The notes under the pieces were generated by a model. It did not search any database. It was not told where the DNA came from and saw nothing but the letters and a program-made list of their open reading frames with translations. A stretch of 61,173 bases of DNA, from positions 76,574 through 137,746 of the forward strand of contig JBFLZW010000072.1 in NCBI GenBank assembly GCA_040755755.1. Reading direction: 5' to 3'. Origin of the DNA: a bacterium. Its GTDB lineage: Bacteria; SZUA-182; DTGQ01. Shown in pieces: positions 1 to 61,173 of the stretch (positions are counted from its first letter, which is position 1; each line of letters opens with the position of its first letter). Made by a program: the position numbers and the translations under genes.

Positions 1-2444
1 CAGCCTTGCACCGAACCGATGAAACATCCGCTCCAGGGAGAGCTCTTTTCATCTCGAGAATTGCCATTTTTGAACGAAACAGAACTTAGCGGTGGATCAT
101 AATCAGCTATGGGAGCTCCGCTCCCAAGGGCATAAACCGAACCATCGCTGCTGCCGACATAGATCAGCCCATTCCCTATGGCCGCAGAGGAAGAAATCCA
201 GTCCCCGATTTTGGCCTTCCACAGCAGACTGCCGTCATACCTGATGGCATAGATATATCCGTCATTACTCCCCACGTAGATTGTGCCGTCGGCTCCTATG
301 GTCGGGGAGGACCAGACCTTGCCTCCGGTTGGAAAGGGAGATCTCCATTTCAGGCTGCCATCAGGGTTGAGGGCATAAACCTTGCCATCATCGCTTCCCA
401 CATAGACGGTGCCATCAGCCCCTATGGCTGGTGATGAATCGACATCGCCGTTCGTCCGATAGCTCCACTTCACCCTGCTATTGGCGGCATCGGCGGGGTC
501 GAGCGCATAGATCGTATTATTGCTGCTTCCGATATAGACCGTGCCATCAGTGCCAACTGCCGGGGAAGAATAAAATCCGCCCTCAGCCGCAAATTTCCAT
601 CTCAACCGGGTTTCGGGGCTATAGTCGATGCCTGATCTCAGCGCGTAGACTGCGCCGCCGGTACTTCCGACATAGATAGTGCTGCCGTCAGCCGAGATGG
701 CCGGTGAAGAATAAATCTCGCCTGCTGCCTGATAGCTCCATCTCACACTGCCGTTCGAATCGAGGGCATATATCCAGCCCGATTCACCACCAATATAGAT
801 CACACCATCCGTGCCTATGGCCGGGGAGGAGAATACATCATCCATCGGCGGCATCTCCAGATCATCTGCCGGCGGAAAGGCCCATCGCCTGCTGCCATCT
901 GGATATAAGGCATAGATCCTGCCGTCAAGGCTGCCCACGTAAATGGTGCCGTCTACCCCTATGGCCGGGGCGGAGCAGACCTCGCCTCCGGTTTGAAAAC
1001 TCCACTTCAGGCTGCCATTCGAATTGATAGCATACACATTCTTATCATCGCTGCCGATATAGATCGTTCCGTCAGCACCGATGGCTGCTGAGGACTCAAC
1101 CGCGCCTCCTGTTTTAAACAGCCATTTCAGGGTATTGGTTTGCGCTCCAACAAGAAAACCCTGCCCGGTGTGCTGGGCGTCAAACCCCCTGCATGGCCAG
1201 AGGGGGGGGGCAATATAGCCAAATGCATACAGTTTCCCCTCGCCTAGGATATAAACTGTTCCATCTTCGGCAATAGCCGGTGAGGAAACAGTATATCCTT
1301 CATTAACAAAGTCTGCGACTCGATAGCTCCATTTCAGGCTGCCATTGGGATCGAGGGCATAGATTTTGCCATCCCTGCCGCTTCCCAAATAGATCATGCC
1401 GTCAGCACCTATGGCTGGAGAGGAATTAGATTTGCCAGCCGGGTAGCTCCATTTCAGGCTGCCGTTGGGATCGATAGCGTAGAAATTATTGCCACCTCCG
1501 ACATAGACTGTCCCGTTGGATGCAATAGCTGGTGAGTAGTAACTGTAGTCCTCTGTTTGAAAACTCCATTTCAGACTTCCATCAGCATTAAAGGCATCTA
1601 CTTCGTAACTGCTGCTGACATAAATAGTACCGTCAGCACCAATAGCAGGCGAAGAATAATCGGAATTCTCGCCACTTGGCCGATCATTCCACCATATCAA
1701 TATGGCTTCAGGGTCGAGGACACCGGGATTGAGAGCATAGATATAACCATCGGAGCTTTCGAGATAGAGATTGCCATTAACTCCAATGGCCGGAGAAGAA
1801 GTAAATCCTGTTTCCTGAAAGTTCTGGAAATACCAATCCAAGGTGTTGCCAGCCGGACTGATAGCCCGGACATAACCATCTTCACTGGCAACATAGATTG
1901 TACCATCAGAAGCTATAGCCGGAGTGGACAAGACAGTATACACCGCTACCTGATTGTTCCATTTTACTCTGCTCTCAGGGGTAGCGGCATATGGATCGAG
2001 AGCATAAAGCACACCTTCTTCAAATACCATATTTCCCTCGTTTATGATACCAATGCCAGTCACATATACCGTGCCGTCAGCCCCTATTGTTGGGGAGGAA
2101 TAGATATAGCCATCGATCTGATGCATCCACTTCAGACCGCCGCAGGGCGTAATGGCATATATCTTGTTGATGTCCACAACATATACCGTGCCATCAGCCC
2201 CGATGACCGGAGAAGAACAGATACCTATGCTCTGGAGCTGATAGGTCCATTTCAGGGTATCGGTTTGTGCACCGCGGTATGGGCTTTGACCGGTGTGCTG
2301 TGCATCGTGTCCCACGCATGGCCAGGCACTGTCGGCTAATCCACTGCCCTGCACGTCAGAGCTTACCGCTACCAGTACCCCCAGAAAAAGCAAGCTTACC
2401 GAGTATACAAGACCCCTGCGACGTAACCAAGAAACCTTCTTCAT
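1..2444 (-). CDS. Secreted PQQ-like beta-propeller protein, 3' end beyond the window
   Basis: The minus strand is open from an ATG at 2444 to the left edge without a stop, giving at least 814 residues. The ATG follows GAGGA at 8 nt and encodes a Lys/Arg-rich start and a hydrophobic signal peptide. The rest is a repeat of the type SSPAIGADGTIYVGS followed by YALDPNGSLKW, typical of PQQ-like (outer-membrane BamB/quinoprotein fold) blades. I count 16 such strands. A linker motif WPC-x-G-x-DAQHTGQ occurs before blade 1 and again before blade 9, so the protein is two tandem eight-bladed propellers. The last visible ~40 residues no longer follow the repeat and may begin another domain. The Trp-docking and metal residues of true quinoprotein dehydrogenases are not evident, so a structural or binding role is more likely than an enzyme. 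The exported cell-surface or periplasmic location is inferred from the signal peptide. Confidence 0.9.
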   Translation of the reverse strand, partial: MKKVSWLRRRGLVYSVSLLFLGVLVAVSSDVQGSGLADSAWPCVGHDAQHTGQSPYRGAQTDTLKWTYQLQSIGICSSPVIGADGTVYVVDINKIYAITPCGGLKWMHQIDGYIYSSPTIGADGTVYVTGIGIINEGNMVFEEGVLYALDPYAATPESRVKWNNQVAVYTVLSTPAIASDGTIYVASEDGYVRAISPAGNTLDWYFQNFQETGFTSSPAIGVNGNLYLESSDGYIYALNPGVLDPEAILIWWNDRPSGENSDYSSPAIGADGTIYVSSSYEVDAFNADGSLKWSFQTEDYSYYSPAIASNGTVYVGGGNNFYAIDPNGSLKWSYPAGKSNSSPAIGADGMIYLGSGRDGKIYALDPNGSLKWSYRVADFVNEGYTVSSPAIAEDGTVYILGEGKLYAFGYIAPPLWPCRGFDAQHTGQGFLVGAQTNTLKWLFKTGGAVESSAAIGADGTIYIGSDDKNVYAINSNGSLKWSFQTGGEVCSAPAIGVDGTIYVGSLDGRIYALYPDGSRRWAFPPADDLEMPPMDDVFSSPAIGTDGVIYIGGESGWIYALDSNGSVRWSYQAAGEIYSSPAISADGSTIYVGSTGGAVYALRSGIDYSPETRLRWKFAAEGGFYSSPAVGTDGTVYIGSSNNTIYALDPADAANSRVKWSYRTNGDVDSSPAIGADGTVYVGSDDGKVYALNPDGSLKWRSPFPTGGKVWSSPTIGADGTIYVGSNDGYIYAIRYDGSLLWKAKIGDWISSSAAIGNGLIYVGSSDGSVYALGSGAPIADYDPPLSSVSFKNGNSRDEKSSPWSGCFIGSVQG

Positions 2445-2884
2445 GACAGCATCCTCATCAGAATTGACCTGTTGTTCCCAGGCACTGGTTAATCCAAAAA
2501 GCACCTGGAGTACAAGCCCTCTTCTCGTTCGTAGGTTCCCCTCATCCCTGCCAGAGATAAAGGGAAATAGTTCATCAGCTCATACCCACAAATAATAACG
2601 GAACATTATCTGAAGAATGAAACGAAGGCCTTCCCTAGAGTGGTTTTTATGATCGACGAATGGTAAGAGATAATCTCGTCGATCTGCATCAGCAGCTTTA
2701 ACCTTTTAGATAACAATTTGAAAAGCCATCGATTACTTCCTGTATTTCGCACCCCGGATGCAGTATTCCAGACTTTGTTGATGCGTTAAAATAATGCATT
2801 AATTTAATAAAAAGTACAGAATATCGAATATTATATATTACCGATATTACTATCCCGGCGGTAACTTGTCAAGCATGAATACAA
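2445..2884. other. Intergenic region, AT-rich, no gene seen
   Basis: About 440 bases lie between the start of the propeller gene and the end of the lipoprotein gene, both on the minus strand. It should carry the promoter of the propeller gene. The part near 2780-2860 is strongly AT-rich. A short plus-strand open frame here has no coding character. The inverted repeat at 2651-2684 is listed separately. Confidence 0.5.
2651..2684. promoter_or_regulatory. Inverted repeat upstream of the propeller gene
   Basis: GATCGACGA (2651-2659) is matched perfectly by TCGTCGATC (2676-2684), with a 16-nt centre that itself holds GAGA-TAA-TCTC. It lies about 210 bases upstream of the propeller start codon. 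It could be an operator, or a terminator for the lipoprotein transcript. No poly-T run supports the terminator reading. Confidence 0.35.
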
Positions 2885-3589
2885 TCATTTCTGTGGCGGT
2901 GCCTTGATTGTTTCCTTTTTGATCAGGCTCAACTTTCCGTTTTTAAGCTGGAAGATACTCTTTTGATACACACCTTCCTGATCAGTTGCCACTTGTTTTT
3001 CCGACTCGACGAGTTTCAAGACGCCGTTGACGAAATTATAATGATTTGCCTGGTAAATCATCCCCCCGTGTCCGCCCCGCTCGTAGGTGGAGAGACGATG
3101 TTTGCCTGAGTCAACAGTGAAAACCGGATAATTGCCGAGATAATCAAACTCCTGCTTTGAAGGGACATAAAGCCAATAGTCTGCGTAGGTATTGGCGGTA
3201 CCGAGGCTGGTAGCAAAGAGGAGATCGTTATAACCGTCGAAGTTGATATCAGCGGTGCCGATAAAGACTTCGTCGTTCTTCCCTACAGGAGTCATATCAT
3301 GAACTGCCAGAACCTGTGTCCAGCCAGGTTTATCGTCCCTGGATACCTGGAGTGACTCGACCACTCGCCGGTCATCCGGCAAATTTTTGAGTTTGAAGCG
3401 AACAGCAAAGGGATCCAGCCTCTGTGCGATCTTGAACCTGCAAGGGTCGCAGCTTACAGTCAGCAGGTTTTCAGAGGGCGGGGCAACAGTGTTTTTTTCC
3501 CCACAGGCTTGAAAGGAACCGATACAAAGCAGGAAGCATATCAGAGCGCACAGCGGTTTACCTACTGCCTGACTGATGCGCATCATCAT
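2885..3589 (-). CDS. XAC2610-like lipoprotein, probable immunity protein for the GH19 hydrolase
   Basis: 234 residues with a lipoprotein-type signal: a hydrophobic stretch ending in SFQAC, so Cys29 is the likely lipidation site, although the residue at -3 (Phe) is not ideal. The mature part carries DINFDGYNDLL (about residues 114-124), the calcium-loop-like motif of FG-GAP/VCBS-type and XAC2610-family proteins. In Xanthomonas citri, XAC2610 is a periplasmic lipoprotein that inhibits the GH19 peptidoglycan hydrolase XAC2609 (established knowledge). Here the gene starts with an ATGA overlap on the stop of a GH19 gene, so the two are translationally coupled. The immunity role is inferred from this matching family pair and gene order. 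The alternative is an unrelated VCBS-type lipoprotein. Confidence 0.72.
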   Translation of the reverse strand: MMMRISQAVGKPLCALICFLLCIGSFQACGEKNTVAPPSENLLTVSCDPCRFKIAQRLDPFAVRFKLKNLPDDRRVVESLQVSRDDKPGWTQVLAVHDMTPVGKNDEVFIGTADINFDGYNDLLFATSLGTANTYADYWLYVPSKQEFDYLGNYPVFTVDSGKHRLSTYERGGHGGMIYQANHYNFVNGVLKLVESEKQVATDQEGVYQKSIFQLKNGKLSLIKKETIKAPPQK

Positions 3590-4383
3590 GGGGCTACCTC
3601 ACTGAGAAAGAATTTGGCCCTGGCAAGTTTCGCCTTACGGTCCTCCAAACCAATATAACCACCGTTGACTGCTTTTGTCACTGCCATAATATCATCTCTA
3701 TCCGCCAGTGAATTCAGATTATTTTTCACCCAGAACCAGCAGGAAACGTCCACGGCGGTATAGGGATCTGCGGCAAGCAGCTTGGCGTTGTCATCCGTTG
3801 TGTAATCAATACCCCTTGCGTCGCCATACTTTTTATAATTGAAACGACCCGTGAGCTGGATCAGTCCGCGGCCTTTAAACCGCTTTCCATCTCCCGGCTG
3901 AGTGTTCCCGAGGTCAAGCCGGCCTTCGTAAGCTTCACCGCTTGCGACTTCCTCACTATATCTGAGGTCCCCGCTTTCATGTGCGATCTGTGCAAGAAAG
4001 TGCGCCCTGCGCAATGGTGTGGTAATTTGGCTTTCAATCATTTTCAGGTTCAGCGCATTGTAATATCTGGCGATATTAACAGAGGTTGCACGAATCACGA
4101 TCCCTCTGAGCTTCGCTTCGGAAAAATGAGACGGCATGCCTTTCCGCAGATGCCGCAGCGTCGTACCGTCTGGCTCTATGCGTCCATCTGGCTTGGCCAT
4201 GCGTACAACGCGGCGCTGAAACTCTTCAATCGCATTAATCGTGTGGCTGCCGATCAGCCCATCCTCGACAAGGGGACGTAAGGGGATAAGTTTATCGATA
4301 TTCAGATTAAGAATAATCTGAACTGTCTTGACGTCGTCTTTATTGTTGACGCCATTTCGTCCGACTGATTTGGATATGCACAT
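3586..4383 (-). CDS. GH19 peptidoglycan hydrolase with N-terminal peptidoglycan-binding domain, probable antibacterial effector
   Basis: 265 residues from the ATG at 4383. This start is preferred to a GTG at 4389 because AAAGGAG lies 5 nt before the ATG and would overlap the GTG. Residues ~10-85 form a PG_binding_1-type domain (VEDGLIGSHTINAIEEFQ). Residues ~90-265 are a GH19 chitinase/lysozyme domain. The catalytic Glu is in AHESG (E136), a second acidic pair SEE is at 143-145, and the family signature GRGLIQLTGR is at 171-180. There is no signal peptide, so a dedicated secretion system or lysis must deliver it. The lipoprotein gene immediately downstream supports an effector/immunity pair; the nearby T6SS is the obvious exporter but this is inference. 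A phage-type endolysin is the main alternative, but no phage genes are visible. Confidence 0.85.
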   Translation of the reverse strand: MCISKSVGRNGVNNKDDVKTVQIILNLNIDKLIPLRPLVEDGLIGSHTINAIEEFQRRVVRMAKPDGRIEPDGTTLRHLRKGMPSHFSEAKLRGIVIRATSVNIARYYNALNLKMIESQITTPLRRAHFLAQIAHESGDLRYSEEVASGEAYEGRLDLGNTQPGDGKRFKGRGLIQLTGRFNYKKYGDARGIDYTTDDNAKLLAADPYTAVDVSCWFWVKNNLNSLADRDDIMAVTKAVNGGYIGLEDRKAKLARAKFFLSEVAP

Positions 4384-4561
4384 GATCACTCCTTTCGAAC
4401 CTCATGTAGTTCATGACCTGAGCGGATACCCTGCATAAATCAAGGTATTCCCTTCTCCTGGAAATTATACCTGATTAGTGCTTTCACTACAAGGATATAT
4501 CTTGCTTATTTGTCATCTTCATTACTCGACCAGCCATGCAGCCCGTGAACCAACGGCGTGT

Positions 4562-7096
4562 TTATCGCCTGCCTGCCCTGAAACTAACGCTTATGGTGAT
4601 GGTTGAGAAAGGAGGCAGGTTTGATTGCAAAACCCACACCTGCGATTTTTCCCCTGCCGTGTCGAACGAAACCTCGACTGCCAGAAGGTGCCTGTCTGCT
4701 TGTGTGCACTTGCCGTCAAATCCGGCAGGGCTGGCCATGATTTCATAGGATTCCAACCCATCGGGAAAGAAGAAGATCAGGATACCGCTCTGGTGATGAG
4801 CAAGGGGGTTCAGAAGCACCGTGAGCCTTTCATCCGCTCTCAATCCATGCATGGTACGATCATACCTCAGCCCGGCTAGTTCGATGGCCCCTTGAGTAAA
4901 ATGGATATGACTTGCAAGGAGAAAGGGAGTTTTTCGGTCCTTTCGGATGCCAAGGAGCCTGCAACCATGAGGAGGGATGGTCGGAAGACTCAATCCCTGC
5001 TCGAACCGGCCACGGTAGGTTTCCTGCCAGAAGTCGCAGGCATGGTAGAGATGACCGGGGCCGGTTGCCAGTCCCAGATGGCCAAGGTCAAGCTCCAGTG
5101 TCTCCTCCGTTTCTTTCCAGTTGAACAGGCCGACCACGTGCCAGCAATCGAAGCCGGTTTTCACCGCAAGGTCAAGCAGCCGGGGCGGTCTCAGCGGTCC
5201 GCTGTGCGGTCCGAAGAGATCGCGGGGCAGTGCAGCCTGTCCGTACGGAGGGATAAGCCGGGAGAGGATATTCCGCCTGCCCTCATCGGTGATAATATCA
5301 GCCATCCTGTCTCCCAGTGACAGCAGCCCGCCTGACAGAGCAGCGGCAGTGCATAAGGACAGCACCTCATCAGAAGTCAGATGCGGATCATTGACGCGCA
5401 TGATCAGAGAATCAGGGTCATTGATCCACAATCCCCGGAAGATAAAGGAGCGGATCATACTGTTTCGGATTGCATTCCCGGCTGCCGGTGCGCTTCGCTC
5501 CGGGTTTTCCCAGCCGGTACTCACGTCCGGGCCGATGCGCATGGCCTCGACCAGACCGGCTGATGGTGCAAGCGGCGCACCGCAGGCGATAATGAAAGTA
5601 TCATCACCCGCTGCCCGGCGGATGATTGAAAGGCCCTGGCGAAAAGCCCCGGCCCTGGTTGCCGTGGGATCGGAAAACCGGCCAGGCAGGGCAGCGCTGG
5701 AGAGAAAGTCCAGCTTGAGCAGGCGAAAGCCAAAGTCGCGCGTCACGGTTTCGATCAGGCTGCAGAGCCAGTCCCGCACTTGCGGGTGCGTGGGATCGAG
5801 GCCATAGAGCTGGTCATCCCAATTGCGGCCAGCCGAAACTGGGCAGCCATTCCGGTCGCGGATCAGCCAGTGCGGGTGCTGGCGAAAAAGGTCCGATTTT
5901 TCCTGCACCAGAAAAGGGGCCAGCCACAGGCCGGGCCACAGGCCCGCCTCGCGAATCTTTCCGGCCAGATATTTCAATCCGCCGGGGAATTTTTCCTCAT
6001 CCGCCTCCCAATCGCCAATCGCCCGCTGGTAGCCATCGTCAATCTGGAAGTAGTCGAGGGGAAAACTTTTGCGGTGTCCGGCCAGATAAGCCAGATTTTC
6101 AAGGATAATCCGCTCGCTGATGTCCCGAAAGCAGCAGGACCACGAGCACCAGCCCACCGGCACCCGCCTGCCGGGTGAAAGCTTCCGGCAGACCCGGCTG
6201 CCACGACCGATCCGGCTGATGCCCGTCTCCCGCCGGGCCATTTTTGCCCAGGCATCCAGCCCGTCCAGAGGATTGCCGTGGCAGCCGACCATCAGCTTCT
6301 CGGACCGGAGAGTTTTTCCCGGCTCGAGCAGGATGCCGTCAGCCATTGACCGGGTCAGGAAAAAGCGCGGATTGCTCCGCTCGCCAAAGGCGCACTCGAT
6401 ATGGGCCAGTTGATCTTTGCCGGTTACAAACCCGACAGTCAGTGCCTGCCCGCTTTCTGCATCGACCACCGCACTGAGCCACTCGCTGATGAAGTGGCCA
6501 GGCAGCCGGGGCAGATACTCCATCGGCCAGGCATGATTGTAGCCGAGCAGCAATTGATTGCTGTTGACTGGCCGGATGGCTTCATCATGCATGCCAAGCA
6601 CATAGGCCGGGCTCCAGGACTGAAAGCCATTGCACAGGCAGCGCCAGTTTCGGACCGGAATTTCGGGCAGCAGCTCTCCTCCCCGGTCACTGGAAAGGGC
6701 CAGGGGCGAAAACCAATCCACTGGCATTGGCCTGTCGGTGTGGTTGATCAGAGAAAGCTGCAGAGTGATGAGCGGATGATCGAGGTAGCGGGTGATCTGC
6801 CAGTGAAGAACCAGACCTGCATCGTCAAGGGCCAGGGTAGTCCGCATGCCCCGGCCGCCGAGGTCGTAGACCTCTGCCTGGCTTTCCAGGCAGATCCTGG
6901 AGCCGCCAGCGGTCGTGAGAATCTGTCCCTGCCCTCCCCGGCTGAAGGCTGCCGCGCCAAAGATGCCTTTCATCAGGAGCATGGTTTGGCCCTGCCCCTG
7001 GCCGCAGGCAGTAAGGTTAACCATACCGGCCTGAAGGTCCATGCCGAGAGACAGAGAAGTACCCTTGAGACTAATGGGGCTTTGTCCTCTCCTCAT
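4562..7096 (-). CDS. Alpha-galactosidase, glycoside hydrolase family 36
   Basis: About 844 residues. I place the start at the ATG at 7096, just after GGAGG; an in-frame ATG at 7123 would add nine residues and has a poorer ribosome site. The order is an N-terminal beta-sandwich, a TIM barrel and a C-terminal beta domain, as in GH36. Numbered from the upstream ATG, the barrel carries VGWCSW (~323-328), FQIDDGY (359-365), the nucleophile in LKLDF (D472) and the acid/base in GPDVSTGWEN (D533). It would release terminal alpha-galactose from raffinose-type sugars or galactomannan side chains. No signal peptide is seen, so it is probably cytoplasmic. No sugar transporter or regulator lies beside it, which is unusual for a catabolic gene. 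It is transcribed away from the NHL cluster. Confidence 0.9.
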   Translation of the reverse strand: MRRGQSPISLKGTSLSLGMDLQAGMVNLTACGQGQGQTMLLMKGIFGAAAFSRGGQGQILTTAGGSRICLESQAEVYDLGGRGMRTTLALDDAGLVLHWQITRYLDHPLITLQLSLINHTDRPMPVDWFSPLALSSDRGGELLPEIPVRNWRCLCNGFQSWSPAYVLGMHDEAIRPVNSNQLLLGYNHAWPMEYLPRLPGHFISEWLSAVVDAESGQALTVGFVTGKDQLAHIECAFGERSNPRFFLTRSMADGILLEPGKTLRSEKLMVGCHGNPLDGLDAWAKMARRETGISRIGRGSRVCRKLSPGRRVPVGWCSWSCCFRDISERIILENLAYLAGHRKSFPLDYFQIDDGYQRAIGDWEADEEKFPGGLKYLAGKIREAGLWPGLWLAPFLVQEKSDLFRQHPHWLIRDRNGCPVSAGRNWDDQLYGLDPTHPQVRDWLCSLIETVTRDFGFRLLKLDFLSSAALPGRFSDPTATRAGAFRQGLSIIRRAAGDDTFIIACGAPLAPSAGLVEAMRIGPDVSTGWENPERSAPAAGNAIRNSMIRSFIFRGLWINDPDSLIMRVNDPHLTSDEVLSLCTAAALSGGLLSLGDRMADIITDEGRRNILSRLIPPYGQAALPRDLFGPHSGPLRPPRLLDLAVKTGFDCWHVVGLFNWKETEETLELDLGHLGLATGPGHLYHACDFWQETYRGRFEQGLSLPTIPPHGCRLLGIRKDRKTPFLLASHIHFTQGAIELAGLRYDRTMHGLRADERLTVLLNPLAHHQSGILIFFFPDGLESYEIMASPAGFDGKCTQADRHLLAVEVSFDTAGEKSQVWVLQSNLPPFSTITISVSFRAGRR

Positions 7097-7285
7097 ATTC
7101 CTCCAAGACATGCCTGAGAACATCTCTATTCAGTGCAGGTTCTTAAGCTCTTTTTCGGATATGCCGGTAGAATTCTTGATAAAATATCTCTCTTGGGCAT
7201 TGACTTTGAAAATGTTTTCTGATAAGGTTTGCTCCATCTTATAGGTGACTTATATTTTCAGATAACGAAAACGGTGCCAGAATCC

Positions 7286-8392
7286 ATGACCAGAGAACAG
7301 AAGCAAAAGAGCAATGCCACACACCATGAAATAAGTCATATCTTCTTCCTTTTTATCCTATTTTTCCACCTGTTCCTCTCATTACCTGCCGTTCAGTCCC
7401 AGGATGACCCCAATACTTCAGCTCCCGGCCAGGAACCGGCAGTCCAGACTCAGGAAGACCCGAACGCTCTTGCTCCTAACCGGGAAGTGGAGCTGGTGGG
7501 CAGGATCTATGGCTTTTCCCGGCAAGATGCACATTCTGGCAGAGACATTCAGGATACCGCGCAGGCAGGCGGCACTCCGGTCTTCATAGCCCAAAATTCA
7601 AAGGGGAACCTGTACGTGACCTACACCGGCCAGAAGCAGGAGGTTCAGGTCTTTGACCAGGCTGGCAAGTTTCTGTTCAGGTTCGGGGAGCGGGGGGATA
7701 CGGAACAGAAGTTTTCCTCGTATATTTGCGGCCTGGCCATTAACAGCCGGGATGAAGTCTATGTATGTGATGTCTTGAAAAGAAAAATCCTGGTCTTTGA
7801 TGCTCAGGGCAAATTTCTCTTCTCGTTCTCTTCAGTCCAGGGGCTTGCCAAAGAGGATAAGAACCAGGATACCACCCCTTCGCATATTGCCATTGATGCC
7901 AGGGACAGGGTTTACATCAGTGATACGGCCAATGGCCATGTCTGGGTCCACGATGCACGGGGCAAATACCTTTTCCCGCTCGGTGGACCTGAACAGGACC
8001 GGTTCCCTACTGCCGCTCATATCCGCTTCGATAAGCAGGGACGCATCTATATCCTCGAAGGACTGGCAAACAGGATTCAGGTCTGTGATCCAAAGGGCAA
8101 TTCCCTCTTCACCATCGGGAAAACCGGCTCGCGGGCAGGGCAGTTCCTCCGGATTTCCGGGCTGGCCATCGACAGCCAGACCAGAATCTATGTCACCGAT
8201 ATCGTTCTATCAGCAGTTCAGGTATTTGATTCGAAAGGAGAATTCCTGGGGGTAATCAAGCAGATACCTGACAGGGAGGAGAGTCAAAAGCATTTTCATG
8301 GCCTGGCTCATATCCTCATCGGTCAAAAGGACCTGATTTATCTTATCGAGCTTCCCTTCCATCGGCTGACGGTCATACGGGATAAGCAATAA
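7286..8392 (+). CDS. Exported NHL-repeat beta-propeller protein
   Basis: 368 residues from the ATG at 7286. A TTG at 7229 is also open but lacks a proper ribosome site. Residues ~10-35 are a long hydrophobic segment ending near AVQSQ, a signal peptide or membrane anchor. Next come two copies of a short linker, related to Q(S/T)Q(D/E)DPN, and then a propeller of NHL repeats: phrases such as GLAINSRDEVYVCD, KILVFDAQGKFLFSF and DSQTRIYVTD recur about every 45 residues. NHL propellers bind proteins, RNA or ligands and are not catalytic as a rule. It is the first of four exported proteins read in the same direction. Its function is unknown; I infer a cell-envelope or extracellular role. Confidence 0.8.
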   Translation: MTREQKQKSNATHHEISHIFFLFILFFHLFLSLPAVQSQDDPNTSAPGQEPAVQTQEDPNALAPNREVELVGRIYGFSRQDAHSGRDIQDTAQAGGTPVFIAQNSKGNLYVTYTGQKQEVQVFDQAGKFLFRFGERGDTEQKFSSYICGLAINSRDEVYVCDVLKRKILVFDAQGKFLFSFSSVQGLAKEDKNQDTTPSHIAIDARDRVYISDTANGHVWVHDARGKYLFPLGGPEQDRFPTAAHIRFDKQGRIYILEGLANRIQVCDPKGNSLFTIGKTGSRAGQFLRISGLAIDSQTRIYVTDIVLSAVQVFDSKGEFLGVIKQIPDREESQKHFHGLAHILIGQKDLIYLIELPFHRLTVIRDKQ

Positions 8393-8668
8393 GCAGCTCC
8401 TGCTGTTGCGCCGCACACCATCCTCACCCGGCCTCACCCGGCTCTGATCCCTGGCAAAGATTTTACTTGTCTGCAATTTGTTGCATATATTGGATATATC
8501 AGGGAATAGAACAGCCGGAAAATTCAGGGAATCCGATCGCCTTTATCCTGAAATCATTGTTGGGCACCCTATGGTATGTTTTTTGCATATTTCTCAATAA
8601 GCCAGGGAAAAAAACAATCTAACGGGGGGACCCCCGGGACCGGGAGTGTAGAGGGAATGCGCAGGACA

Positions 8669-9718
8669 ATGAAAACTATGCTCATGAAAAAGAACATTGA
8701 ACACATTGGATATATGATCACTATCCTCACGACCGCTATCCTCAGCCTGATCAGCCTGGCTGTTTTTCCGGCTCTCGATGCTCTGGCTCAACCCCCCCCG
8801 GCTACATCCGCTGATACAGTTGCCGTTGGCCGGAAGGTGCGATGTCTTGGCACCATTTACAGTGTCGATGAGCAGGGGAAGCCGAATCTCAAAGATGGTC
8901 TTCCAAAGGGAATCGCTCTTGACGAGGCCGGAAAGCTCTTTGCTGTCTTTCTGGACAGGACCGAAGTTCAGGTCTTTAATGCCCAGGGAAAATTCCTCTA
9001 CCGGTTCGGAAAGAAGGGAACAGGGCCGGGTGCTTTTGTGCTTCCCATGAGTATCGAAGTTGCCGGCAATGGGACGGTTCTGGTATTGGACCCGGAGTTA
9101 AAAAAAGTGCTGGCTTTCTCAAACAAGGGAGAGTTTCAATCCGAATTCAGCTTTGCCGAAAGCAAAGGGCCGCATGACAAAGAGCCGGTGCGCTGTACCA
9201 AGATGGGCCTGGACCGGCGGAATGATGTGCTCTATCTTTCGGACAGTGCCAATGCCAATATCAAACTCTTTAACCTTAAAGGAGATTTTCTCGGTCTTTT
9301 CCCTCTGGACAGGGCAAAAGCGGTAGCTGCCCCTGGCAAAACTTCATTTGATTCACAGGGGCGCATCTATATCATCGATTCCATCAATGGCTGGGTTCAA
9401 GTCTACAGCAGCCAGAAAAAATTACTGCTCTCTTTCGGAGAACTGGGAGCCCGGCTGGGCAACCTGGCCAGGCCCGTTGCCGTCTCGGTGAACAGCCAGG
9501 GAAATATTTATGTCCTCGACCGGCTGCTTTCAGTTATCCAGATTTTCGACCCCAGTGGCCGGGTTATTGACCTGATTAAAGATACGGATGTTCCCGACGG
9601 CCTGAATTCGGCGGAACCGTTCGATATGGTCATGGACGCCCAGGGAACAATTTATGTATCGCTTCAGGGCCCGCACTGCATCAAGGTATTGAAGGATTCA
9701 GGAGAAAGACGCAGATGA
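8669..9718 (+). CDS. Exported NHL-repeat beta-propeller protein, paralogue of the upstream gene
   Basis: About 349 residues if started at the ATG at 8669, which sits after AGGAC. Earlier in-frame ATGs at 8576 and 8657 are possible, so the start is uncertain. A hydrophobic segment (ITILTTAILSLISLAVFPAL) ending in ALAQ is a clear signal peptide. The mature part has about six NHL repeats (for example EVQVFNAQGKFLYRFGKKG, GRIYIIDSINGWVQVY, GNIYVLDRLLSVIQIFDPSG) and shares repeat phrasing and length with the upstream gene, so the two probably arose by duplication. Its stop overlaps the start of the next gene by 4 nt, which implies one transcript. Confidence 0.82.
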   Translation: MKTMLMKKNIEHIGYMITILTTAILSLISLAVFPALDALAQPPPATSADTVAVGRKVRCLGTIYSVDEQGKPNLKDGLPKGIALDEAGKLFAVFLDRTEVQVFNAQGKFLYRFGKKGTGPGAFVLPMSIEVAGNGTVLVLDPELKKVLAFSNKGEFQSEFSFAESKGPHDKEPVRCTKMGLDRRNDVLYLSDSANANIKLFNLKGDFLGLFPLDRAKAVAAPGKTSFDSQGRIYIIDSINGWVQVYSSQKKLLLSFGELGARLGNLARPVAVSVNSQGNIYVLDRLLSVIQIFDPSGRVIDLIKDTDVPDGLNSAEPFDMVMDAQGTIYVSLQGPHCIKVLKDSGERRR

Positions 9719-12039
9719 AAGGAAGGGTTTGTCATCTTTGGGCTTTGTTCGGCATCTTGGCTGTATCCATCCTCTTCAGCTTTTCGGTTCTGCTGACTGG
9801 CCAGCCGGGAATTGCCCGCGGTCAGGCCGAAACCGGAGCCGAAGATGACTACCTGGAATCAAGCGGAGCGGAGGAAGGAAACGATACCTTCTCCCAGGCC
9901 ACAGTTCTTGGCCCCGGCTTGTATGAAGGGCTTCGCTGCCTTGATGTGGACTGGTATAAGATTACCATTCCCGAAGAACAGGCCCTGCGGATAACCCTGA
10001 TGTTTTCAGACAGCAATAATGGCAACCTGGACCTTGTTCTGTACCGGGGTGAAAATGATCCCTCCTGGAAACCGGGATATGGCAACTGGGTTGCTTCGTC
10101 CTTCTCCCAGACGGATAACGAGGAAATTCTCATCCAGGCCCAGGCCGGTACCTATTATTGCCAGGTTTTCTCTTCGACTCCGGACGCCGATAATCAGTAT
10201 GCACTGAAGATCGAGGGATTTTTGTATACTCCGACCGTTTATTTTTACCAGTGGATCGATGTCCCCCCGGCGGCTGCTCCGCTGTTCTTCCTCAACTCGG
10301 ATGACAGCTTTGAAGAAGTGGATATCGGCTTTCCCTTTTTCTTTTTCGGTGAAGAAGTCACCAGCCTTCTTGTTTCCTCCAACGGCTATCTGACCTTCGG
10401 TGAGAATTGTGCTACCGAAGCCGAGAATAACGCCTTGCAAACCATGGTTCAGCCCCTGATTGTTATCGCTCCCTTCTGGGATGATTTAAATCCTGAAGCA
10501 GGCGGAGAGGTTTATGCCTGGCTCGATGAAGAAAGCTCTCCCCGGCGGTTTATTATTCAATGGAACGAGATGTGCTCCTACTATGCTGCACAGGGAACTG
10601 CCATCACCTTTGAGGTGATACTTTCCGAGGGGAGCAATGCGATCACTTTTCAATACAAGGATCTGCTTTTCAGGTCCCCCCAGGATGGGTACAGTTACGG
10701 CCAGTCAGCTACCGTAGGGCTCAAGTACTCCCGCTCCAATCAATTGCTGTCGCGGCTCTACTCCTATAATGGACAAAGAGCCAATGCCTACCTTGCCGAT
10801 GGCCTGGCTATTTCCTTTGCTCCATCCAAGATTCAGCCCTCTCCCTTTGTTATCAGTTATGTTCCTGACTCCAGGGATCCTGATTCGCTCTCTTTCCCCA
10901 GAGACAGGGCCATTGCCATTAATTTCAGCAAGCCGATGAATCCTGACCTGACATCCTCCGCTCTGGCCATTCAGCCCCCTGTTCACGGTCAGGTCAGGTG
11001 GCTGAACAATAATCAGACGCTCTGGTTTCATCCTGATGAATACTGGGCCGGAGCACAAGCCTATACCGTATCGGTCAGCCAGACGGCGCAAGACCTCGAC
11101 GGCCTTGTGCTGGCCACCGCTTTCCAGTTCACGTTTATCACCGACGAGAATCTGCCTCCCCCGCCTGTTGAAGTCGATACGCTCCCCCCGCAGGTGACAC
11201 TATACCTGGATAGTAACAGAACCGATGCTGTGCCGGTATCGGCAAAAGTTTACCTTGCCTTCACCGAACCGATGGTTCCCCAGTCAGTCGAAAAGGCCCT
11301 GTCCTTCTCCCGGACCGGCGGCGGAGAGGTGGCCTATACACTCACTGCCCAGGACCAGGACCATACGCTCTGGACTATCTCTCCCGGCCAGAATCTGGCC
11401 TATGACTCGGCTTATACCGTAGAGGTCCGGCCATCGGCCCTGGATGAAGCCGGAAATGCCCTTGGCACTCCAGTCAGTTTATCATTTAGAACCCAAAAGC
11501 CGCCGGGTTCGGGGCCAGGGGATTCTTTGAGCTGGAATACTGGAACCTGGGGTGCCGGAACCTGGAGTACTGGAACCTGGAATGCCGGGTCCTGGAATTT
11601 CACTTCGAATTGGCAGGGAGGATGGTCAGGCGGATCATCACTGTTTTCCTCTTCCTCCTCCTTTATCATGCCATCGATGCCATCAACCAGCCCCTTCACG
11701 ACGACCGGAAGCTGGAGCGGCAATTACCAGTTCACCGGAACCGGACTGTCAGGCGTCACCTCCCCAGCATGGAATCTGCCAGATAATACAGCCCTCTTTT
11801 CGGGCCTGGACCTGACAACTTCCAATTCCTGGTCAAGCCCTTCCTTCTTCTCCCCCTTCGCAGGGAGCTTCAATGCAGCGGGAGCAGCTTTCTCCGGATC
11901 AGGGGGTGCATCCTTCCCCGACAGATCTTTCACTCTGGGCGGCAGCTTGATGTATCCGGCCGGTAACATCTTTTATGATACCCTGAGCTATGGCCGTACC
12001 AGCAGCCTCTTTTTTCCCAACATTTTTCAGCAATACTGA
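9715..12039 (+). CDS. Exported multidomain protein: PPC domain, nidogen-like region, two Ig-like domains, Trp-Gly pentapeptide tail
   Basis: 774 residues, starting with an ATGA overlap on the preceding NHL gene. A signal peptide (residues ~8-35) is followed by a PPC (bacterial pre-peptidase C-terminal) domain around 45-165, recognisable by DVDWYKITIPE and AGTYYCQVFS. A nidogen/NIDO-like region (~185-365) follows, with SNGYLTFGE and APFWDDLNP. Two Big_5-type Ig-like domains come next (~380-490 and ~500-600; NFSKPMNP, AFTEPMVP). The C-terminal ~170 residues are rich in Ser, Gly, Trp and Phe and open with four exact 5-residue units of the form W-x-x-G-(T/S). The architecture fits a surface or secreted adhesive or structural protein. 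No catalytic domain is visible and no sorting signal is recognised. Confidence 0.8.
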   Translation: MKGRVCHLWALFGILAVSILFSFSVLLTGQPGIARGQAETGAEDDYLESSGAEEGNDTFSQATVLGPGLYEGLRCLDVDWYKITIPEEQALRITLMFSDSNNGNLDLVLYRGENDPSWKPGYGNWVASSFSQTDNEEILIQAQAGTYYCQVFSSTPDADNQYALKIEGFLYTPTVYFYQWIDVPPAAAPLFFLNSDDSFEEVDIGFPFFFFGEEVTSLLVSSNGYLTFGENCATEAENNALQTMVQPLIVIAPFWDDLNPEAGGEVYAWLDEESSPRRFIIQWNEMCSYYAAQGTAITFEVILSEGSNAITFQYKDLLFRSPQDGYSYGQSATVGLKYSRSNQLLSRLYSYNGQRANAYLADGLAISFAPSKIQPSPFVISYVPDSRDPDSLSFPRDRAIAINFSKPMNPDLTSSALAIQPPVHGQVRWLNNNQTLWFHPDEYWAGAQAYTVSVSQTAQDLDGLVLATAFQFTFITDENLPPPPVEVDTLPPQVTLYLDSNRTDAVPVSAKVYLAFTEPMVPQSVEKALSFSRTGGGEVAYTLTAQDQDHTLWTISPGQNLAYDSAYTVEVRPSALDEAGNALGTPVSLSFRTQKPPGSGPGDSLSWNTGTWGAGTWSTGTWNAGSWNFTSNWQGGWSGGSSLFSSSSSFIMPSMPSTSPFTTTGSWSGNYQFTGTGLSGVTSPAWNLPDNTALFSGLDLTTSNSWSSPSFFSPFAGSFNAAGAAFSGSGGASFPDRSFTLGGSLMYPAGNIFYDTLSYGRTSSLFFPNIFQQY
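11533..11592 (+). repeat. 15-bp coding tandem repeat (four units) encoding W-x-x-G-(T/S)
   Basis: Four 15-bp units starting TGG at 11533, 11548, 11563 and 11578 encode WNTGT, WGAGT, WSTGT and WNAGS. A Trp follows at 11593, and weaker copies continue for about 25 more residues. They place Trp607, 612, 617, 622 and 627 at a strict period of five. Confidence 0.85.
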
Positions 12040-12087
12040 AGAGAAATCTGAAAATAATTATTGCAAAATATAACAATGGCAGGTGAT

Positions 12088-15000
12088 ATGAAAAAATTAC
12101 CCTATACGCGGATTTTCGGTGCGGTTTTCCTGATTATTTTCCTGAGTGTCCGGATACCGGGAATCTCGGGGTCTGCCCAGGCAGCCCCGGTTATTACCAG
12201 TATCTCCCCCGATCATGGGCCAAGAGGGATGAATACGGATCTGACTATCAGGGGAGCGGGATTCTCGCCGGGGATGAAAGTCTCGATCTGGGGAGGAGGA
12301 GTTTATATCAAAGGCTCACATTCTACCGCCGGATCAGCCAACAGCCTGTATTGCTCCGGTTCTTACGTATATCTGGCCTGCGGCCGGAAGGGAGGCGCAA
12401 GCGGAAGTAGTGGAGTCTATATCTTCCCTATCGAAAATCCCGCAAGCCCGCAGCCGCTGAGCTTCCTGTCCCTGCCCGGTCAGGCCAGCGATATTCTGGT
12501 CTTTGACAACTATGCCTATGTGGCGGCTGAGGAAGCTGGCTTTCAGATTCTGGATGTCCGGGACCCGGCAGCTCCTTCCTGTGTCTCTTCCCTTCCCCTG
12601 AACGGAAGGGCTCTCAAGGTTTCTCTCTATGGCCATCACGCATACCTGGCCGCGGATTACGGCGGATTGCAGATCGTGGATATCAGGAATCCCCGCCAGC
12701 CTGCTCCGGCAGGCTCGTTGGTACCCTCACCAGACAGTTGTATCCTCGATGTCGTCACCGAAGGAGGCTACGCCTATCTGGCAGCCGGATGGGCGGGAGT
12801 AAAGATCGCTGATATCGGCCATCCGGAAAATCCCGCAATCGCCGCCGACTTTCCCTGTCCCGGCCGCTTTGTCATGGGAGTATTCAAGTATCAGAATTAC
12901 CTGTATCTTTCCGAAATGGAAAACGGGGTGGAGATTCTGGACATCAGCGATCCCCTCTCCCCGAAAGCAGCGGCTCACCTGGCCACGCCAGGGCTTGCTC
13001 ACCAGGTTTCCATCAGGGGAAACTACCTTTATGTGGCAGATGACTACCGGGGGGTTGAGATTTTTCGCCACGACCTTACCCAGGGGTGCAGCCTGGTGGG
13101 ATTTCAGGAGACTCCCGGCTGGGCTGTGGACCTGCAGGTGGTCGATAACCATGTTTTTGTCGCTGACAGCCAGGGGGGATTGCAGATTCTGGATGCTGAA
13201 AATCCCCGCAATCCTTCTCTGGTCAGCATGGTCGATCTTTTGGATGGCTCAGCGGGAGTTGAAGTCAGCGGCCTCAAGGTGCAGGGTGATTATGCCTATG
13301 TTTTCAGCAGGGCGAATTCCTTTTCCGATGAAAACTGGCTGAAGATCCTGGATGTTTCCAACCCCAAAAACCCTCATGTTTGCGGGAAGACCCGGAATAT
13401 CGGCCCCTGGCCTGAAGATCTGGCGATCAGTCAGGAATATGCCTATCTGGTGGATGATTATACCGGGCTTGAAGTTTTCAATGTTACCTATAAGCAGTCT
13501 CCGCAGCGGGTATCGTTTTACGACCGCGATACCTCCGGGGGGAGGGGAATTTTTATCAAGGATAACACCCTTCTTCTGGCCGACTCTCTGGCCAGCGGTA
13601 CGGCAGGCATCAAAATCTTCACTCAGGATGCGAAAATGCTGCCCCTGAGGTTAGGAACTGCTGGGCTCGCCGATGCGAAGGCCAGTGCAGAGGCTATCTA
13701 CGCTGCGGGAGATTATGCTTTTCTGGCTGCCGGTGAGGCCGGGGTGAGTATTTTTAACCTTCGGGATCCGAGTCAGCCTGCGCTGATCAGCACCCTTCCC
13801 CTTGCCGGTTTCATCGGCGATCTCCTGGTCGCAGGGCCATATGTCTATCTGGCCAACAGGAAGGGACTTATCCAGGTGATAGATATTAAACTGCCTTCAA
13901 ACCCGCACCTGCTCGGCTCCTGCAAAACCGCGGGAGAGCCCGGGTCCATGGCTCTTTCCGGTAATTACCTCTATGGAGCGGAAGGAGAGGCTGGCTTGCA
14001 GGTCATTGACATCACTCAGCCGGAAAAGCCCCTGGCCGTGGTTTCCCTCGCCACCCTGACTCCTGCTGAAGAGGTGGTGGCCGATGGGGAATATATCTAT
14101 GCGGCGGTGCGAAATGGCCTGATGATCATGAGCGCCTTGAAACCCTGCCCGTCGGTATCCTCTGTCGATCCGGCTACCCTGCGGGTTTCCACGCCTGCCG
14201 GGCTTGCTCCGGGTACCTATCACCTTACCCTGACCGACCCCAATGGGAGCATGACTGTCCTGCCCAATGGATTTACTGTTGAAGCCAACCGCCCGCCGGT
14301 CATGGAGCCAATCGCCGATAACCCGATGATAGCTGTCACCGAAGGGGAAACCCTGACTCTGACCATCAGGGCCATCGATCCTGATGGAGACCCTCTGAGC
14401 TACACCGCATCTCTTTCCCGCCTCCCGCAAGGGGCCAGCCTGTCGGGGAATGTTTTCACCTGGCGGCCAAAGTCCGGGGACAGCGGCCTGTACCCCAATA
14501 TCTGGTTTCAGGTCACAGACGGGGAATTTATCATCGAGCGGACAATCAATCTGGCAGTCATCGATAATGGCAACAATGGCGATAATGGCGGCGATGGCAA
14601 CAATACCCCGCCTGAGCTTGGCCTGATCCCGTCTCAGACGCAGGGGGAAGAGGGCAAAGCAATCGCTTTTTTGATTGAAGCCTTCGATCCTGATCCGGAA
14701 GACCGGGAAAACCTCACCATTACCCTGCTGAATGCTCCAGCCGGGGCGACATGCCAGATGTTGACGGGGGGGCAGGATAATAAGGTTATTGCCCGCTTTC
14801 TCTGGACGCCCGATTACGGCCAGGCAGGGACGTATACGATTACTTTGCAAGCTTCAGACCAGCAGTTATCGGACCAAAAGACCCTCACCCTCATGGTCCG
14901 GGAAGCAGCCCCTGCTCCCGCCAGATTCGAGCTTAAGGCGGGGGCCAATACCTGGCTGTGCCCGGCAGGAAGAAATCAGGCTCAGTATACTTCCTTCACC

Positions 15001-15186
15001 TTTCTGCGGGAGATGGGCGAAGATGCTCTTTTCTCCCTCCAGGCTTACGATTGGGATGGAACGCCGCTCAAAAGCTGCTCCTGGCTCTTTGGCAGACCCT
15101 GTGGCGATGACTTTCCCATGGACCGGAGCCGGATCTACCGGATTCAGGCCAGGAGGGGCGTTTCGTTCACCTGGCCGAGGGATTAG
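12088..15186 (+). CDS. Exported LVIVD-repeat protein with IPT/TIG and putative Ig (cadherin-like) domains
   Basis: 1032 residues from the ATG at 12088. This start follows AGGTGAT and gives MKKLPYTR and a clean signal peptide; a TTG at 12061 is less likely. An IPT/TIG-type stretch (ITSISPDHGPRGMNTDLTI) is followed by about a dozen ~40-residue LVIVD repeats, each with a YAYLAAG-like strand and a GLQIVDI-like strand then DPxxP. After a second IPT-like segment come two putative-Ig/cadherin-like domains (TIRAIDPDGDPLSYTAS; FLIEAFDPDPED) joined by a Gly/Asn/Asp-rich linker near 14570-14610. LVIVD proteins are predicted cell-surface propellers of unknown ligand. It closes the four-gene run of exported proteins. 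Confidence 0.85.
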   Translation: MKKLPYTRIFGAVFLIIFLSVRIPGISGSAQAAPVITSISPDHGPRGMNTDLTIRGAGFSPGMKVSIWGGGVYIKGSHSTAGSANSLYCSGSYVYLACGRKGGASGSSGVYIFPIENPASPQPLSFLSLPGQASDILVFDNYAYVAAEEAGFQILDVRDPAAPSCVSSLPLNGRALKVSLYGHHAYLAADYGGLQIVDIRNPRQPAPAGSLVPSPDSCILDVVTEGGYAYLAAGWAGVKIADIGHPENPAIAADFPCPGRFVMGVFKYQNYLYLSEMENGVEILDISDPLSPKAAAHLATPGLAHQVSIRGNYLYVADDYRGVEIFRHDLTQGCSLVGFQETPGWAVDLQVVDNHVFVADSQGGLQILDAENPRNPSLVSMVDLLDGSAGVEVSGLKVQGDYAYVFSRANSFSDENWLKILDVSNPKNPHVCGKTRNIGPWPEDLAISQEYAYLVDDYTGLEVFNVTYKQSPQRVSFYDRDTSGGRGIFIKDNTLLLADSLASGTAGIKIFTQDAKMLPLRLGTAGLADAKASAEAIYAAGDYAFLAAGEAGVSIFNLRDPSQPALISTLPLAGFIGDLLVAGPYVYLANRKGLIQVIDIKLPSNPHLLGSCKTAGEPGSMALSGNYLYGAEGEAGLQVIDITQPEKPLAVVSLATLTPAEEVVADGEYIYAAVRNGLMIMSALKPCPSVSSVDPATLRVSTPAGLAPGTYHLTLTDPNGSMTVLPNGFTVEANRPPVMEPIADNPMIAVTEGETLTLTIRAIDPDGDPLSYTASLSRLPQGASLSGNVFTWRPKSGDSGLYPNIWFQVTDGEFIIERTINLAVIDNGNNGDNGGDGNNTPPELGLIPSQTQGEEGKAIAFLIEAFDPDPEDRENLTITLLNAPAGATCQMLTGGQDNKVIARFLWTPDYGQAGTYTITLQASDQQLSDQKTLTLMVREAAPAPARFELKAGANTWLCPAGRNQAQYTSFTFLREMGEDALFSLQAYDWDGTPLKSCSWLFGRPCGDDFPMDRSRIYRIQARRGVSFTWPRD

Positions 15187-15207
15187 GGGGGAGGATTATT
15201 CGAAAAA

Positions 15208-15228
15208 TTCCCTGATTCTTTTAGGGAA
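15208..15228. terminator. Weak hairpin between convergent genes
   Basis: TTCCCT (15208-15213) pairs with AGGGAA (15223-15228) in the gap between the LVIVD gene and the convergent tlpA-like gene. The stem is only six pairs and there is no clean T-run, so it is a tentative shared terminator. Confidence 0.3.
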
Positions 15229-15294
15229 ATGTTACCTGTCCTTTTGTTGTTATCGAGGTTTTAGCAGACCATTATAAGCGTACCTTTGCATTAT

Positions 15295-15894
15295 CTAATT
15301 GGCCAACAAACTCATAATTACCTGCTCGGCCTTGTTAAGCTCATAGCCGTAATAGACGATATTGCCCTTCTTATCGATGACAATGTTCGTAGGGGTGCCT
15401 TTCACCCGGTATCTTCTGGCAACTTCCCCCTTCTGGTCAAGCAGGACATCGAACACGACGCCCTTTTGCCTGGCGAAATTCTGGACTTTTTCCGGTTTTT
15501 CACCGATATCGACCGATAGAAACTTTACCTGCTCGGCCAGGGATTTTTCAATCTTGTTAAGGTGGGGAATTTCGGCTACACAATACGGGCACCAGGTTGC
15601 CCAAAAATTTATGAGAACGATCTTGTTTCCGAGAAAGTCAGTCAGACTGACCTTTTGATTCCGGATACTGTGCAGGGTAAAATCCAGAGCGGGCATGGCA
15701 TTGGATGGGCTGCTTTTTGGGGTCTCATTGGTTGGCTGGGCTTTCTGTGCCTCATTCGCCGATGGTTTCGCCTCGCTTTTTTGATTCACTTCGGCCTGTT
15801 CCGAGGGCTGTTTTTGCGCCTTACAACTCGTTGCCATGAGAAGAATTCCCATTACCGGGATGATCATAACTTTTCGGAGAATTGCCATCTTCAT
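15295..15894 (-). CDS. TlpA/ResA-type thiol-disulfide lipoprotein
   Basis: 199 residues. The start is fixed by AAAGGAAG 5 nt before the ATG. Residues 1-24 are a lipoprotein signal with lipobox ATS-Cys24. Residues 25-70 are a low-complexity Gln/Lys/Ala/Pro linker, and the rest is a thioredoxin fold with active site WCPYC (Cys102, Cys105) in FWATWCPYC and a cis-Pro in KGTPTN. TlpA/ResA proteins reduce disulfides in the periplasm, often on apocytochrome c. Electrons are expected from the CcdA homologue encoded just upstream in the same direction. The 74-nt gap to ccdA is compatible with co-transcription. Confidence 0.9.
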   Translation of the reverse strand: MKMAILRKVMIIPVMGILLMATSCKAQKQPSEQAEVNQKSEAKPSANEAQKAQPTNETPKSSPSNAMPALDFTLHSIRNQKVSLTDFLGNKIVLINFWATWCPYCVAEIPHLNKIEKSLAEQVKFLSVDIGEKPEKVQNFARQKGVVFDVLLDQKGEVARRYRVKGTPTNIVIDKKGNIVYYGYELNKAEQVIMSLLAN

Positions 15895-15968
15895 TGTTTC
15901 TTCCTTTCTCAGCTATACATTTCTCAGGTATACATAATAGGTGTATATAATGTGCAGTGGTCCCGGGC

Positions 15969-16685
15969 TTATAGCCAGAGCCTTCCTGCCTGGATAAGAT
16001 AATACTCACCCAGAGCAAGCATAAATAACCCAAACGCTGTCTGTGCCCGCTTCATCCACACTCCCGACTTGGGAAGGGCAGTGAGGATTCCGGTGAAGGT
16101 TCCGGCCAGAATGAGTAAAAAGCCCATTCCCAGTGCATAGGTAAAAAGAAGGCTGATGCCAAAAACCAGATTCTGCTGCGTGGCAATATACGTCAGCAGC
16201 ACTCCGAGAACAGCTACGGTACAGGGCGCGGTAATGAGGCCGGAAGCAAGGCCAAGTCCAAAAGCACCGATAACGCCCTGTCGAACCTTGCCGGACCCGG
16301 ACCGGTTCAGGAAGGACGGCATGGGCAGGGAAAACAGCCCGAGCGTGGAAAGGCTGAAGAAAATGATAATATTGGCAATAATGAGATAAGCGACAGGGTT
16401 ATTCTGTATCTGGCCGAACAGCATGCCGCTCAAAGCGGCAAAAGCACCGAGGAAGGAATAGGTTATTGCCATACCCAGAACATAGGCAGAGGAAAGAACA
16501 AAACCGCTCATTTTGGTCCGGTTGCCCTGGCCGCCGATAAATCCGACAATGACGGGCAGAACAGGGTATACGCAGGGAGTGAAGGAAGTAGCCACGCCAG
16601 CCAGAAGAACTACCGGATAGGCAAGAACCGATGTTGATTGAATATAGCTTTGAGCTATCTGAAATAGATTATGAAGCATACTCAC
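15969..16685 (-). CDS. ccdA: CcdA/DsbD-type membrane thiol-electron transporter
   Basis: 238 residues with six predicted membrane helices. Two helix-start cysteines lie in ATSFTPCVYPVLP (helix 1) and LITAPCTVAVLG (helix 4), the pair that shuttles electrons across the membrane in CcdA/DsbD. The start overlaps the stop of the thioredoxin gene by 4 nt (16682-16685). The predicted path is cytoplasmic thioredoxin to CcdA to the TlpA-like lipoprotein, serving cytochrome c maturation or disulfide isomerisation. This chain is inferred from gene order and known CcdA function. Confidence 0.92.
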   Translation of the reverse strand: MSMLHNLFQIAQSYIQSTSVLAYPVVLLAGVATSFTPCVYPVLPVIVGFIGGQGNRTKMSGFVLSSAYVLGMAITYSFLGAFAALSGMLFGQIQNNPVAYLIIANIIIFFSLSTLGLFSLPMPSFLNRSGSGKVRQGVIGAFGLGLASGLITAPCTVAVLGVLLTYIATQQNLVFGISLLFTYALGMGFLLILAGTFTGILTALPKSGVWMKRAQTAFGLFMLALGEYYLIQAGRLWL

Positions 16686-16999
16686 TCAATATACTTCTTG
16701 ATTTTTTGCAGGAATTTTTCTTCAGACATTCCCCCGGAGAATTTTTCCTTCAGGACACCTTTTTGAAGGATGACCACGGTGGGAAGGCTCATCACGCCGT
16801 ACTGGACAGCCAGAGGCTGATTCCGGGTAATATCCACCCTGCCGAGAAAACAATCGATGCCGGCGGGCAGGGCAAGTTTTTCCATAAACCGCTGCAGCTC
16901 TTTACAGGAACCGCACCACGGGCTCTCGAAAAGGACGATTGCCCACTCATGGCCGGTATAGGTTTGATCCCCCGGATTAATGGTCACAAGGTCACTCAT
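16682..16999 (-). CDS. Thioredoxin-like protein
   Basis: 105 residues with a single thioredoxin fold. The active site is WCGSC (Cys29, Cys32) rather than the classical WCGPC, with a cis-Pro in SLPTVV near residue 73. No signal peptide is seen, so it is cytoplasmic. It overlaps ccdA by 4 nt and is the likely electron donor to CcdA. The Ser in the CxxC should raise reactivity differently from standard TrxA; the exact redox potential cannot be read from sequence. Confidence 0.88.
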   Translation of the reverse strand: MSDLVTINPGDQTYTGHEWAIVLFESPWCGSCKELQRFMEKLALPAGIDCFLGRVDITRNQPLAVQYGVMSLPTVVILQKGVLKEKFSGGMSEEKFLQKIKKYIE

Positions 17000-17087
17000 G
17001 GTATCTGTTTCCCTCCAGTGCAGTAACTTTTCAATATTATCATTTTATTATTCTCAGGTCAACGGACCTTTTCTTTTTTCTCCTCGG

Positions 17088-17699
17088 CTATCTTCGCTTT
17101 TCCCAATTACGGTACGTCTCACGCACAGGTTCGTGAATCGTCGGGTGCTTGCCAAAGGTGTGGGAAGAAGGCTTAACAGCATGGCGCAGGTAGATGTGGA
17201 TTATCCCGCTGGCAGCAAAAAAGGCTGCTGAAAAAGCGTGGAGAGCATAGCACCAGGCAATCATCTCCCGCTGGTACAGGTGAGAATTCCATAGAATCAG
17301 GCCGCTCGATGAGGATAACAGGCCAAAGAGCATGACTCCCAGAAAGTGAATTTTTTGAGCCGTGGTGAATTTCCCTCGTCCCTGAGAGGCTTCATGATGA
17401 GCAGGGTAGGTCTTCACTCCATTCAGCCAGTTCGCGGCTGTCTGATAGGGGCCATATTCCCTCAGCCAGGCCCAAAAGGTAAAGACCAGGCCGATGGAGA
17501 AAAAAATTCCAGCCCGGCGATGAATAAAGGCTGCTCTCCGAGCATTACCAAAGAGACGCAAGGTTACCTGGAAGGAGGGAAATATCAGCCCCCCATGAGT
17601 AAGGAACAGGACCACAAGACTGACTGTCAGCAGCCAGTGTCCAATCAGCTCGATGGGGGAAAGACGGCGCACGCCGGTCAGTCGGCGCTTTGTGCTCAT
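17088..17699 (-). CDS. Formate dehydrogenase gamma subunit (cytochrome b556 type)
   Basis: 203 residues from the ATG at 17699, which overlaps the beta-subunit stop by 4 nt; a longer open frame to 17822 would run inside that gene. Four hydrophobic segments are visible, with conserved His in IELIGHWLL, AAFIHRRAG, KIHFLG and ALHAFSAAFF plus IIHIYLRH as candidate haem b ligands, as in FdnI-type subunits. It would take electrons from the beta subunit and pass them to the quinone pool. A cytochrome b561-like subunit of another iron-sulfur oxidoreductase is an alternative because no catalytic subunit is adjacent. Confidence 0.85.
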   Translation of the reverse strand: MSTKRRLTGVRRLSPIELIGHWLLTVSLVVLFLTHGGLIFPSFQVTLRLFGNARRAAFIHRRAGIFFSIGLVFTFWAWLREYGPYQTAANWLNGVKTYPAHHEASQGRGKFTTAQKIHFLGVMLFGLLSSSSGLILWNSHLYQREMIAWCYALHAFSAAFFAASGIIHIYLRHAVKPSSHTFGKHPTIHEPVRETYRNWEKRR

Positions 17700-18463
17700 C
17701 GGTGTGATTCTCCGGATCCTTCTCGGTTGTGCAGCTTGCTGCAGGTGTAGTGGATGATGGCACTGAGCAGGGCAAGCCCCACACCTCCACCGAACAGCGG
17801 CTTGAATACCCGCTTCCACCAAAATACTGCCCCCGGTACTTCAGGACTGGCGGGGAGCCCGTAATTCTGGGGAGGAGCCTGGAGGACAAACATCACGTGC
17901 AGTCCCTTGACTTCGTTCTCACCATAGATATTTTTATATCCCGCAGCCTTGGCCTGCTGAAGCAGTACATTCCGGTCTCCGAAGCGGATAGCCCCGGTAG
18001 GACAGCCTTGAGCACAGGCTGGCGCAGCGCCCATAGCTATCCGGTCGTGACAGAAATGGCACTTGCTGACCTTCCGGCTGCGCTCATCGAATTGAGGAAT
18101 TTCAAAGGGGCACAGGTTGACACAATATTTACAGCCGATGCATTTATCCGGGTTCAGGATCACTGCCCCTTCCGGTGTCTTCTCTATGGCTCCCGGTGAA
18201 GGACAGACCAGCATGCAGGCAGCATCGGTGCAATGATAGCATTGCCGCTTCAGGAAAAGCCATTGCATTCCATGCTCTGTTTTCATCTCCCGGAAATGAA
18301 TCTGGGTGTAGGTATTGAATGAAAGCCCGGGAGGGTTCTCATAGGAGCCCAGGTTGGTGGTCGATTCAGCCGGCAGTTGGTTCCACTGCTTGCAGGCAAC
18401 CTGACAGGCGCGGCAGGCAATGCAGCGCTCCGGATAAATCAAAAAAGCCTTTTCCATGCTCAA
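17696..18463 (-). CDS. Formate dehydrogenase beta subunit, four-cluster ferredoxin type
   Basis: About 255 residues. The start may be the TTG at 18463 (GGAGGAG at ideal spacing) or the ATG at 18457. Cysteine clusters are CIACRACQVAC (14-24), CYHCTDAACMLVC, CIGCKYCVNLC and a fourth CHFCHD...CAQGC, the set for four [4Fe-4S] clusters of FdnH/FdhB-type proteins. A single hydrophobic helix near the C-terminus (VGLALLSAIIHYTC) anchors it to the membrane beside the gamma subunit. The usual molybdenum/tungsten alpha-subunit gene is absent upstream. It must be elsewhere or this pair serves another molybdoenzyme. Confidence 0.87.
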   Translation of the reverse strand: MSMEKAFLIYPERCIACRACQVACKQWNQLPAESTTNLGSYENPPGLSFNTYTQIHFREMKTEHGMQWLFLKRQCYHCTDAACMLVCPSPGAIEKTPEGAVILNPDKCIGCKYCVNLCPFEIPQFDERSRKVSKCHFCHDRIAMGAAPACAQGCPTGAIRFGDRNVLLQQAKAAGYKNIYGENEVKGLHVMFVLQAPPQNYGLPASPEVPGAVFWWKRVFKPLFGGGVGLALLSAIIHYTCSKLHNREGSGESHR

Positions 18464-18484
18464 ACTCTCCTCCTTCTCTCTCTT

Positions 18485-18655
18485 ATCGACCAGCAGTATC
18501 TGAATCTCCGGGGAGGAGGGTGAAGGAAGAGGTTGTGGTGGTTGAGAATTGTTCTTAGAATGTCGGTAGCGAGCGGTAAAGAGATAATTTTTCTTTTTCT
18601 GATGAACATTATCGTCATCCCCATCTCAAATCGACTACCGTTATCTGAATCTCCG
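18485..18655. repeat. Imperfect direct repeat in the fdh upstream region
   Basis: A 26-nt stretch at 18485-18510 recurs at 18630-18655 with 22 identities; the shared core is TATCTGAATCTCCG. Each copy is followed by a purine-rich GGAGG-like tract. The copies are 145 bases apart, upstream of the beta-subunit gene on the minus strand and of the toxin-antitoxin pair on the plus strand. They may be regulator binding sites or debris of a small duplication. I see no convincing gene between 18464 and 18874. Confidence 0.5.
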
Positions 18656-18874
18656 AGAGAGGAGGGCAATGGCAAAACTTGCAGGTTGATGATGCCGTCC
18701 GAATTATTTGTTTGACGAACTATAACAGTCGATATAGTATAAAGAATATGCGGATAAGTAGTAATGACCGATGAACTATTAACAGCAGAATAAACTGTAG
18801 GGTAGTTGAACCGAATGAGTGTGACAGGTTGTGATTCCTTAAAGATAGAGGTCCCCGTTCATGAGAAAAAATAG

Positions 18875-19159
18875 ATGACCAAACTCCAGGCCATTCGCCA
18901 GAAAGTTATTGAGAGAGAATATTACTTATCATCTCATGCTGAAGATGAGATGATAGATGATAATTTGGAGAGAGATGATATTGAAAATGCAATCCTTAAG
19001 GGCAAGATTGAGAAGAAACTAACACGGGATATAAGGGGAACAAGATACAGAATTGAGGGGCCATCCAAAGACGGAAGAACCATTCATGTCATTGGTAGGT
19101 TTAAAGAGGATGGTAGCCTCATCATAATAACAGTATACGCTTTATCGGAGGGAGCATGA
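18875..19159 (+). CDS. DUF4258 protein, probable toxin of a type II toxin-antitoxin pair
   Basis: 94 residues. The sequence has the DUF4258 pattern: an N-terminal helix with SSHAEDEM, then IENAILKGKIEKK and a C-terminal beta sheet (TIHVIGRFKEDGSLIIITVY). DUF4258 proteins are compact RelE/MqsR-like folds commonly encoded just before a YgiT-type zinc-finger gene, as here. The stop overlaps the next start by 4 nt. The proposed toxic activity (mRNA cleavage) is inferred from family pairing; no catalytic residues can be assigned with confidence. Confidence 0.78.
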   Translation: MTKLQAIRQKVIEREYYLSSHAEDEMIDDNLERDDIENAILKGKIEKKLTRDIRGTRYRIEGPSKDGRTIHVIGRFKEDGSLIIITVYALSEGA

Positions 19160-19377
19160 TCTGTGAATTTTGTGGGGGCCAGACAGTAAAAAAGAGGGTC
19201 AAGAAGCAACATTGGCTTCATGGCAAGCTGTACATAGTTGAGAATGTGGAGGCCGAAGTCTGTCTTGAATGCGGGGAGCGATACTATCATGCTAAGATCC
19301 TCGATGAGATAGACCGCTTCCTTGAGGCTGAACACCAAGTAAAAGACCGGATAGACGTTGAAGTGGTTAGTTTATAA
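19156..19377 (+). CDS. YgiT-type zinc-finger protein, probable MqsA-like antitoxin
   Basis: 73 residues. The N-terminal zinc-binding motif is C-x2-C (CEFC) followed by C-x2-C (CLECGERYY) about 33 residues later, the YgiT/MqsA N-terminal domain. The C-terminal helix (ILDEIDRFLEAEHQVK) lacks the helix-turn-helix of full-length MqsA, as is usual for the short YgiT-type partners of DUF4258. It is coupled to the DUF4258 gene by an ATGA overlap. It should neutralise that toxin by direct binding. Confidence 0.82.
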   Translation: MICEFCGGQTVKKRVKKQHWLHGKLYIVENVEAEVCLECGERYYHAKILDEIDRFLEAEHQVKDRIDVEVVSL

Positions 19378-19524
19378 ATGCTTGTTATCGGCCTCTGTCC
19401 TTGGCTGTATATGGGGGATCACAGCAAAGGGCCCCTGTGGCAGGGGCGCCGCCCCTACAAGTGGTTGGGGAATTTTCGTGCCGTGTAGTTAGTGGCGGGA
19501 CATTCCTGCCCCGCCCATAAGCTG
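19378..19524. repeat. GC-rich dispersed palindromic repeat between the TA pair and asd
   Basis: AGGGGCGCCGCCCCT (19442-19456) has seven-base arms around one central base, inside a GTAGGGGC-type context, and is followed by a second GC-rich inverted motif near 19494-19516 (GGCGGG ... CCCGCC). These are typical of the short intergenic repeats of environmental genomes. They could also end transcription of the two convergent operons. No gene is visible in the gap. Confidence 0.5.
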
Positions 19525-20580
19525 CTATTGATACTCAACATCGATGACCGCCTTCATCACCTTATGGCCCACCAGGATTTCGGCGATCTGGACGGCATTC
19601 AGGGCAGCGCCTTTGCGGAGGTTATCGGCAACCACCCACAGGTTCAGACCGTTCTCTATGGATTCATCCTCTCTGATCCGGCCAACGAAAACTTCGTCCT
19701 TGCCCGCGGCATCCATAGCCAGAGGATACTGGTTCTTGGCCGGATCGTCGACCACAATCACGCCGGGGGCTTTCCGAAGAAGTTCCCGGCACTCGGCAGC
19801 CGTAATTTTCTTCTCCGTCTCGATGTTCACCGCTTCCGAATGTCCGATGAAGACCGGCACCCTCACGGTCGTGGCGGTCACCCGGATCGAAGGATCTCCC
19901 ATGATTTTCTTGGTTTCAAAAACCATCTTCATTTCTTCCTTGGTGTAGCCGTTTTCCTGAAACACGTCGATGTGCGGCAGGCAGTTGAAGGCGATCGGAT
20001 GAGGGTAAACTTTCGGCTTGATATCTTCTTTCTTAAAATTCAGCATCATCTGTGCCTGGTGAAACAGCTCATCCATTCCCTTTTTCCCGGTGCCGGATAC
20101 CGATTGATAGGTGCTGACGACAATACGTTTGATTTTAGCCCGGTCATGGATCGGTTTTAAAGCCACCACCATCTGAATCGTGGAACAGTTGGGATTGGCG
20201 ATAATTCCCTTATGGGTAAAAATGGCTTCCGGATTCACTTCCGGAACCACCAGCGGGACATTGGGATCCATTCGCCAGGCACTGCTGTTATCGATGACCA
20301 CGGCTCCGGCCCTGGCAGCCTTGGGAGAAAATTCGAGGCTGACCGACCCGCCGGCTGAAAACAGGGCTACATCAACGCCGGTGAAGGAGTCGTCTTTCAA
20401 TTCCCTGACGACAAACTCCCTATTGTTAAAGGTGACCTGGCTTCCGGCAGAACGTGAGGAAGCCAGGGGAACCAGCTCCTTGACCGGAAAGCACCGCTCT
20501 TCCAGAACAGAAATCATCTCCCGGCCCACAGCTCCCGTAGCACCTGCTACGGCCACAACATATTCTTTTTTCCTGTCCAT
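19525..20580 (-). CDS. asd: Aspartate-semialdehyde dehydrogenase
   Basis: 351 residues from the ATG at 20580; a TTG at 20601 would add seven residues. The NADP-binding GATGAVGRE is at ~13-21. The catalytic Cys132 lies in NPNCSTIQ and the active-site region VFIGHSEAV follows. The enzyme makes aspartate 4-semialdehyde from aspartyl phosphate for lysine, threonine, methionine and diaminopimelate. It sits 25-odd nt after leuB on the minus strand and is the last gene of the leu cluster, an arrangement seen in several Deltaproteobacteria. Confidence 0.95.
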   Translation of the reverse strand: MDRKKEYVVAVAGATGAVGREMISVLEERCFPVKELVPLASSRSAGSQVTFNNREFVVRELKDDSFTGVDVALFSAGGSVSLEFSPKAARAGAVVIDNSSAWRMDPNVPLVVPEVNPEAIFTHKGIIANPNCSTIQMVVALKPIHDRAKIKRIVVSTYQSVSGTGKKGMDELFHQAQMMLNFKKEDIKPKVYPHPIAFNCLPHIDVFQENGYTKEEMKMVFETKKIMGDPSIRVTATTVRVPVFIGHSEAVNIETEKKITAAECRELLRKAPGVIVVDDPAKNQYPLAMDAAGKDEVFVGRIREDESIENGLNLWVVADNLRKGAALNAVQIAEILVGHKVMKAVIDVEYQ

Positions 20581-20604
20581 AGTTTCGTTTGTCCTTTCCA
20601 ATAG

Positions 20605-21681
20605 TCAGGGTCGTGAAGCAGCCTGGTTGATATAACCAACGATAATATCCCCTACCTCGGTGGTGCTGACTCCGCTGTTAGCCGAAAGGTCCTTCAGCCT
20701 GCCGCTGGCAAGAGCATCGACAATGGCTTTTTCCAGCAGCGACGAGGCACGCTTTTCGCCCAGGCGATCCAGCATCATTTGACCGGCGCAAATCGTGGCC
20801 AGGGGATTGATCACGTTTTTCCCCGTGTACTTGGGAGCTGATCCGTGGATGGGCTCGAACATGGATACTCCGTTCGGATTGATATTCCCGGAAGCGGCGA
20901 CTCCCATTCCGCCCTGAATCGCAGCTCCAAGATCGGTGATAATATCGCCGAACATATTGCAGGTAACAATGACATCGAACCATTCAGGATTTTTCACCAT
21001 CCACATGCAGGTGGCATCGACATGGGCATGGTCCTTTTCAATGTCCGGATATTCGGCCCCAACCTCTTTGAATACCCGCTGCCACAGGTCGTGGGCATAG
21101 GTCAGGACATTCGACTTATCACACAGGGTCAGCTTTTTCCGCAGGTTTCTTGCTCTGGTGTAGTCAAAGGCGTACCGGATGCAGCGCTCGACTCCTTTGC
21201 GGGTATTGATCATCTCCTGGGTGGCTACCTCGTCCGGAGTTCCTTTTTTAAAGAATCCTCCGACACCGATATATAACCCTTCGGTATTCTCCCGGACCAC
21301 GACAAAGTCGATTTCTTTGGGTCCCTTATTCTTGAGCGGGGTCTCCACTCCAGGATAAAGCTTTATCGGCCGCAAGTTAATGTAGAGATCAAGCTCAAAG
21401 CGAAGCCGCAGCAGGACACCTTTTTCCAGGATGCCCGTTTTGACTCCCGGATGCCCGACAGCGCCAAGGTATATGGCATCCATTTGCCGCAATTCCGAAA
21501 TGGCCGAATCCGGGACAAGCTCTCCCGTGCGCAGGTAGCGCTCCCCACTGAAGTCATAATCCACCTTTTCATACGAAAAATCCGAGACCCTGGAAACTGC
21601 ATCCAGGCATTTCAATCCTTCACGCATTACTTCCGGGCCGATTCCATCTCCCGGGATGACAGCAATTTTCTTGTGAGCCAT
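20605..21681 (-). CDS. leuB: 3-Isopropylmalate dehydrogenase
   Basis: 358 residues. The N-terminal [10 protein letters not shown] and the substrate/metal motifs [33 protein letters not shown] and [14 protein letters not shown] identify the isocitrate/isopropylmalate dehydrogenase family. It oxidises and decarboxylates 3-isopropylmalate with NAD in leucine synthesis. The REN-type motif instead of RELTGG places it in the more archaeal-like branch, which can include homoisocitrate or tartrate dehydrogenases; the leuCD neighbours favour leucine synthesis. Confidence 0.93.
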
Positions 21682-21743
21682 GAGCTGATAACCTTTCTTC
21701 CTGCACTGAGGTTGTATTTTTTCTGAATGGTTGTACGTATCTC

Positions 21744-22238
21744 TTATCTGCGGCTGGTCTTGATATAGTTAATCAATCCACCGGCAGAAATCAATTTCTG
21801 CATGAATTGCGGATAAGCAGAGATCTTATACTCTTTCTGCTGGCTGCGGTTGATAATTTTACCGGAATCGACATCCACTTCGATGACATCGCCTTCCCGG
21901 ATTTCCTCGGCAGCCTCCCGGCATTCGACGATCGGCAGTCCGATATTGATGGCATTCCGGAAAAATATCCGGGCAAAGGTTTTGGCGATCACGCAGGATA
22001 TCCCTGCCTCTTTGATGGCCCAGGGAGCATGCTCCCTGGATGAGCCGCAGCCAAAGTTTTGTCCGGCTACGATCAGATCACCGGGGGAAATCCTGCTGAC
22101 AAAATCCTCGTCGATTCCGGCCATGCAATGCTGAGCCAGTTCTTTGGGGTCAGAAGTATTCAAATACTTTGCCGGAATGATTTCATCAGTATTAATGTTA
22201 TCTTGATATTTCCATGCCTTGCCAACAATCGCCTTCAT
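21744..22238 (-). CDS. leuD: 3-Isopropylmalate dehydratase small subunit
   Basis: 164 residues, the short swivel-domain form (HacB/archaeal type). [14 protein letters not shown] and [19 protein letters not shown] are diagnostic. It pairs with the large subunit encoded upstream to isomerise 2- to 3-isopropylmalate. Unlike the other genes of the cluster it is separated from leuC by 169 nt, which are occupied by tandem and dispersed repeats. Confidence 0.94.
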
Positions 22239-22407
22239 ACTTCGTGCCTTCCTGTTTCTTGTGAATGGTAAGATTCTCTCCCACAGAGGTGTTCACTCTC
22301 GCGCGTTCCTGCTCTCCCACTCCTTTACTCCCTGTATATCCCTGTATATCCCTGTATATCTCTGTGTGCCTCTGTGTCTCTGTGGTTTCCTTTGCCTTTG
22401 TCTTTCC
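22239..22407. repeat. Dispersed repeat with 10-bp tandem units inserted between leuC and leuD
   Basis: Three exact copies of TCCCTGTATA (22329-22358) run into degenerate CTCTGTGTGC/CTCTGTGTCT units. On the minus strand this reads as ACAGAGACACAGAGGCACAC, the intergenic repeat type found scattered in many environmental genomes, and it resembles the hairpin at 45108-45180. It breaks an otherwise tightly packed operon. Confidence 0.75.
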
Positions 22408-23676
22408 TCAGTCGGAAACGACTTCCCTGGGGTGGCTGATCTTGCCGGTGATGGCTGAAGCAGCAGCCACGGCGGGATTTGACAGGTAGACTTCGCTGTG
22501 GAGGTGCCCCATCCGTCCGATAAAATTCCGGTTGGTGGTAGCCAGGGCCCGCTCTCCGGCAGCCAGAACGCCCATATATCCTCCCAGGCAGGGTCCGCAG
22601 GTCGGTGTGCTGATCGCTGCTCCGGCATCCAGGAAGATGCTGAAAAGTCCTTCCTCCATAGCCTGCCGGTAAATGCTCTGCGTTGCGGGAATAACAATCA
22701 GGCGCACTCTGGGGTCTGCTTTTTGTCCTTTGAGTATCTCTGCCGCCTGGCGAAGGTCGGATATCCGGCCATTGGTGCAGGAGCCGATTACCACCTGATC
22801 GATCGGAATATCCCCGATCTCGTCAACAGGCCGGCTGTTTTCCGGCAACGGCGGCAGGGCGACCTGCGGCTGGATATCCTCGGCCCGGAATTGCAGGGTC
22901 TGGCAGTAGCGGGCACCGGGGTCGCTGGCAAAAATCGAGAATTCGCGTTTCGCTCTCTCCCGGGCATACTGGAGTGTGGTCTCGTCGGGAGCGATGATCC
23001 CGTTTTTGGCCCCGGCCTCGATGGCCATGTTGCAGATGCTGAGGCGGCTGTCCATGTCAAGGGCAGTTATGGTTGATCCGGTAAATTCCATAGCCATATA
23101 CAGCGCTCCGTCAACCGTGATCCGGCCAATGGTATACAGGATAAGATCCTTGCCGTACACCCATCGGTTGAGCGGCCCGTCAATGGTTATTTTGATCGAT
23201 TCCGGCACCCTGAGCCAGATTTTGCCGGTAATCATGACCGCGGCCAGATCAGTGCTGCCCACGCCGGTGGAAAAGGCCCCCAGGGCTCCGTAGGTGCAGG
23301 TGTGAGAGTCGGCCCCGATGATCAGATCACCGGGCAGAACCAGTCCCTGTTCGGGCAAAAGAGCGTGTTCGACCCCCATCTGCCCGACTTCGAAGTAATT
23401 GGTAATCTGGTGCCTGCGGGCAAAATCCCGCATGATTTTACACTGCTCGGCAGACTTTATGTCCTTATTGGGAGCGTAATGGTCAGGGACCAGAACCAGC
23501 CGGTTTCGGTCAAAGACCTGGCTGGCCCCAAAGGATTCAAACTCCCGGATAGCTATCGGTGCGGTAACATCATTGCCCAGGGCAATATCGACCCCGGCTT
23601 CGATAAATTCACCCGGCACTACCTGATCCTGCCCCGCATGAGCGGCCAGGATCTTTTCGGTGATGGTCATTGGCAT
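22408..23676 (-). CDS. leuC: 3-Isopropylmalate dehydratase large subunit
   Basis: 422 residues, the shorter HacA/archaeal-type LeuC. Iron-sulfur ligands are in VIGSCTNGR and PTCGPCLGG, and [14 protein letters not shown] is the aconitase signature. With LeuD it forms the [4Fe-4S] isopropylmalate isomerase. Its start overlaps the end of leuA by 10 nt, and AAGGA lies about 9 nt before the ATG. Confidence 0.95.
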
Positions 23677-25223
23677 ACTGCTTCATCCTTCTCTTTTTCT
23701 TGTATCTTCTCTCGTTCGTTCATGTGCATGGCCTTATTGATCGCATTCAGATAGGCATTGGCACTGGCAATAATAATATCCGATGAGGAGCTTCGACCGG
23801 TAATAATTTTGCCATCAAACTGGACCTGAATATGTACATTGCCCAGGGCATCCTTGCCGACCGTGGCCGATTGAATGGAATAGCTCAACAATTTGCCGGA
23901 CATGCCGGTAATCTGATCGATGCATTTATAGGTGGCATCCACCGGGCCGTCTCCGTACGATGCCTCCAGAAAGACCTCCCCATCCGCCCGGCGAAGCCCT
24001 ACCGTAGAGGTCGGGATAGTTTTATCCCCGCTGCTGATCTGGATATATTCAAGGGTGTAGGTTTCGGGAATCTGCTGAATCCCTTCCTCGACCAGAAGCC
24101 GCAGGTCCTCATCAAAGATGTCCTTTTTCTTGTCAGCCAGTTCCTTGAACCGGAGAAAGGTTTTATCCAGTTCTTCAGAAGTCAGTTGATATCCCATCTC
24201 TTTCAGTTTCTCGGAAAAGGCATGCCTTCCGGAGTGCTTTCCCAGGACGAGCTTGCTTTCCTTGAGGCCGACCGACTCAGGGGTCATGATCTCGTAAGTA
24301 GATTTTTCTTTTAAAAACCCATCCTGATGGATGCCCGATTCGTGGGCAAAGGCATTTTCACCGACAATAGCTTTATTCTTCTGGACAATCAGTCCGGTGA
24401 GGTTGCTGACCAGGCGGCTGGTCTTCATGATCTCTTCGGTTTTAATCGCGGTATTGATTCCAAACAGGGCCCTGCGGGTCGCCAGGGCCATGACTACCTC
24501 TTCGAGGGAGGCATTTCCTGCCCGCTCGCCCAGTCCATTGATCGTGCACTCGACCTGCCTGGCCCCGTTCTGGACCGCGGCCAGGGAATTGGCTACCGCC
24601 AGGCCAAGATCATTGTGGCAGTGGACGCTGATTACTGCCTCGGCGATGTTTGGCACGTGCTCAAAAAGGTAAGCGATCAGGGCCCCGAATTCCGAAGGGA
24701 TGGCATAGCCAACCGTATCGGGAATATTGACGGTCCCGGCCCCGGCTTTAATGACCTCGGTGACTACCTGGCACAGATAGTCACGGTCCGAGCGGAAAGC
24801 GTCTTCGGCGGAAAATTCGACATCGGGCAGGTATTTCCTGGCATGCCGCACGGCATCGACAGCCTGCTGTAAAACCTCTTGCCGGCTTTTTTTGAGCTTA
24901 TACTTCAGATGGATATCCGAAGTGGCAATAAACAGATGGATGCGGGGCTTTTGCGCATACTGGACCGCCTCCCAGGCCCGGTCGATGTCCTTCTGAACTG
25001 CACGGGCAAGACCGGCTATGGTCGGGCCGGAGATTTTTTTCGCAATTTCCCGTACTGCCAGGAAATCTCCTTCCGAGGATATGGGAAAGCCGGCTTCGAT
25101 CACATCAACCTGGAGTCTGGCCAGCTGCTCTGCAATAATCAGCTTTTCATCATGGTTGAGACTGGCTCCGGGTGATTGTTCTCCATCACGCAGGGTAGTA
25201 TCGAAAATTATGACCTGACTCAT
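23667..25223 (-). CDS. leuA: 2-Isopropylmalate synthase
   Basis: 518 residues. The DRE-TIM barrel begins with [12 protein letters not shown], has the metal-binding [12 protein letters not shown] and [10 protein letters not shown], and the HESGIHQDG motif. The C-terminal ~130 residues form the LeuA regulatory domain, where leucine normally binds for feedback inhibition. It condenses 2-oxoisovalerate with acetyl-CoA. Its start overlaps pssA by 4 nt. Citramalate synthase is a related alternative but the fit to LeuA in length and motifs is good. Confidence 0.94.
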
Positions 25224-25981
25224 CCTTTTCTCCTTCCATGAAAGTAGGGCAGACCGGCAAGATGCTTTCTTTTTTCCGGGGCGGTTTCCATTCCGTGAAA
25301 AAAGACCTTTTCAACGATACCGGAAAGCACATACCCGGAAACCAGGGTAAAAATCATAACCTGAGGCTGAGCTAAGATTACCAGCAGTAACAGGGAAATC
25401 AAGACCAGAAGATTAAAGGGCTTTCGCTCCCGCAGTTTAAATTGCTTGAAATTCCGGTACTTGATGTTGCTTACCATCAGGAAGGCCAGAAGGTATGCCA
25501 GAGCAGCGATCAGGATCGGTTTGCTCCCTTCCTCGCCGAAGAGAAACTGGTGCAGCAGGACAAAGGAGGCAACGGTGACGGCAGCAGCAGGAATGGGAAG
25601 CCCGGTAAAATGCCTGCTCTCGGAGGAATACACCTGGACATTAAACCGCGCGAGGCGCAGTGCCCCGCAGATGACAAACAGAAAAGCAGCCAGCCAGCCG
25701 ATCCGCTGATATGGCTGAAGTGCCCAGATATAGATCAGAAGCGCCGGTGCCATGCCAAAGGAGAGTAAGTCCGCCAGCGAGTCAAATTCCACTCCGAACC
25801 GGCTGCAGGTCCCCGTAAGCCGGGCGATTCTCCCGTCAAGCCCATCGAAAAGTCCGGCCACGAAAATAGCCACAGCCGCATGCTGAAACTGGCCATTAAT
25901 GGTTGAAATAATTGAATAGAACCCGCACAGCATATTTCCGAGTGTAAATAAATTAGGTAATATGTAGATACCTTTCTTCAT
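25220..25981 (-). CDS. pssA: CDP-diacylglycerol-serine O-phosphatidyltransferase
   Basis: 253 residues, about seven membrane helices. The CDP-alcohol phosphotransferase motif D-G-x2-D-G-x-x-A-R ... G-x3-D-x3-D is intact (DGLDGRIAR, then GVEFDSLAD). It makes phosphatidylserine, the precursor of phosphatidylethanolamine. It is the first gene of the minus-strand leu cluster, and a perfect 14-bp palindrome lies about 30 nt upstream of the ATG. The usual partner psd is not in the window. Confidence 0.93.
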
Positions 25982-26009
25982 GGGGAATTCCCTCCTTCCC
26001 TCTTCCAGC

Positions 26010-26023
26010 CACGGTATACCGTG
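26010..26023. promoter_or_regulatory. Perfect 14-bp palindrome upstream of pssA
   Basis: CACGGTATACCGTG is a complete palindrome 29-42 nt before the pssA ATG. Size and placement suit an operator for a dimeric repressor controlling the pssA-leu transcript. No matching regulator gene is in the window. Confidence 0.45.
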
Positions 26024-26180
26024 AGCACAGAAGAAACGATTGGCTCATCTTTCAGCTATTAAGGGTTAAGTTTAATTATAGTGTCGTCAGGTCGAAATTG
26101 CAAGAAAATACCAGCGATTCAGAGAGTGCCAATTGAGCAACGGTCGCCTTTTTTATTAGGAAGCACCTAATCCTTTGGAA

Positions 26181-26207
26181 TTTAGACTCAAGTCTCTTAA
26201 GTCTAAA
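26181..26207. promoter_or_regulatory. Inverted repeat between the leu cluster and the T6SS operon
   Basis: TTTAGACT (26181-26188) is matched by AGTCTAAA (26200-26207) with an 11-nt centre. It lies just upstream of a possible sigma-70 promoter that reads into the T6SS genes. It could be an activator or repressor site. The 410-base gap between pssA and the first T6SS gene otherwise holds no gene. Confidence 0.4.
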
Positions 26208-26232
26208 CCTGAGTAATTATCTCAAATCTTGA

Positions 26233-26262
26233 TTGACCTGGAACAGGAAAATATGTTATAAA
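26233..26262 (+). promoter_or_regulatory. Candidate sigma-70 promoter for the T6SS operon
   Basis: TTGACC (26233-26238), an 18-nt spacer and TATAAA (26257-26262) match five of six bases in each box. The distance to the ATG at 26411 leaves a leader of about 140 nt. It is the best promoter-like sequence in this gap; the assignment is by eye. Confidence 0.4.
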
Positions 26263-26410
26263 AATGACTATACAAGCGGAATCAGGGAAGTATCTTCAAT
26301 TATTGTGAAATAAAAGATATTTTACGCATTTTATCCGGGGCAGGCAGAAAAATGGTATCACTCTCCTCTTCCTCCCCATTACCTCTTTTGCTGTGAAGGG
26401 TCTTGATAGA

Positions 26411-28558
26411 ATGGAAGATACGGTGAATGGATTGTCGTTACGTCCTTATCTTGAGATCCGAAAAGCACCCTTTTCCCTTCAGCTCTCCTTGATCAGCGAG
26501 GACCCGCTGGTCCTGGAGAAAGCCCCTTTCCCATTCCGGGTTATCAGTGATGAAGCTCCTTTCACCCGCCTGGTTGATGCCCGGCTGGTAACCGATGCCG
26601 GGAGTGAAATCAGGAGAGTATTTCTCCTGGTTCAAAAAGATAGCTACCCCCTGACCGCAGATGCACTGCGGTCGCTGAACAACCGGGGCATCGACGATGC
26701 CTGGCAGAGGGCTTTTGCCGGTGCAGGACGTGGAGAGAACAACAGTTCTTCTGTCATTCTCCTGAATCAGATTGATAACCAGGAAGGCAAAAAACGCCTG
26801 GTGCCCTTTCAGCCGCTCTTTTTCTGTAAAAAACAGAAGCTTTTTTTCGACCCGCCATGCCCAGAATGCGGGCTCCCTCTCCGGCAGTGCCAGGACGACG
26901 ACCTTCTGATCAGATCAGGGCTTCAACCCTATTCGACCTCCCTGAGACGGCATCTCTATTGCCCTGCCTGTGCTGCCTCACCCGAGGGGGCCGAATTTTA
27001 CACCTTGGCTTTGGAAAGCATGGATCCACCGGGGCTTCTGGACCGGAGGGATTTGATAAGAAACTTTGGCCGCCTGCTCGAAGGCCGGGGTAATGCCGGG
27101 CCGCTCCCCTGCGGTGATTGTGCCGAAAAGCAGGAGTGCTACGGAAGGTCTAACCGCTGTCTTTCCCGGATAGCGTCCTTTGCCTTTTATCCATTCTTCA
27201 TGGTTATTTTTGAGGCCATGTCGCTTCAAGCTCCTGATTTCCTGGCCCTTGTCTCAGGGGCATCGTTCGAGGAACTTGAAGCGGGTCTTGCCGCCAGCCG
27301 TGAATCGGGGAGGGCGGACTGTCTGAAGGCTATCCGCCGGAAACATCCTGGCGGGGTGTTTACCTTTTTCAATCAGGGAGAAAACTCGTTCGGAGAAAGA
27401 TATTTTGCCGAGGTTTTATACCTCAAGCTTTCCTTTCTCGGAGAATTCCTGCAAGCGGCTTTTTCAGGGCTTGCCCTCGATCATGATCAGCAGCATGACC
27501 CCGGCTTTTCCCTTGACCGGACATGGGTCAGACTGGCCAGACAATCCGGACTGCTCCCGCTTTTCTGGAGCTTTTCGCTCAGGACCCCGGATCTGAAAAT
27601 CCTTCCTTGCCAGGCCTCGCTCAACTCCCGGATTCCTCCGGTTTCAAGCCTCTATTCTCTCGGCCTGGTCTGGTTCCATACCCTCCTGGTCAATCAAAAG
27701 CAGGATATCGGCAGGGTGTATCAGGCACTGGAAGAAAGGATGAGCATGGCAGGCTCCGATAATGAGGCACCAGGCCCCGGTCATGTCCCTGATCCGACCC
27801 AGAGGAGCCAGGCTTTCTCCCCGGAAAACATCTTCTGGCAACCCGATCGCGGAGCGGTTTCAGAAAGCGGCCGCAGATGCTGGGAAAAATGTCTTGATCT
27901 GGGGTGGTCCCTGATCCGGGCAGGATATCATGCCCCATCCCAATGGTCACCGGAGGAATTCCGGAGACAGTTTGAAGCTTTACGGGAAGAAGTGAAAAAG
28001 ATGCTCTTTCAGGGAGATCAGGATCAGGGGAGACCGGATCATGAAGGCCGCCATCGTGAAGCCCTCCCTGAACAACATCCGCCTGAAGGCTGCCTGCCCG
28101 AAAGCACTCCGGAGGAAAGCCGCAGTGATCCGCAGGAAGATAAAGCTATCCATGATATCCTCGTAAGTATCGTGAATGCATGGCGGGCAGAGACTGATGT
28201 GAAGCAGGAGATATCGGCTGAGCTTACGCAAACCATTGTGCTTTCATCCGCCCATCGGGAGACTGTGGAGCCAGCATCTACCATCGAAGAAACTGTGATG
28301 CTTTCATCCGACCAGGTCAGGGAGGATCATATAAGTAAGGCAAGTGAAGACCCTACCCTTGAGACGGTTATCATCTCACCTGTGGCACAGGGGGCACCCG
28401 CTGCGCCTGCAGGTTTTGAGGAACCTGAACCGGCACAGGAGACCTGTAAGCCTGAGTCTGCGCCTGACGATTTTCTGGCTGAAACACTTATCCTGAGCCC
28501 GAGGCCGTCAGCGGCCAGTCAAAAGGTTCGGGACCGCACGAAAAAGAAGGGCCCATGA
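26411..28558 (+). CDS. T6SS-associated zinc-ribbon protein with four FHA-type phosphothreonine motifs
   Basis: 715 residues from the ATG at 26411 (AAGGG 9 nt upstream); a GTG at 26393 is possible. I do not recognise the family. Visible features are paired cysteines typical of zinc ribbons: CPECG at 150, CPAC at 184 and CGDC at 234 followed by CYGRSNRC. A long helical/mixed middle region follows, then an acidic, Pro/Glu-rich tail from ~530. In the tail four spaced motifs occur: QTIVLSS, ETVMLSS, ETVIISP and ETLILSP, with Thr at 608, 628, 652 and 692 and Leu/Ile at +3. That is the FHA recognition pattern pThr-x-x-Ile/Leu. It overlaps the next gene by 4 nt. A scaffold for threonine-phosphorylation control of the T6SS is my inference. 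Confidence 0.6.
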   Translation: MEDTVNGLSLRPYLEIRKAPFSLQLSLISEDPLVLEKAPFPFRVISDEAPFTRLVDARLVTDAGSEIRRVFLLVQKDSYPLTADALRSLNNRGIDDAWQRAFAGAGRGENNSSSVILLNQIDNQEGKKRLVPFQPLFFCKKQKLFFDPPCPECGLPLRQCQDDDLLIRSGLQPYSTSLRRHLYCPACAASPEGAEFYTLALESMDPPGLLDRRDLIRNFGRLLEGRGNAGPLPCGDCAEKQECYGRSNRCLSRIASFAFYPFFMVIFEAMSLQAPDFLALVSGASFEELEAGLAASRESGRADCLKAIRRKHPGGVFTFFNQGENSFGERYFAEVLYLKLSFLGEFLQAAFSGLALDHDQQHDPGFSLDRTWVRLARQSGLLPLFWSFSLRTPDLKILPCQASLNSRIPPVSSLYSLGLVWFHTLLVNQKQDIGRVYQALEERMSMAGSDNEAPGPGHVPDPTQRSQAFSPENIFWQPDRGAVSESGRRCWEKCLDLGWSLIRAGYHAPSQWSPEEFRRQFEALREEVKKMLFQGDQDQGRPDHEGRHREALPEQHPPEGCLPESTPEESRSDPQEDKAIHDILVSIVNAWRAETDVKQEISAELTQTIVLSSAHRETVEPASTIEETVMLSSDQVREDHISKASEDPTLETVIISPVAQGAPAAPAGFEEPEPAQETCKPESAPDDFLAETLILSPRPSAASQKVRDRTKKKGP

Positions 28559-29358
28559 CAAGTACAAAGCAGGTTTCTTTGCCGGAATTGGTCACAGATA
28601 TTCGGAACATCTACCGCTCCGATCCCGGCCGGTCTGAAATGTTGGTCCGGCAGTACCTGGAGGAGCGATTGAGGGAATGCCCGACTGCTGAAAGACTGGC
28701 TCTTGGGGAAGAGCTCATCAGGAGCCTGGAAAGCCCCGGCCGGCAAACCGGAACGGAACCGGCATTGCCCAGCGGGCGACCGTGGCCTCATGAATTACCG
28801 GAGTCCGGTGAGCTTTCGCGGCTGCTTTCGCAACTTTTGGGAATACCGGTGGCCAGGGAGGACCTGTCCTCCAGTGAGCTTCTGGTAAAATTGACCCCCT
28901 CCCTCACCACCATCTTTGATACGCTGAATCAAATTGTCGGCGTTATTGATGACAAGTTTCTTGGCCGAAAAGCTGAACTGGAAACGATCAGGCGGATTAT
29001 CGGCTCCACCATTAATGAAGATGACCTGGAGGATTGCCAGGCTTCCCTGAAGAGTTATCTTGAGCGGATCAAACATGCCTTTTACGCTGCGTATCAGGCC
29101 TTTCAACAGGCTGCCAGGACCAAGATAGAGGAAATCCTGATCGAGCTGAGTCCCGACCGGCTCGAAGCGTTATCAGGCGGAGGCCGGATGGCGCATGGAT
29201 TTAAATTCGGGCCGCTTCGCAAGGCCGAGCTCTTTGAATCCTATCGGGAAAAGTATCAGAACTGTCAGCACTGGTTTGAATCAGGCCGTCTGATGGAAGA
29301 ACTCTTACGGGAATTTGAAAAGGCTTGTCAAAAAATCTATCATGAACAAAGGGGGTAA
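28555..29358 (+). CDS. T6SS FHA-associated C-terminal-domain protein lacking the FHA domain
   Basis: 267 residues, starting in an ATGA overlap with the preceding gene. The helical region from ~95 to the end (KLTPSLTTIFDTLNQIVG; PLRKAELFESYREKYQ; EFEKACQKIYHEQ) resembles the conserved C-terminal domain of T6SS FHA proteins (TagH/Fha1-type, TIGR03354 C-terminal region). The N-terminal 90 residues are short and helical and do not form an FHA beta-sandwich. In other systems FHA protein binds a phosphothreonine target to license assembly. Here the domain stands alone beside a protein rich in FHA-binding motifs. The assignment rests on pattern recognition and should be treated as moderate. Confidence 0.6.
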   Translation: MTSTKQVSLPELVTDIRNIYRSDPGRSEMLVRQYLEERLRECPTAERLALGEELIRSLESPGRQTGTEPALPSGRPWPHELPESGELSRLLSQLLGIPVAREDLSSSELLVKLTPSLTTIFDTLNQIVGVIDDKFLGRKAELETIRRIIGSTINEDDLEDCQASLKSYLERIKHAFYAAYQAFQQAARTKIEEILIELSPDRLEALSGGGRMAHGFKFGPLRKAELFESYREKYQNCQHWFESGRLMEELLREFEKACQKIYHEQRG

Positions 29359-29359
29359 G

Positions 29360-29962
29360 ATGGAAAAACTTTGCAAGACGCTGTTCCTTGGAGCTGTTAC
29401 CCTTGTGCTGTGCACCTGCTGTGCCCGAAAACCGAAGGTCAAGGGCCCGGTTCAACCCAAACCGCAGCTTGAAAAAAAAGAGATTATACCGCTCAGCCCT
29501 CCCGCACCAGCGGAGTGGCTTTACGAAAAGGGAGCCATTCGGCTCCATCTGAAGGCTGATCCACAGTTGAATCTCTATCAGGGGACTGCCTATACTCTGT
29601 CCCTGTGTATCTACCAGCTCTCCAGCCCGAACGCTTTTCAGGAGCTTATGGAAAATGAAGAGGGACTGGGCAGGCTGCTCGAGTGCAGCCGCTTCGATGC
29701 CAGCGTGGCCAGTTACCGGAATATCGTCATTCAGCCAAAGCAGGAGTTGACCGAATCGCTGGACCGGGCCGAAGGGGCCAGATACGTGGCCGTGGTGGCT
29801 GGCTACTATATGCTGCGCAAAGAGCAGGTAACCTGTCTTCTGCCGGTTCCCGTGGTTGAAGAGACCGTGGATGCATCGGGCGCGAAGAGGTTAAAGCCCG
29901 GACCTTTGTCGGTTGATCTTTTTCTTGGCCCTCACGGGATTCAGGAAACTGGAGGAAAGTAG
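29360..29962 (+). CDS. tssJ: T6SS outer-membrane lipoprotein TssJ
   Basis: 200 residues from the ATG at 29360, preceded by AAAGGGGG. An upstream frame to 29315 lies inside the previous gene. The signal peptide ends at a Cys-rich lipobox (CTCCARK). The mature protein has the TssJ transthyretin-like pattern: LHLKADPQLNLYQGTAYTLSLCIYQL, then SFxxL-type FQELMENEEG and a final VDLFLGPHGI strand. TssJ anchors TssM to the outer membrane. The start of tssK (GTG) overlaps its stop by one base. Confidence 0.9.
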   Translation: MEKLCKTLFLGAVTLVLCTCCARKPKVKGPVQPKPQLEKKEIIPLSPPAPAEWLYEKGAIRLHLKADPQLNLYQGTAYTLSLCIYQLSSPNAFQELMENEEGLGRLLECSRFDASVASYRNIVIQPKQELTESLDRAEGARYVAVVAGYYMLRKEQVTCLLPVPVVEETVDASGAKRLKPGPLSVDLFLGPHGIQETGGK

Positions 29963-31356
29963 TGGACATTCAAAGACCTCTTTTCTGGCATCAGGGCCTT
30001 TTTCTGCAACCCCAGCATTTTCAGCTCCAGGAGGCTGCCTTTCAGTCCCTCCTGACCCCCTTTTATCATTTTCTTACCCCATATTTCTGGGGTGCAGGGG
30101 AAATAGAGATCCAAAAAGCCGCACTGGGGAACCGGTCGCTCAACCTGCTGAAGGGGCAGTTTCTCTTTCCTGATGGAACCTACGTGGTTTTGCCGGGAAA
30201 TGCCCTGATCGAGGCCCGCTCCTTCGATCAGGCATGGACGGAAGGGGGGAAACCCTTTTCTGTTTTTGTCGGTCTGAAAAAATGGGATCAGCAGGGAGAG
30301 AATGTGACGGTTCTTCCCGCACTTGACAACCTTGCATCCGTGACCACCCGGTATGTTAGCACGGATGATCCCCAGGAGGTAAAAGACCTGCACCACGGCG
30401 GCCCGCCCGCTCAGGTAAAGAGGCTCTCCCATGTTCTGAAGATATTCTGGGAAATCGAGAAGGACCAGTTGGGCGATTACCTCCTTCTTCCCCTGACCCA
30501 GATCGAGAGGGTGGGGGAGGAAATCAGGCTTTCAGAACGGTTCATTCCGCCTTCTCTGACTGTTTCGAGCTCGGAGCCGCTCTTCAGGATAGTCAGGGAG
30601 ATACGGGATCAGGTGAGCGCCCGCGGACGCCAGCTCGAAGAGTATAAGCGCCAGAAAGGGATCCACACCGCCGAGTTCGGGGCCAGGGACATGGTTTACC
30701 TGCTGGCCCTGCGGACAATCAACCGGTATGTGCCCGCTCTTTTCCAGATTACCCAGACCCGGAATGTGCACCCCTGGATGGTCTATGGCCTGCTGCGGCA
30801 AATGATCGGAGAGCTTTCCTCCTTTTCGGAGAAAATCAGAGTACTGGGTGAGACCGAAGAGGGGATAAGCCTCCTGCCCGCATACGACCACCGCAATCTC
30901 TGGGCCTGTTTCTCGGCGGCCCAGGGGCTGATTACTCGACTGCTCGATGAAATCACTGCCGGGCCTGAATATGTGGTCCGGCTTCACTATGACGGCACCT
31001 ATTATACGGCGGACCTGGCTCCCGGCCTCTTCGATGGAGGAAACCGCTTTTACCTGGTTCTCAAAACCGAAGCCGCCCCCGGACCTGCCCTGCAATCCCT
31101 GAAGACCGTGGCCAAGCTCAACTGCCGGGAGTCCTTGCCCATTCTGATCGCCCGCTCCCTGCCCGGCATCCGGATGGAGCATCTTTCCACTCCGCCCCAG
31201 GAGCTGCCGCGCCGAAGCAACTGCCTCTACTTCCAGATCGACCACCACGCTGAAAACTGGGCCCCGGTCGAAAAGAACCGCAATCTTGCCCTGTACTGGG
31301 ACGATGCTCCCGAAGATCTGGAAGTTGAACTCATGGTAGTAGGGAGGTCATCATAA
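29962..31356 (+). CDS. tssK: T6SS baseplate protein TssK
   Basis: 464 residues with a GTG start preceded by GGAGG. The N-terminus (PLFWHQGLFLQPQHFQ) is the hallmark of TssK. The protein links the baseplate wedges to the TssL/TssM membrane complex as trimers. Length matches the family (about 440-470). It is followed by tssL with a one-base TAATG overlap. Confidence 0.95.
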   Translation: MDIQRPLFWHQGLFLQPQHFQLQEAAFQSLLTPFYHFLTPYFWGAGEIEIQKAALGNRSLNLLKGQFLFPDGTYVVLPGNALIEARSFDQAWTEGGKPFSVFVGLKKWDQQGENVTVLPALDNLASVTTRYVSTDDPQEVKDLHHGGPPAQVKRLSHVLKIFWEIEKDQLGDYLLLPLTQIERVGEEIRLSERFIPPSLTVSSSEPLFRIVREIRDQVSARGRQLEEYKRQKGIHTAEFGARDMVYLLALRTINRYVPALFQITQTRNVHPWMVYGLLRQMIGELSSFSEKIRVLGETEEGISLLPAYDHRNLWACFSAAQGLITRLLDEITAGPEYVVRLHYDGTYYTADLAPGLFDGGNRFYLVLKTEAAPGPALQSLKTVAKLNCRESLPILIARSLPGIRMEHLSTPPQELPRRSNCLYFQIDHHAENWAPVEKNRNLALYWDDAPEDLEVELMVVGRSS

Positions 31357-32033
31357 TGCGCCTGATCGATTGCTTTGTCGAACCTCTTGTCTATACTGCC
31401 TACTTCCTCAAATCAGTAGAAAAAAAACAGCCGCTCTTCGATCATGTCAGGATGGATATTCAGCGGGCTCTGGCCAAGGGAGAGGAGTGCCTGAAGAAAA
31501 ATTCTTTCTCCCGGCAGGATTTCGATCTGGCCCGCTTTGCCGTCTGTGCCTGGATCGATGAGGCGATTCTGAATTCCGCCTGGAAAGAGAAAGCTCGCTG
31601 GCAAAAAGAGCAGCTCCAGCGCATCTATTATAACACCGCCGATGCCGGAGAGGAATTTTTCGAGCGGCTGAATGCCATCGGGCTTCATCAGAGAGATGTC
31701 AGGGAAGTCTATTATCTTTGCCTGGCGCTGGGCTTTACAGGCCGCTACTGTCACGAAGGAGATCAATACCTCCTTGAGCAGCTCAAGACTTCGAATCTCA
31801 GGCTGCTGTGCGGCAGCTCGGTCGGGCTTCCCACCCTGGATAAGATGGAGCTTTTTCCGGCAGCCTATCCGTCTGAATCGGCCAGGGCCGCTCCTTACCA
31901 GAGGAAAGGCCGCCTCTCACTCCTTACCCTGGCCGGTTTTGTGGGGCCGGTCATGCTTTTCGGCCTGTTATGGGTAATTTACCGCTTTGTTCTGACCGGC
32001 CTGGGTAAAAACCTTCTCGATATGGTGCCCTGA
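31356..32033 (+). CDS. tssL: T6SS membrane-complex protein TssL (DotU/IcmH type)
   Basis: 225 residues. The cytoplasmic part carries FAVCAWIDEAIL, a conserved DotU/TssL signature, and LALGFTGRY. A single hydrophobic helix near the C-terminus (TLAGFVGPVMLFGLLWVIY) anchors it. There is no OmpA-like peptidoglycan-binding extension, so another protein must provide cell-wall anchoring if it is needed. It lies between tssK and tssM, two bases before the latter. Confidence 0.95.
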   Translation: MRLIDCFVEPLVYTAYFLKSVEKKQPLFDHVRMDIQRALAKGEECLKKNSFSRQDFDLARFAVCAWIDEAILNSAWKEKARWQKEQLQRIYYNTADAGEEFFERLNAIGLHQRDVREVYYLCLALGFTGRYCHEGDQYLLEQLKTSNLRLLCGSSVGLPTLDKMELFPAAYPSESARAAPYQRKGRLSLLTLAGFVGPVMLFGLLWVIYRFVLTGLGKNLLDMVP

Positions 32034-32035
32034 CT

Positions 32036-35000
32036 ATGAAGCAGCTATTTTTGAAATTAATAAAGGTTTTTCTCTTCATTGCCCTGGCTGTGCTGATTAT
32101 TCTCCTTATCCTGGGAATTGTTTTCCGGCTTGACTGGCCCTGGTGGATGGGGATTGTTCTGGCAGCGGGTCTGGCAGGTTGTGGAGCCGGAGGACTTTTC
32201 ATCCGCAAAATCTGGCTCAGGCGGCGGGAGCAGCGCTTCGTTCAGCAAATTGTCGAGCAGGATACGGCCTCACTCCAGAAACTTTCAGCCAGGGAGCAGG
32301 CGCAATTGCAGGATCTTCAGGAAAAATGGAAAGAAGCTATTGCCGCCCTGAAACGCTCTCACCTGAAAAAACAGGGGAACCCCCTCTATGTACTTCCCTG
32401 GTATATGGTCATCGGTGAAAGCGGTTCGGGGAAAACCACTGCCCTGCAAAGCGCCCGCCTTTCCTCACCCTTTGTCGAAGTCAACCGGACGTCGGGAATT
32501 TCCGGCACCAGAAGCTGCGACTGGTGGTTTTTCGAGCAGGCCATTGTCATCGATACCGCGGGCAGGTACTCCATCCCGGTTGACGAGGGCCGGGATAAGG
32601 AGGAGTGGCAGAAATTCCTCAATCTCCTGGCCAAATACCGCAGGCGCGAACCCCTCAACGGCCTTCTGATAACCATAGCCGCCGATAAACTGCTCGATGC
32701 CCGGCCTGAAATCCTTGAGGATGACGGCACGGCCATTCGCCGGCGCATCGATGAGCTGATCAGGGTGCTTGGGGTAACCTTTCCACTCTATGTTCTGGTG
32801 ACCAAGTGCGACCTGATCCAGGGAATGACTCAGGTGTGCGATCATCTCCCGGAAAAAAGCCTTGATCAGGCCATGGGATTCATCAACCAGGACCTTTCGA
32901 AGGATGTGGCCGCCGTTCAGGACCGGGCTTTTGCTTCAATCGGAGATCGCCTCAGAGAGCACCGGCTTCTCCTTATCCATCAGCTCGATCCAAAAGCCCA
33001 GGACCCTGCACTCCTCATCTTCCCTGAAGAGCTTGAGCGGCTGCGACCGGGCCTTGATATCTTCCTGAAGCGGATCTTTCAGGCCAATCCCTACCAGGAA
33101 ACGCCTGTTTTACGGGGCCTGTTCCTGAGCAGTGGACGGCAGGAGGGAACCCCGTTTTCCCATTTCCTCCAGGGACTGGGCCTCATGGCCGAGCGGGAAG
33201 TGCTTCCCGGAACGAGCAGGGGCCTTTTCCTGCACGACCTTTTTGCCCGCATCCTGCCGAAGGACCGGGGCCTTTTCGCCCCCACCCAGCGGTCAGTCGA
33301 ATGGAGCCGGATGACCAGAAACCTTGGCCTGATCTCATGGGTGGCCCTGATGACAGCCCTGTGCGGCCTGTTGAGCTTTTCCTTTGTCATGAACATGAAA
33401 ACCCTGCGGCAGGTTTCCCGTGAATTTTCACGGCCTGCTGAACAGGGAGCCCCTGTGGATGGAGACCCAACCGGCCTTTCGGCTCTCGATCGCTTCCGCC
33501 AGACGATCCTGGACGTCGAAGCCCTGAACCGCAACTGGTGGGTCCCTACCTTCGGCCTTTCGGAGAGCAGGGGGCTCGAAGCCGGGCTGAAAGATAAATA
33601 CTGCCAGCGGTTTCAGAAGGCGTATCTGACCCCCTTTGACGAGAAGCTGGCTGCCGAAATCGGCGCTCCGCCCGATGGCACTGCTTCAGATCAGGCTGTC
33701 AGGGGAAAGGTGAGCTACCTGGTCAAGCGCATCAATCTTCTCAAGGCCCGCCTCGACGGGGAAGAGCTCGATGCCCTCAAGGCCAGACCTCAGCCCTCAA
33801 CTGCCTGGACGCAGGGATCCGCCGGGAAGGGGGGGGAATCCCCCGAAGCCCGGAATATCATCGATACCCTCTATCTCTATTATCTGGTCTGGAACAGCGA
33901 CTCCGGCCAGATCGAGCAGGAGCTGCGCAGTCAGCAGGAGCGGTTGCAGGCCGTTCTGACCGGTGAGGGATCAAACCTCCGGTGGCTGGTCAACTGGGCC
34001 GATGCCACACTCCCCGCAGTGAACCGTGCGGATTTCTGGGGAGGCGGCAAGGCCCCCGCACCTGATGCAGATGATCATGCTTCGGTTGCCCCGGCCTTTA
34101 CGGTCAAGGGGAAGGAGCAGATCGATTCCTTTCTCAGGGAGATCGAAGCAGCCCTTCCGGACCCCATGATCATGGCTGAGAAAAAGTCAGCCTTTGAAGG
34201 CTGGTATCATCAGGCCTATATGCAGGCCTGGTACGATTTTGGTTTGAGCTTTCCTCACGGGGCAGCCAGCCTCATGACGCGGGAGGAACGGCGGCAGGTG
34301 GCCACCAGGATGGCTGCCGGTACAGGCCCTTATCAGGCGCTCCTGGATACTATGGCCAGGGAGCTTGAACCTCTATCCGCCACCGAACAGGCGACACCCC
34401 CCTGGCTCCTCCTGATTTACCAATATCAGACCATCAGGGAGCAGGCTGTCAGACAAGACCCTGCCCGGCAAAAGGGAATCCTGGACAAGGTGGCTGACCA
34501 GGGAAAGAAACTGATGGGCAGCAGCCTCGAAAAGCTGCAGAAGCTGGAAAAAAAGGTCGGCAGCCTGCGCGAAATGACCCAGGAGGCACGATCGGCGGCT
34601 GCCCGGGGGTATCTGGAATACGCCAATGCCCTGGCTGAAGTTTCTCCGGCCCTGACGTCAGCCAGTCTGTCCTGTCAGGTATCTGCTCAGGTCTATACTG
34701 AAGAGCCTGCGCTGGGCAAGAATCCCTTCTTTTCCGCCCAGCGGGCCCTGACCAAAATCAGGGCCTCTGCTCCAGGGAGCGATCCGGCAAGCGAGATGGT
34801 CTGGAAGCTGATTAGCGGGCCGGTCGATTACCTGTGGGCTTTCGTGGACTCTGAAACCGCCTGTTACCTCCAGAAACAATGGGAAGAGGAAGTGTTGACT
34901 GAAATCGAAGGTATCTGCGGATGGAAAAAGGTCCAGCAGCTTATCCTGGGGCCGGATGGTTTTGTGCAGAAGTTTGTCAAAGGGAAGCTCGAACCCTTTA

Positions 35001-35566
35001 TCATCCGCAGCCAGGGAAGGGGATATTGCGCCAGGAAGGTTCTGGACCGGCAAATACCCTTTGCCGATTCGTTTTTCTCCTTCCTCAACAAAGGGACAGC
35101 GGTAGTGAAAACCGTGGAAGGGAATTATGCGGTCTCGATCAGGGGTCTGCCCACGGATGCCAACCCTGAAGCCAAAATAAAACCCCATGCCACCCGGCTT
35201 GAGCTCTTCTGTGAATCCGGGTTACAAAGCATAGTCAACCTCAACTATCCAATAGCCAAAACCTTCAACTGGTCACCGGAAAGTTGCGGGGAGGTCACCT
35301 TCCAGATCGATGTGGCTGATTTCACGCTTACCAGAAAGTATACGGGGGATCATGCTTTTGCCAGATTTCTCCAGGATTTCCGGGGAGGAGAGCGCACCTT
35401 TTCAGCCAGGGAATTCCCGGAACAAAAGGCCATGCTGGACCGCCTCGGTATCAAATATATCAGGGCCCGCTACCAGTTCAGCGGACAATATCAATCAATT
35501 ATGGCCCTGCAGCAGAATGTTCCGACTCAGGTGCCGCAGACAATCGTCAGGTGCGGGGAGCAGTGA
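32036..35566 (+). CDS. tssM: T6SS membrane-complex protein TssM (IcmF type)
   Basis: 1176 residues, normal for the family. Two N-terminal helices (residues ~8-60) and a third near 435-455 (ISWVALMTALCGLLSFSFVM) are present. The cytoplasmic GTPase-like domain has an intact Walker A GESGSGKT (127-134), a DTAGRYS-type switch and TKCDL. The large periplasmic part ends in the beta domain that meets TssJ. Intact nucleotide motifs are not universal in TssM, so this copy may use nucleotide. The stop overlaps the tagF start (GTGA). Confidence 0.95.
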   Translation: MKQLFLKLIKVFLFIALAVLIILLILGIVFRLDWPWWMGIVLAAGLAGCGAGGLFIRKIWLRRREQRFVQQIVEQDTASLQKLSAREQAQLQDLQEKWKEAIAALKRSHLKKQGNPLYVLPWYMVIGESGSGKTTALQSARLSSPFVEVNRTSGISGTRSCDWWFFEQAIVIDTAGRYSIPVDEGRDKEEWQKFLNLLAKYRRREPLNGLLITIAADKLLDARPEILEDDGTAIRRRIDELIRVLGVTFPLYVLVTKCDLIQGMTQVCDHLPEKSLDQAMGFINQDLSKDVAAVQDRAFASIGDRLREHRLLLIHQLDPKAQDPALLIFPEELERLRPGLDIFLKRIFQANPYQETPVLRGLFLSSGRQEGTPFSHFLQGLGLMAEREVLPGTSRGLFLHDLFARILPKDRGLFAPTQRSVEWSRMTRNLGLISWVALMTALCGLLSFSFVMNMKTLRQVSREFSRPAEQGAPVDGDPTGLSALDRFRQTILDVEALNRNWWVPTFGLSESRGLEAGLKDKYCQRFQKAYLTPFDEKLAAEIGAPPDGTASDQAVRGKVSYLVKRINLLKARLDGEELDALKARPQPSTAWTQGSAGKGGESPEARNIIDTLYLYYLVWNSDSGQIEQELRSQQERLQAVLTGEGSNLRWLVNWADATLPAVNRADFWGGGKAPAPDADDHASVAPAFTVKGKEQIDSFLREIEAALPDPMIMAEKKSAFEGWYHQAYMQAWYDFGLSFPHGAASLMTREERRQVATRMAAGTGPYQALLDTMARELEPLSATEQATPPWLLLIYQYQTIREQAVRQDPARQKGILDKVADQGKKLMGSSLEKLQKLEKKVGSLREMTQEARSAAARGYLEYANALAEVSPALTSASLSCQVSAQVYTEEPALGKNPFFSAQRALTKIRASAPGSDPASEMVWKLISGPVDYLWAFVDSETACYLQKQWEEEVLTEIEGICGWKKVQQLILGPDGFVQKFVKGKLEPFIIRSQGRGYCARKVLDRQIPFADSFFSFLNKGTAVVKTVEGNYAVSIRGLPTDANPEAKIKPHATRLELFCESGLQSIVNLNYPIAKTFNWSPESCGEVTFQIDVADFTLTRKYTGDHAFARFLQDFRGGERTFSAREFPEQKAMLDRLGIKYIRARYQFSGQYQSIMALQQNVPTQVPQTIVRCGEQ

Positions 35567-36318
35567 GCTTGAAAGAGCCTTCATGGCAGTGGTCAGTCCG
35601 GGGCAAGCATCCTGCGGCCAATGATTATATTCATCTTGGTCAGGGTTTCCCCCTGGCTGCTGTTTTTGCTGATTGGGTGAAAAACGGCTATCACCTGGCA
35701 GCTCCTTCGGGGGCTCATCCCTCCCGGCTGTGCTCATGGCGGTTTTGGACCAGGGGCGCGGGATCGGATGTCCTGGTCTTCGGCCTGGTCAGGGACAGCA
35801 GCGACCGGCTTGGCCGTCCGTATCCCCTGCTGGTTATGGGCACAGGGCCGCTGCCGGGCTGGGAAGAGCGGTGGGATCTGGTATCCCTGGCCTGTGAAAA
35901 TGCCTGGTGCCGGATGGAGCACCAGGCAGCCGCCAGCATGGGGAGGCAGTCCGCCCCGCTGGCGGATGTGCGGCGTCTGGAGGCTGAGATCCTGGCAATC
36001 AAGCCGCCAATGGCTGACTGGACCGGGCTTCTGAAGGAACGGGAAAGCTGGCCGGGGGCGTTCGGGGCTCCTGCCAGCATGTCGGGGATAGTCGAGGATG
36101 TTATGGAGAAGGAGGAGGTTTTTATCGACCTCAATCAAGGAAGACCGGAGCATGGTCATCTCCCCCTGGTGGTCAGTTCCTGGCACCGTTTCCTGAAAGC
36201 TCACCTGGGGGACATGCCAAAGGTGGTTTTTATGGGTGGAACAGCAGATAAAACCTTTCTGGCTGTTTTCCTGCGGCCACTTAAACCTGCTGATTTTGTG
36301 CGGCTTTGGTCCTTGTGA
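35563..36318 (+). CDS. tagF: T6SS accessory protein TagF
   Basis: 251 residues from the GTG at 35563, which overlaps the tssM stop and follows GGGGAG; the frame is open to a GTG at 35551. The TagF/DUF2094 features are GKHPAANDYI near the start and GRPYPLLV in the fold core. In Pseudomonas TagF represses T6SS assembly post-translationally, acting with Fha and PpkA (established). No PppA phosphatase domain is fused here, unlike some TagF proteins. Confidence 0.88.
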   Translation: MSLKEPSWQWSVRGKHPAANDYIHLGQGFPLAAVFADWVKNGYHLAAPSGAHPSRLCSWRFWTRGAGSDVLVFGLVRDSSDRLGRPYPLLVMGTGPLPGWEERWDLVSLACENAWCRMEHQAAASMGRQSAPLADVRRLEAEILAIKPPMADWTGLLKERESWPGAFGAPASMSGIVEDVMEKEEVFIDLNQGRPEHGHLPLVVSSWHRFLKAHLGDMPKVVFMGGTADKTFLAVFLRPLKPADFVRLWSL

Positions 36319-36340
36319 GGAAAATTGGAGGCCATAGGCT

Positions 36341-37144
36341 ATGGATGTAAAAGAATTAATCAGATTGGGAAGGCTTTCCGAAGCCCGATCGCAGCTCATC
36401 GAGAAAGTCAAAGCATCACCCGGTGATGTGAGTATAAGAACCCTCCTCTTTCAGGTGCTTGCCCTGTGCGGTGAGTGGGACAAGGCGGATCGTCACCTGG
36501 AGGCGATTGCTGTTCAGGATTCATCCGTCGAGACAGGCGTGCAGGTCTACCGGAACCTGGTCCATGCGGAAAAAGAACGGATCGAGGTCAGCAAGCGCAG
36601 CCGCCTGCCGTCGTTTCTGCCCAAAGCTCCGCCATATCTTGAGCTGTATTTTGCAGCCTGGGATAAGCTTGCTGCCGGCAATATTGAAGAGGCCCGCAGG
36701 CTGTACGAACAACTGGAAACGATCTCCCCTCTTTTGTCAGGCACACGGGATGGCAGGGTTTTCAGCGGCTTCAGGGATATGGACACCTTCCTGTCGCTTT
36801 TCCTCGAAGTGATTGTCCATGAGCAGTATGGATGGATCCCCCTGGAATCGCTGCGGGAGCTTTCCATAGCCCCGCCCAAGACCCTGTTCGATCTTCTGTG
36901 GGCAACCGCCCGGATAACCACCTGGGAAGGGCTCACCCTGAACTGCTGTCTGCCGGTTCTCTATCCCGGCTCCTTCCTCCATGAGGATGAGCGGGTCAAG
37001 CTTGGCCGGATGACTGACTGGATCCCGCTGGGAGGACCATTTTACCGAGGCAGAGGGCAGCATACTTTTCAGGTCGGAGAAGAGGATGTGGCCATCCTGG
37101 AAATGCGGGAGGTCATATTTGAATTGCCGGCAGCGAGGAAATAG
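36341..37144 (+). CDS. tagJ: T6SS accessory protein TagJ (ImpE)
   Basis: 267 residues. The N-terminal TPR-like helices (MDVKELIRLGRLSEARSQL) and the C-terminal region with WIPLGGPFYRGRGQHTF are typical of ImpE/TagJ. TagJ binds the N-terminal region of TssB in some systems and helps ClpV (TssH) recycle the sheath. It sits 22 nt after tagF and 3 nt before tssA. Confidence 0.92.
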   Translation: MDVKELIRLGRLSEARSQLIEKVKASPGDVSIRTLLFQVLALCGEWDKADRHLEAIAVQDSSVETGVQVYRNLVHAEKERIEVSKRSRLPSFLPKAPPYLELYFAAWDKLAAGNIEEARRLYEQLETISPLLSGTRDGRVFSGFRDMDTFLSLFLEVIVHEQYGWIPLESLRELSIAPPKTLFDLLWATARITTWEGLTLNCCLPVLYPGSFLHEDERVKLGRMTDWIPLGGPFYRGRGQHTFQVGEEDVAILEMREVIFELPAARK

Positions 37145-37147
37145 CCG

Positions 37148-38497
37148 ATGAAAAGAGCCATTGATCAAAACGCACTGCTGGCCCCGATTCCGGGTGATAA
37201 TCCGTGCGGGAGCGACCTTCGCTACAGTCCCGTCTACGATGCAATCAAGGAAGCCAGGAGGTCTGAGGACCCGTTTGCCCAGGGAGACTGGAAGCACGAG
37301 GTAAAAACCTCTGACTGGGATAAGGTGATTACCCTTGCCACTCGTGCGCTGAGCCGTGAAACCAAGGACCTGCAGATTGCCGCCTGGCTCACCGAAGCCC
37401 TGATCATGACCGAAGGTTTTGACGGTCTTTCAGCGGGGATGAAGATACTGATCGGTCTTTTAAACAACTACTGGGAGAACGTTTATCCCCTGATAGAAGA
37501 TGGAGACCTCGAATTCCGGGCTGCACCCCTGGAGTTCATGAACGAAAAGCTTCCATCGTGTATTCAGCAGGTCCCGTTGACAGACAAGGGCGCAACTCCG
37601 GGGTATTCTTACCTGAGGTGGAAGGAATCCCGCGAAGTGGGCTCTGAGTCTGACATCCGGAACCAATATGGCGATATTGACGAGGATAAAAAGAAAAAGC
37701 GTGATGAGCTGCTGGCTGATGGGAAATTGTCTGCGGAAGAATTCGACAAAGCCGTAACTCTCTCTTCAACGGCCTTCTATGCATCGTTGGCACAAATTAT
37801 CACTGCCTGCCTTGAGGACTTTCAGAAACTCGACGAGACCGTGGACCGGAATTTCGGCTCCGACGCACCCAGGCTGGCCGAGCTTCGGAGTGCGATTGAG
37901 GAGTGCAGCAGGCTGATCATGAAGATATATAAAGAAAGAAAGGGACCCGAACCGGTCGTGGAGTCTGCCCCGGCGGGGGAACAGAGCATGGCTGCCGCTG
38001 CCGAAGGCCACGGAGAAGCGCTCGATATCCGGGACCCTGGACGGGCGACGACACCAGCGGCAGGAGTTTTATCAGCCCCGGCCGGGAGATTGGCAGAAGA
38101 TGCGGGCGCTCCTGAACAGGATCTCTGGGCACAGGCCCTCCAGATGATGCAGACCGGCGGCCTGAAGCAGGCCCTGGACCATCTTCTGGCCGCCTCGTTA
38201 TGCGCTCCGTCGATCAGAGAACGAAACCGATGCCGCCTCCTGGTAGCCAGACTCTGCCTGAAGGCAAACCGGACGGACCTTGCCCGGCCCATCATAGAGG
38301 AGTTGCACGGCCTGATCGAAGAGCTGCATCTTGAGCGCTGGGAATCTCCCGTCTGGATCGCGGAAGTGCTTGACACGCTGTATCAGTGCCTGACTCAAGG
38401 CGAGCACCCCTCGGACGATGACCTTGACCGGGCCAGGGGGCTTTTCCGGCGGCTCTGTACTATGGATGTAACCAGGGCATTTTCGTATAGAAAATAA
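37148..38497 (+). CDS. tssA: T6SS cap/priming protein TssA (ImpA type)
   Basis: 449 residues. The N-terminal ImpA domain (LLAPIPGDNPCGSDLRY, then EAPW-like DLQIAAWLTEALI) is clear. A Glu/Ala-rich linker lies around 270-330, and a C-terminal helical VasJ-like domain follows (LLVARLCLKANRTDLARPII). TssA primes baseplate and tail-tube/sheath polymerisation. The four-helix tail suggests the shorter TssA class rather than the one forming the distal cap star. Confidence 0.92.
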   Translation: MKRAIDQNALLAPIPGDNPCGSDLRYSPVYDAIKEARRSEDPFAQGDWKHEVKTSDWDKVITLATRALSRETKDLQIAAWLTEALIMTEGFDGLSAGMKILIGLLNNYWENVYPLIEDGDLEFRAAPLEFMNEKLPSCIQQVPLTDKGATPGYSYLRWKESREVGSESDIRNQYGDIDEDKKKKRDELLADGKLSAEEFDKAVTLSSTAFYASLAQIITACLEDFQKLDETVDRNFGSDAPRLAELRSAIEECSRLIMKIYKERKGPEPVVESAPAGEQSMAAAAEGHGEALDIRDPGRATTPAAGVLSAPAGRLAEDAGAPEQDLWAQALQMMQTGGLKQALDHLLAASLCAPSIRERNRCRLLVARLCLKANRTDLARPIIEELHGLIEELHLERWESPVWIAEVLDTLYQCLTQGEHPSDDDLDRARGLFRRLCTMDVTRAFSYRK

Positions 38498-38521
38498 ATT
38501 TCTCAGAAGAAAGGAGAAAGT

Positions 38522-39052
38522 ATGCCATCGCAGGAAAGTTTACAGCACAAGCTCGATAGAGTTCGGTCTCCCCGCGTTCAGATCACCTATGATGTTGAGA
38601 TCGGTGATTCCATCCAGATGAAGGAGATCCCTTTTGTCGTGGGAATATTGGCTGATTTATCCGGCAAACCCGATGAGCCGCTTCCGAAGCTGAAGGACAG
38701 AAAATTCATCGAAATCGACCGGGACAACTTTAACAATGTGCTTGAGGCGACCAGGCCGAGACTGGCTTTTAAAGTTGATAACAAGCTGACCGGAGAAGAT
38801 ACCAAGCTGGGAGTGGAGCTGAGGTTCAAGTCTCTCGATGATTTTCATCCGGAACACGTGGTACAGCAGGTCGAGCCGCTGCGCAAGCTGGTGGAAGCAA
38901 GGAAAAAACTCTCTGACCTGCTCAGCAAGCTGGATGGCAACGACAGGCTCGATGAGCTTCTCCAGGAGGTGATTTCCAGCACCGATCTGCTCCAAAAAGC
39001 GGGAGAGGAAACCGGAGTGAAAAAGTCAGACGAAGGGAAAACTGTGGAGTAA
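38522..39052 (+). CDS. tssB: T6SS contractile sheath small subunit TssB (VipA)
   Basis: 176 residues, preceded by AAAGGAG. Family features are RVQITYDVEIGD, VVGILADLSG and FIEIDRDNFN, followed by the ClpV/TssC-interacting helices. It forms the outer sheath with TssC, 12 nt downstream. Confidence 0.96.
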   Translation: MPSQESLQHKLDRVRSPRVQITYDVEIGDSIQMKEIPFVVGILADLSGKPDEPLPKLKDRKFIEIDRDNFNNVLEATRPRLAFKVDNKLTGEDTKLGVELRFKSLDDFHPEHVVQQVEPLRKLVEARKKLSDLLSKLDGNDRLDELLQEVISSTDLLQKAGEETGVKKSDEGKTVE

Positions 39053-39064
39053 AGGAGGGATTCC

Positions 39065-40561
39065 ATGGCTGAAATGGAACAACAGCAACAGGTACAGGCT
39101 GCTCAGGCTGAGGCAGCCGGGGAAGAAAAAGGGATTTTGGATAAAATCATCGAAGAGGGCCGCATGGCCCGCGATGAGACACAGCGGGAATGGGCCAAAG
39201 ATCTCATCGGGGAATTCGTCAATCAGATCATGCAGGGGGCCATGGTCGTTTCCAGGGATACCGAGCGCATGATCAACGCCAGAATCAGTCAGATTGACCG
39301 GCTTCTTTCCCTTCAGCTCAATGAAGTCATGCATCACCCTGATTTCCAGAAGCTTGAGGCCTCCTGGCGGGGATTGCACTATCTGGTCAATCAATCCGAA
39401 ACCGGTGAAACCCTGAAGCTCAGAGTAATGAACGTATCGAAGAAAGACCTCCTCAAGGACATGGAAAAGGCGAGTGAATTTGACCAGTCCACGCTTTTTA
39501 AGAAGATTTATGAAGAGGAGTTCGGTACTTTCGGCGGAGCCTCCTATGGCGCTCTCATCGGTGATTATGAATTCGGTAACAACCCCCAGGACCTTTCACT
39601 TCTCGAAAAGATATCCCAGGTAGCCGCAGCCGCGCATGCTCCCTTTATCTCGGCTGCATCTCCGGCTCTTTTTGGCTGGCAGAGCTTCACCGAGCTTGGC
39701 GGGCCCCGGGATCTGGCCAAAATCTTCCAGACCGCCGAGTATGTCAAGTGGAAATCCTTCCGTGATTCGGAGGATGCCCGCTATGTGGCCCTTGTCCTGC
39801 CCCATGTTTTGATGAGACTTCCCTATGGTCAGGCGAATATCCCCGTGGAGTCCTTCGCTTATGAGGAGGATGTGGATGGCACGGATCACGACAAATATCT
39901 CTGGGGTAACGCGGCCTATGCTCTTGGTGCACGCCTGACCGATGCCTTTGCCAAGTACCACTGGACCGCCGCTATCAGGGGCGTTGAAGGCGGCGGGCTG
40001 GTCCAGGGGCTTCCCGTTCACACCTTCAGGACCGATGAGGGAGATGTGGCCCTGAAGTGTCCTACCGAGATAGCCATAACGGACAGGCGGGAGAAGGAAT
40101 TTGCCGATCTTGGCCTTATTCCCCTGGTCCACTGCAAAGGGACGGATTATGCAGCTTTCTTCAGTACTCAGACAGTCAACAAGGCCAAGACGTATGATAC
40201 CGATGCCGCCAACGCCAATGCCAGACTTTCTTCCCAATTGCAGTATATCCTTGCGGTTTCCCGGTTTGCTCATTATCTGAAATCGATCATGAGGGATAAG
40301 ATCGGCAGTTTCATGACCCGGAAAAATGTCGAGGACTATCTGAACCGCTGGATCAGCAACTATGTACTGCTGGATGACGAGGCAGGCCAGGAAATGAAGG
40401 CCAAATTCCCGCTGCGGGAAGCACGGGTCGATGTGGTCGAGGTTCCGGGAAAACCCGGTGCGTATCGGGCTGTGGCCTTTCTGCGGCCTCATTACCAGCT
40501 CGATGAATTGAGTATATCCTTGAGGTTAGTAGCAAACCTGCCCCCGCCAGCCAAAGGGTAA
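39065..40561 (+). CDS. tssC: T6SS contractile sheath large subunit TssC (VipB)
   Basis: 498 residues with AGGAGG before the ATG. Motifs include LEASWRGLHYLV, GDYEFG, LRLPYG-like LMRLPYGQANIPVESFAYEE and WRSVGE-region counterparts. The C-terminal strand (AFLRPHYQLDELSISLRLV) completes the sheath handshake. It is the best conserved T6SS gene and the best phylogenetic marker in this window. Confidence 0.97.
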   Translation: MAEMEQQQQVQAAQAEAAGEEKGILDKIIEEGRMARDETQREWAKDLIGEFVNQIMQGAMVVSRDTERMINARISQIDRLLSLQLNEVMHHPDFQKLEASWRGLHYLVNQSETGETLKLRVMNVSKKDLLKDMEKASEFDQSTLFKKIYEEEFGTFGGASYGALIGDYEFGNNPQDLSLLEKISQVAAAAHAPFISAASPALFGWQSFTELGGPRDLAKIFQTAEYVKWKSFRDSEDARYVALVLPHVLMRLPYGQANIPVESFAYEEDVDGTDHDKYLWGNAAYALGARLTDAFAKYHWTAAIRGVEGGGLVQGLPVHTFRTDEGDVALKCPTEIAITDRREKEFADLGLIPLVHCKGTDYAAFFSTQTVNKAKTYDTDAANANARLSSQLQYILAVSRFAHYLKSIMRDKIGSFMTRKNVEDYLNRWISNYVLLDDEAGQEMKAKFPLREARVDVVEVPGKPGAYRAVAFLRPHYQLDELSISLRLVANLPPPAKG

Positions 40562-40616
40562 CGGCCGGTATGAGGGTAATCAACCAACAATCTCATAGAT
40601 CAGGAGGGAACAGATC

Positions 40617-41105
40617 ATGGCTTTTGATGCATTTTTAAAAATTGACGGCATTGAGGGTGAAAGTACGGACGACAAGCACAAGGGCTGGATAGAGATATTG
40701 TCCTATAACTGGGGCGTAAGCCAGACAGCATCCGCTACTGCCAGCTCCTCCGGAGGGGCCGCATCGGAGAGGGCAAATTTCCAGGATTTTTCCGTTGTCA
40801 AGATGCTGGATAAGGCTACTCCGAAGCTGGCTCTGGCCTGCTCTTCAGGCCAGCATATCAAGGAGATCACGCTCGAATTATGCCGTGCCGGTGGCGATAA
40901 GGTGCCTTACATGGAGTATAAGATGAACGAGGTTCTCATCAGCTCGTATAGTGTCGGCGGTGCAGGCGGTGGCGAGCCGACGGAATCACTGAGCTTCAAT
41001 TATGCAAAGATCCAGTGGACCTATACCCAGCAAAAACGCGCTGATGGTACCCCCGGAGGCAAGATACCGGCCGGATGGGACCTTGCGGCAAATAAGAAGG
41101 TATAA
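40617..41105 (+). CDS. hcp: T6SS inner-tube protein Hcp (TssD)
   Basis: 162 residues with CAGGAGGG before the ATG. The N-terminus AFDAFLKIDGIEGESTDDKH and the phrase GWIEILSYNWGVSQ are typical Hcp1-type. The C-terminal strand FNYAKIQWTYTQQ completes the ring interface. Hcp hexamers form the tube inside the sheath and can carry small effectors in the lumen. A Gly/Ala/Ser-rich loop (~42-54) is longer than in classic Hcp1. Confidence 0.96.
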   Translation: MAFDAFLKIDGIEGESTDDKHKGWIEILSYNWGVSQTASATASSSGGAASERANFQDFSVVKMLDKATPKLALACSSGQHIKEITLELCRAGGDKVPYMEYKMNEVLISSYSVGGAGGGEPTESLSFNYAKIQWTYTQQKRADGTPGGKIPAGWDLAANKKV

Positions 41106-41116
41106 GGCAGAAAAGA

Positions 41117-41134
41117 CAGTGGTCAGTGGTCAGT
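41117..41134. repeat. GGTCAGT-type dispersed repeat downstream of hcp
   Basis: CAGTGGTCAGTGGTCAGT contains tandem GTGGTCA units. A longer version follows tssE at 41671-41701, so the repeats bracket tssE within the operon. Confidence 0.8.
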
Positions 41135-41191
41135 AAAAACACTGAACTCTGCAAACTGATGATTCTTTCTCTGTGAGGATAGAATAACCGG

Positions 41192-41668
41192 ATGCAGGAG
41201 AACCGGCAAAATATCCAGGCATCTATCCTGGACAGGCTCATAGATTACGAGCCGGAGGTTACGCAGGAGCCTGTCCAGCGGCAGGTGCTGAGTATCGAAC
41301 AGGGCAAGGCGGCTGTTATACGGGACCTTGAGAATCTTCTCAATACCAAGAGCATCGTCATTTCCATCCCGCCGGTATACCGGCAGGTCAGCCGCTCTGT
41401 TCTTGTCTACGGAGTGAGGGATTTTACCTCGCAAAACCCCAAGAGTATTGCCGTAAAAAAGCAGTTGCGCCAGAATCTGGAGGAAACCATCGCCAGGTTC
41501 GAGCCAAGGCTGAGGAATGTGACCGTCCAGGTTGAGGGGTCCACCGGAAACGAGCGAAGTGTCAGGTTCAGGATCACCGGTCTTCTGATCCTCGATCCCC
41601 TGACGGCACCCGTAACCTTTGATACCCTGTTCGATATCAATCGGGGTGAGTACACTATCCAGGGGTGA
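41192..41668 (+). CDS. tssE: T6SS baseplate protein TssE (gp25-like)
   Basis: 158 residues of the GPW/gp25 family. RQVLSIEQGKAAVIRDLENLLNT matches the N-terminal part with the EIxR-type region (here SIEQGKAAVIRDLE), and the core VYGVRDFTSQNPKS and FEPRLRNVTV strands are present. TssE starts sheath polymerisation and works like phage T4 gp25. It is flanked on both sides by dispersed short repeats, which separate it from hcp and tssF more widely than other operon spacings. Confidence 0.9.
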   Translation: MQENRQNIQASILDRLIDYEPEVTQEPVQRQVLSIEQGKAAVIRDLENLLNTKSIVISIPPVYRQVSRSVLVYGVRDFTSQNPKSIAVKKQLRQNLEETIARFEPRLRNVTVQVEGSTGNERSVRFRITGLLILDPLTAPVTFDTLFDINRGEYTIQG

Positions 41669-41670
41669 TA

Positions 41671-41783
41671 GTGGTCAGTGATCAGTGGTCAGTGGTCAGT
41701 GAAAAGAAATAATGAACCAGAAGTCAGAATAAAAGCAGTCTTTCTCCTGACTCCTGACTTCTGACTCCTGACTTCTGACTTCT
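41671..41783. repeat. Two dispersed short-repeat arrays between tssE and tssF
   Basis: Directly after the tssE stop lies a run of GTGGTCA/GTGATCA units (41671-41701). After 42 bases of unique sequence comes an array of CTCCTGA and CTTCTGA heptamers (41744-41783). Both are heptamer-based. Repeats of this type occur scattered in many environmental bacterial genomes. Confidence 0.85.
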
Positions 41784-41803
41784 AAGAATGGTGATATACC
41801 CAT

Positions 41804-43609
41804 ATGATGGAAGATGACATTCTCCACTATTATGAGCAGGAGCTTACCTTTATCCGCGCCATGGGGGCGGAGTTTGCCAGAAAATATCCCAAGATCGCGG
41901 GGAGGCTGCTCCTGGAACCGGACAAGTGCGAGGACCCGCACACCGAGAGGCTGATCGAAGCGTTCGCCCTGCTCTGTGCACGCATTCAGAAGAAGGTCAA
42001 CGATGACTTCCCGGAGATAACCGGGTCATTGCTGAACATCCTGTATCCTCACTACATTGCTCCTATCCCTTCCCTGTCGGTGGTGAAGTTCGAGCCTCTG
42101 AAGACGGTGCCGCCCGGAGGATACCGGATCGAGAAGAATACGGCACTCTATTCCAAACCCGTGAGCGGCTTTCCCTGTCAGTTCAGCACTACCTATCCCG
42201 TTACCCTGTGGCCGGTTGAAGTGGTGTTTGCAGGGCTGAAGGACCCGAAGAAAGTGGTGAGAAATGCCCAGCAGGCCCTGGTGATTAAGCTCAAGACCTT
42301 GAACAACCTCAAGTTTTCTCAGATCGGCTGGGAATCCGTGAGATTTTTTCTGAATGGTCAGGGGCAGCATGTGTATCATCTCTATGAGCTTCTGTTTAAT
42401 AATGTCTGTCACGTTGAATGTGAAACGACCGACAGCCGGGGGAAGAGTGTATCGGTAGCTCTGGCCCCTGAGAACATCAAGCCGGTGGGGTTTGCTCCTG
42501 ATGAATGGATGCTTCCTTATTCATCGAGGTCTTTTCCCGGTTACATCCTGCTCTTTGAATATTTCTGCTTCCCCGAAAAGTTCCTGTTCTTTGACCTCGA
42601 CTGCCTTGACAAGCTGCGAAGCGAACCAGGGCATGATACGCTCGATATCTGGATATATCTGAACAGGCCTGCCAAACCGAACCTTCTGGTCAATGCCGAT
42701 ACCTTTTGTCTCTCGGCAACGCCGGTGGTCAACCTGTTCAGGCGCATTGCGGAACCGATCCGGTTAGAGCGAAAGAAACCGGAATACCTGGTTGTCCCGG
42801 ACAGCAGAAGGGCAGAGGCAACCGAAATCTACAGTGTGGACCAGGTTGCCGCCTCAATGACAGGCTCCCTGGCGGAAGGGACAGACTTTTCGCCCTTTTA
42901 TTCCCTCAGACACCACCTGAGAGAGGATGAGAATCTCGACCGGAAAGCCTTCTGGCATGTCCAGAGAAGGCCATCGGGCAAAAAAGGTGATAACGGCACG
43001 GAGATTTTTCTCTCCTTCACCGACTGGAACCTGAAGCCCACCGATCCGGGAATTGAGACCCTGACCGTGTATACGACCTGCACCAACCGCGACCTTCCCG
43101 CCCGTCTCCCCTTCGGTGATCCGGAGGGAGATTTCGAGATGGAAACTTCAGCCCCTGTAGCCCGGATAAACTGCCTGATAAAACCGACCCCCACCCGCAG
43201 ACCGCCCCTTGGAGGAGGGCTTCAGTGGCGTCTGGTATCTCATCTGTCACTCAATTACCTCTCCCTTGTCCAGGGGGGAGAGGATGCGCTGCGGGAGATC
43301 CTCCGGCTGTATGACTTTGACAATTCACCGGTTACCCGGCAGCAGATCAACGGGATCGTATCTGTCAGAGCAGAGCCCATCACCAGGAGAATCGGCCAGT
43401 CCTTTGGCCGGGGAATACGGACAACGATCCAGTTCGACGAGGACAGGTACGTCGGTACCGGGCTCTATCTTTTTGCTTCGGTACTGGAAAGGTTTCTGGG
43501 ACAGTATGTCTCGGTCAACTCCTTTTCACAACTGGTCGTCAAAACACTCCAGAAAAGTGAGGTATTGAAAAAGTGGCCGCCGAGGAACGGCAACAGGATA
43601 CTCCTTTAG
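41804..43609 (+). CDS. tssF: T6SS baseplate protein TssF
   Basis: 601 residues. The N-terminus (LHYYEQELTFIRAMGAEFARKYPKIAGRL, shown in part: YYEQELTFIRAMG) is the TssF signature, followed by PHYIAPIPS and the C-terminal GTxxxLFASVLERFLGQYV-type region. TssF and TssG form the wedge arms around the spike with TssK. Overlaps tssG by up to 37 nt. Confidence 0.95.
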   Translation: MMEDDILHYYEQELTFIRAMGAEFARKYPKIAGRLLLEPDKCEDPHTERLIEAFALLCARIQKKVNDDFPEITGSLLNILYPHYIAPIPSLSVVKFEPLKTVPPGGYRIEKNTALYSKPVSGFPCQFSTTYPVTLWPVEVVFAGLKDPKKVVRNAQQALVIKLKTLNNLKFSQIGWESVRFFLNGQGQHVYHLYELLFNNVCHVECETTDSRGKSVSVALAPENIKPVGFAPDEWMLPYSSRSFPGYILLFEYFCFPEKFLFFDLDCLDKLRSEPGHDTLDIWIYLNRPAKPNLLVNADTFCLSATPVVNLFRRIAEPIRLERKKPEYLVVPDSRRAEATEIYSVDQVAASMTGSLAEGTDFSPFYSLRHHLREDENLDRKAFWHVQRRPSGKKGDNGTEIFLSFTDWNLKPTDPGIETLTVYTTCTNRDLPARLPFGDPEGDFEMETSAPVARINCLIKPTPTRRPPLGGGLQWRLVSHLSLNYLSLVQGGEDALREILRLYDFDNSPVTRQQINGIVSVRAEPITRRIGQSFGRGIRTTIQFDEDRYVGTGLYLFASVLERFLGQYVSVNSFSQLVVKTLQKSEVLKKWPPRNGNRILL

Positions 43610-44604
43610 AAGACCGCCTTTTTGACGAATATTACCGGTTCTCCTTCTTTATGGCCGTGCACCTTCTGGAGCGCCTCTACCCGGAGAAAAAGCCGGTAGG
43701 CAGCAGCCTGAGCCCTGTCGATGAAGCGGTGCGGTTTTCGGTCAAGCCCGGGCTTTCGTTTCCGGCAAGTGATATATCGGATCTGGGCTGGGACGATGAA
43801 GGCAGGCAGGTCCGGATGGGAGTCTCGTTCATGGGATTGATTGGCCCCGCCGGGGTCCTTCCTCACTGGTATAACGAGCTGGCTTTGCAGAGGAAGTGGG
43901 AAAAGGATTTCAGCCTGACCGCTTTTCTGGATATTTTTCACCACCGCCTTGTGTCATTGTTCTATCTGGCCTGGAAGAAAAGCAGGCTGGCTGTCCAGTA
44001 TCAGCCCGGAGCCGGGGACAGTATCTCACGGTATTTCTTAAGTCTCATGGGCCTGGGAACACCAGGGCTTTCGGACCGCATCGGATTGCCGGAAGAATCG
44101 CTCATCTGCTATAGCGGGCTTTTTGCAAGGCCGGTCCCGTCGGCTGTGGCCATTGAGCTTGCAGCAGGGTATTTTGCCGGGACCAGGGCACAGGTGGAGC
44201 AGTTCATCGAGCGGGTCATTGCCCTCGATCCGGAAGATCAGACCTGCCTGGGGGTGGCTAACCACCAATTGGGAGAGAATGCTCTGTGCGGAAACTTCGT
44301 CCGGGAAAACCAGACGAAATTCCGCGTCAATCTCGGACCGATGGATTATGCGCATTTTATCCGCTTCCTGCCGGGCGGTGACCTGCTGGGGCCGGTCTTT
44401 TCGCTCCTGCGGTACATGGCAGGGCTTGAATATGAATTCGAGATCCGGTTATTGCTGAAGCGGGAAAGTGTGCCGCTGTGCATAATAGGCAGGAAAGATA
44501 ACCTGTCCGCCCGTCTGGGGTGGACCACCTGGCTCACGACGCCGGGAACTGTTTTTCAGGATGATCCCTGTCTGACTTTTCAGGAAGGGGATATTGGAAG
44601 GTGA
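43573..44604 (+). CDS. tssG: T6SS baseplate protein TssG
   Basis: 343 residues if begun at the GTG at 43573, inside the end of tssF. Conserved phrases are SFFMAVHLLERLYP, PASDISDL, FMGLIGPAGVLPHWYNELAL and FLDIFHHRLVSLFYLAW. It completes the TssF2-TssG wedge. The start could be slightly later, but no better ribosome site is apparent. Confidence 0.94.
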   Translation: MAAEERQQDTPLEDRLFDEYYRFSFFMAVHLLERLYPEKKPVGSSLSPVDEAVRFSVKPGLSFPASDISDLGWDDEGRQVRMGVSFMGLIGPAGVLPHWYNELALQRKWEKDFSLTAFLDIFHHRLVSLFYLAWKKSRLAVQYQPGAGDSISRYFLSLMGLGTPGLSDRIGLPEESLICYSGLFARPVPSAVAIELAAGYFAGTRAQVEQFIERVIALDPEDQTCLGVANHQLGENALCGNFVRENQTKFRVNLGPMDYAHFIRFLPGGDLLGPVFSLLRYMAGLEYEFEIRLLLKRESVPLCIIGRKDNLSARLGWTTWLTTPGTVFQDDPCLTFQEGDIGR

Positions 44605-44609
44605 AGTCA

Positions 44610-44969
44610 ATGCCAAAAATGCCAAGATCTTATGAGTGGGAGATAACCCCTGAAAAAGTCGAAATGGCCATTCAAAGAATTATTGAAGTCGGCCATCCAT
44701 TGAAACTTATCCTGTTTGGCTCGTATGTTCGTGGCGAGACGACCATCAATAGTGATCTTGATATTCTCGTTGTAATGCGGAATGATATTATCAATCAACG
44801 ACAAGAGAGTGTACGGATTCGGCGCGCTCTGCGGGGCATATCCATGCCTATGGATATTATCGTTGTACCGGAAGAAAAGTGGATACAGTTGAAGGATGAG
44901 CCCGGCCTGATTTACCGGCAAGCCCTGAGAGAAGGAAAGGTCGTCTATGAATCCTCAAACAGCATCTGA
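44610..44969 (+). CDS. Minimal nucleotidyltransferase (MNT family)
   Basis: 119 residues from the ATG at 44610; a GTG at 44601 overlaps tssG. The polymerase-beta-like signature is intact: FGSYVRGE (Gly37-Ser38) and SDLDILVV (Asp49 and Asp51), with a third acidic residue in MPMDIIVV. MNT proteins pair with HEPN proteins in toxin-antitoxin modules, where they AMPylate and silence the HEPN toxin (established for some pairs). The expected HEPN partner is only a short stub here. It interrupts the T6SS operon between tssG and tssH. Confidence 0.85.
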   Translation: MPKMPRSYEWEITPEKVEMAIQRIIEVGHPLKLILFGSYVRGETTINSDLDILVVMRNDIINQRQESVRIRRALRGISMPMDIIVVPEEKWIQLKDEPGLIYRQALREGKVVYESSNSI

Positions 44970-45072
44970 TGTTGATGAGGTCATTCGAACCTCTGAACAG
45001 ACAATATCATGGGCCAGGAGCATGGTATGCAAAACGCTCATATATGGTGGCCATTACACTGTTTGGATCTGA
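44947..45072 (+). pseudogene. 41-codon frame after the nucleotidyltransferase, possible HEPN remnant
   Basis: An ATG at 44947, overlapping the nucleotidyltransferase end by 23 nt, opens a 41-codon frame beginning MNPQTASDVDEVIR. Position and overlap fit a HEPN partner gene, but a complete HEPN would need ~110-140 residues and the catalytic R-x4-6-H motif is missing. The frame ends 36 nt before the repeat hairpin at 45108, whose arrival may have removed the rest. A chance frame is the alternative. Confidence 0.35.
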
Positions 45073-45107
45073 TGCCTTTGCGGAGTGAAAATCCTATAGA
45101 AAGGGTT

Positions 45108-45180
45108 TCCCGCAGAGACGCAGAGGCGCAGAGAAAATAATTTGTCTTTTTTACCTTTGCGCCTCTGCGTCTCTGCGGGA
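45108..45180. repeat. Dispersed repeat hairpin with perfect 23-bp arms
   Basis: Arm 45108-45130 and arm 45158-45180 are perfect reverse complements built from CGCAGAGG/ACGCAGAG units, around a 27-nt AT-rich loop. This CGCAGAGRCGCAGAG family is a widely scattered intergenic element of unknown mobility. The hairpin separates the nucleotidyltransferase stub from tssH and could act as a terminator or RNA-processing site inside the T6SS operon. Confidence 0.9.
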
Positions 45181-45299
45181 GAAATATTAATGTGTTGTCT
45201 TACCAATATGAGCGATGCGAAAACAAAAATAAATAGGAATATAGGTAAAATTGATTGATAACATTGTGGCCTCAAGGACAATCATGGCCGGAGGGAAAA

Positions 45300-47942
45300 A
45301 TGCTAAATACGAATATGAAATCCATGATCGGGAAATTGAATAGAACCTGCCGCAACGCGCTTGATTCAGCGACTAGTCTTTGCCTGTCTCATACCCATTA
45401 TCAGGTGGATATCGAACATTTCCTCATCAAGCTGCTTGAGGTCCCCAATACGGACTTTCAGAAGATTCTCAGGCACTTCGAGATTAACGAAGGCCGTGTC
45501 GTATCGGACCTTACCCTCGCTCTGGAGTTATTCAAGCGGGGGAACGACAGAACTCCCGCTCTGTCGCTACGTCTGTTCCACATGATTCAGTATGCGTGGC
45601 TGGTCGCTTCCGTCGATTTCCAGGCACCTGTCGTCCGATCGGGGCATATCCTGCTCGCTCTCCTATCCGATGATGAGATGGCACGTATCCTGATTCTGAG
45701 CTCCGATGCCTTGAGGAAGATCTCGGTGGAGACGCTGAGCCAGCACCTTCGGGATATAACTTCCGGGTCAAGCGAAGACAAGGATGCCGGAGTAATGGCT
45801 GAGGCGGCAGCCATGCAGGGAACAGGACATACCCCCGCAGTGGGGACCAGGGCCCTTGACCAGTACACCATCAACCTGACTGACAGGGCGCGCAAGGGTG
45901 AGATCGACCCGGTTCTTGGCCGTGATACGGAGATCAGGCAGATGATCGATATTCTGATCCGACGGCGTCAGAATAATCCCATACTCACAGGTGAAGCGGG
46001 CGTGGGCAAGACTGCTGTGGTCGAGGGATTTGCCTTAAAGATTGTCCAGGGAGATGTGCCTCCGCCGCTTCGGAATGTGGAAATCCGCACCCTTGACCTT
46101 GGGCTGCTCCAGGCGGGTGCCGGGATCAAGGGAGAGTTCGAAAACCGGCTCAAGTCGGTCATCACCGAGGTGAAGGCATCGCCCACTCCCATTATCCTGT
46201 TCATCGACGAGGCCCACACCCTTATCGGTGCAGGCGGGGCCGCAGGCTCCGGCGATGCTGCCAATCTGCTCAAGCCTGCCCTGGCCCGTGGAGAGCTGCG
46301 CACCATTGCCGCCACCACCTGGTCGGAATATAAAAAATACTTTGAAAAGGATGCCGCTCTGGCCAGAAGGTTCCAGGTCATCAAGGTTGAGGAGCCGGAT
46401 GAGGAAAAAGCCGTGGTCATGATGCGGGCCATTTCCCCCTTTCTTGAAAAGCATCATCAGGTCATGATAACCGATGCGGCCCTGATCGATGCGGTCCGCC
46501 TGTCCCACCGCTACCTGACCGCCCGGCAACTGCCGGATAAGGCCGTGAGCGTGCTGGATACCGCCTGTGCACGGGTGGCCATTGGTCTGACCACCAGCCC
46601 TCCGGCGGTCGAAGAGGTTACCCGAAGAATCGGCGAGATCGAGCGGGAGATGAAAATCCTGGAGAAGGAATCCCTGATGGGGGGCGATCATGCCGAGCGT
46701 ATGCAGACCCTGTCCGCAGAAAAGGAAGCGGCGCAGGGGAGGCTTGAGGAGCTTACGGCCAGGTGGCAGGGAGAGATGGAGATCGCTCAAAAAATCATCG
46801 GGCTTCGCCGGGAGATTCATGAGGCTTTTGCCAAGGACCCCGCTGACGGCACTTTGGCTGGAAAACGCGAGGCATTGAAGGGGCTTGAGGCGGACCTTGC
46901 CAGGGTGCAGGGCAGCGCCCCCCTGGTCCAGGTTGTGGTTGACTCCAATATCATCTCCGAGGTAATTTCGGGCTGGACCGGTATCCCCACAGGGCGGATG
47001 CTGACCGATGAGATCACCACGGTGCTCAGGATGGGAGAATTGCTCGGTGAGCGGGTCATCGGCCAGGACCACGCCCTGTCAGCCATTGCTCAGAGAATCC
47101 AGACTGCCCATGCAGGTATCGAAGATCCGTCGAAACCGACCGGCGTCTTTCTCTTTGTCGGACCGAGCGGCGTGGGAAAGACCGAGACCGCCCTGGCGAT
47201 TTCGGATCTCCTGTATGGCGGTGAGGAAAATGTAATCACCATCAATATGTCGGAATACCAGGAGGCGCATACGGTTTCAGGGCTGAAAGGCTCGCCTCCG
47301 GGCTATGTCGGCTACGGCGAAGGTGGAGTTTTGACCGAGGCGGTGCGAAAGCGGCCCTACAGTGTAGTGCTTCTCGATGAGGTGGAAAAGGCCCACTCCG
47401 ATGTGATCGAGCTTTTTTACCAGGTCTTTGACAAGGGCACCTTAGAGGATGGCGAGGGCCGGCGGATCGATTTCAAGAATACTCTGATTATCCTGACTTC
47501 CAACCTGGGAACGGATACGATCATGAAGCTGTGCGCCGATGAAGAAACCATGCCCACGCCGGAGAAACTGGCCGAGGTGCTCAGGCCCGAACTGGTCAAG
47601 CACTTCAAGCCTGCCTTTATAGGCCGCCTGATCGTGGTCCCCTATTTTCCGATCACGGACGAGAACATGAAGCGTATCGTGAAGCTGAAGCTTGACAGGA
47701 TCGCCCGGAGAATGTGGGAAAACCGGAACGTCTCGTTCAAGTATGACGACGGCTTGATCGAGGCCATTGCCGGAAGATGCAAAGAGGTAGAGAGCGGGGC
47801 ACGGAATGTGGACCATATCCTGAGCAACACCCTGCTGCCTGAAATGTCCAGGGAATTGCTGGGCCGGATGGCCACGGGTGAGCGGATAGAGGAGGTGAGG
47901 GTAAGCTTGCAGGGGGATGGGTTTGGATTTGAGATAATTTAA
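45300..47942 (+). CDS. tssH: T6SS sheath-recycling ATPase TssH (ClpV)
   Basis: 880 residues from the ATG at 45300, which follows GGAGGG; an upstream frame to 45255 is unlikely. An N domain (HTHYQVDIEHFLIKLLE) is followed by two AAA+ modules. Walker A motifs are GEAGVGKT (231-238) and GPSGVGKT (621-628), with Walker B FIDEAHTLIGAGG in the first and LLDEVEKAH in the second. It unfolds TssB/TssC from contracted sheaths. The ClpV-type signature GYVGYGEGGVLTEAVR is present, which separates it from ClpB. Confidence 0.96.
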   Translation: MLNTNMKSMIGKLNRTCRNALDSATSLCLSHTHYQVDIEHFLIKLLEVPNTDFQKILRHFEINEGRVVSDLTLALELFKRGNDRTPALSLRLFHMIQYAWLVASVDFQAPVVRSGHILLALLSDDEMARILILSSDALRKISVETLSQHLRDITSGSSEDKDAGVMAEAAAMQGTGHTPAVGTRALDQYTINLTDRARKGEIDPVLGRDTEIRQMIDILIRRRQNNPILTGEAGVGKTAVVEGFALKIVQGDVPPPLRNVEIRTLDLGLLQAGAGIKGEFENRLKSVITEVKASPTPIILFIDEAHTLIGAGGAAGSGDAANLLKPALARGELRTIAATTWSEYKKYFEKDAALARRFQVIKVEEPDEEKAVVMMRAISPFLEKHHQVMITDAALIDAVRLSHRYLTARQLPDKAVSVLDTACARVAIGLTTSPPAVEEVTRRIGEIEREMKILEKESLMGGDHAERMQTLSAEKEAAQGRLEELTARWQGEMEIAQKIIGLRREIHEAFAKDPADGTLAGKREALKGLEADLARVQGSAPLVQVVVDSNIISEVISGWTGIPTGRMLTDEITTVLRMGELLGERVIGQDHALSAIAQRIQTAHAGIEDPSKPTGVFLFVGPSGVGKTETALAISDLLYGGEENVITINMSEYQEAHTVSGLKGSPPGYVGYGEGGVLTEAVRKRPYSVVLLDEVEKAHSDVIELFYQVFDKGTLEDGEGRRIDFKNTLIILTSNLGTDTIMKLCADEETMPTPEKLAEVLRPELVKHFKPAFIGRLIVVPYFPITDENMKRIVKLKLDRIARRMWENRNVSFKYDDGLIEAIAGRCKEVESGARNVDHILSNTLLPEMSRELLGRMATGERIEEVRVSLQGDGFGFEII

Positions 47943-48121
47943 GGGGGAAAACAACTACGGGAGCATGCCTGGTGGTTAGTAAATAATAGCCAGGGGAAAA
48001 AATCGAGTGATAATAATCAGGGAGTAGTTTTTCTTTATCATTGATATAACGAGGGTATACCTGGCTCGTGAGAGCCCGCTTTCACGAGTCGATTCCCAAT
48101 ACCCTGCAGGAGGTTGATAGT

Positions 48122-48682
48122 ATGAAATGGACGGACAGTACCAATACCGTAACTCTCTACACCGGCGATACCGGCTTTGAAGCCGGAACCAAGACGCTGA
48201 TAATTTCAACTCACGGTGGATTGAGTGGTAGCTTTACAAAGCCTTACCCTTGCGTTATCAAGTTTGCGACCCCCAAAGGAAGCGCGCTCTGTGCCAGCCT
48301 CCTCGATGCTATTAATGGGAATGTCACCGAGTCGGAAATTGCAATTGGAGGGAAAATAAAGAGTGACGACTATGATCTCGCCTATTTCGAACATGACCCG
48401 TCCAGCAGGAGAATCGAAAGTGCCCTGGCCGGGAATACCGACTACGACGTTCTCACGCTGATGCCAAATAAGAGCTCAAAACTGTCAACAATTTTAACCT
48501 GGCTCAATAGCTGGAAGTTAAAGTACGTTGGCATCCTGTGCCTCTTTTGCCGGGTTACCGGAAACGACGATGATTATACTTTTATCGGAAGGAGGGTTAA
48601 GCATGTTTTGCAGCCCAATCGGATGCAAGTCTTGTCCACGGCGATTGCGCTCGAGCTCAAAGCTAAAGGACTGGTCCACTAG
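48122..48682 (+). CDS. Putative Stv-domain protein, possible T6SS cargo
   Basis: 186 residues from the ATG at 48122, preceded by AGGAGG at 8 nt. No signal peptide. The order LIISTHGG ... PYPCVIKFATPKGSAL ... DYDVLTLM ... GILCLFCR resembles the putative adhesin Stv domain seen in proteins near secretion systems: a His-Gly strand, an aromatic/hydrophobic strand followed by P-x-G, and a late CFFCR-like motif. I cannot confirm the family without a search. Its place between tssH and vgrG, with no obvious immunity partner beyond the toxin-antitoxin genes, makes a secreted cargo or an islet passenger equally possible. Confidence 0.5.
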   Translation: MKWTDSTNTVTLYTGDTGFEAGTKTLIISTHGGLSGSFTKPYPCVIKFATPKGSALCASLLDAINGNVTESEIAIGGKIKSDDYDLAYFEHDPSSRRIESALAGNTDYDVLTLMPNKSSKLSTILTWLNSWKLKYVGILCLFCRVTGNDDDYTFIGRRVKHVLQPNRMQVLSTAIALELKAKGLVH

Positions 48683-48690
48683 GTGGATGA

Positions 48691-48867
48691 TTCATTAAAA
48701 GGGGAAGGCTCTCAGCTAAAGATGCTATCCATCTGGCATATGCCCATTATTCCAAGGCCGGCTTTTTCCTGACCTGTGATGATCAACTCATGAAACAGGC
48801 TAAACAATTAAAACTTGCGATAAGAGTTATGAATCCGGTAGATTATATCAGGGAGGTGATAGTCTAA
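48691..48867 (+). pseudogene. C-terminal remnant of a PIN-domain toxin
   Basis: The frame downstream of a stop at 48688 encodes LSAKDAIHLAYA, GFFLTCDDQLMKQA and NPVDYI, the C-terminal third of a VapC-type PIN domain, with two of its acidic residues (D in AKDA and in TCDDQ). No start codon or N-terminal two thirds is present. The stop shares an A with the next gene's ATG (TAATG). It is a truncated toxin left next to an intact partner gene. Confidence 0.8.
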
Positions 48868-49076
48868 TGTCAAAGGTAGAGATAGCGGACGATACAGAAA
48901 TAAGAATAAGGGGAATAGAAGCCTTAAACAAGGCCCTTGGGCCTACTGCTGCTCTCAGATTTCTAACTCTCCTCCATCGCGAGCCCACTGATTATGTCGA
49001 AATTTCTCGGCGACTTTATGAGGGGCAGACCATAGACGAAATATTTGACCGATCCAGGAAACAGTGGAAAGAATAG
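48867..49076 (+). CDS. Small protein downstream of the PIN remnant, probable antitoxin
   Basis: 69 residues with GGGAGGTG before the ATG. It is helical and charged (IRGIEALNKALGPTAALRFL; YEGQTIDEIFDRSRKQW). Proteins of this form, with a LGP-AA-RFL core, are found next to PIN-domain genes and are annotated as antitoxin-like. The order toxin-then-partner is the reverse of the usual vapBC. It may be an orphan after loss of the PIN gene. Confidence 0.65.
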   Translation: MSKVEIADDTEIRIRGIEALNKALGPTAALRFLTLLHREPTDYVEISRRLYEGQTIDEIFDRSRKQWKE

Positions 49077-49120
49077 CCACGAATCAGGTGAATCGTAGGG
49101 GCACACATATATGGAATAGA

Positions 49121-49143
49121 AAAGCAGCTTTTTCCACTGCTTT
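49121..49143. terminator. Hairpin between convergent toxin-antitoxin genes
   Basis: AAAGCAG (49121-49127) and CTGCTTT (49137-49143) form a seven-pair stem with a 9-nt loop. It sits between the ends of the plus-strand antitoxin-like gene and minus-strand higA, and could terminate both. Confidence 0.4.
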
Positions 49144-49170
49144 ACCCTTATGCGATCAGGGGATAACTGA

Positions 49171-49485
49171 TTAAGCTGCATCCAGTGGATGAATCTGAGA
49201 TAGCTCTTTATGATAGCGCTGTTCAGACTGCCAGAGGTCCCGTGCGCGTTGTGCATCGAGCCAGAATTCAGGCGAATTTCCAAAGAGACGGGATAATCTT
49301 AAGGCCATGATGGGAGTAACGGCACGCCGCTCTCTTAACAGCTCATTAATGGTCTGGCGTGATACACCCAAGGCAGCAGCCAGGGATGAAACAGTCAGCC
49401 TATAGTCAGGCATGAAATCTTCCCTGAGCATCTCTCCAGGGTGTGTTGGCGGAATTTCTCGTTTGGTTGTGTTTGGTATAGCCAT
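49171..49485 (-). CDS. higA: HigA-family antitoxin
   Basis: 104 residues. The N-terminal THPGEMLREDF and the helix-turn-helix LAAALGVSRQTINELL are the VapI/HigA signature, followed by LSRLFGNSPEFWLDAQ. HigA proteins bind the HigB toxin and repress the operon. It starts 2 nt after the higB stop, so the order is toxin first, as is normal for higBA. Confidence 0.93.
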   Translation of the reverse strand: MAIPNTTKREIPPTHPGEMLREDFMPDYRLTVSSLAAALGVSRQTINELLRERRAVTPIMALRLSRLFGNSPEFWLDAQRARDLWQSEQRYHKELSQIHPLDAA

Positions 49486-49487
49486 TG

Positions 49488-49796
49488 TTATGCTCCGTAA
49501 TGGAAATTTGTTCCCTCATGGTAATCGGTTATTTCAACATCATATGCATCACCGTTAAGGAAACGGAAACAAATACGCCATTGCTCGTTGACGGATAATG
49601 AAAATTGTCCCTCTCTATCTCCTGTAAGGGCATGTAAGCGATTGCTTGGGGGTACTCTGAGATCATTCAAAGTTGCTGCCAAATCGATATACTCCAGACG
49701 CCTTATAGCCCTTCTGATCAAGCTCGGTGGCAGTCGTTTTGATTTACCCGTTGTAAAGAGCTGTTGTGTTTCTTTATCGGCGAATGTTTTTATCAT
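49488..49796 (-). CDS. higB: HigB-family toxin
   Basis: 102 residues of the RelE/HigB superfamily. Motifs include FTTGKSKRLP near the N-terminus, LHALTGDREGQFSLSVNEQWRICFRF and the final VEITDYH. HigB cleaves mRNA on the ribosome. A perfect palindrome lies just upstream, a likely HigA site. The pair is read toward the T6SS core genes and is divergent from vgrG. Confidence 0.93.
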   Translation of the reverse strand: MIKTFADKETQQLFTTGKSKRLPPSLIRRAIRRLEYIDLAATLNDLRVPPSNRLHALTGDREGQFSLSVNEQWRICFRFLNGDAYDVEITDYHEGTNFHYGA

Positions 49797-49811
49797 CTAT
49801 GAATGATAACT

Positions 49812-49823
49812 CGTCACGTGACG
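49812..49823. promoter_or_regulatory. Perfect 12-bp palindrome upstream of higB
   Basis: CGTCACGTGACG lies 16 nt upstream of the higB ATG. It suits a HigA operator that autoregulates higBA. The 241-base gap to vgrG also must hold the vgrG promoter. Confidence 0.5.
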
Positions 49824-50037
49824 GGTGTCAATGATTGAATCTTAAGATAAGGTTTTCAAATATTGGCCATTTATGATAAAATTTAGTATAAGCAAATAGA
49901 TGATGTCAAGCTAATAGCTCTCAATCGCCGTGATTTCTTTGGAGAGAAAGTGTCATAATGGCTTTGGCAGGGGCATTTTAAATACCGGATACACCAAAGA
50001 GGTAAGTTTCGATCCAGCAAGAAAGGGAGAAATCCTT

Positions 50038-52218
50038 ATGCCATACACACAAGATGACAGACTGATAGCCATCGATACCCCTCTGGGGAAGGATGTGCTG
50101 TTGCTTTCGGGGTTTCGTGGGGCAGAAGGGCTCTCCTGCCTGTTCGGGTTTGAGCTGGACCTGCTCTCGGAGAACCATAAGATAACATTTGAGGATATCA
50201 TCGGCAAACCCGCGACCATATCCATTGCCCTGGCAGACGGGGACAAGCGCTATTTTCATGGCCTTATAGCGCGTTTTTCCCAAGGGCGGGGCGGAGGTGA
50301 AGCCGGAGGAGGAGACCCCCGCTTTTCCCATTACCGGGCCACGCTGGTTCCCTGGTTATGGCTGCTTACCATGACCGCAGATTCCCGGATATTTCAGAAG
50401 CTCTCCGTGCCGGACATTGTGGAGAAGATCTTTCAGGAAAAAGGCTTTTCCGACTTCACCATGAAGCTCCACGGCAGTTTTGCGCCGAGGGAATATTGTG
50501 TCCAGTACCGGGAGACGGACTTCAACTTCGTATCACGCCTCCTTGAAGAAGAAGGCATCTATTACTACTTCGAGCACGAGAATGGAAAGCATACCCTGAT
50601 TATGGCCGATGCCCCCCAGGAGCATAAGCCCTGCCCGAAGCAGAAAACCGCCCGTTATCAACTGAGCGCCGGCGGCCTGCTGGAGGAGGATGTCATCACC
50701 GCTCTGGAGAGGGTTCAGGAGATCAGGCCCGGTAAGTATTCGCTGAATGCCTACAATTTCGAGATCCCCAATACCGGCCTGGAGGTGAATGTCCCCGGCA
50801 TGTACAAGCTGGGACCCGGAGAGCGGGAAATCTACGACTATCCCGGATCCTATGCCAAAAAAACAGAAGGTGACCGGATAGCCAAGATCCGCATGGAGGA
50901 AGAGGAGGCAAAGATCACCACCCTGCGCGGGTCGAGCACATGCCGGGCCTTCAGCAGCGGATACCGATTCGGGCTCTCTCACTTTTACCGGGATGACCTG
51001 AACAATAAAGATTATGTCCTCACCTCGCTGGATCACGAGGCAAGCCAGGGGTTGGAACGGGAAGCAGAGCTTCTCTATCGCAATAACTTTACCGCTATTC
51101 CCTTCGATGTGCCCTACCGCCCGCCTCTTTCCACCCCAAAGCCGGTGGTTCGGGGCAGCCAGACCGCAATCGTGGTGGGCCCTGGCGGCGAGGAGATCTA
51201 TACCGACCAGTATGGCCGGGTCAAGGTCCAGTTTCACTGGGACAGGGAAGGAAAGAAGGATGAAAAAAGCTCCTGCTGGATCCGGGTCAGTCAGCTCTGG
51301 GCAGGTGCGGGATGGGGAGCCATGTATATCCCCCGGATTGGGCATGAGGTCATCGTCGATTTCCTTGAAGGCGACCCTGATCAGCCCATAATCACCGGTC
51401 GAGTGTACCACGGCATCAATATGCCGCCCTATGCGCTCCCGGCTGAAAAAACCAAAAGCACAATCAAGTCGGATTCGTCCCTCGGCGGGGGAGGTTCCAA
51501 CGAGCTTCGCTTCGAGGACAAGAAGGGGGAAGAGGAAATCTTCATCCACGCTGAGAAGGATGAGAACATTGTCGTTAAAAATGATCAGACCATTGTCGTT
51601 GGCAATGACAGGGCCGAGTCCATCGGGCGAGACCGAAGTCTTGAGGTAGGGCGCGACAAGTCGGAAAAAGTGGGGCGAAATAAGACGATTCAGGTGATCG
51701 CTGAGCATACCGAACAGATTGGCGCCGGGATGAATATTATGGTAGGCTCGAATCTCACCGAGTCCGTGGCTGTCAACTATGCCGAGACAGTGGGTGCGGC
51801 TATGGAGCTTACTGTGGGAGGAGCACTGGCTATCACGGTCGGCGCGGCCATGTCTGAAACGGTCGGCGGTGCCAAAGTCGAGTCAATCGGGGCGGCCAAA
51901 TCGGAAAACGTTGGGGGAGTGAGCTCATTAAATGTTGGAAATAACCTCACTGAGTCAGTAGGGAAAGATAGAGTCATCCAAATTGGCAAAGATTTAAAGG
52001 AGAATATTGGCGGCCAGCATAATGAATCGGTTACCAAGGAGTATATCCTCCAGGCAAAGAAAATACAGCTTGTAGCCAGTGACGAGATTACTATCAAGAC
52101 AGGAAAAGCGGAAATAATCCTGAAAAAGAGTGGCGATATCACGGTTAAAGGTAAGAAAATCAATATCAAGGGAAGTGGGGATGTAATTATCAAGGGCAGT
52201 AAAATTAAGGAGAATTAA
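50038..52218 (+). CDS. vgrG: T6SS spike protein VgrG (TssI)
   Basis: 726 residues from the ATG at 50038 (AAAGGGAG upstream); an earlier open frame to 49930 does not resemble VgrG. The gp27-like part has YCVQYRETDFNFVSRLLEEEGIYYYFEHE (in part: ETDFNFVSRLLEEEGIYYYF), and the gp5 OB-fold has YGRVKVQFHWDR ... SQLWAGAGWGAMYIPRIGHEV. After ~500 comes a long repeat of roughly eight-residue V-G-x units (ETVGAAMELTVGGAL), forming an extended triple-stranded beta-helix, ending in ITVKGKKINIKGSGDVIIKG. No effector domain is fused at the C-terminus, so toxins must attach through the tip or adaptors encoded downstream. Confidence 0.97.
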   Translation: MPYTQDDRLIAIDTPLGKDVLLLSGFRGAEGLSCLFGFELDLLSENHKITFEDIIGKPATISIALADGDKRYFHGLIARFSQGRGGGEAGGGDPRFSHYRATLVPWLWLLTMTADSRIFQKLSVPDIVEKIFQEKGFSDFTMKLHGSFAPREYCVQYRETDFNFVSRLLEEEGIYYYFEHENGKHTLIMADAPQEHKPCPKQKTARYQLSAGGLLEEDVITALERVQEIRPGKYSLNAYNFEIPNTGLEVNVPGMYKLGPGEREIYDYPGSYAKKTEGDRIAKIRMEEEEAKITTLRGSSTCRAFSSGYRFGLSHFYRDDLNNKDYVLTSLDHEASQGLEREAELLYRNNFTAIPFDVPYRPPLSTPKPVVRGSQTAIVVGPGGEEIYTDQYGRVKVQFHWDREGKKDEKSSCWIRVSQLWAGAGWGAMYIPRIGHEVIVDFLEGDPDQPIITGRVYHGINMPPYALPAEKTKSTIKSDSSLGGGGSNELRFEDKKGEEEIFIHAEKDENIVVKNDQTIVVGNDRAESIGRDRSLEVGRDKSEKVGRNKTIQVIAEHTEQIGAGMNIMVGSNLTESVAVNYAETVGAAMELTVGGALAITVGAAMSETVGGAKVESIGAAKSENVGGVSSLNVGNNLTESVGKDRVIQIGKDLKENIGGQHNESVTKEYILQAKKIQLVASDEITIKTGKAEIILKKSGDITVKGKKINIKGSGDVIIKGSKIKEN

Positions 52219-52223
52219 AAAAG

Positions 52224-52730
52224 ATGCAAACTACGATGACTAAACCGCTGGACCTTGGCATGGTGTGGTCTCCTGAAATAAAAAACTTCTGTGTCGGCTG
52301 GATCGTTGAAATAACCGAGAATGGCCAGGCACTGGTGGATTTTCCCGGCAACCTGATGGGACCTGTCAAAGCCCGCTCGATCATGGCGTCACCTGCAAAG
52401 CCAGACAGCTATGATCAGGAAAACCCTTCCGTCCTGCTGGTATTCGAAAAGGGAAATTCCACCTTGCCTATTATCGTTGGCATCATTCACGACAAACTCT
52501 ATCCGGATCCTCCTTCGGATGAGATGGTGCTATCTGTGGACCGGCCCCGTGAAGGTATTCTGGATGGCCAGAAGATGGTCTTGGAGGCCAGGGAAGAGAT
52601 TGTGCTGCGCTGCGGCAAAAGTTCGGTGATGCTCAGAAAAGATGGCAAAGTCGTAGTCAAAGGAACTCAGATTGTGAGCCGGGCCTCTGCCGTAAACAAA
52701 ATCAAAGGCGCCGCGGTAAAGATCAATTAA
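52224..52730 (+). CDS. DUF6484 protein of the VgrG cassette
   Basis: 168 residues, 5 nt after vgrG. VGWIVEITENGQALVDFPGN and PSVLLVFEKGNSTLPIIVGI match the DUF6484 family found between vgrG and PAAR/DUF4150 genes. The second half (EARIEIVLRCGKSSVMLRKDGKVVVKG-like; here EEIVLRCGKSSVMLRKDG) resembles a VgrG beta-helix tail. It may cap or extend the spike. The role is inferred from position and the spike-like sequence. Confidence 0.75.
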   Translation: MQTTMTKPLDLGMVWSPEIKNFCVGWIVEITENGQALVDFPGNLMGPVKARSIMASPAKPDSYDQENPSVLLVFEKGNSTLPIIVGIIHDKLYPDPPSDEMVLSVDRPREGILDGQKMVLEAREEIVLRCGKSSVMLRKDGKVVVKGTQIVSRASAVNKIKGAAVKIN

Positions 52731-52775
52731 TACCTGACAACTGATAATTAATGATTGGTTCAAGGAGAGTTTTTC

Positions 52776-53231
52776 ATGGCAGTAACCGTCGGAGTGAATA
52801 ATCTTTCGGTAGTCCATAAGGATAGTGGAGGCGTGACCATAGCCTTCCCCGATGTGTGCAAGACTCCAAGCCCTGCCGGTCCTGTCCCCATTCCCTATCC
52901 GAACATTGCCAAATCCTCCGATACGGCGAAGGGGAGTAAAAAGGTGAAGTGCGATGGCAATCCCATCTGCCTCAAGGACTCGAATTTCAGCATGAGCACC
53001 GGCGATGAGGCCGGGAGTGCGGGAGGCGTCGTCTCAAGTAAGACCAAGGGCAAGGCTGAGTTTGTAAATTTTTCCTTCGATGTTATGGTCGAAGGGAAAA
53101 ATGTAGCCCGCGCCTTTGACTTGATGCTCCATAACGACAAAAACACCCCGCCCTTTCCCGTGATGCAGGGGCCGGTGGTGGCAGCGGGAGATGATAAGCC
53201 CGTTTGCTACCTGTGTGGGGAAGAATTTTAA
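52776..53231 (+). CDS. PAAR-like tip protein (DUF4150)
   Basis: 151 residues from the ATG at 52776 after CAAGGAGAG. DUF4150 motifs include PDVCKTPSPAGPVPIPYPN, CDGNPICLKDSNFSMSTGDEAG and NFSFDVMVEGKNV, and the end CYLCGEEF adds a possible metal site. DUF4150 proteins sharpen the VgrG tip and carry effectors, here without a fused toxin. The stop overlaps the next ATG by one base (TAATG). Confidence 0.92.
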   Translation: MAVTVGVNNLSVVHKDSGGVTIAFPDVCKTPSPAGPVPIPYPNIAKSSDTAKGSKKVKCDGNPICLKDSNFSMSTGDEAGSAGGVVSSKTKGKAEFVNFSFDVMVEGKNVARAFDLMLHNDKNTPPFPVMQGPVVAAGDDKPVCYLCGEEF

Positions 53232-54406
53232 TGAGCATCGCTCATCCGATGGATACTATTGTCATTACCGGCAGAGGCATGGTTTCCTCTTTGGGACATG
53301 ATGTGGTCACGGGTTGTGCTGCCGCGAGAGCCGGGATTGTTCGGGCAGAGCAACTTGATTACCCGGTCCGTTCACCTGAAGATGGAGAAATTGAAAATGC
53401 CATTGGTCATCCGGTCCCCCTATTGACTGAGGGTTTTGAGGGACCTGCCCGGCTGCTCAGGCTCGTTCAGGCAGGTCTGGCTGACTTACAGAAGCAGGCA
53501 GCGGGCTTGCCCTGGCTGTCATTCCGCGTTAGATGCTACCTCTCACTGCCGAATCCCTTGAGACCTCATACGGGAATTCCGCTCGACATGGAGGAAAAGG
53601 ATCGGCAGGCACAAATTGAGGAATCCCAGGAGGCTGAAAAAGAACCTCCAAATGCGGACCTTGCGCAACGGATACTCCAGGAAGCTGCCCGGCTCAGTGG
53701 ATGGCAGGGCGATCTTCCCCTCCTCCAGTTTGTGACAACTTCAGGCAATCCTGGCGTAGCTGAAGCCCTGGGAAGGGCTATTGAAGATTTATCTCAAGGG
53801 AAAATCGATCTGGCTCTGATTGGGGGAATCGACTCTCTCCTTGATGAGGATACCCTGGCATGGTTGGAGAGCAGGGGACGTTTCAAGACTCCAAGCACTC
53901 CATCCGGTCTTCAACCGGGCGAAGCCGGGGCGTTTTTGCTGGTGGAAACTCTGCAAAGTGCACGGGCAAGAGGAGCTCATGCACTTGCTGTTGTGCAGAA
54001 AATTTGCCTGACTCAGGATGCCGGGACACTGCTGACAGGAGAGCCTCCGCTCGGCGCCGGTTTAGCGGAAGCTCTTATCGGCCTCACCGAAAGTGCGGAC
54101 TGGGATAAAGCTCAGCAGACAGTCTGGCTGATCACTGATCAGAACGGTGAATCTTACCGGGCAATAGAGTGGGGCAATGCTCTTATTCGGCTGCGGGCGC
54201 GCTCATCGGTATTTGCAAATCCGCTCCTGTGGTATCCGGCTGCCTCATTTGGTGACACCGGCGCTGCCAGTGGTGCGGTAGCCATCTGCATGGCGACCGG
54301 GGCATTTGTGCGCAATTATGCTCCAGCTCCAAAAGTAATAGTCACATCCTCGTCGGAAGGTCCGCTCCGGGCAGCAATTCTTTTAGCGGCATATTCCACA
54401 AAATAA
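53231..54406 (+). CDS. Ketosynthase-fold protein without the catalytic cysteine, T6SS cassette
   Basis: 391 residues. The N-terminus (VITGRGMVSSLGHDV) and the middle block (GKIDLALIGGIDSLLDEDTL; FKTPSTPSGLQPGEAGAFLL) are those of beta-ketoacyl synthases. Where ketosynthases have the nucleophile (TACSS) this protein has TTSGNPG, so it lacks the active Cys. The C-terminal DTGAASG part is recognisable, but the second His of the triad is not evident. Proteins of this kind recur beside DUF4150 and DUF2169 genes. A chaperone or scaffold for effector loading is more likely than fatty-acid synthesis; this is inference. Confidence 0.75.
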   Translation: MSIAHPMDTIVITGRGMVSSLGHDVVTGCAAARAGIVRAEQLDYPVRSPEDGEIENAIGHPVPLLTEGFEGPARLLRLVQAGLADLQKQAAGLPWLSFRVRCYLSLPNPLRPHTGIPLDMEEKDRQAQIEESQEAEKEPPNADLAQRILQEAARLSGWQGDLPLLQFVTTSGNPGVAEALGRAIEDLSQGKIDLALIGGIDSLLDEDTLAWLESRGRFKTPSTPSGLQPGEAGAFLLVETLQSARARGAHALAVVQKICLTQDAGTLLTGEPPLGAGLAEALIGLTESADWDKAQQTVWLITDQNGESYRAIEWGNALIRLRARSSVFANPLLWYPAASFGDTGAASGAVAICMATGAFVRNYAPAPKVIVTSSSEGPLRAAILLAAYSTK

Positions 54407-54426
54407 GCATGAGGGATTAGAAGAAC

Positions 54427-55194
54427 ATGGCTGAATCACAAGGAAGGCACAGCGAGGGAGTCAAGGTGGGGAAATTCTGTGCGGTGCGCAAAAGCACCTG
54501 TGGATGTGGGGAGAAGTATGTAAAAAACTGTGCTCCTTCCCCACCATGGCCCAAATACCCTCAGCAGCAAGTTACCAAAAAGGGCAAGCTTATAACCCGA
54601 TGGAGATCTCATGAGGCTCATCATGTTTTGTGCGTAGCTTCAGTAACTAAAGCGTTGTCCGGGGTTATTGCCAAGAAAATCCTTCGCCAGACTGAATGGT
54701 GTATCAACGTCAAGGAGAATATGATTGCCTTACCTATGTGGGCACATACGATCCAATGGTATTGTACAAGAAAGGGGAATTTAAAAGAAAACGTGGAAAA
54801 AATTCCTCCCTTTAAAAACCTTCCAATGCATAATTCTGACCATGATTCCTATATCGATGAAGTAGATACAAAATTGGAAAATATTGTAGAAAAGCTTGAA
54901 AAAAAAGCTGACAATCATGAAGAATGTTCAAAACAACTCAAAAGTAAATTGAATAAACTCAGAGATGAGTATAAGAACGAGCTTATAAGAAGAGGAAAGA
55001 GGCGGGGTGGTACCCATAAGGCATGGGAAAAGGGGAGAGAAAAAGTAAAGGAATGGTATTTCCCGTTTTCCATGGCCGATGATGGCGATGTAACCGAAAG
55101 AACATTCCCCCTTTCAGGGAAATTATCGGATGGAGAAATTGCCCGCAAGATCGAAGAATATGTCAATGCCTTACAGGGAATATCCAAGGCTTAA
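54427..55194 (+). CDS. AHH-type nuclease toxin, T6SS effector candidate
   Basis: 255 residues. The motif EAHHVL (Ala64-His65-His66) and a downstream NSDHDSYIDEV (His139) match the AHH superfamily of HNH-like nuclease toxins, in which these His residues bind metal. The spacing N-x3-N-x-I-x-LP (NVKENMIALP) between them is also typical. A Cys-rich N-terminal segment (Cys18, 25, 27, 35) precedes the domain. There is no signal peptide. It lies right after the PAAR-like and ketosynthase-fold genes and before two immunity-type genes. Codons are more AT-rich than the flanks, which suggests recent arrival. Confidence 0.78.
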   Translation: MAESQGRHSEGVKVGKFCAVRKSTCGCGEKYVKNCAPSPPWPKYPQQQVTKKGKLITRWRSHEAHHVLCVASVTKALSGVIAKKILRQTEWCINVKENMIALPMWAHTIQWYCTRKGNLKENVEKIPPFKNLPMHNSDHDSYIDEVDTKLENIVEKLEKKADNHEECSKQLKSKLNKLRDEYKNELIRRGKRRGGTHKAWEKGREKVKEWYFPFSMADDGDVTERTFPLSGKLSDGEIARKIEEYVNALQGISKA

Positions 55195-55227
55195 CTTTGC
55201 CATGTATAGAGAATCGAGGATGATTTG

Positions 55228-55875
55228 ATGCGATTAAACTATGTAATCTGGGCTTCTCAAAAATTGCCAAATGCCTGTGTGTTGGAGAAGCTGGAGGGTG
55301 TTGAAAAAAAGTGGGAGCTTAATGAAGGTGTTTCCCGGGCTGCCAGCTTTCCTACGGATGCTTTCTTCCATATGCACAGAGATCGCCCTTATGATACGCT
55401 GCTAACAGACAATCTGAAGAACATAAATATGCTGATAGTTGGCTCCGGTAGACTCAAAGAGTTTCTTGAAAAGCGGAGAGTTGAGAAAGTCGAGTACTTG
55501 CCCGTCACTATTCTGGATCATAAGGACAAGCCCATAAGGAGCAACTATTTCATTATCCACCCTATAGACCCGGTTGCCTGCCTCGATATCGACAGATGTG
55601 GTGCTACGTGGGATGAACTTGACGAGGATGATATCGAATCTGTACAGCGGATTGTGATTGACGCATCAATGATTGATGAGGAACGTCAGGTAATTAAGAT
55701 CGAGCGAAAGCTTTTCCGCCCCCGGCACTTCTATCGCATTACCCTTATCCGGCGAGATCTGGCAGAAGCAATTGATGCTGAAGGCTTTACTGGAATCCGC
55801 TGGGTAGAGATGGATGATTATCCCCGGCCTGGATCCGGTGATTATACTGGTGAAGAGAGTATTCATGAAACTTGA
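55228..55875 (+). CDS. Imm11/Imm43-like (DUF1629) immunity protein
   Basis: 215 residues from the ATG at 55228. LIVGSGRLKEFLEKRRVEKVEYLPVTI and YFIIHPIDPVACLDID match the DUF1629/Imm11-Imm43 group, with a final DLAEAIDAEGFTGIRWVE. These are immunity proteins of polymorphic toxins. It is the gene directly after the AHH toxin and is the best candidate to neutralise it. It overlaps the next gene by 11 nt. Confidence 0.75.
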   Translation: MRLNYVIWASQKLPNACVLEKLEGVEKKWELNEGVSRAASFPTDAFFHMHRDRPYDTLLTDNLKNINMLIVGSGRLKEFLEKRRVEKVEYLPVTILDHKDKPIRSNYFIIHPIDPVACLDIDRCGATWDELDEDDIESVQRIVIDASMIDEERQVIKIERKLFRPRHFYRITLIRRDLAEAIDAEGFTGIRWVEMDDYPRPGSGDYTGEESIHET

Positions 55876-56635
55876 AGAATACGGCGAACCTTTGGCCTAT
55901 GAGATAGCCTTCTGGATGCAGGGGCTGACCAATCCCGAATACCCGGTCGAGGAGCTTGGACGGTTGAGCCTGGAGCTTTCAGACAAGTTTCGTGCGCTCG
56001 CCATCATTGTTCTCCTGGTCAAAGGTGATAGCGACCTTTTTTACCACAATCTGATCCGCAGCGGAAGGGCTCGCCTGATTTACCTCCAGAGGCTGAAAAG
56101 CGAAGGGATCGGGCAGGATCACCACCAGGCATCAGGGCGCTATGAGCCGCTGCTCGATGCAATAGCAGCCGGTGATTTTGAATTGGCGCATCGTATCATC
56201 GAGCTTTCACCTGCCGAATGGCAAAAGGGGCACGAGTACGAGGATGACTATTGTTATGCCCAGGTCCTGCACAGGCTCGTTCAGGAACCTGTTCCCGAAC
56301 AGGAGATTCCGCCGTTATTCAAACAGTTTGAAGCCTACCTGGAAGGGCAGCCGAGTGCACGGCTGGATGTATGCCGGGCGATCGTGGAACAGGATCAGCC
56401 GGCCTTTGATGAAGCCTTTGCCGATCTGCTCGACGATCGTGAGGCCCAGATTGCCGCGAATAAAGCCCGTGGTCAGTTGGAAGAGCCCTCCGTTGTTGCT
56501 CAGCGGCAGGTGTTCATTGAGGGGTTGGCTCTTTTGCGGCTTGCCGGACGGCGTGGGCTGGCTACACAGCCGGACTATCGCTATTGCCCTTCCCTGGCCA
56601 GGATACCAATGAAGACACCATTTCCCGGTGAATAG
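55865..56635 (+). CDS. Imm49-like immunity protein
   Basis: 256 residues from the ATG at 55865; a frame to 55814 lies inside the previous gene. It is all-helical. SGRYEPLLDAIAAGDFELAHRI and EYEDDYCYAQVLHRLV, then DVCRAIVEQDQPAFDEAFADLL and a late FIEGLALLRLAGRRGL, match the Imm49 family. It could protect against a toxin whose gene was lost or lies elsewhere, or act with the preceding gene. Two unrelated immunity genes after one toxin is unusual. Confidence 0.75.
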   Translation: MKLEEYGEPLAYEIAFWMQGLTNPEYPVEELGRLSLELSDKFRALAIIVLLVKGDSDLFYHNLIRSGRARLIYLQRLKSEGIGQDHHQASGRYEPLLDAIAAGDFELAHRIIELSPAEWQKGHEYEDDYCYAQVLHRLVQEPVPEQEIPPLFKQFEAYLEGQPSARLDVCRAIVEQDQPAFDEAFADLLDDREAQIAANKARGQLEEPSVVAQRQVFIEGLALLRLAGRRGLATQPDYRYCPSLARIPMKTPFPGE

Positions 56636-56650
56636 GATGAAGTAACAGCC

Positions 56651-57697
56651 ATGAGTCACCCTGCAATAGAGAATACAACACCTTTTGCCTTTGAGCCATT
56701 GTTTCTCGCGGACGAGGAGGGGCGGCCGCTCCTTGTTCTGGTGGTGAAGGCAACTTATTGCATCAGGGGAGGATCACTGCTGTCACTGGCGGAGAAGCAG
56801 GTCCCTGTCAACCTTTCCGGCGAATATTGGGGTGATCCGCAAATCTCCAGTTATAAGTACGAGCCGGAAACCGCTTTTATCAAACCTGCCACTGACATTA
56901 TCCTGATTGGCCATGCCTATGCACCGGCATCAGGTGCCAGAGAGGTAAATGTGGGCTTACGTGTCGGGCCAGTGGAGAAGGGAGTGAGGGTTATCGGCGA
57001 CAGGTATTGGGTCAAGTCTTTTGGCCTTGTCTCCATGACCAAACCCGCACCCTTTGATCGCATACCCCTGATCTATGAGCGGGCCTTTGGGGGATGGGAC
57101 CGCAGCCACCCGAATCCGGAGCGGCACAGTTTTGAGCCTCGAAATCCCGTAGGGACCGGGTATCGTGACAAACAGGGAATATTTGAAGAAGGAATCCGGC
57201 TTCCGAATCTCGAGGACCCGCGACACCTCATCAAGAGCTGCAAGGATAAACCTCCGCCGGCCGGATTTGGCTTTACTTCGCCGAATTGGCAGCCCAGGGC
57301 CGGTTTGGCGGGAACTTACGATGAGGTCTGGATGAAGCAAAGGATGCCGCTGCTTCCGCAGGATTTTGACAGGAGATACTTCAATGCCGCCCCGGCGGAT
57401 CAGATAGCTGCGGGGTTCCTTAGGGGTGACGAGCCGGTGGTGGTTGTGAATGCTTCACCAGGTGGCAGGATGGCTTTCAATCTGCCGGGGATATCGCCAG
57501 TGCGATGCCGCGTGGAGCTGCGAAACCGCAGGACCGAACATCTGCAAACCCGGCTTGATACGGTCATTATCAACACTGATGAAAATGTGCTTTTCCTGAT
57601 CTGGCGAGCCAGCCTGAGAGTAAAAAACGGCCCTCAGGATGTTATTGCTCTTGAGGTACAGACAGAGGGTAAAGATTCAGCCCTCCTGAACAACTGA
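56651..57697 (+). CDS. DUF2169 adaptor of T6SS effectors
   Basis: 348 residues. The N-terminal NTTPFAFEPLFLADEEGRPL and the VVKATY phrase, PATDIILIGHAYAP, ERAFGGWD and FGFTSPNWQPR are DUF2169 hallmarks. DUF2169 proteins act as chaperones that load DUF4150/PAAR effectors onto VgrG (established in Agrobacterium-type cassettes). The final Leu-rich strands support the beta-rich fold. It probably loads the AHH toxin or the DUF4150 tip. Confidence 0.92.
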   Translation: MSHPAIENTTPFAFEPLFLADEEGRPLLVLVVKATYCIRGGSLLSLAEKQVPVNLSGEYWGDPQISSYKYEPETAFIKPATDIILIGHAYAPASGAREVNVGLRVGPVEKGVRVIGDRYWVKSFGLVSMTKPAPFDRIPLIYERAFGGWDRSHPNPERHSFEPRNPVGTGYRDKQGIFEEGIRLPNLEDPRHLIKSCKDKPPPAGFGFTSPNWQPRAGLAGTYDEVWMKQRMPLLPQDFDRRYFNAAPADQIAAGFLRGDEPVVVVNASPGGRMAFNLPGISPVRCRVELRNRRTEHLQTRLDTVIINTDENVLFLIWRASLRVKNGPQDVIALEVQTEGKDSALLNN

Positions 57698-57709
57698 CTA
57701 TGTGACTCT

Positions 57710-59083
57710 ATGACCACATCTATCCGGGATTTTTTAATCGAACTTTATCAGGAGTACCTGGAGGAGGCATCTTTCCTCTATGAGCAGCGGCTTGCACTTT
57801 TTGAAGATCCTGAAATCACCTGGCAGGATATCGGTGATTTCGAGCAGCGCTTCGAACCGCATATTGATGGCCTGGTAGTCGGGGGAGAACTGGCTCTGGA
57901 AATCTGCCAACTACGGGCGAGGGAAGGAGACTTTGGAGAACTTCATGCCGCAGTGATTGTTTTCTGCCGACAGAATCGCAAAGACCTGGTCCGGCAGGTG
58001 CTGAAAGAGCTCGATCCGGAGGATGCCGAAAAGATGAAAGCCGTAAGCGATGCCCTCAAGTACGAGATTCCGACAGAGTGGCAGGATGAATTCCTGCGGA
58101 TGATCTCGGAAGATGAAAGCTGGCCGGAGAATAAGAGAGAACTGATCCCGATCATAGCCAGCCTTGCCGGGTATCGGCGACTGAAGGCAGGAACGGGAAT
58201 TCTGCTGGCGGCACTCAGGGTCACTCCTGCTGATTCCCTGCCGGAAGTTATCCGGGCACTTGGCCGGTTGGGTGAACAAAGTGCCCGGCTACTGCTTTTA
58301 CCATATTTGCATCATGAAGATGAATCGGTCTCTTCGGCTGCCGCGCTTGCACTGCTGCGCCTTGGCGAGCAGCAGGCAATAAATTGCTGTTCGGGCCATG
58401 CCCCGTCCAAAGGCCGGCCGCTTATTTCGACAGCTCTGGGTGGCGGACGCTCATCAGTTCAGGTTCTTCTGGAAATGGCCAGAACCGGCCAGACAGGGGC
58501 CGATTGTCTCATCGGCCTGGGTTTGTTAGGAGATATTTCCGCCTTGCCAACATTGCTAGTTTATCTTGGCCATCCCGAAGCTGCCGAATCCGCGGCCCTG
58601 GCACTTCATCTCATCACTGGTGCACAGCTTTACGAAGAAGTCTTTGTCCCCGATGAGATTGACCCGGATGAGTTGTTTGAAGGGGAGCTTGAGAATCTAT
58701 CCCAGGGCAAGGTCCCGACCAGGCCTGATGGAAAACCTTTTGGCACCACGATTACCCGCATCTCCCTGAATCCCGAAGTCTGGCAGAAGTGGTGGACCCA
58801 AAACAGATCGCGCTTTTCCCCGCAAATCCGCTATCGCAATGGCCAGCCTTATTCACCAGCCTGTCTTCTGGCTAATCTGGAGTCTGAGCAAAGTCCGCAT
58901 AAGATACGACAATTTGCTTATGAAGAGCTGGTTATCCGCTATGGGCTCGATCTCCCCTTTGAAACCGATATGCCCGTAATCCGGCAAAAACAAGCTCTGG
59001 CCTCCTGCGCCCAGTGGGTCGAAAACAATAACAGCCGCTTTCGTGAAGGGCAATGGTATTTTGCCGGACAGATAATACCATAA
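57710..59083 (+). CDS. TIGR02270-family HEAT-repeat protein of the T6SS cassette
   Basis: 457 residues. After an N-terminal region that includes FLYEQRLALFEDPEIT and DFEQRFEPHIDGL, HEAT-like repeats follow (LPEVIRALGRLGEQSARLLLLPYL; ALALLRLGEQ). The C-terminal region has YRNGQPYSPACLLANL. The TIGR02270 family is found almost only beside T6SS VgrG cassettes with DUF2169, where it may help effector loading. The exact role is unknown. Confidence 0.85.
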   Translation: MTTSIRDFLIELYQEYLEEASFLYEQRLALFEDPEITWQDIGDFEQRFEPHIDGLVVGGELALEICQLRAREGDFGELHAAVIVFCRQNRKDLVRQVLKELDPEDAEKMKAVSDALKYEIPTEWQDEFLRMISEDESWPENKRELIPIIASLAGYRRLKAGTGILLAALRVTPADSLPEVIRALGRLGEQSARLLLLPYLHHEDESVSSAAALALLRLGEQQAINCCSGHAPSKGRPLISTALGGGRSSVQVLLEMARTGQTGADCLIGLGLLGDISALPTLLVYLGHPEAAESAALALHLITGAQLYEEVFVPDEIDPDELFEGELENLSQGKVPTRPDGKPFGTTITRISLNPEVWQKWWTQNRSRFSPQIRYRNGQPYSPACLLANLESEQSPHKIRQFAYEELVIRYGLDLPFETDMPVIRQKQALASCAQWVENNNSRFREGQWYFAGQIIP

Positions 59084-59135
59084 CGCAAATAATGCCATAG
59101 CAACAAGATAACCATATCCAGAGGGAATCGCAGGA

Positions 59136-59324
59136 ATGCAGGGTACGCGACCAATAGGTATTGTTTTTTTAGCCCTGGCTTTTTTCTTCCTCAGCCTTTC
59201 GATCAGCAGGTACTTTTCAATGGGAAGAAAGGCTTCTATCAGCCAGAAGATCTGGTTTCAGATAGCTTTTATTTTTGCCCTGGCTGGACTGGCTCTCTAC
59301 TTTTTGCAGGTCTGGCTAAAGTAG
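59136..59324 (+). CDS. Small two-helix membrane protein
   Basis: 62 residues. The first helix (IGIVFLALAFFFLSLSISRYF) and the second (WFQIAFIFALAGLALYFLQVW) are joined by a basic loop, giving a hairpin in the inner membrane. It follows the T6SS cassette by 52 nt and GAGGGA lies about 13 nt upstream. I do not recognise a family. Confidence 0.55.
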   Translation: MQGTRPIGIVFLALAFFFLSLSISRYFSMGRKASISQKIWFQIAFIFALAGLALYFLQVWLK

Positions 59325-59347
59325 CAGTTAGAGTGCAGATTATTTGC

Positions 59348-59551
59348 CTAAAAGTAAGGAGAATTGCAGCAAGTCCCAAAAGAACAGTGATGCCGGTTCC
59401 CAATACCCAATACCCAATACCGAGTAGTTTTGCTATCGGCCTTGATTTCAGCTCTTAGTGCTTTATTGTCCTCGATGATCTTTTCAACCTTCTGATCTAG
59501 TTGAAACTTCTCGGCTAAGAATTTGTCGAAACATTCTATATGCTCTGACAT
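59348..59551 (-). CDS. Small coiled-coil protein cut off by a heptamer-repeat frameshift
   Basis: 67 residues as read. The first ~43 are a charged helix (FLAEKFQLDQKVEKIIEDNK; ALRAEIKADSK). The frame then crosses three copies of TATTGGG and ends in an implausible His/Cys tail. Removing one 7-nt unit shifts the frame so that R-Y-W-V-L continues directly into a textbook membrane helix (GTGITVLLGLAAILLTF), giving 91 residues and a stop at 59269. The natural product is therefore probably a coiled-coil protein with a C-terminal membrane anchor, now in an off phase or pseudogenised. The restored end overlaps the convergent small membrane gene. Confidence 0.65.
   Translation of the reverse strand: MSEHIECFDKFLAEKFQLDQKVEKIIEDNKALRAEIKADSKTTRYWVLGIGNRHHCSFGTCCNSPYF
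59399..59419. repeat. Three-unit heptanucleotide repeat (CCCAATA)
   Basis: Three exact CCCAATA units (TATTGGG on the coding strand), followed by CC. As seven is not a multiple of three, gain or loss of a unit shifts the frame of the gene on the minus strand. The same heptamer style is seen in the arrays beside tssE. Confidence 0.9.
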
Positions 59552-59617
59552 TGTGTTTCTCTCTTAAATTACCTTACTGCCGTTTTTTGTTTATCAGTTT
59601 TACATTCCATAAGGTTC

Positions 59618-59788
59618 TCAAGGTTCCACCCTTTTAACTCGGCATGCTGTGTCTACTTTAAAGGCCTTTAATCCAGCATCCTTAAGGAGAATGGCAATGA
59701 TGCTCTTACACCCTAAAAGATAATGCTCCTGCCTTCTGCGGCGGCAGCCGCGGTGGATGAGTTCCAACTTGGCTTCTGTAAGTGCCAT
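59618..59788 (-). CDS. Small Arg/Cys-containing protein of unknown function
   Basis: A 56-residue frame from an ATG at 59788. AAGGAG stands one base before the ATG, closer than usual. It begins MALTEAKLELIHRG, has RRRRQEHYLLGC and a hydrophobic-then-basic second half (SIIAILLKDAGLKAFKV). I do not recognise a family. The amino-acid pattern looks coding, but the frame is short and the closeness of the ribosome site is odd. Its start region forms one arm of the 15-bp inverted repeat described next. Confidence 0.4.
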   Translation of the reverse strand: MALTEAKLELIHRGCRRRRQEHYLLGCKSIIAILLKDAGLKAFKVDTACRVKRVEP

Positions 59789-59797
59789 TCTCCTTAA
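59682..59797. repeat. 15-bp perfect inverted repeat spanning 116 bases
   Basis: TTAAGGAGAATGGCA (59682-59696) is exactly complementary to 59783-59797. On the minus strand the first arm encountered holds the ribosome site and ATG of the 56-codon gene and the second lies inside its coding part. In the mRNA the pairing would hide the start. The ends also read as TTAA plus an 11-bp terminal repeat. A GC-rich inner stem is present near 59735-59755. Confidence 0.7.
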
Positions 59798-59942
59798 TGA
59801 GCCTTAAAATAATCAGCATTTAAGCTGATTCATGCTTGTGTCGAATACTTAATTTCACGTTCATCAATAGCAGGCTTCTCATGTTAAGCTGGACATGCTC
59901 TATCCGGATAGGGCATGTCCATGCCCACAAAATCTCCCTTCC

Positions 59943-60371
59943 TTATTCACCCTCGGATAACCTGATATATTCTTTCGGCGAAAAATTAGTTTCAAAAGAC
60001 CAGGTATGGGCGATACAATCAACCACTCGAAAGATGGTTAATATTTCAAGTCCCATTTTTTCGACCCAGGGTTTGAGAAAGGGGCGATGCTCGACGATTT
60101 CTTTCTTAACCTCTTCATCTTCAATAAATATGGCCTTGCCTGACACTCTGATTTGAATATTTCTGCTGCTGCTGAAAAAGCAGAGCTCGACATTGGGGTT
60201 ATTATGCAACTGCCTGGATAAATCCTTCATACTGCCGGTGTGAAAGGTAATACCCTTTTCATCCGCCCTGTACATCAGCATACCCCTTACATGAGGTACA
60301 TTGTTCTCAGAAGTTGCCAGGTAGCATGCAGGATTACTGTTGATAAATTCAAGTATTTCTGCCTTGTTCAT
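59943..60371 (-). CDS. Pyridoxamine-5'-phosphate-oxidase-family flavin protein
   Basis: 142 residues from the ATG at 60371 (GAAAGGAAAG upstream). An open frame to 60449 has a poorer start. The split-barrel pattern is clear: FINSNPACYLATSENNVPHVR, ITFHTGSMKDLSRQL, NPNVELCFFS and IRVSGKAIFIED. Such proteins bind FMN or F420 or haem and many are of unknown substrate. A true PdxH is longer and has other motifs. A GC-DCGAYK string upstream of the ATG is probably not translated. Confidence 0.82.
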   Translation of the reverse strand: MNKAEILEFINSNPACYLATSENNVPHVRGMLMYRADEKGITFHTGSMKDLSRQLHNNPNVELCFFSSSRNIQIRVSGKAIFIEDEEVKKEIVEHRPFLKPWVEKMGLEILTIFRVVDCIAHTWSFETNFSPKEYIRLSEGE

Positions 60372-60936
60372 AGATGCTTTCCTTTCAAGTTTTACAGTGG
60401 GGTCATCTTTGACCTTATAAGCCCCGCAGTCGCCGCAGGGGTTGATCACCCTCGTATGAAAATAGCAGTGAATTCACGCCCGAAGTTCATTCTTAATGAT
60501 AACCTAAATTTTCTCCTTTTTCAATGCAGTAAAAAACCAAAAAAGGTCGATTATGTATTGTCAAAGTTAAGGTTGCTTTTATTTGAATGAGTGAAGTAGT
60601 TATTCCGCCTTATTTAGGTTTATGATTTTAGGTTAAATAAGGCAAAACGGGAAGTTATATTTATGAATCCTGGACCAGATTATACGCCTGGTTTGAATTA
60701 TTAATAAGATAACACGAGAGCAGGGTTTTTCAGGCTGAAATGGTCTGCCTCATGAGGGGAATTCCGTATCTCTTGTATGTGTGCTGAGTGTTGAGTTAAC
60801 GAAATGAGGATTACACATCTGTAACGCATCAGCCTGCGTTATTTACCACATATAAACAAAACCAAAGTCATGGATATTAAACATAAAGTCTTGAAGATAT
60901 ATTCACAATGTCAGATTATCGAGGGAAAGTTACCTT
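60372..60936. other. Intergenic region, no gene seen
   Basis: About 565 AT-rich bases between the divergent PNPOx-family gene and the last plus-strand gene. It should contain both promoters. A plus-strand frame at 60240-60590 runs through the PNPOx gene and does not look coding. Confidence 0.5.
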
Positions 60937-61173
60937 ATGCGCACATTTAGAATGATCGTTCTGACTCCGGCCGGAAAGCCAGAACCTTCCATGGCCATAG
61001 CAGCAAGCCGGGCCGGGGAAGTAGGGGTCCTGAATCTTGAGTATTCCCGTGATCTGCGGACTGCTCGAGAAGGTATTGAGCTGTTGAGCAAATATGGAAG
61101 AAATGATTTCGGAATCAAAGTGGATGGGCAGGCCGGTGATTTTCTCGGTGAGCTCGGCTCCTATCTTGCGGAA
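60937..61173 (+). CDS. Nitronate-monooxygenase-like protein, N-terminal part only
   Basis: 79 residues up to the right edge, from an ATG at 60937 with GAGGGA upstream. The start (FRMIVLTPAGKPEPSMAIAA, SRAGEVGVLNLEYSRD) matches the first strands of FMN-dependent 2-nitropropane dioxygenase-type TIM barrels, where the protein begins with P-x-x-xPSMAIAASRAG-like residues. In Deltaproteobacteria and Planctomycetes such a barrel can open very large polyketide/polyunsaturated-fatty-acid synthases. Whether this is a single-domain enzyme or the start of such a megasynthase cannot be told from 79 residues. Confidence 0.6.
   Translation, partial: MRTFRMIVLTPAGKPEPSMAIAASRAGEVGVLNLEYSRDLRTAREGIELLSKYGRNDFGIKVDGQAGDFLGELGSYLAE

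Follow-up and report, generated by a model that had tools for sequence, protein, structure and literature searches.

The window, a 61,173-nucleotide stretch of a bacterial contig, contains a T6SS operon whose first gene, ORF1, encodes a protein with a repeated threonine motif in its tail. The locus raises the question of whether this repeat could serve as a phosphothreonine (pThr) array that recruits FHA proteins to the T6SS. FHA domains require pThr, and the ELM ligand pattern is pTxx[ILV] (PMC8786283). In the known T6SS pathways, Fha or TssL is phosphorylated by PpkA, and the pThr is then read by Fha (PMC3953482, PMC5995506). PpkA and Fha of Acidovorax form condensates (PMC12607579).

ORF1 heads the T6SS operon of the window

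The T6SS locus of the window meets the core-gene criterion (TssA–M) with TssJ, TssK, TssL, TssM, TssA, TssB, TssC, Hcp, TssE, TssF, TssG, a ClpV-type AAA protein and VgrG (Table 1). ORF1 is the first gene of the operon. The following gene, ORF2, scores 21.6 bits against the Pfam family T6SS_FHA_C, just under the curated cut-off of 23.7 bits, and 15 of 17 ORF2 homologues match the family, which upholds the similarity to the C-terminal domain of T6SS FHA proteins that a sequence-only reading of this DNA had proposed. No FHA domain was detected in ORF2 using Pfam.

Table 1. Features of ORF1 and the T6SS locus (positions in the window)
Feature	Position	Strand	Remarks
ORF1	26393..28558	+	721 aa from GTG 26393; 715 aa from ATG 26411
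Cys cluster, probable zinc ribbons	26825..27139	+	C145, C156, C159, C166, C190, C193, C240, C243, C249
Predicted helix AIHDILVSIVNAWR ahead of the array	28145..28186	+	Window compared with L071–L074
FHA-ligand-like motif 1, TIVLS (T614/T608)	28232..28246	+	Context TQTIVLSS
FHA-ligand-like motif 2, TVMLS (T634/T628)	28292..28306	+	Context EETVMLSS
FHA-ligand-like motif 3, TVIIS (T658/T652)	28364..28378	+	Context LETVIISP
FHA-ligand-like motif 4, TLILS (T698/T692)	28484..28498	+	Context AETLILSP; best conserved of the array
ORF2	28555..29358	+	Stand-alone T6SS_FHA_C domain; corresponds to the C-terminal half of Fha/TagH and lacks FHA
T6SS operon	29315..44604	+	TssJ, TssK, TssL, TssM, TagF, ImpE-like, TssA, TssB, TssC, Hcp, TssE, TssF, TssG (Pfam)
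TssH (ClpV-type AAA protein)	45255..47942	+	Pfam
VgrG (TssI)	49930..52218	+	Pfam

The ORF1 protein consists of a core and a C-terminal FHA-ligand-like array. It has no family match in Pfam or NCBIfam, PDB profile searches yielded no meaningful match, and relatives are absent from plasmid records (tblastn) and viral contigs. The core contains nine Cys residues, all nearly invariant in the alignment columns of 23 homologues. They comprise the three CxxC pairs noted in the earlier reading (C156/C159, C190/C193 and C240/C243) and the additional residues C145, C166 and C249. A zinc-ribbon scaffold is a plausible description of ORF1 on the basis of this pattern, with metal binding being inferred.

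The operon position of ORF1 is fixed. ORF1 homologues head T6SS operons, the gene order from ORF1 to TssC is the same in relatives, and wherever the locus of a relative is intact, ORF1 strictly precedes the genes for the FHA_C protein and TssJ. In G239, a genome of another phylum, the gene slot ahead of TssJ holds a classical fused protein of FHA and FHA_C. The T6SS of genome G317 is similar to that of the window (TssK, 61%), and no ORF1, ORF2 or tandem-FHA protein (tFHA) was found in this genome, a pattern that is consistent with joint loss or absence.

Two further features of these loci were observed. In G317, TagF and TssA-like segments share one 800-aa reading frame (L041, 8611–11013). The effector end of the T6SS locus in the window (48068–59083) encodes a Stv-domain protein, VgrG, DUF6484, PAAR-like, AHH nuclease, Imm11, Imm49, DUF2169 and HEAT-repeat proteins and resembles an ordinary set of antibacterial effectors and immunity proteins.

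The ORF1 tail contains four FHA-ligand-like motifs

The 120-residue tail of ORF1 contains four E/Q-T-[IVL]-[VMI]-[LI]-S motifs. All four had been claimed at 28230–28500 in the sequence-only reading and are present there, with Thr codons that start at 28232, 28292, 28364 and 28484. That reading numbered residues from the ATG at 26411 (Thr608, 628, 652 and 692); from the GTG at 26393, which is used here, the residues are 614, 634, 658 and 698. In composition-preserving shuffles of the 120 residues, four motifs never occurred in 300,000 trials, and three motifs occurred in 2 of 300,000. These tail shuffles, combined with the count of 98 motifs versus 1.8 expected across 25 homologue tails (see below), rule out a chance origin of the motifs.

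The pTxx[ILV] residue pattern, which consists of Thr and a +3 Ile, Leu or Val, is satisfied by all four window motifs and by 94 of the 108 motifs in the family; the other 14 have Met at +3. The residues of the array fit an FHA ligand. Phosphorylation and FHA binding are inferred, without phosphoproteomic or binding data.

The motif array is conserved in two phyla

In the window's phylum (nine genomes), ORF1 is found only in the window genome and in G003 (MAG CSMAG_2299), the two genomes with the sheath gene TssC. In G003, which belongs to the same family as the window genome, ORF1 is split over two contig fragments that are 39 and 51% identical to it, and the operon order is as in the window. 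Three array positions are readable as METIILSP, TETMIQKP and TETIILKP, of which the first and last are canonical. A contig scan with a three-row alignment that included fragments matched only two contigs of the G003 MAG. In a different phylum, that of G317, a profile search detected ORF1 homologues in 25 of 395 genomes.

The readable homologue tails carry one to nine motif copies each, with the family consensus [ED][ED][DE]LxETVI[LI]SP. Across 25 tails, the pattern T[VI][VIMLTF][ILMV] occurs 98 times, compared with 1.8 ± 1.3 times in shuffles. The Thr of the pattern is replaced by Ser once and never by Val or Pro. At the +3 position, Leu is most frequent (59 of 108 family motifs), followed by Ile (32), Met (14) and Val (3). 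In the 23-row alignment, T698 and the candidate Cys ligands fall in columns that are nearly invariant, and in tails that otherwise diverge, conservation is highest at the Thr and the hydrophobic +3 residue. Homologues that fail to conserve the Thr or +3 residue would have refuted the sequence-only reading; instead, Thr-specific conservation persists over large divergence, and the +3 position remains hydrophobic. The proposed Leu/Ile at +3 applies to the four window motifs and is too narrow for the relatives, which also use Met (14/108) and Val (3/108).

In a scan of ∼45 loci, at least two motifs were found only in ORF1 homologues. Several relatives are reduced to parts of ORF1. In four genomes of one genus (L071–L074), the core is gone, and what remains is a 128–164-aa protein made up of two or three motifs and a predicted short helix of the NEAIHKILVRILEKWR type. 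The helix, whose status is inferred from the sequence, precedes the array in ORF1 and is retained in these core-less proteins. In G515 and G716 (L064 and L065), the C-terminal half of the core is lost, and the Cys region and the array are kept. Because relatives that have lost all or half of the core retain the array, the array is probably the part of ORF1 under the strongest selection, as judged from these sequence comparisons.

Two irregular relatives were also observed. G239 encodes a relative of the ORF1 core without the Thr array (L023, 479–2488), located away from the T6SS of that genome. In G675 (L066), the core and the motif tail seemingly lie in different frames, possibly due to a frameshift or an assembly error.

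A kinase/PP2C/tandem-FHA module is encoded elsewhere in the genome

The window lacks a kinase or FHA domain, as noted earlier, and all own-genome matches are located on other contigs. The kinase and FHA genes that the sequence-only reading sought elsewhere in the genome are present on contig C31, where a Ser/Thr kinase (12779–14011 of L012), a PP2C and tFHA are encoded side by side; a genome devoid of both kinase and FHA protein, the second condition that would have refuted that reading, is thus not the case here. The module is not linked to the T6SS in the window genome (contig C31 versus C72). tFHA consists of FHA domains only. FHA1 keeps the pThr-pocket signature (GR, SRxHA and NGTxVNG), and FHA2 lacks it. 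In relatives, the recurring module set consists of tFHA, a divergent PP2C, a trypsin-like protein, an STPK-PEGA protein, a TPR/redoxin protein and a CsgG-like protein.

The module is co-distributed with ORF1. Among 26 ORF1-positive genomes tested, all 26 encode a Ser/Thr kinase, and 25 encode FHA domains. The remaining genome, G476, has ORF1 without an FHA match; it is a 710-contig MAG, and its sister G505 has an FHA match. With an orthologue threshold of E < 1e-40, tFHA was identified in 23 of 25 ORF1-positive and 3 of 370 ORF1-negative genomes (Fisher p = 7e-32). This p value treats related genomes as independent and is optimistic because the sampled genomes are related. In the window's phylum, tFHA is found only in the window genome and G003, despite the lack of linkage to the T6SS in the former, and the seven genomes of this phylum without a T6SS have no module FHA. 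The pathway criterion, namely a kinase, a PP2C and an FHA protein in the genome and co-distribution with the T6SS, is met.

Linkage is frequent in the relatives. tFHA and ORF1 are 27–41 kb apart in seven of the eight genomes that have both on one contig, at opposite ends of the T6SS cluster. In G505 and, judging by position, also in G476, the gene immediately upstream of ORF1 encodes a CHASE2-kinase. G620 has the module kinase next to its short ORF1, G668 has PP2C next to ORF1, and in G627 an FHA domain is encoded at a distance of ∼2 kb from ORF1. Inheritance as a single gene cluster, rather than direct binding, may account for the co-occurrence and linkage.

Beside the tandem-FHA gene, seven relatives encode a 509–577-aa sheath-like protein (L156, 9612–11183; L164, 8664–10232; also L160, L162, L163, L170 and L171). 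The two that were tested contain VipA (TssB) and VipB (TssC) domains in one chain (Pfam) and are separate from the TssB and TssC of the operon. The window genome also has a second signalling set on contig C37 (L013, 11846–14752), which encodes a vWA-like protein, a PP2C-like protein, a short FHA protein and a kinase whose C-terminal part includes an FHA-like stretch; the other genes of this contig resemble a restriction-modification locus.

Possible kinase ancestry of the ORF1 core

The cores of G239, G627, G668 and G688 exhibit kinase-like landmarks in order: VVVK, HLNLRPENVWV for HRDLKPENVLV, and DLYSLGxL for DVYSLGVL. The ORF1 core has no match to the Pfam kinase family, and kinase profile comparisons (hhalign and hmmsearch) gave only weak, non-significant alignments, mainly of the DLYSLG region. 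An AlphaFold model of ORF1, built from a three-row alignment, has a pLDDT of 33 and is uninformative on the fold. The membership criterion for a kinase is unmet despite the suggestive positions, and kinase homology of the core is not claimed because the hhalign and hmmsearch results are non-significant. A wider conjecture, which we regard as possible but doubtful, is that ORF1 is a catalytically inactive relative of a Ser/Thr kinase, with zinc ribbons between its lobes, that has turned into a phospho-scaffold. Its multi-Thr tail would be written by the active kinase and would gather several FHA proteins, and a valency threshold or condensate would set the place and time of T6SS assembly.

Proposed role of the array and alternative readings

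The reading that we consider likely is that ORF1 is a T6SS scaffold with a multivalent tail that is written by a kinase, read by an FHA protein and erased by a PP2C. It would thus represent the T6SS threonine-phosphorylation pathway in a split form. The C31 Ser/Thr kinase, an inferred writer, would phosphorylate the Thr residues of the four ETVILSP-like motifs of ORF1. The canonical FHA1 domain of tFHA would bind each pThr via the +3 Leu or Ile, and the PP2C beside the kinase and tFHA would reverse the phosphorylation. ORF2 and the ORF1 core, whose partners are likewise inferred, would tie the assembly to the base of the T6SS, where the gathering of several FHA proteins would promote assembly. 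That the outcome is activation rather than inhibition is also an inference. The lack of phosphoproteomic and binding data counts against the proposal, as do the unlinked module in the window genome, the missing FHA match in G476, the three genomes with tFHA and no ORF1 match, and the Met residues at +3 (14/108), which fall outside the ELM pattern.

The conservation of the tail also has to be weighed against a role without phosphorylation. The motifs could be docking strands, in which TVIL islands add a β-strand or a hydrophobic anchor to ClpV, TssK or the sheath and Thr is used for its strand propensity. The +1 to +3 hydrophobic residues are indeed kept as strictly as Thr, and ORF1 is located in the core operon. 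Strand propensity would, however, permit an exchange of Thr for Ser or Val, which is not observed (98 versus 1 and 0), and both the acidic residues ahead of Thr and the co-occurrence of the array with the kinase/PP2C/FHA module speak against docking strands, which we consider unlikely.

Phosphorylation and FHA binding could also serve a purpose other than T6SS assembly. The module contains genes beyond the standard T6SS parts (trypsin-like protease, TPR/redoxin, CsgG-like) and is not linked to the T6SS in the window genome; both would suit a tail that functions in general kinase signalling, for example as a sink for the STPK module or as its output. The strict place of ORF1 ahead of the FHA_C protein and TssJ wherever relatives have intact loci, and the missing module FHA in the seven window-phylum genomes without a T6SS, render this very improbable. 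The sign of the effect is a separate issue, since the array might keep the T6SS off if the phosphorylated tail sequesters FHA proteins, or if TagF acts via the tail, so that assembly is blocked. TagF is encoded in the same operon, and in Agrobacterium and Pseudomonas it binds Fha and thereby represses the T6SS (PMC5995506). In the studied T6SSs of Agrobacterium, Pseudomonas and Acidovorax, by contrast, kinase phosphorylation activates (PMC3953482, PMC12607579, PMC5995506), and an off-switch appears improbable. The activating scaffold remains the preferred reading.

T6SS control by threonine phosphorylation has been described in a few Proteobacteria, in each case at a single reported site of Fha or TssL. 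If the proposal is true, a dedicated repeated array on its own scaffold, conserved in two phyla and tied to a kinase/phosphatase/FHA set, shows how this switch can be made multivalent. The array can be tested at the peptide level and would give a function to a protein family that neither Pfam nor NCBIfam covers, and the natural split of Fha can help to tell apart what its two domains do.

Comparison with known systems

No description of such an array was found in the accessible portions of the open-access literature on T6SS phospho-regulation, FHA domains and pseudokinases. The ELM FHA ligands share Thr and a hydrophobic +3 residue with the array; unlike these ligands (PMC8786283), the tails have one to nine repeats each, acidic residues ahead of Thr and, in part, Met at +3. 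In the EssB pseudokinase/EssC FHA pair of T7SSb, a secretion-system FHA protein also meets a kinase-like protein. There the pseudokinase domain is bound in a manner thought to be phosphorylation-independent (PMC11217815), whereas the element proposed here is a linear pThr array and a kinase-like core of ORF1 is only suggested.

Further parallels are the PpkA–PppA–Fha pathway and canonical Fha/TagH. As in the pathway (Pseudomonas Fha1 Thr362, Agrobacterium TssL Thr14 and Acidovorax PpkA–Fha), an STPK, a PP2C and an FHA protein are encoded or co-distributed with the T6SS, the FHA domain is inferred to read pThr, and an FHA_C protein precedes TssJ. The known substrate, however, is Fha or TssL with one described site, and here it would be a separate candidate scaffold with up to nine sites. 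Canonical Fha/TagH combines FHA and PF20232 in one chain. At the window locus, the PF20232-like ORF2 occupies the same slot and tFHA supplies FHA, but the two are split into separate genes, with tFHA in another cluster and its second FHA domain degenerate. The criterion of a fused FHA and FHA_C protein is unmet (ORF2 lacks FHA, and tFHA has FHA only). Of the earlier proposal of a new control element of T6SS, the kinase–pThr–FHA logic was already known; new are the candidate substrate, a scaffold of its own that bears a multivalent array, and the division of Fha into two proteins. Because the fused protein is missing from the operon, the system is classed as a variant of the T6SS threonine-phosphorylation pathway and not as a canonical Fha system.

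What the first reader, a model, noticed from the sequence alone, without database searches (positions are those of the whole stretch)
28555..29358. T6SS FHA C-terminal domain standing alone without an FHA domain
The helical C-terminal half resembles the conserved partner domain of TagH/Fha1, but the N-terminal FHA beta-sandwich is missing from a gene of complete appearance. The FHA function may have been split to another gene, or the order reversed: ligand motifs upstream and this domain as a docking platform.
Basis: partly seen in the sequence, partly recalled or inferred. Interest (0 to 1): 0.6.

Follow-up and report, generated by a model that had tools for sequence, protein, structure and literature searches.

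The report
FHA-less Fha/TagH scaffold in T6SS operon
A bacterial harpoon (type VI secretion) gene cluster encodes the scaffold half of a known switch protein without its phosphate-reading half, next to a kinase-like partner that seems to have lost its catalytic parts; the same bare scaffold turns up in another bacterial phylum, so it is a real variant rather than a broken gene.

Summary
Window 28555-29358 encodes an intact 267-aa protein. It carries a weak but real match to the C-terminal domain of T6SS Fha/TagH (PF20232, residues 182-257, 21.6 bits, under the 23.7 cut-off). A profile made only from ten other family members finds it at E 4.6e-6; the next non-family ORF scores E 3.4. No FHA domain is in it or in any window ORF. 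Its start overlaps the preceding stop (ATGA), leaving no room for a lost FHA. A relative in the same family (49% identity) has the same gene order. The form is not unique: in another phylum 9 of 9 PF20232 proteins found (9 of 132 genomes) lack FHA; a third phylum gave one normal FHA+FHA_C protein. The gene before it is an undescribed kinase-like, cysteine-rich protein, known from all three phyla, apparently dead as a kinase in the window lineage, with a tail of four motifs resembling FHA ligands, a feature shared with the relative. Best reading: a phosphorylation-independent Fha scaffold paired with a pseudokinase-like partner. New variant of a known kind; moderate interest.

The parts
28555..29358 (+). 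FHA-less Fha/TagH C-terminal-domain protein (P0001, 267 aa)
   Evidence: intact ORF; PF20232 21.6 bits; held-out profile E 4.6e-6
29098..29325 (+). stretch matching PF20232 T6SS_FHA_C, residues 182-257
28555..28839 (+). residues 1-95, predicted helical, no FHA; family relation of this part not detectable
28555..28558 (+). ATGA stop/start overlap with the upstream gene
   Evidence: sequence; for G003 and G512
26411..28558 (+). kinase-like cysteine-rich protein (715 aa from ATG 26411; GTG 26393 also possible); same family directly upstream of FHA_C genes in G003, G512, G513 and at a contig edge in G239
26858..27139 (+). eight cysteines shared with G239 (residues C150, C153, C160, C184, C187, C234, C237, C243), zinc-ribbon-like
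   Evidence: metal binding not tested
28229..28249 (+). tail motif 1, QTIVLSS (loose form)
28289..28309 (+). tail motif 2, ETVMLSS
28361..28381 (+). tail motif 3, ETVIISP
28481..28501 (+). tail motif 4, ETLILSP, preceded by DDFLA as in G003 (DDFLTETIILKP)
29357..29962 (+). TssJ lipoprotein
   Evidence: PF12790
29962..31356 (+). TssK
   Evidence: PF05936; only TssK match of the genome
31356..32033 (+). TssL
   Evidence: PF09850
32036..35566 (+). TssM
35551..36318 (+). TagF, the known Fha-binding repressor in other species
   Evidence: PF09867; for the function

Best explanation
P0001 is an Fha/TagH-type T6SS scaffold reduced to its C-terminal domain (plus a helical lead of unknown relation). 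It sits in the operon place of Fha, just before TssJ. I infer that it does the structural part of Fha's job, joining the TssL-TssM membrane complex and being the target of TagF, by direct protein contact and without reading phosphothreonine. Its partner upstream, with overlapping stop and start, is a kinase-like protein that in this lineage lost the residues a kinase needs, so writer and reader of the classical threonine-phosphorylation switch are both reduced to scaffolds. Shown: the domain relation, the absence of FHA, the conserved pair and order, the replaced kinase residues in the alignment. Inferred: the fold of the partner, the physical contact, and the phosphorylation-independent function.
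For: Domain. No FHA. Place and order conserved in G003 (kinase-like, FHA_C, TssJ, TssK and onward). Same domain with no FHA next to TssJ and TssK in 9 of 9 finds of another phylum (9 of 132 genomes). Full FHA+FHA_C in the same operon place in G239 (FHA 58.8 bits, FHA_C 60.2, TIGR03354 120.4 against a cut-off of 120.25). Kinase likeness of the partner: family profile against all PDB sequences, 3 of the 4 chains listed at E<=10 are Ser/Thr kinases aligned at the D-x-x-S-x-G helix, one also at the catalytic loop; hhalign to two kinases of the same genome, E 3.6e-4, probability 37; outside the family the first and third distinct ORFs are this genome's kinases. In A8 the Lys of V-x-V-K, present in G512, G513 and G239, is Leu in window and G003; the Asp of H-L-D-L (G512, G513) is Ser in window and G003; the Asp of CDLYSLG is absent in both. 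[quoted passage not shown]
Against: The Pfam match is partial and under the curated cut-off. All direct kinase matches of the partner are individually insignificant (Pfam finds none; PDB E 0.9-2.1). Both AlphaFold2 models are poor (pLDDT 45.5 and 34.0), so neither fold is verified. The tail motifs look like phospho-ligands, which argues that phospho-reading may not be lost altogether. Only 2 of the 9 FHA-less genomes of the other phylum have the kinase-like partner.
Confidence: 0.62

Rival explanations
1. One reading: the upstream protein's tail is phosphorylated on its (E)T-hhh motifs by a housekeeping Ser/Thr kinase, and an FHA protein encoded elsewhere binds it, so that Fha's reading and scaffolding are split over two proteins.
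For: Tail motifs far above chance in window and G003 (3 strict each against about 0.02 expected); they resemble the TssL peptide DLPpTVVEI bound by A. tumefaciens Fha (PMC3953482, passages); the genome has a two-FHA protein, a PP2C-like protein and a Ser/Thr kinase close together on C31.
Against: That module is on another contig with no seen link to T6SS genes; no FHA in the cluster; G512 and G513 lack both FHA and motifs; phosphorylation and binding untested.
Confidence: 0.17
2. Tail-to-scaffold docking: the tail motifs bind the FHA_C protein directly, phosphorylated or not, so the domain is the docking platform.
For: Adjacent, stop/start-overlapping genes; motifs and FHA loss occur together in window and G003.
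Against: In G512 and G513 the pair exists without motifs; no evidence that FHA_C binds peptides.
Confidence: 0.12
3. Relic: both genes are remnants of a lost phosphorylation switch with no function.
For: Loss of FHA and of kinase residues together.
Against: Both ORFs are intact and alignable at 49% and 39% identity between two genera, with conserved order and overlap.
Confidence: 0.05
4. Unrelated helical protein that resembles FHA_C by chance.
For: Sub-threshold Pfam score; only the C-terminal part matches.
Against: Held-out profile E 4.6e-6 with a clear gap to the next ORF; the operon place of Fha; the relative scores the same.
Confidence: 0.04

Closest known systems
Fha/TagH (VI_FHA, TIGR03354; C-terminal domain PF20232), e.g. 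Fha1 of P. aeruginosa and Fha of A. tumefaciens
   Same: C-terminal domain; gene place before TssJ; a TagF gene in the same cluster
   Different: No FHA domain, hence no phosphothreonine reading; 267 aa against a 420-position full-length model; kinase-like neighbour instead of PpkA
PpkA/PppA/Fha threonine-phosphorylation pathway of T6SS
   Same: A kinase-like protein is encoded next to an Fha-type protein
   Different: Partner shows no Pfam kinase match and lacks the key residues in this lineage; no phosphatase seen among the window genes scanned; no FHA
FHA-less PF20232 proteins of G017, G397, G512-G514 and G516-G519 (another phylum)
   Same: PF20232 next to TssJ and TssK, no FHA
   Different: They score above Pfam's cut-off (35.3-60.8 bits); the N-terminal parts of the four compared do not match that of P0001; 7 of 9 lack the kinase-like partner

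Membership tests
Fha/TagH (VI_FHA, TIGR03354) | N-terminal FHA domain | tested here: not met
   No PF00498 in P0001; own FHA profile finds none in the window
Fha/TagH (VI_FHA, TIGR03354) | Match to the full-length model above its cut-off | tested here: not met
   NCBIfam gives no family for P0001 at E<=1
T6SS_FHA_C domain (PF20232) | Score at or above the gathering cut-off of 23.7 bits | tested here: not met
   21.6 bits, E 2e-4
T6SS_FHA_C domain (PF20232) | Homology to the domain by an independent profile | tested here: met
   held-out profile E 4.6e-6; next non-family ORF 3.4
T6SS_FHA_C domain (PF20232) | Encoded in a T6SS cluster beside tssJ/tssK | tested here: met
T6SS_FHA_C domain (PF20232) | Three-dimensional fold of the domain | tested here: inconclusive
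   AF2 pLDDT 45.5, all helix; no usable PDB relative by sequence
Protein kinase family, for the upstream gene | Recognised by kinase profiles | tested here: not met
   No Pkinase hit in Pfam at E<=1 for window, G003, G239, G512 and the C-terminal piece of G513
Protein kinase family, for the upstream gene | Distant resemblance by family profile | tested here: inconclusive
   3 of 4 PDB matches are kinases but E 0.9-2.1; hhalign E 3.6e-4, probability 37
Protein kinase family, for the upstream gene | Catalytic Lys and Asp | tested here: not met
   Leu and Ser at the aligned places in window and G003; Lys and Asp present in G512 and G513 (alignment-dependent)
Protein kinase family, for the upstream gene | Phosphotransfer activity | not testable with these tools
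   needs an assay

The most novel reading that the evidence does not exclude
A rewired T6SS switch: the kinase of the threonine-phosphorylation pathway became a pseudokinase whose added tail carries several phosphothreonine ligand motifs, while Fha lost its FHA domain and stays as bare scaffold; the former writer is now the substrate, read in trans by another FHA protein of the cell, which puts the T6SS under the control of the general Ser/Thr kinase.
Probability: 0.14. Interest if true: 0.72.

Novelty: new variant of a known kind. Interest (0 to 1): 0.45.

Why it matters
Whether Fha acts by reading phosphothreonine or as a structural part of the T6SS is hard to separate where one protein does both. 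Natural Fha proteins without FHA, in two phyla, isolate the structural part and make it directly testable. The paired kinase-like family with cysteine clusters, for which I found no name in Pfam, NCBIfam or PHROGs and no paper in my searches (listed under Tried and rejected), would be a further T6SS-associated component.

Tried and rejected
A split FHA elsewhere in the cluster: none. A second T6SS or second FHA_C in the genome: none found. A conserved N-terminal helical module shared with other FHA-less proteins: eye-catching in alignment A9, but a profile of four other N-termini does not find P0001 or G003, so I dropped it. Motif as a genome-wide FHA-ligand code: the DNA pattern for E-T-h-h-h-x-P gives 14 places in the genome, 0 for the pattern read backwards, but apart from the two in this gene's tail they fall in other proteins or in short or non-gene frames, with no other multi-copy tail seen. 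Relatives in genome contigs: query P0001 none; query A5 only the G239 record already known. Plasmids: the upstream protein has no match, the C-terminal part of the FHA_C protein of G512 none, and the G239 FHA protein matches 28 records, the 25 listed only over its FHA part. PDB: nothing usable for P0001, for FHA_C, or for the upstream proteins of window, G512 and G513 alone. The structure models are too poor for a fold search, which I therefore did not run. Papers: eight counted searches showed no FHA-less Fha in their listings (titles and abstract starts) and no kinase-like zinc-ribbon T6SS protein (0 papers); most subscription journals are not held. Three papers were read in passages only.

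Full report
What is there. The window is part of contig C72 of an unnamed 5.26-Mb genome and holds the genome's only TssK match and only PF20232 match. The gene cluster, all on the + strand, runs: kinase-like 26411, P0001 28555, TssJ, TssK, TssL, TssM, TagF, ImpE, TssA, TssB, TssC, Hcp, TssE, TssF, TssG, a Clp-type ATPase in the place of ClpV, VgrG, then a PAAR-like protein, an AHH nuclease-type protein, Imm11, Imm49, DUF2169 and HEAT proteins. P0001 is a complete ORF whose ATG overlaps the stop of the gene before it, ATGA at 28555-28558.

Is it an Fha C-terminal domain? Pfam gives PF20232 at 21.6 bits, E 2e-4, for residues 182-257, below the curated 23.7. Because this is sub-threshold I made a held-out test: a profile from ten other FHA_C proteins, none from the window lineage, against 1368 six-frame ORFs of all held loci and the window plus three added proteins. 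P0001 comes at E 4.6e-6 and the G003 protein at 1.1e-4; the next ORF outside the family is at 3.4. Position supports this: G239, from another phylum, has a standard FHA+FHA_C protein directly before TssJ, TssK, TssL and TssM.

Is FHA really missing? No PF00498 match in P0001; of five PF00498 matches in the genome none is on C72; an FHA profile from six domains (five of this genome, one of G239) finds no ORF of the window nor of the other FHA-less T6SS loci, while it does find a further FHA domain it was not built from, at the end of the C37 kinase. The AlphaFold2 model has no strands but is of low confidence.

Is it a local accident? No. Of 193 genomes searched with P0001, four match at E<=0.01: own, G003 at 1.9e-62, and two marginal ones (E 0.0046 and 0.0061) that I did not follow. 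G001 (same genus) and G002 (same family) have no match. G003 shows the same order. With PF20232 at E<=1e-4, 2 of 386 genomes match, G017 and G239. In the phylum of G017, 9 of 132 match at E<=0.001. I scanned all nine proteins with Pfam: 9 of 9 have PF20232 above cut-off and 0 of 9 have FHA (for G017, for the other eight). So Fha without FHA is common there. Whether FHA was lost once or several times cannot be said: only one FHA+ protein was in the set and no tree was made.

The partner. The gene at 26411-28558 matches nothing in Pfam, NCBIfam or PHROGs. Relatives: G003 in two contig pieces and G239 (3 of 386 genomes counting own), G512 whole and G513 in two contig pieces (2 of 132). In G003 and G512 the gene lies directly before the FHA_C gene with an overlapping stop and start; in G513 it lies directly before it without overlap as I read the starts; in G239 it ends near a contig edge and the FHA protein starts near another contig edge, so adjacency there is only plausible. 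The family shares cysteine clusters. Kinase resemblance: V-x-V-K in G512, G513 and G239, H-L-D-L-x-P in G512 and G513, D-L-Y-S-L-G in G512 and G513 and D-L-F-S-L-G in G239 (the labels of kinase motifs are recalled); with the family profile, 3 of 4 PDB sequences listed at E<=10 are kinases, E 0.9-2.1, aligned at that last motif, and the fourth, first in rank, is a ribosomal protein; an earlier six-row profile gave 3 kinases and 2 ribosomal proteins; hhalign to two own-genome kinases E 3.6e-4, probability 37; among distinct non-family ORFs own-genome kinases rank first and third, E 1.1 and 2.2. No single one is significant; together I hold kinase descent likely (about 0.75). In window and G003 the aligned Lys, catalytic Asp and the Asp before LYSLG are replaced or absent, so I call it pseudokinase-like. 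The AlphaFold2 model (pLDDT 34.0, two sequences) cannot decide.

The tail. The last 140 residues of the window protein hold three strict [ED]T-h-h-h motifs (mean 0.019 in 20,000 shuffles, none reached three) and a fourth of the form QTIVLSS; G003 has three (mean 0.018). G239, G512 and the G513 C-terminal piece have none; of 18 other cluster proteins scanned one has one (DUF2169). In A. tumefaciens the Fha protein binds TssL phosphorylated at Thr14 in the peptide DLPpTVVEI (PMC3953482, passages read); the likeness is suggestive only. The genome has a Ser/Thr kinase, a PP2C-like protein and a two-FHA protein close together on C31, so a trans reader is possible but unlinked.

How it works. [quoted passage not shown] The 2009 survey links Fha1 (COG3456) with COG3913 (PMC2660368, passages; that COG3913 is TagF is recalled). 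The window has TagF. The simplest reading is an Fha scaffold that works without phospho-reading. Binding and function are inferred, not shown.

Verdict. Observation confirmed; interpretation partly supported. It cannot be filed as a full VI_FHA/TagH member, because the FHA domain is absent and the full-length model does not match, but it is homologous to that protein's C-terminal domain and probably works like that half. New variant of a known kind.

Noticed in passing
window 26411-28558: Undescribed kinase-like, cysteine-rich T6SS-associated protein family, found in three phyla, with a multi-motif tail only in the window lineage.
   Followed up: partly
window 54427-56635: AHH nuclease-type protein followed by two immunity-type genes of different families, Imm11 and Imm49, then DUF2169: a likely T6SS effector-immunity island.
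   Followed up: no
window 53204-54406: 400-aa ORF between the PAAR-like and AHH genes with no Pfam match at E<=0.001; by eye it resembles a ketoacyl synthase, which is unusual inside an effector island.
   Followed up: no
window 48068-48682: Stv putative adhesin-domain protein between the Clp ATPase and VgrG genes.
   Followed up: no
L028 6847-9753 (own genome, contig C37): By sequence, a von Willebrand-like gene, a PP2C-like gene, an FHA-only gene and a kinase with its own C-terminal FHA in a row.
   Followed up: no
L008 and L009: Two marginal matches to P0001 in genomes outside its class (E 0.0046 and 0.0061), not examined.
   Followed up: no
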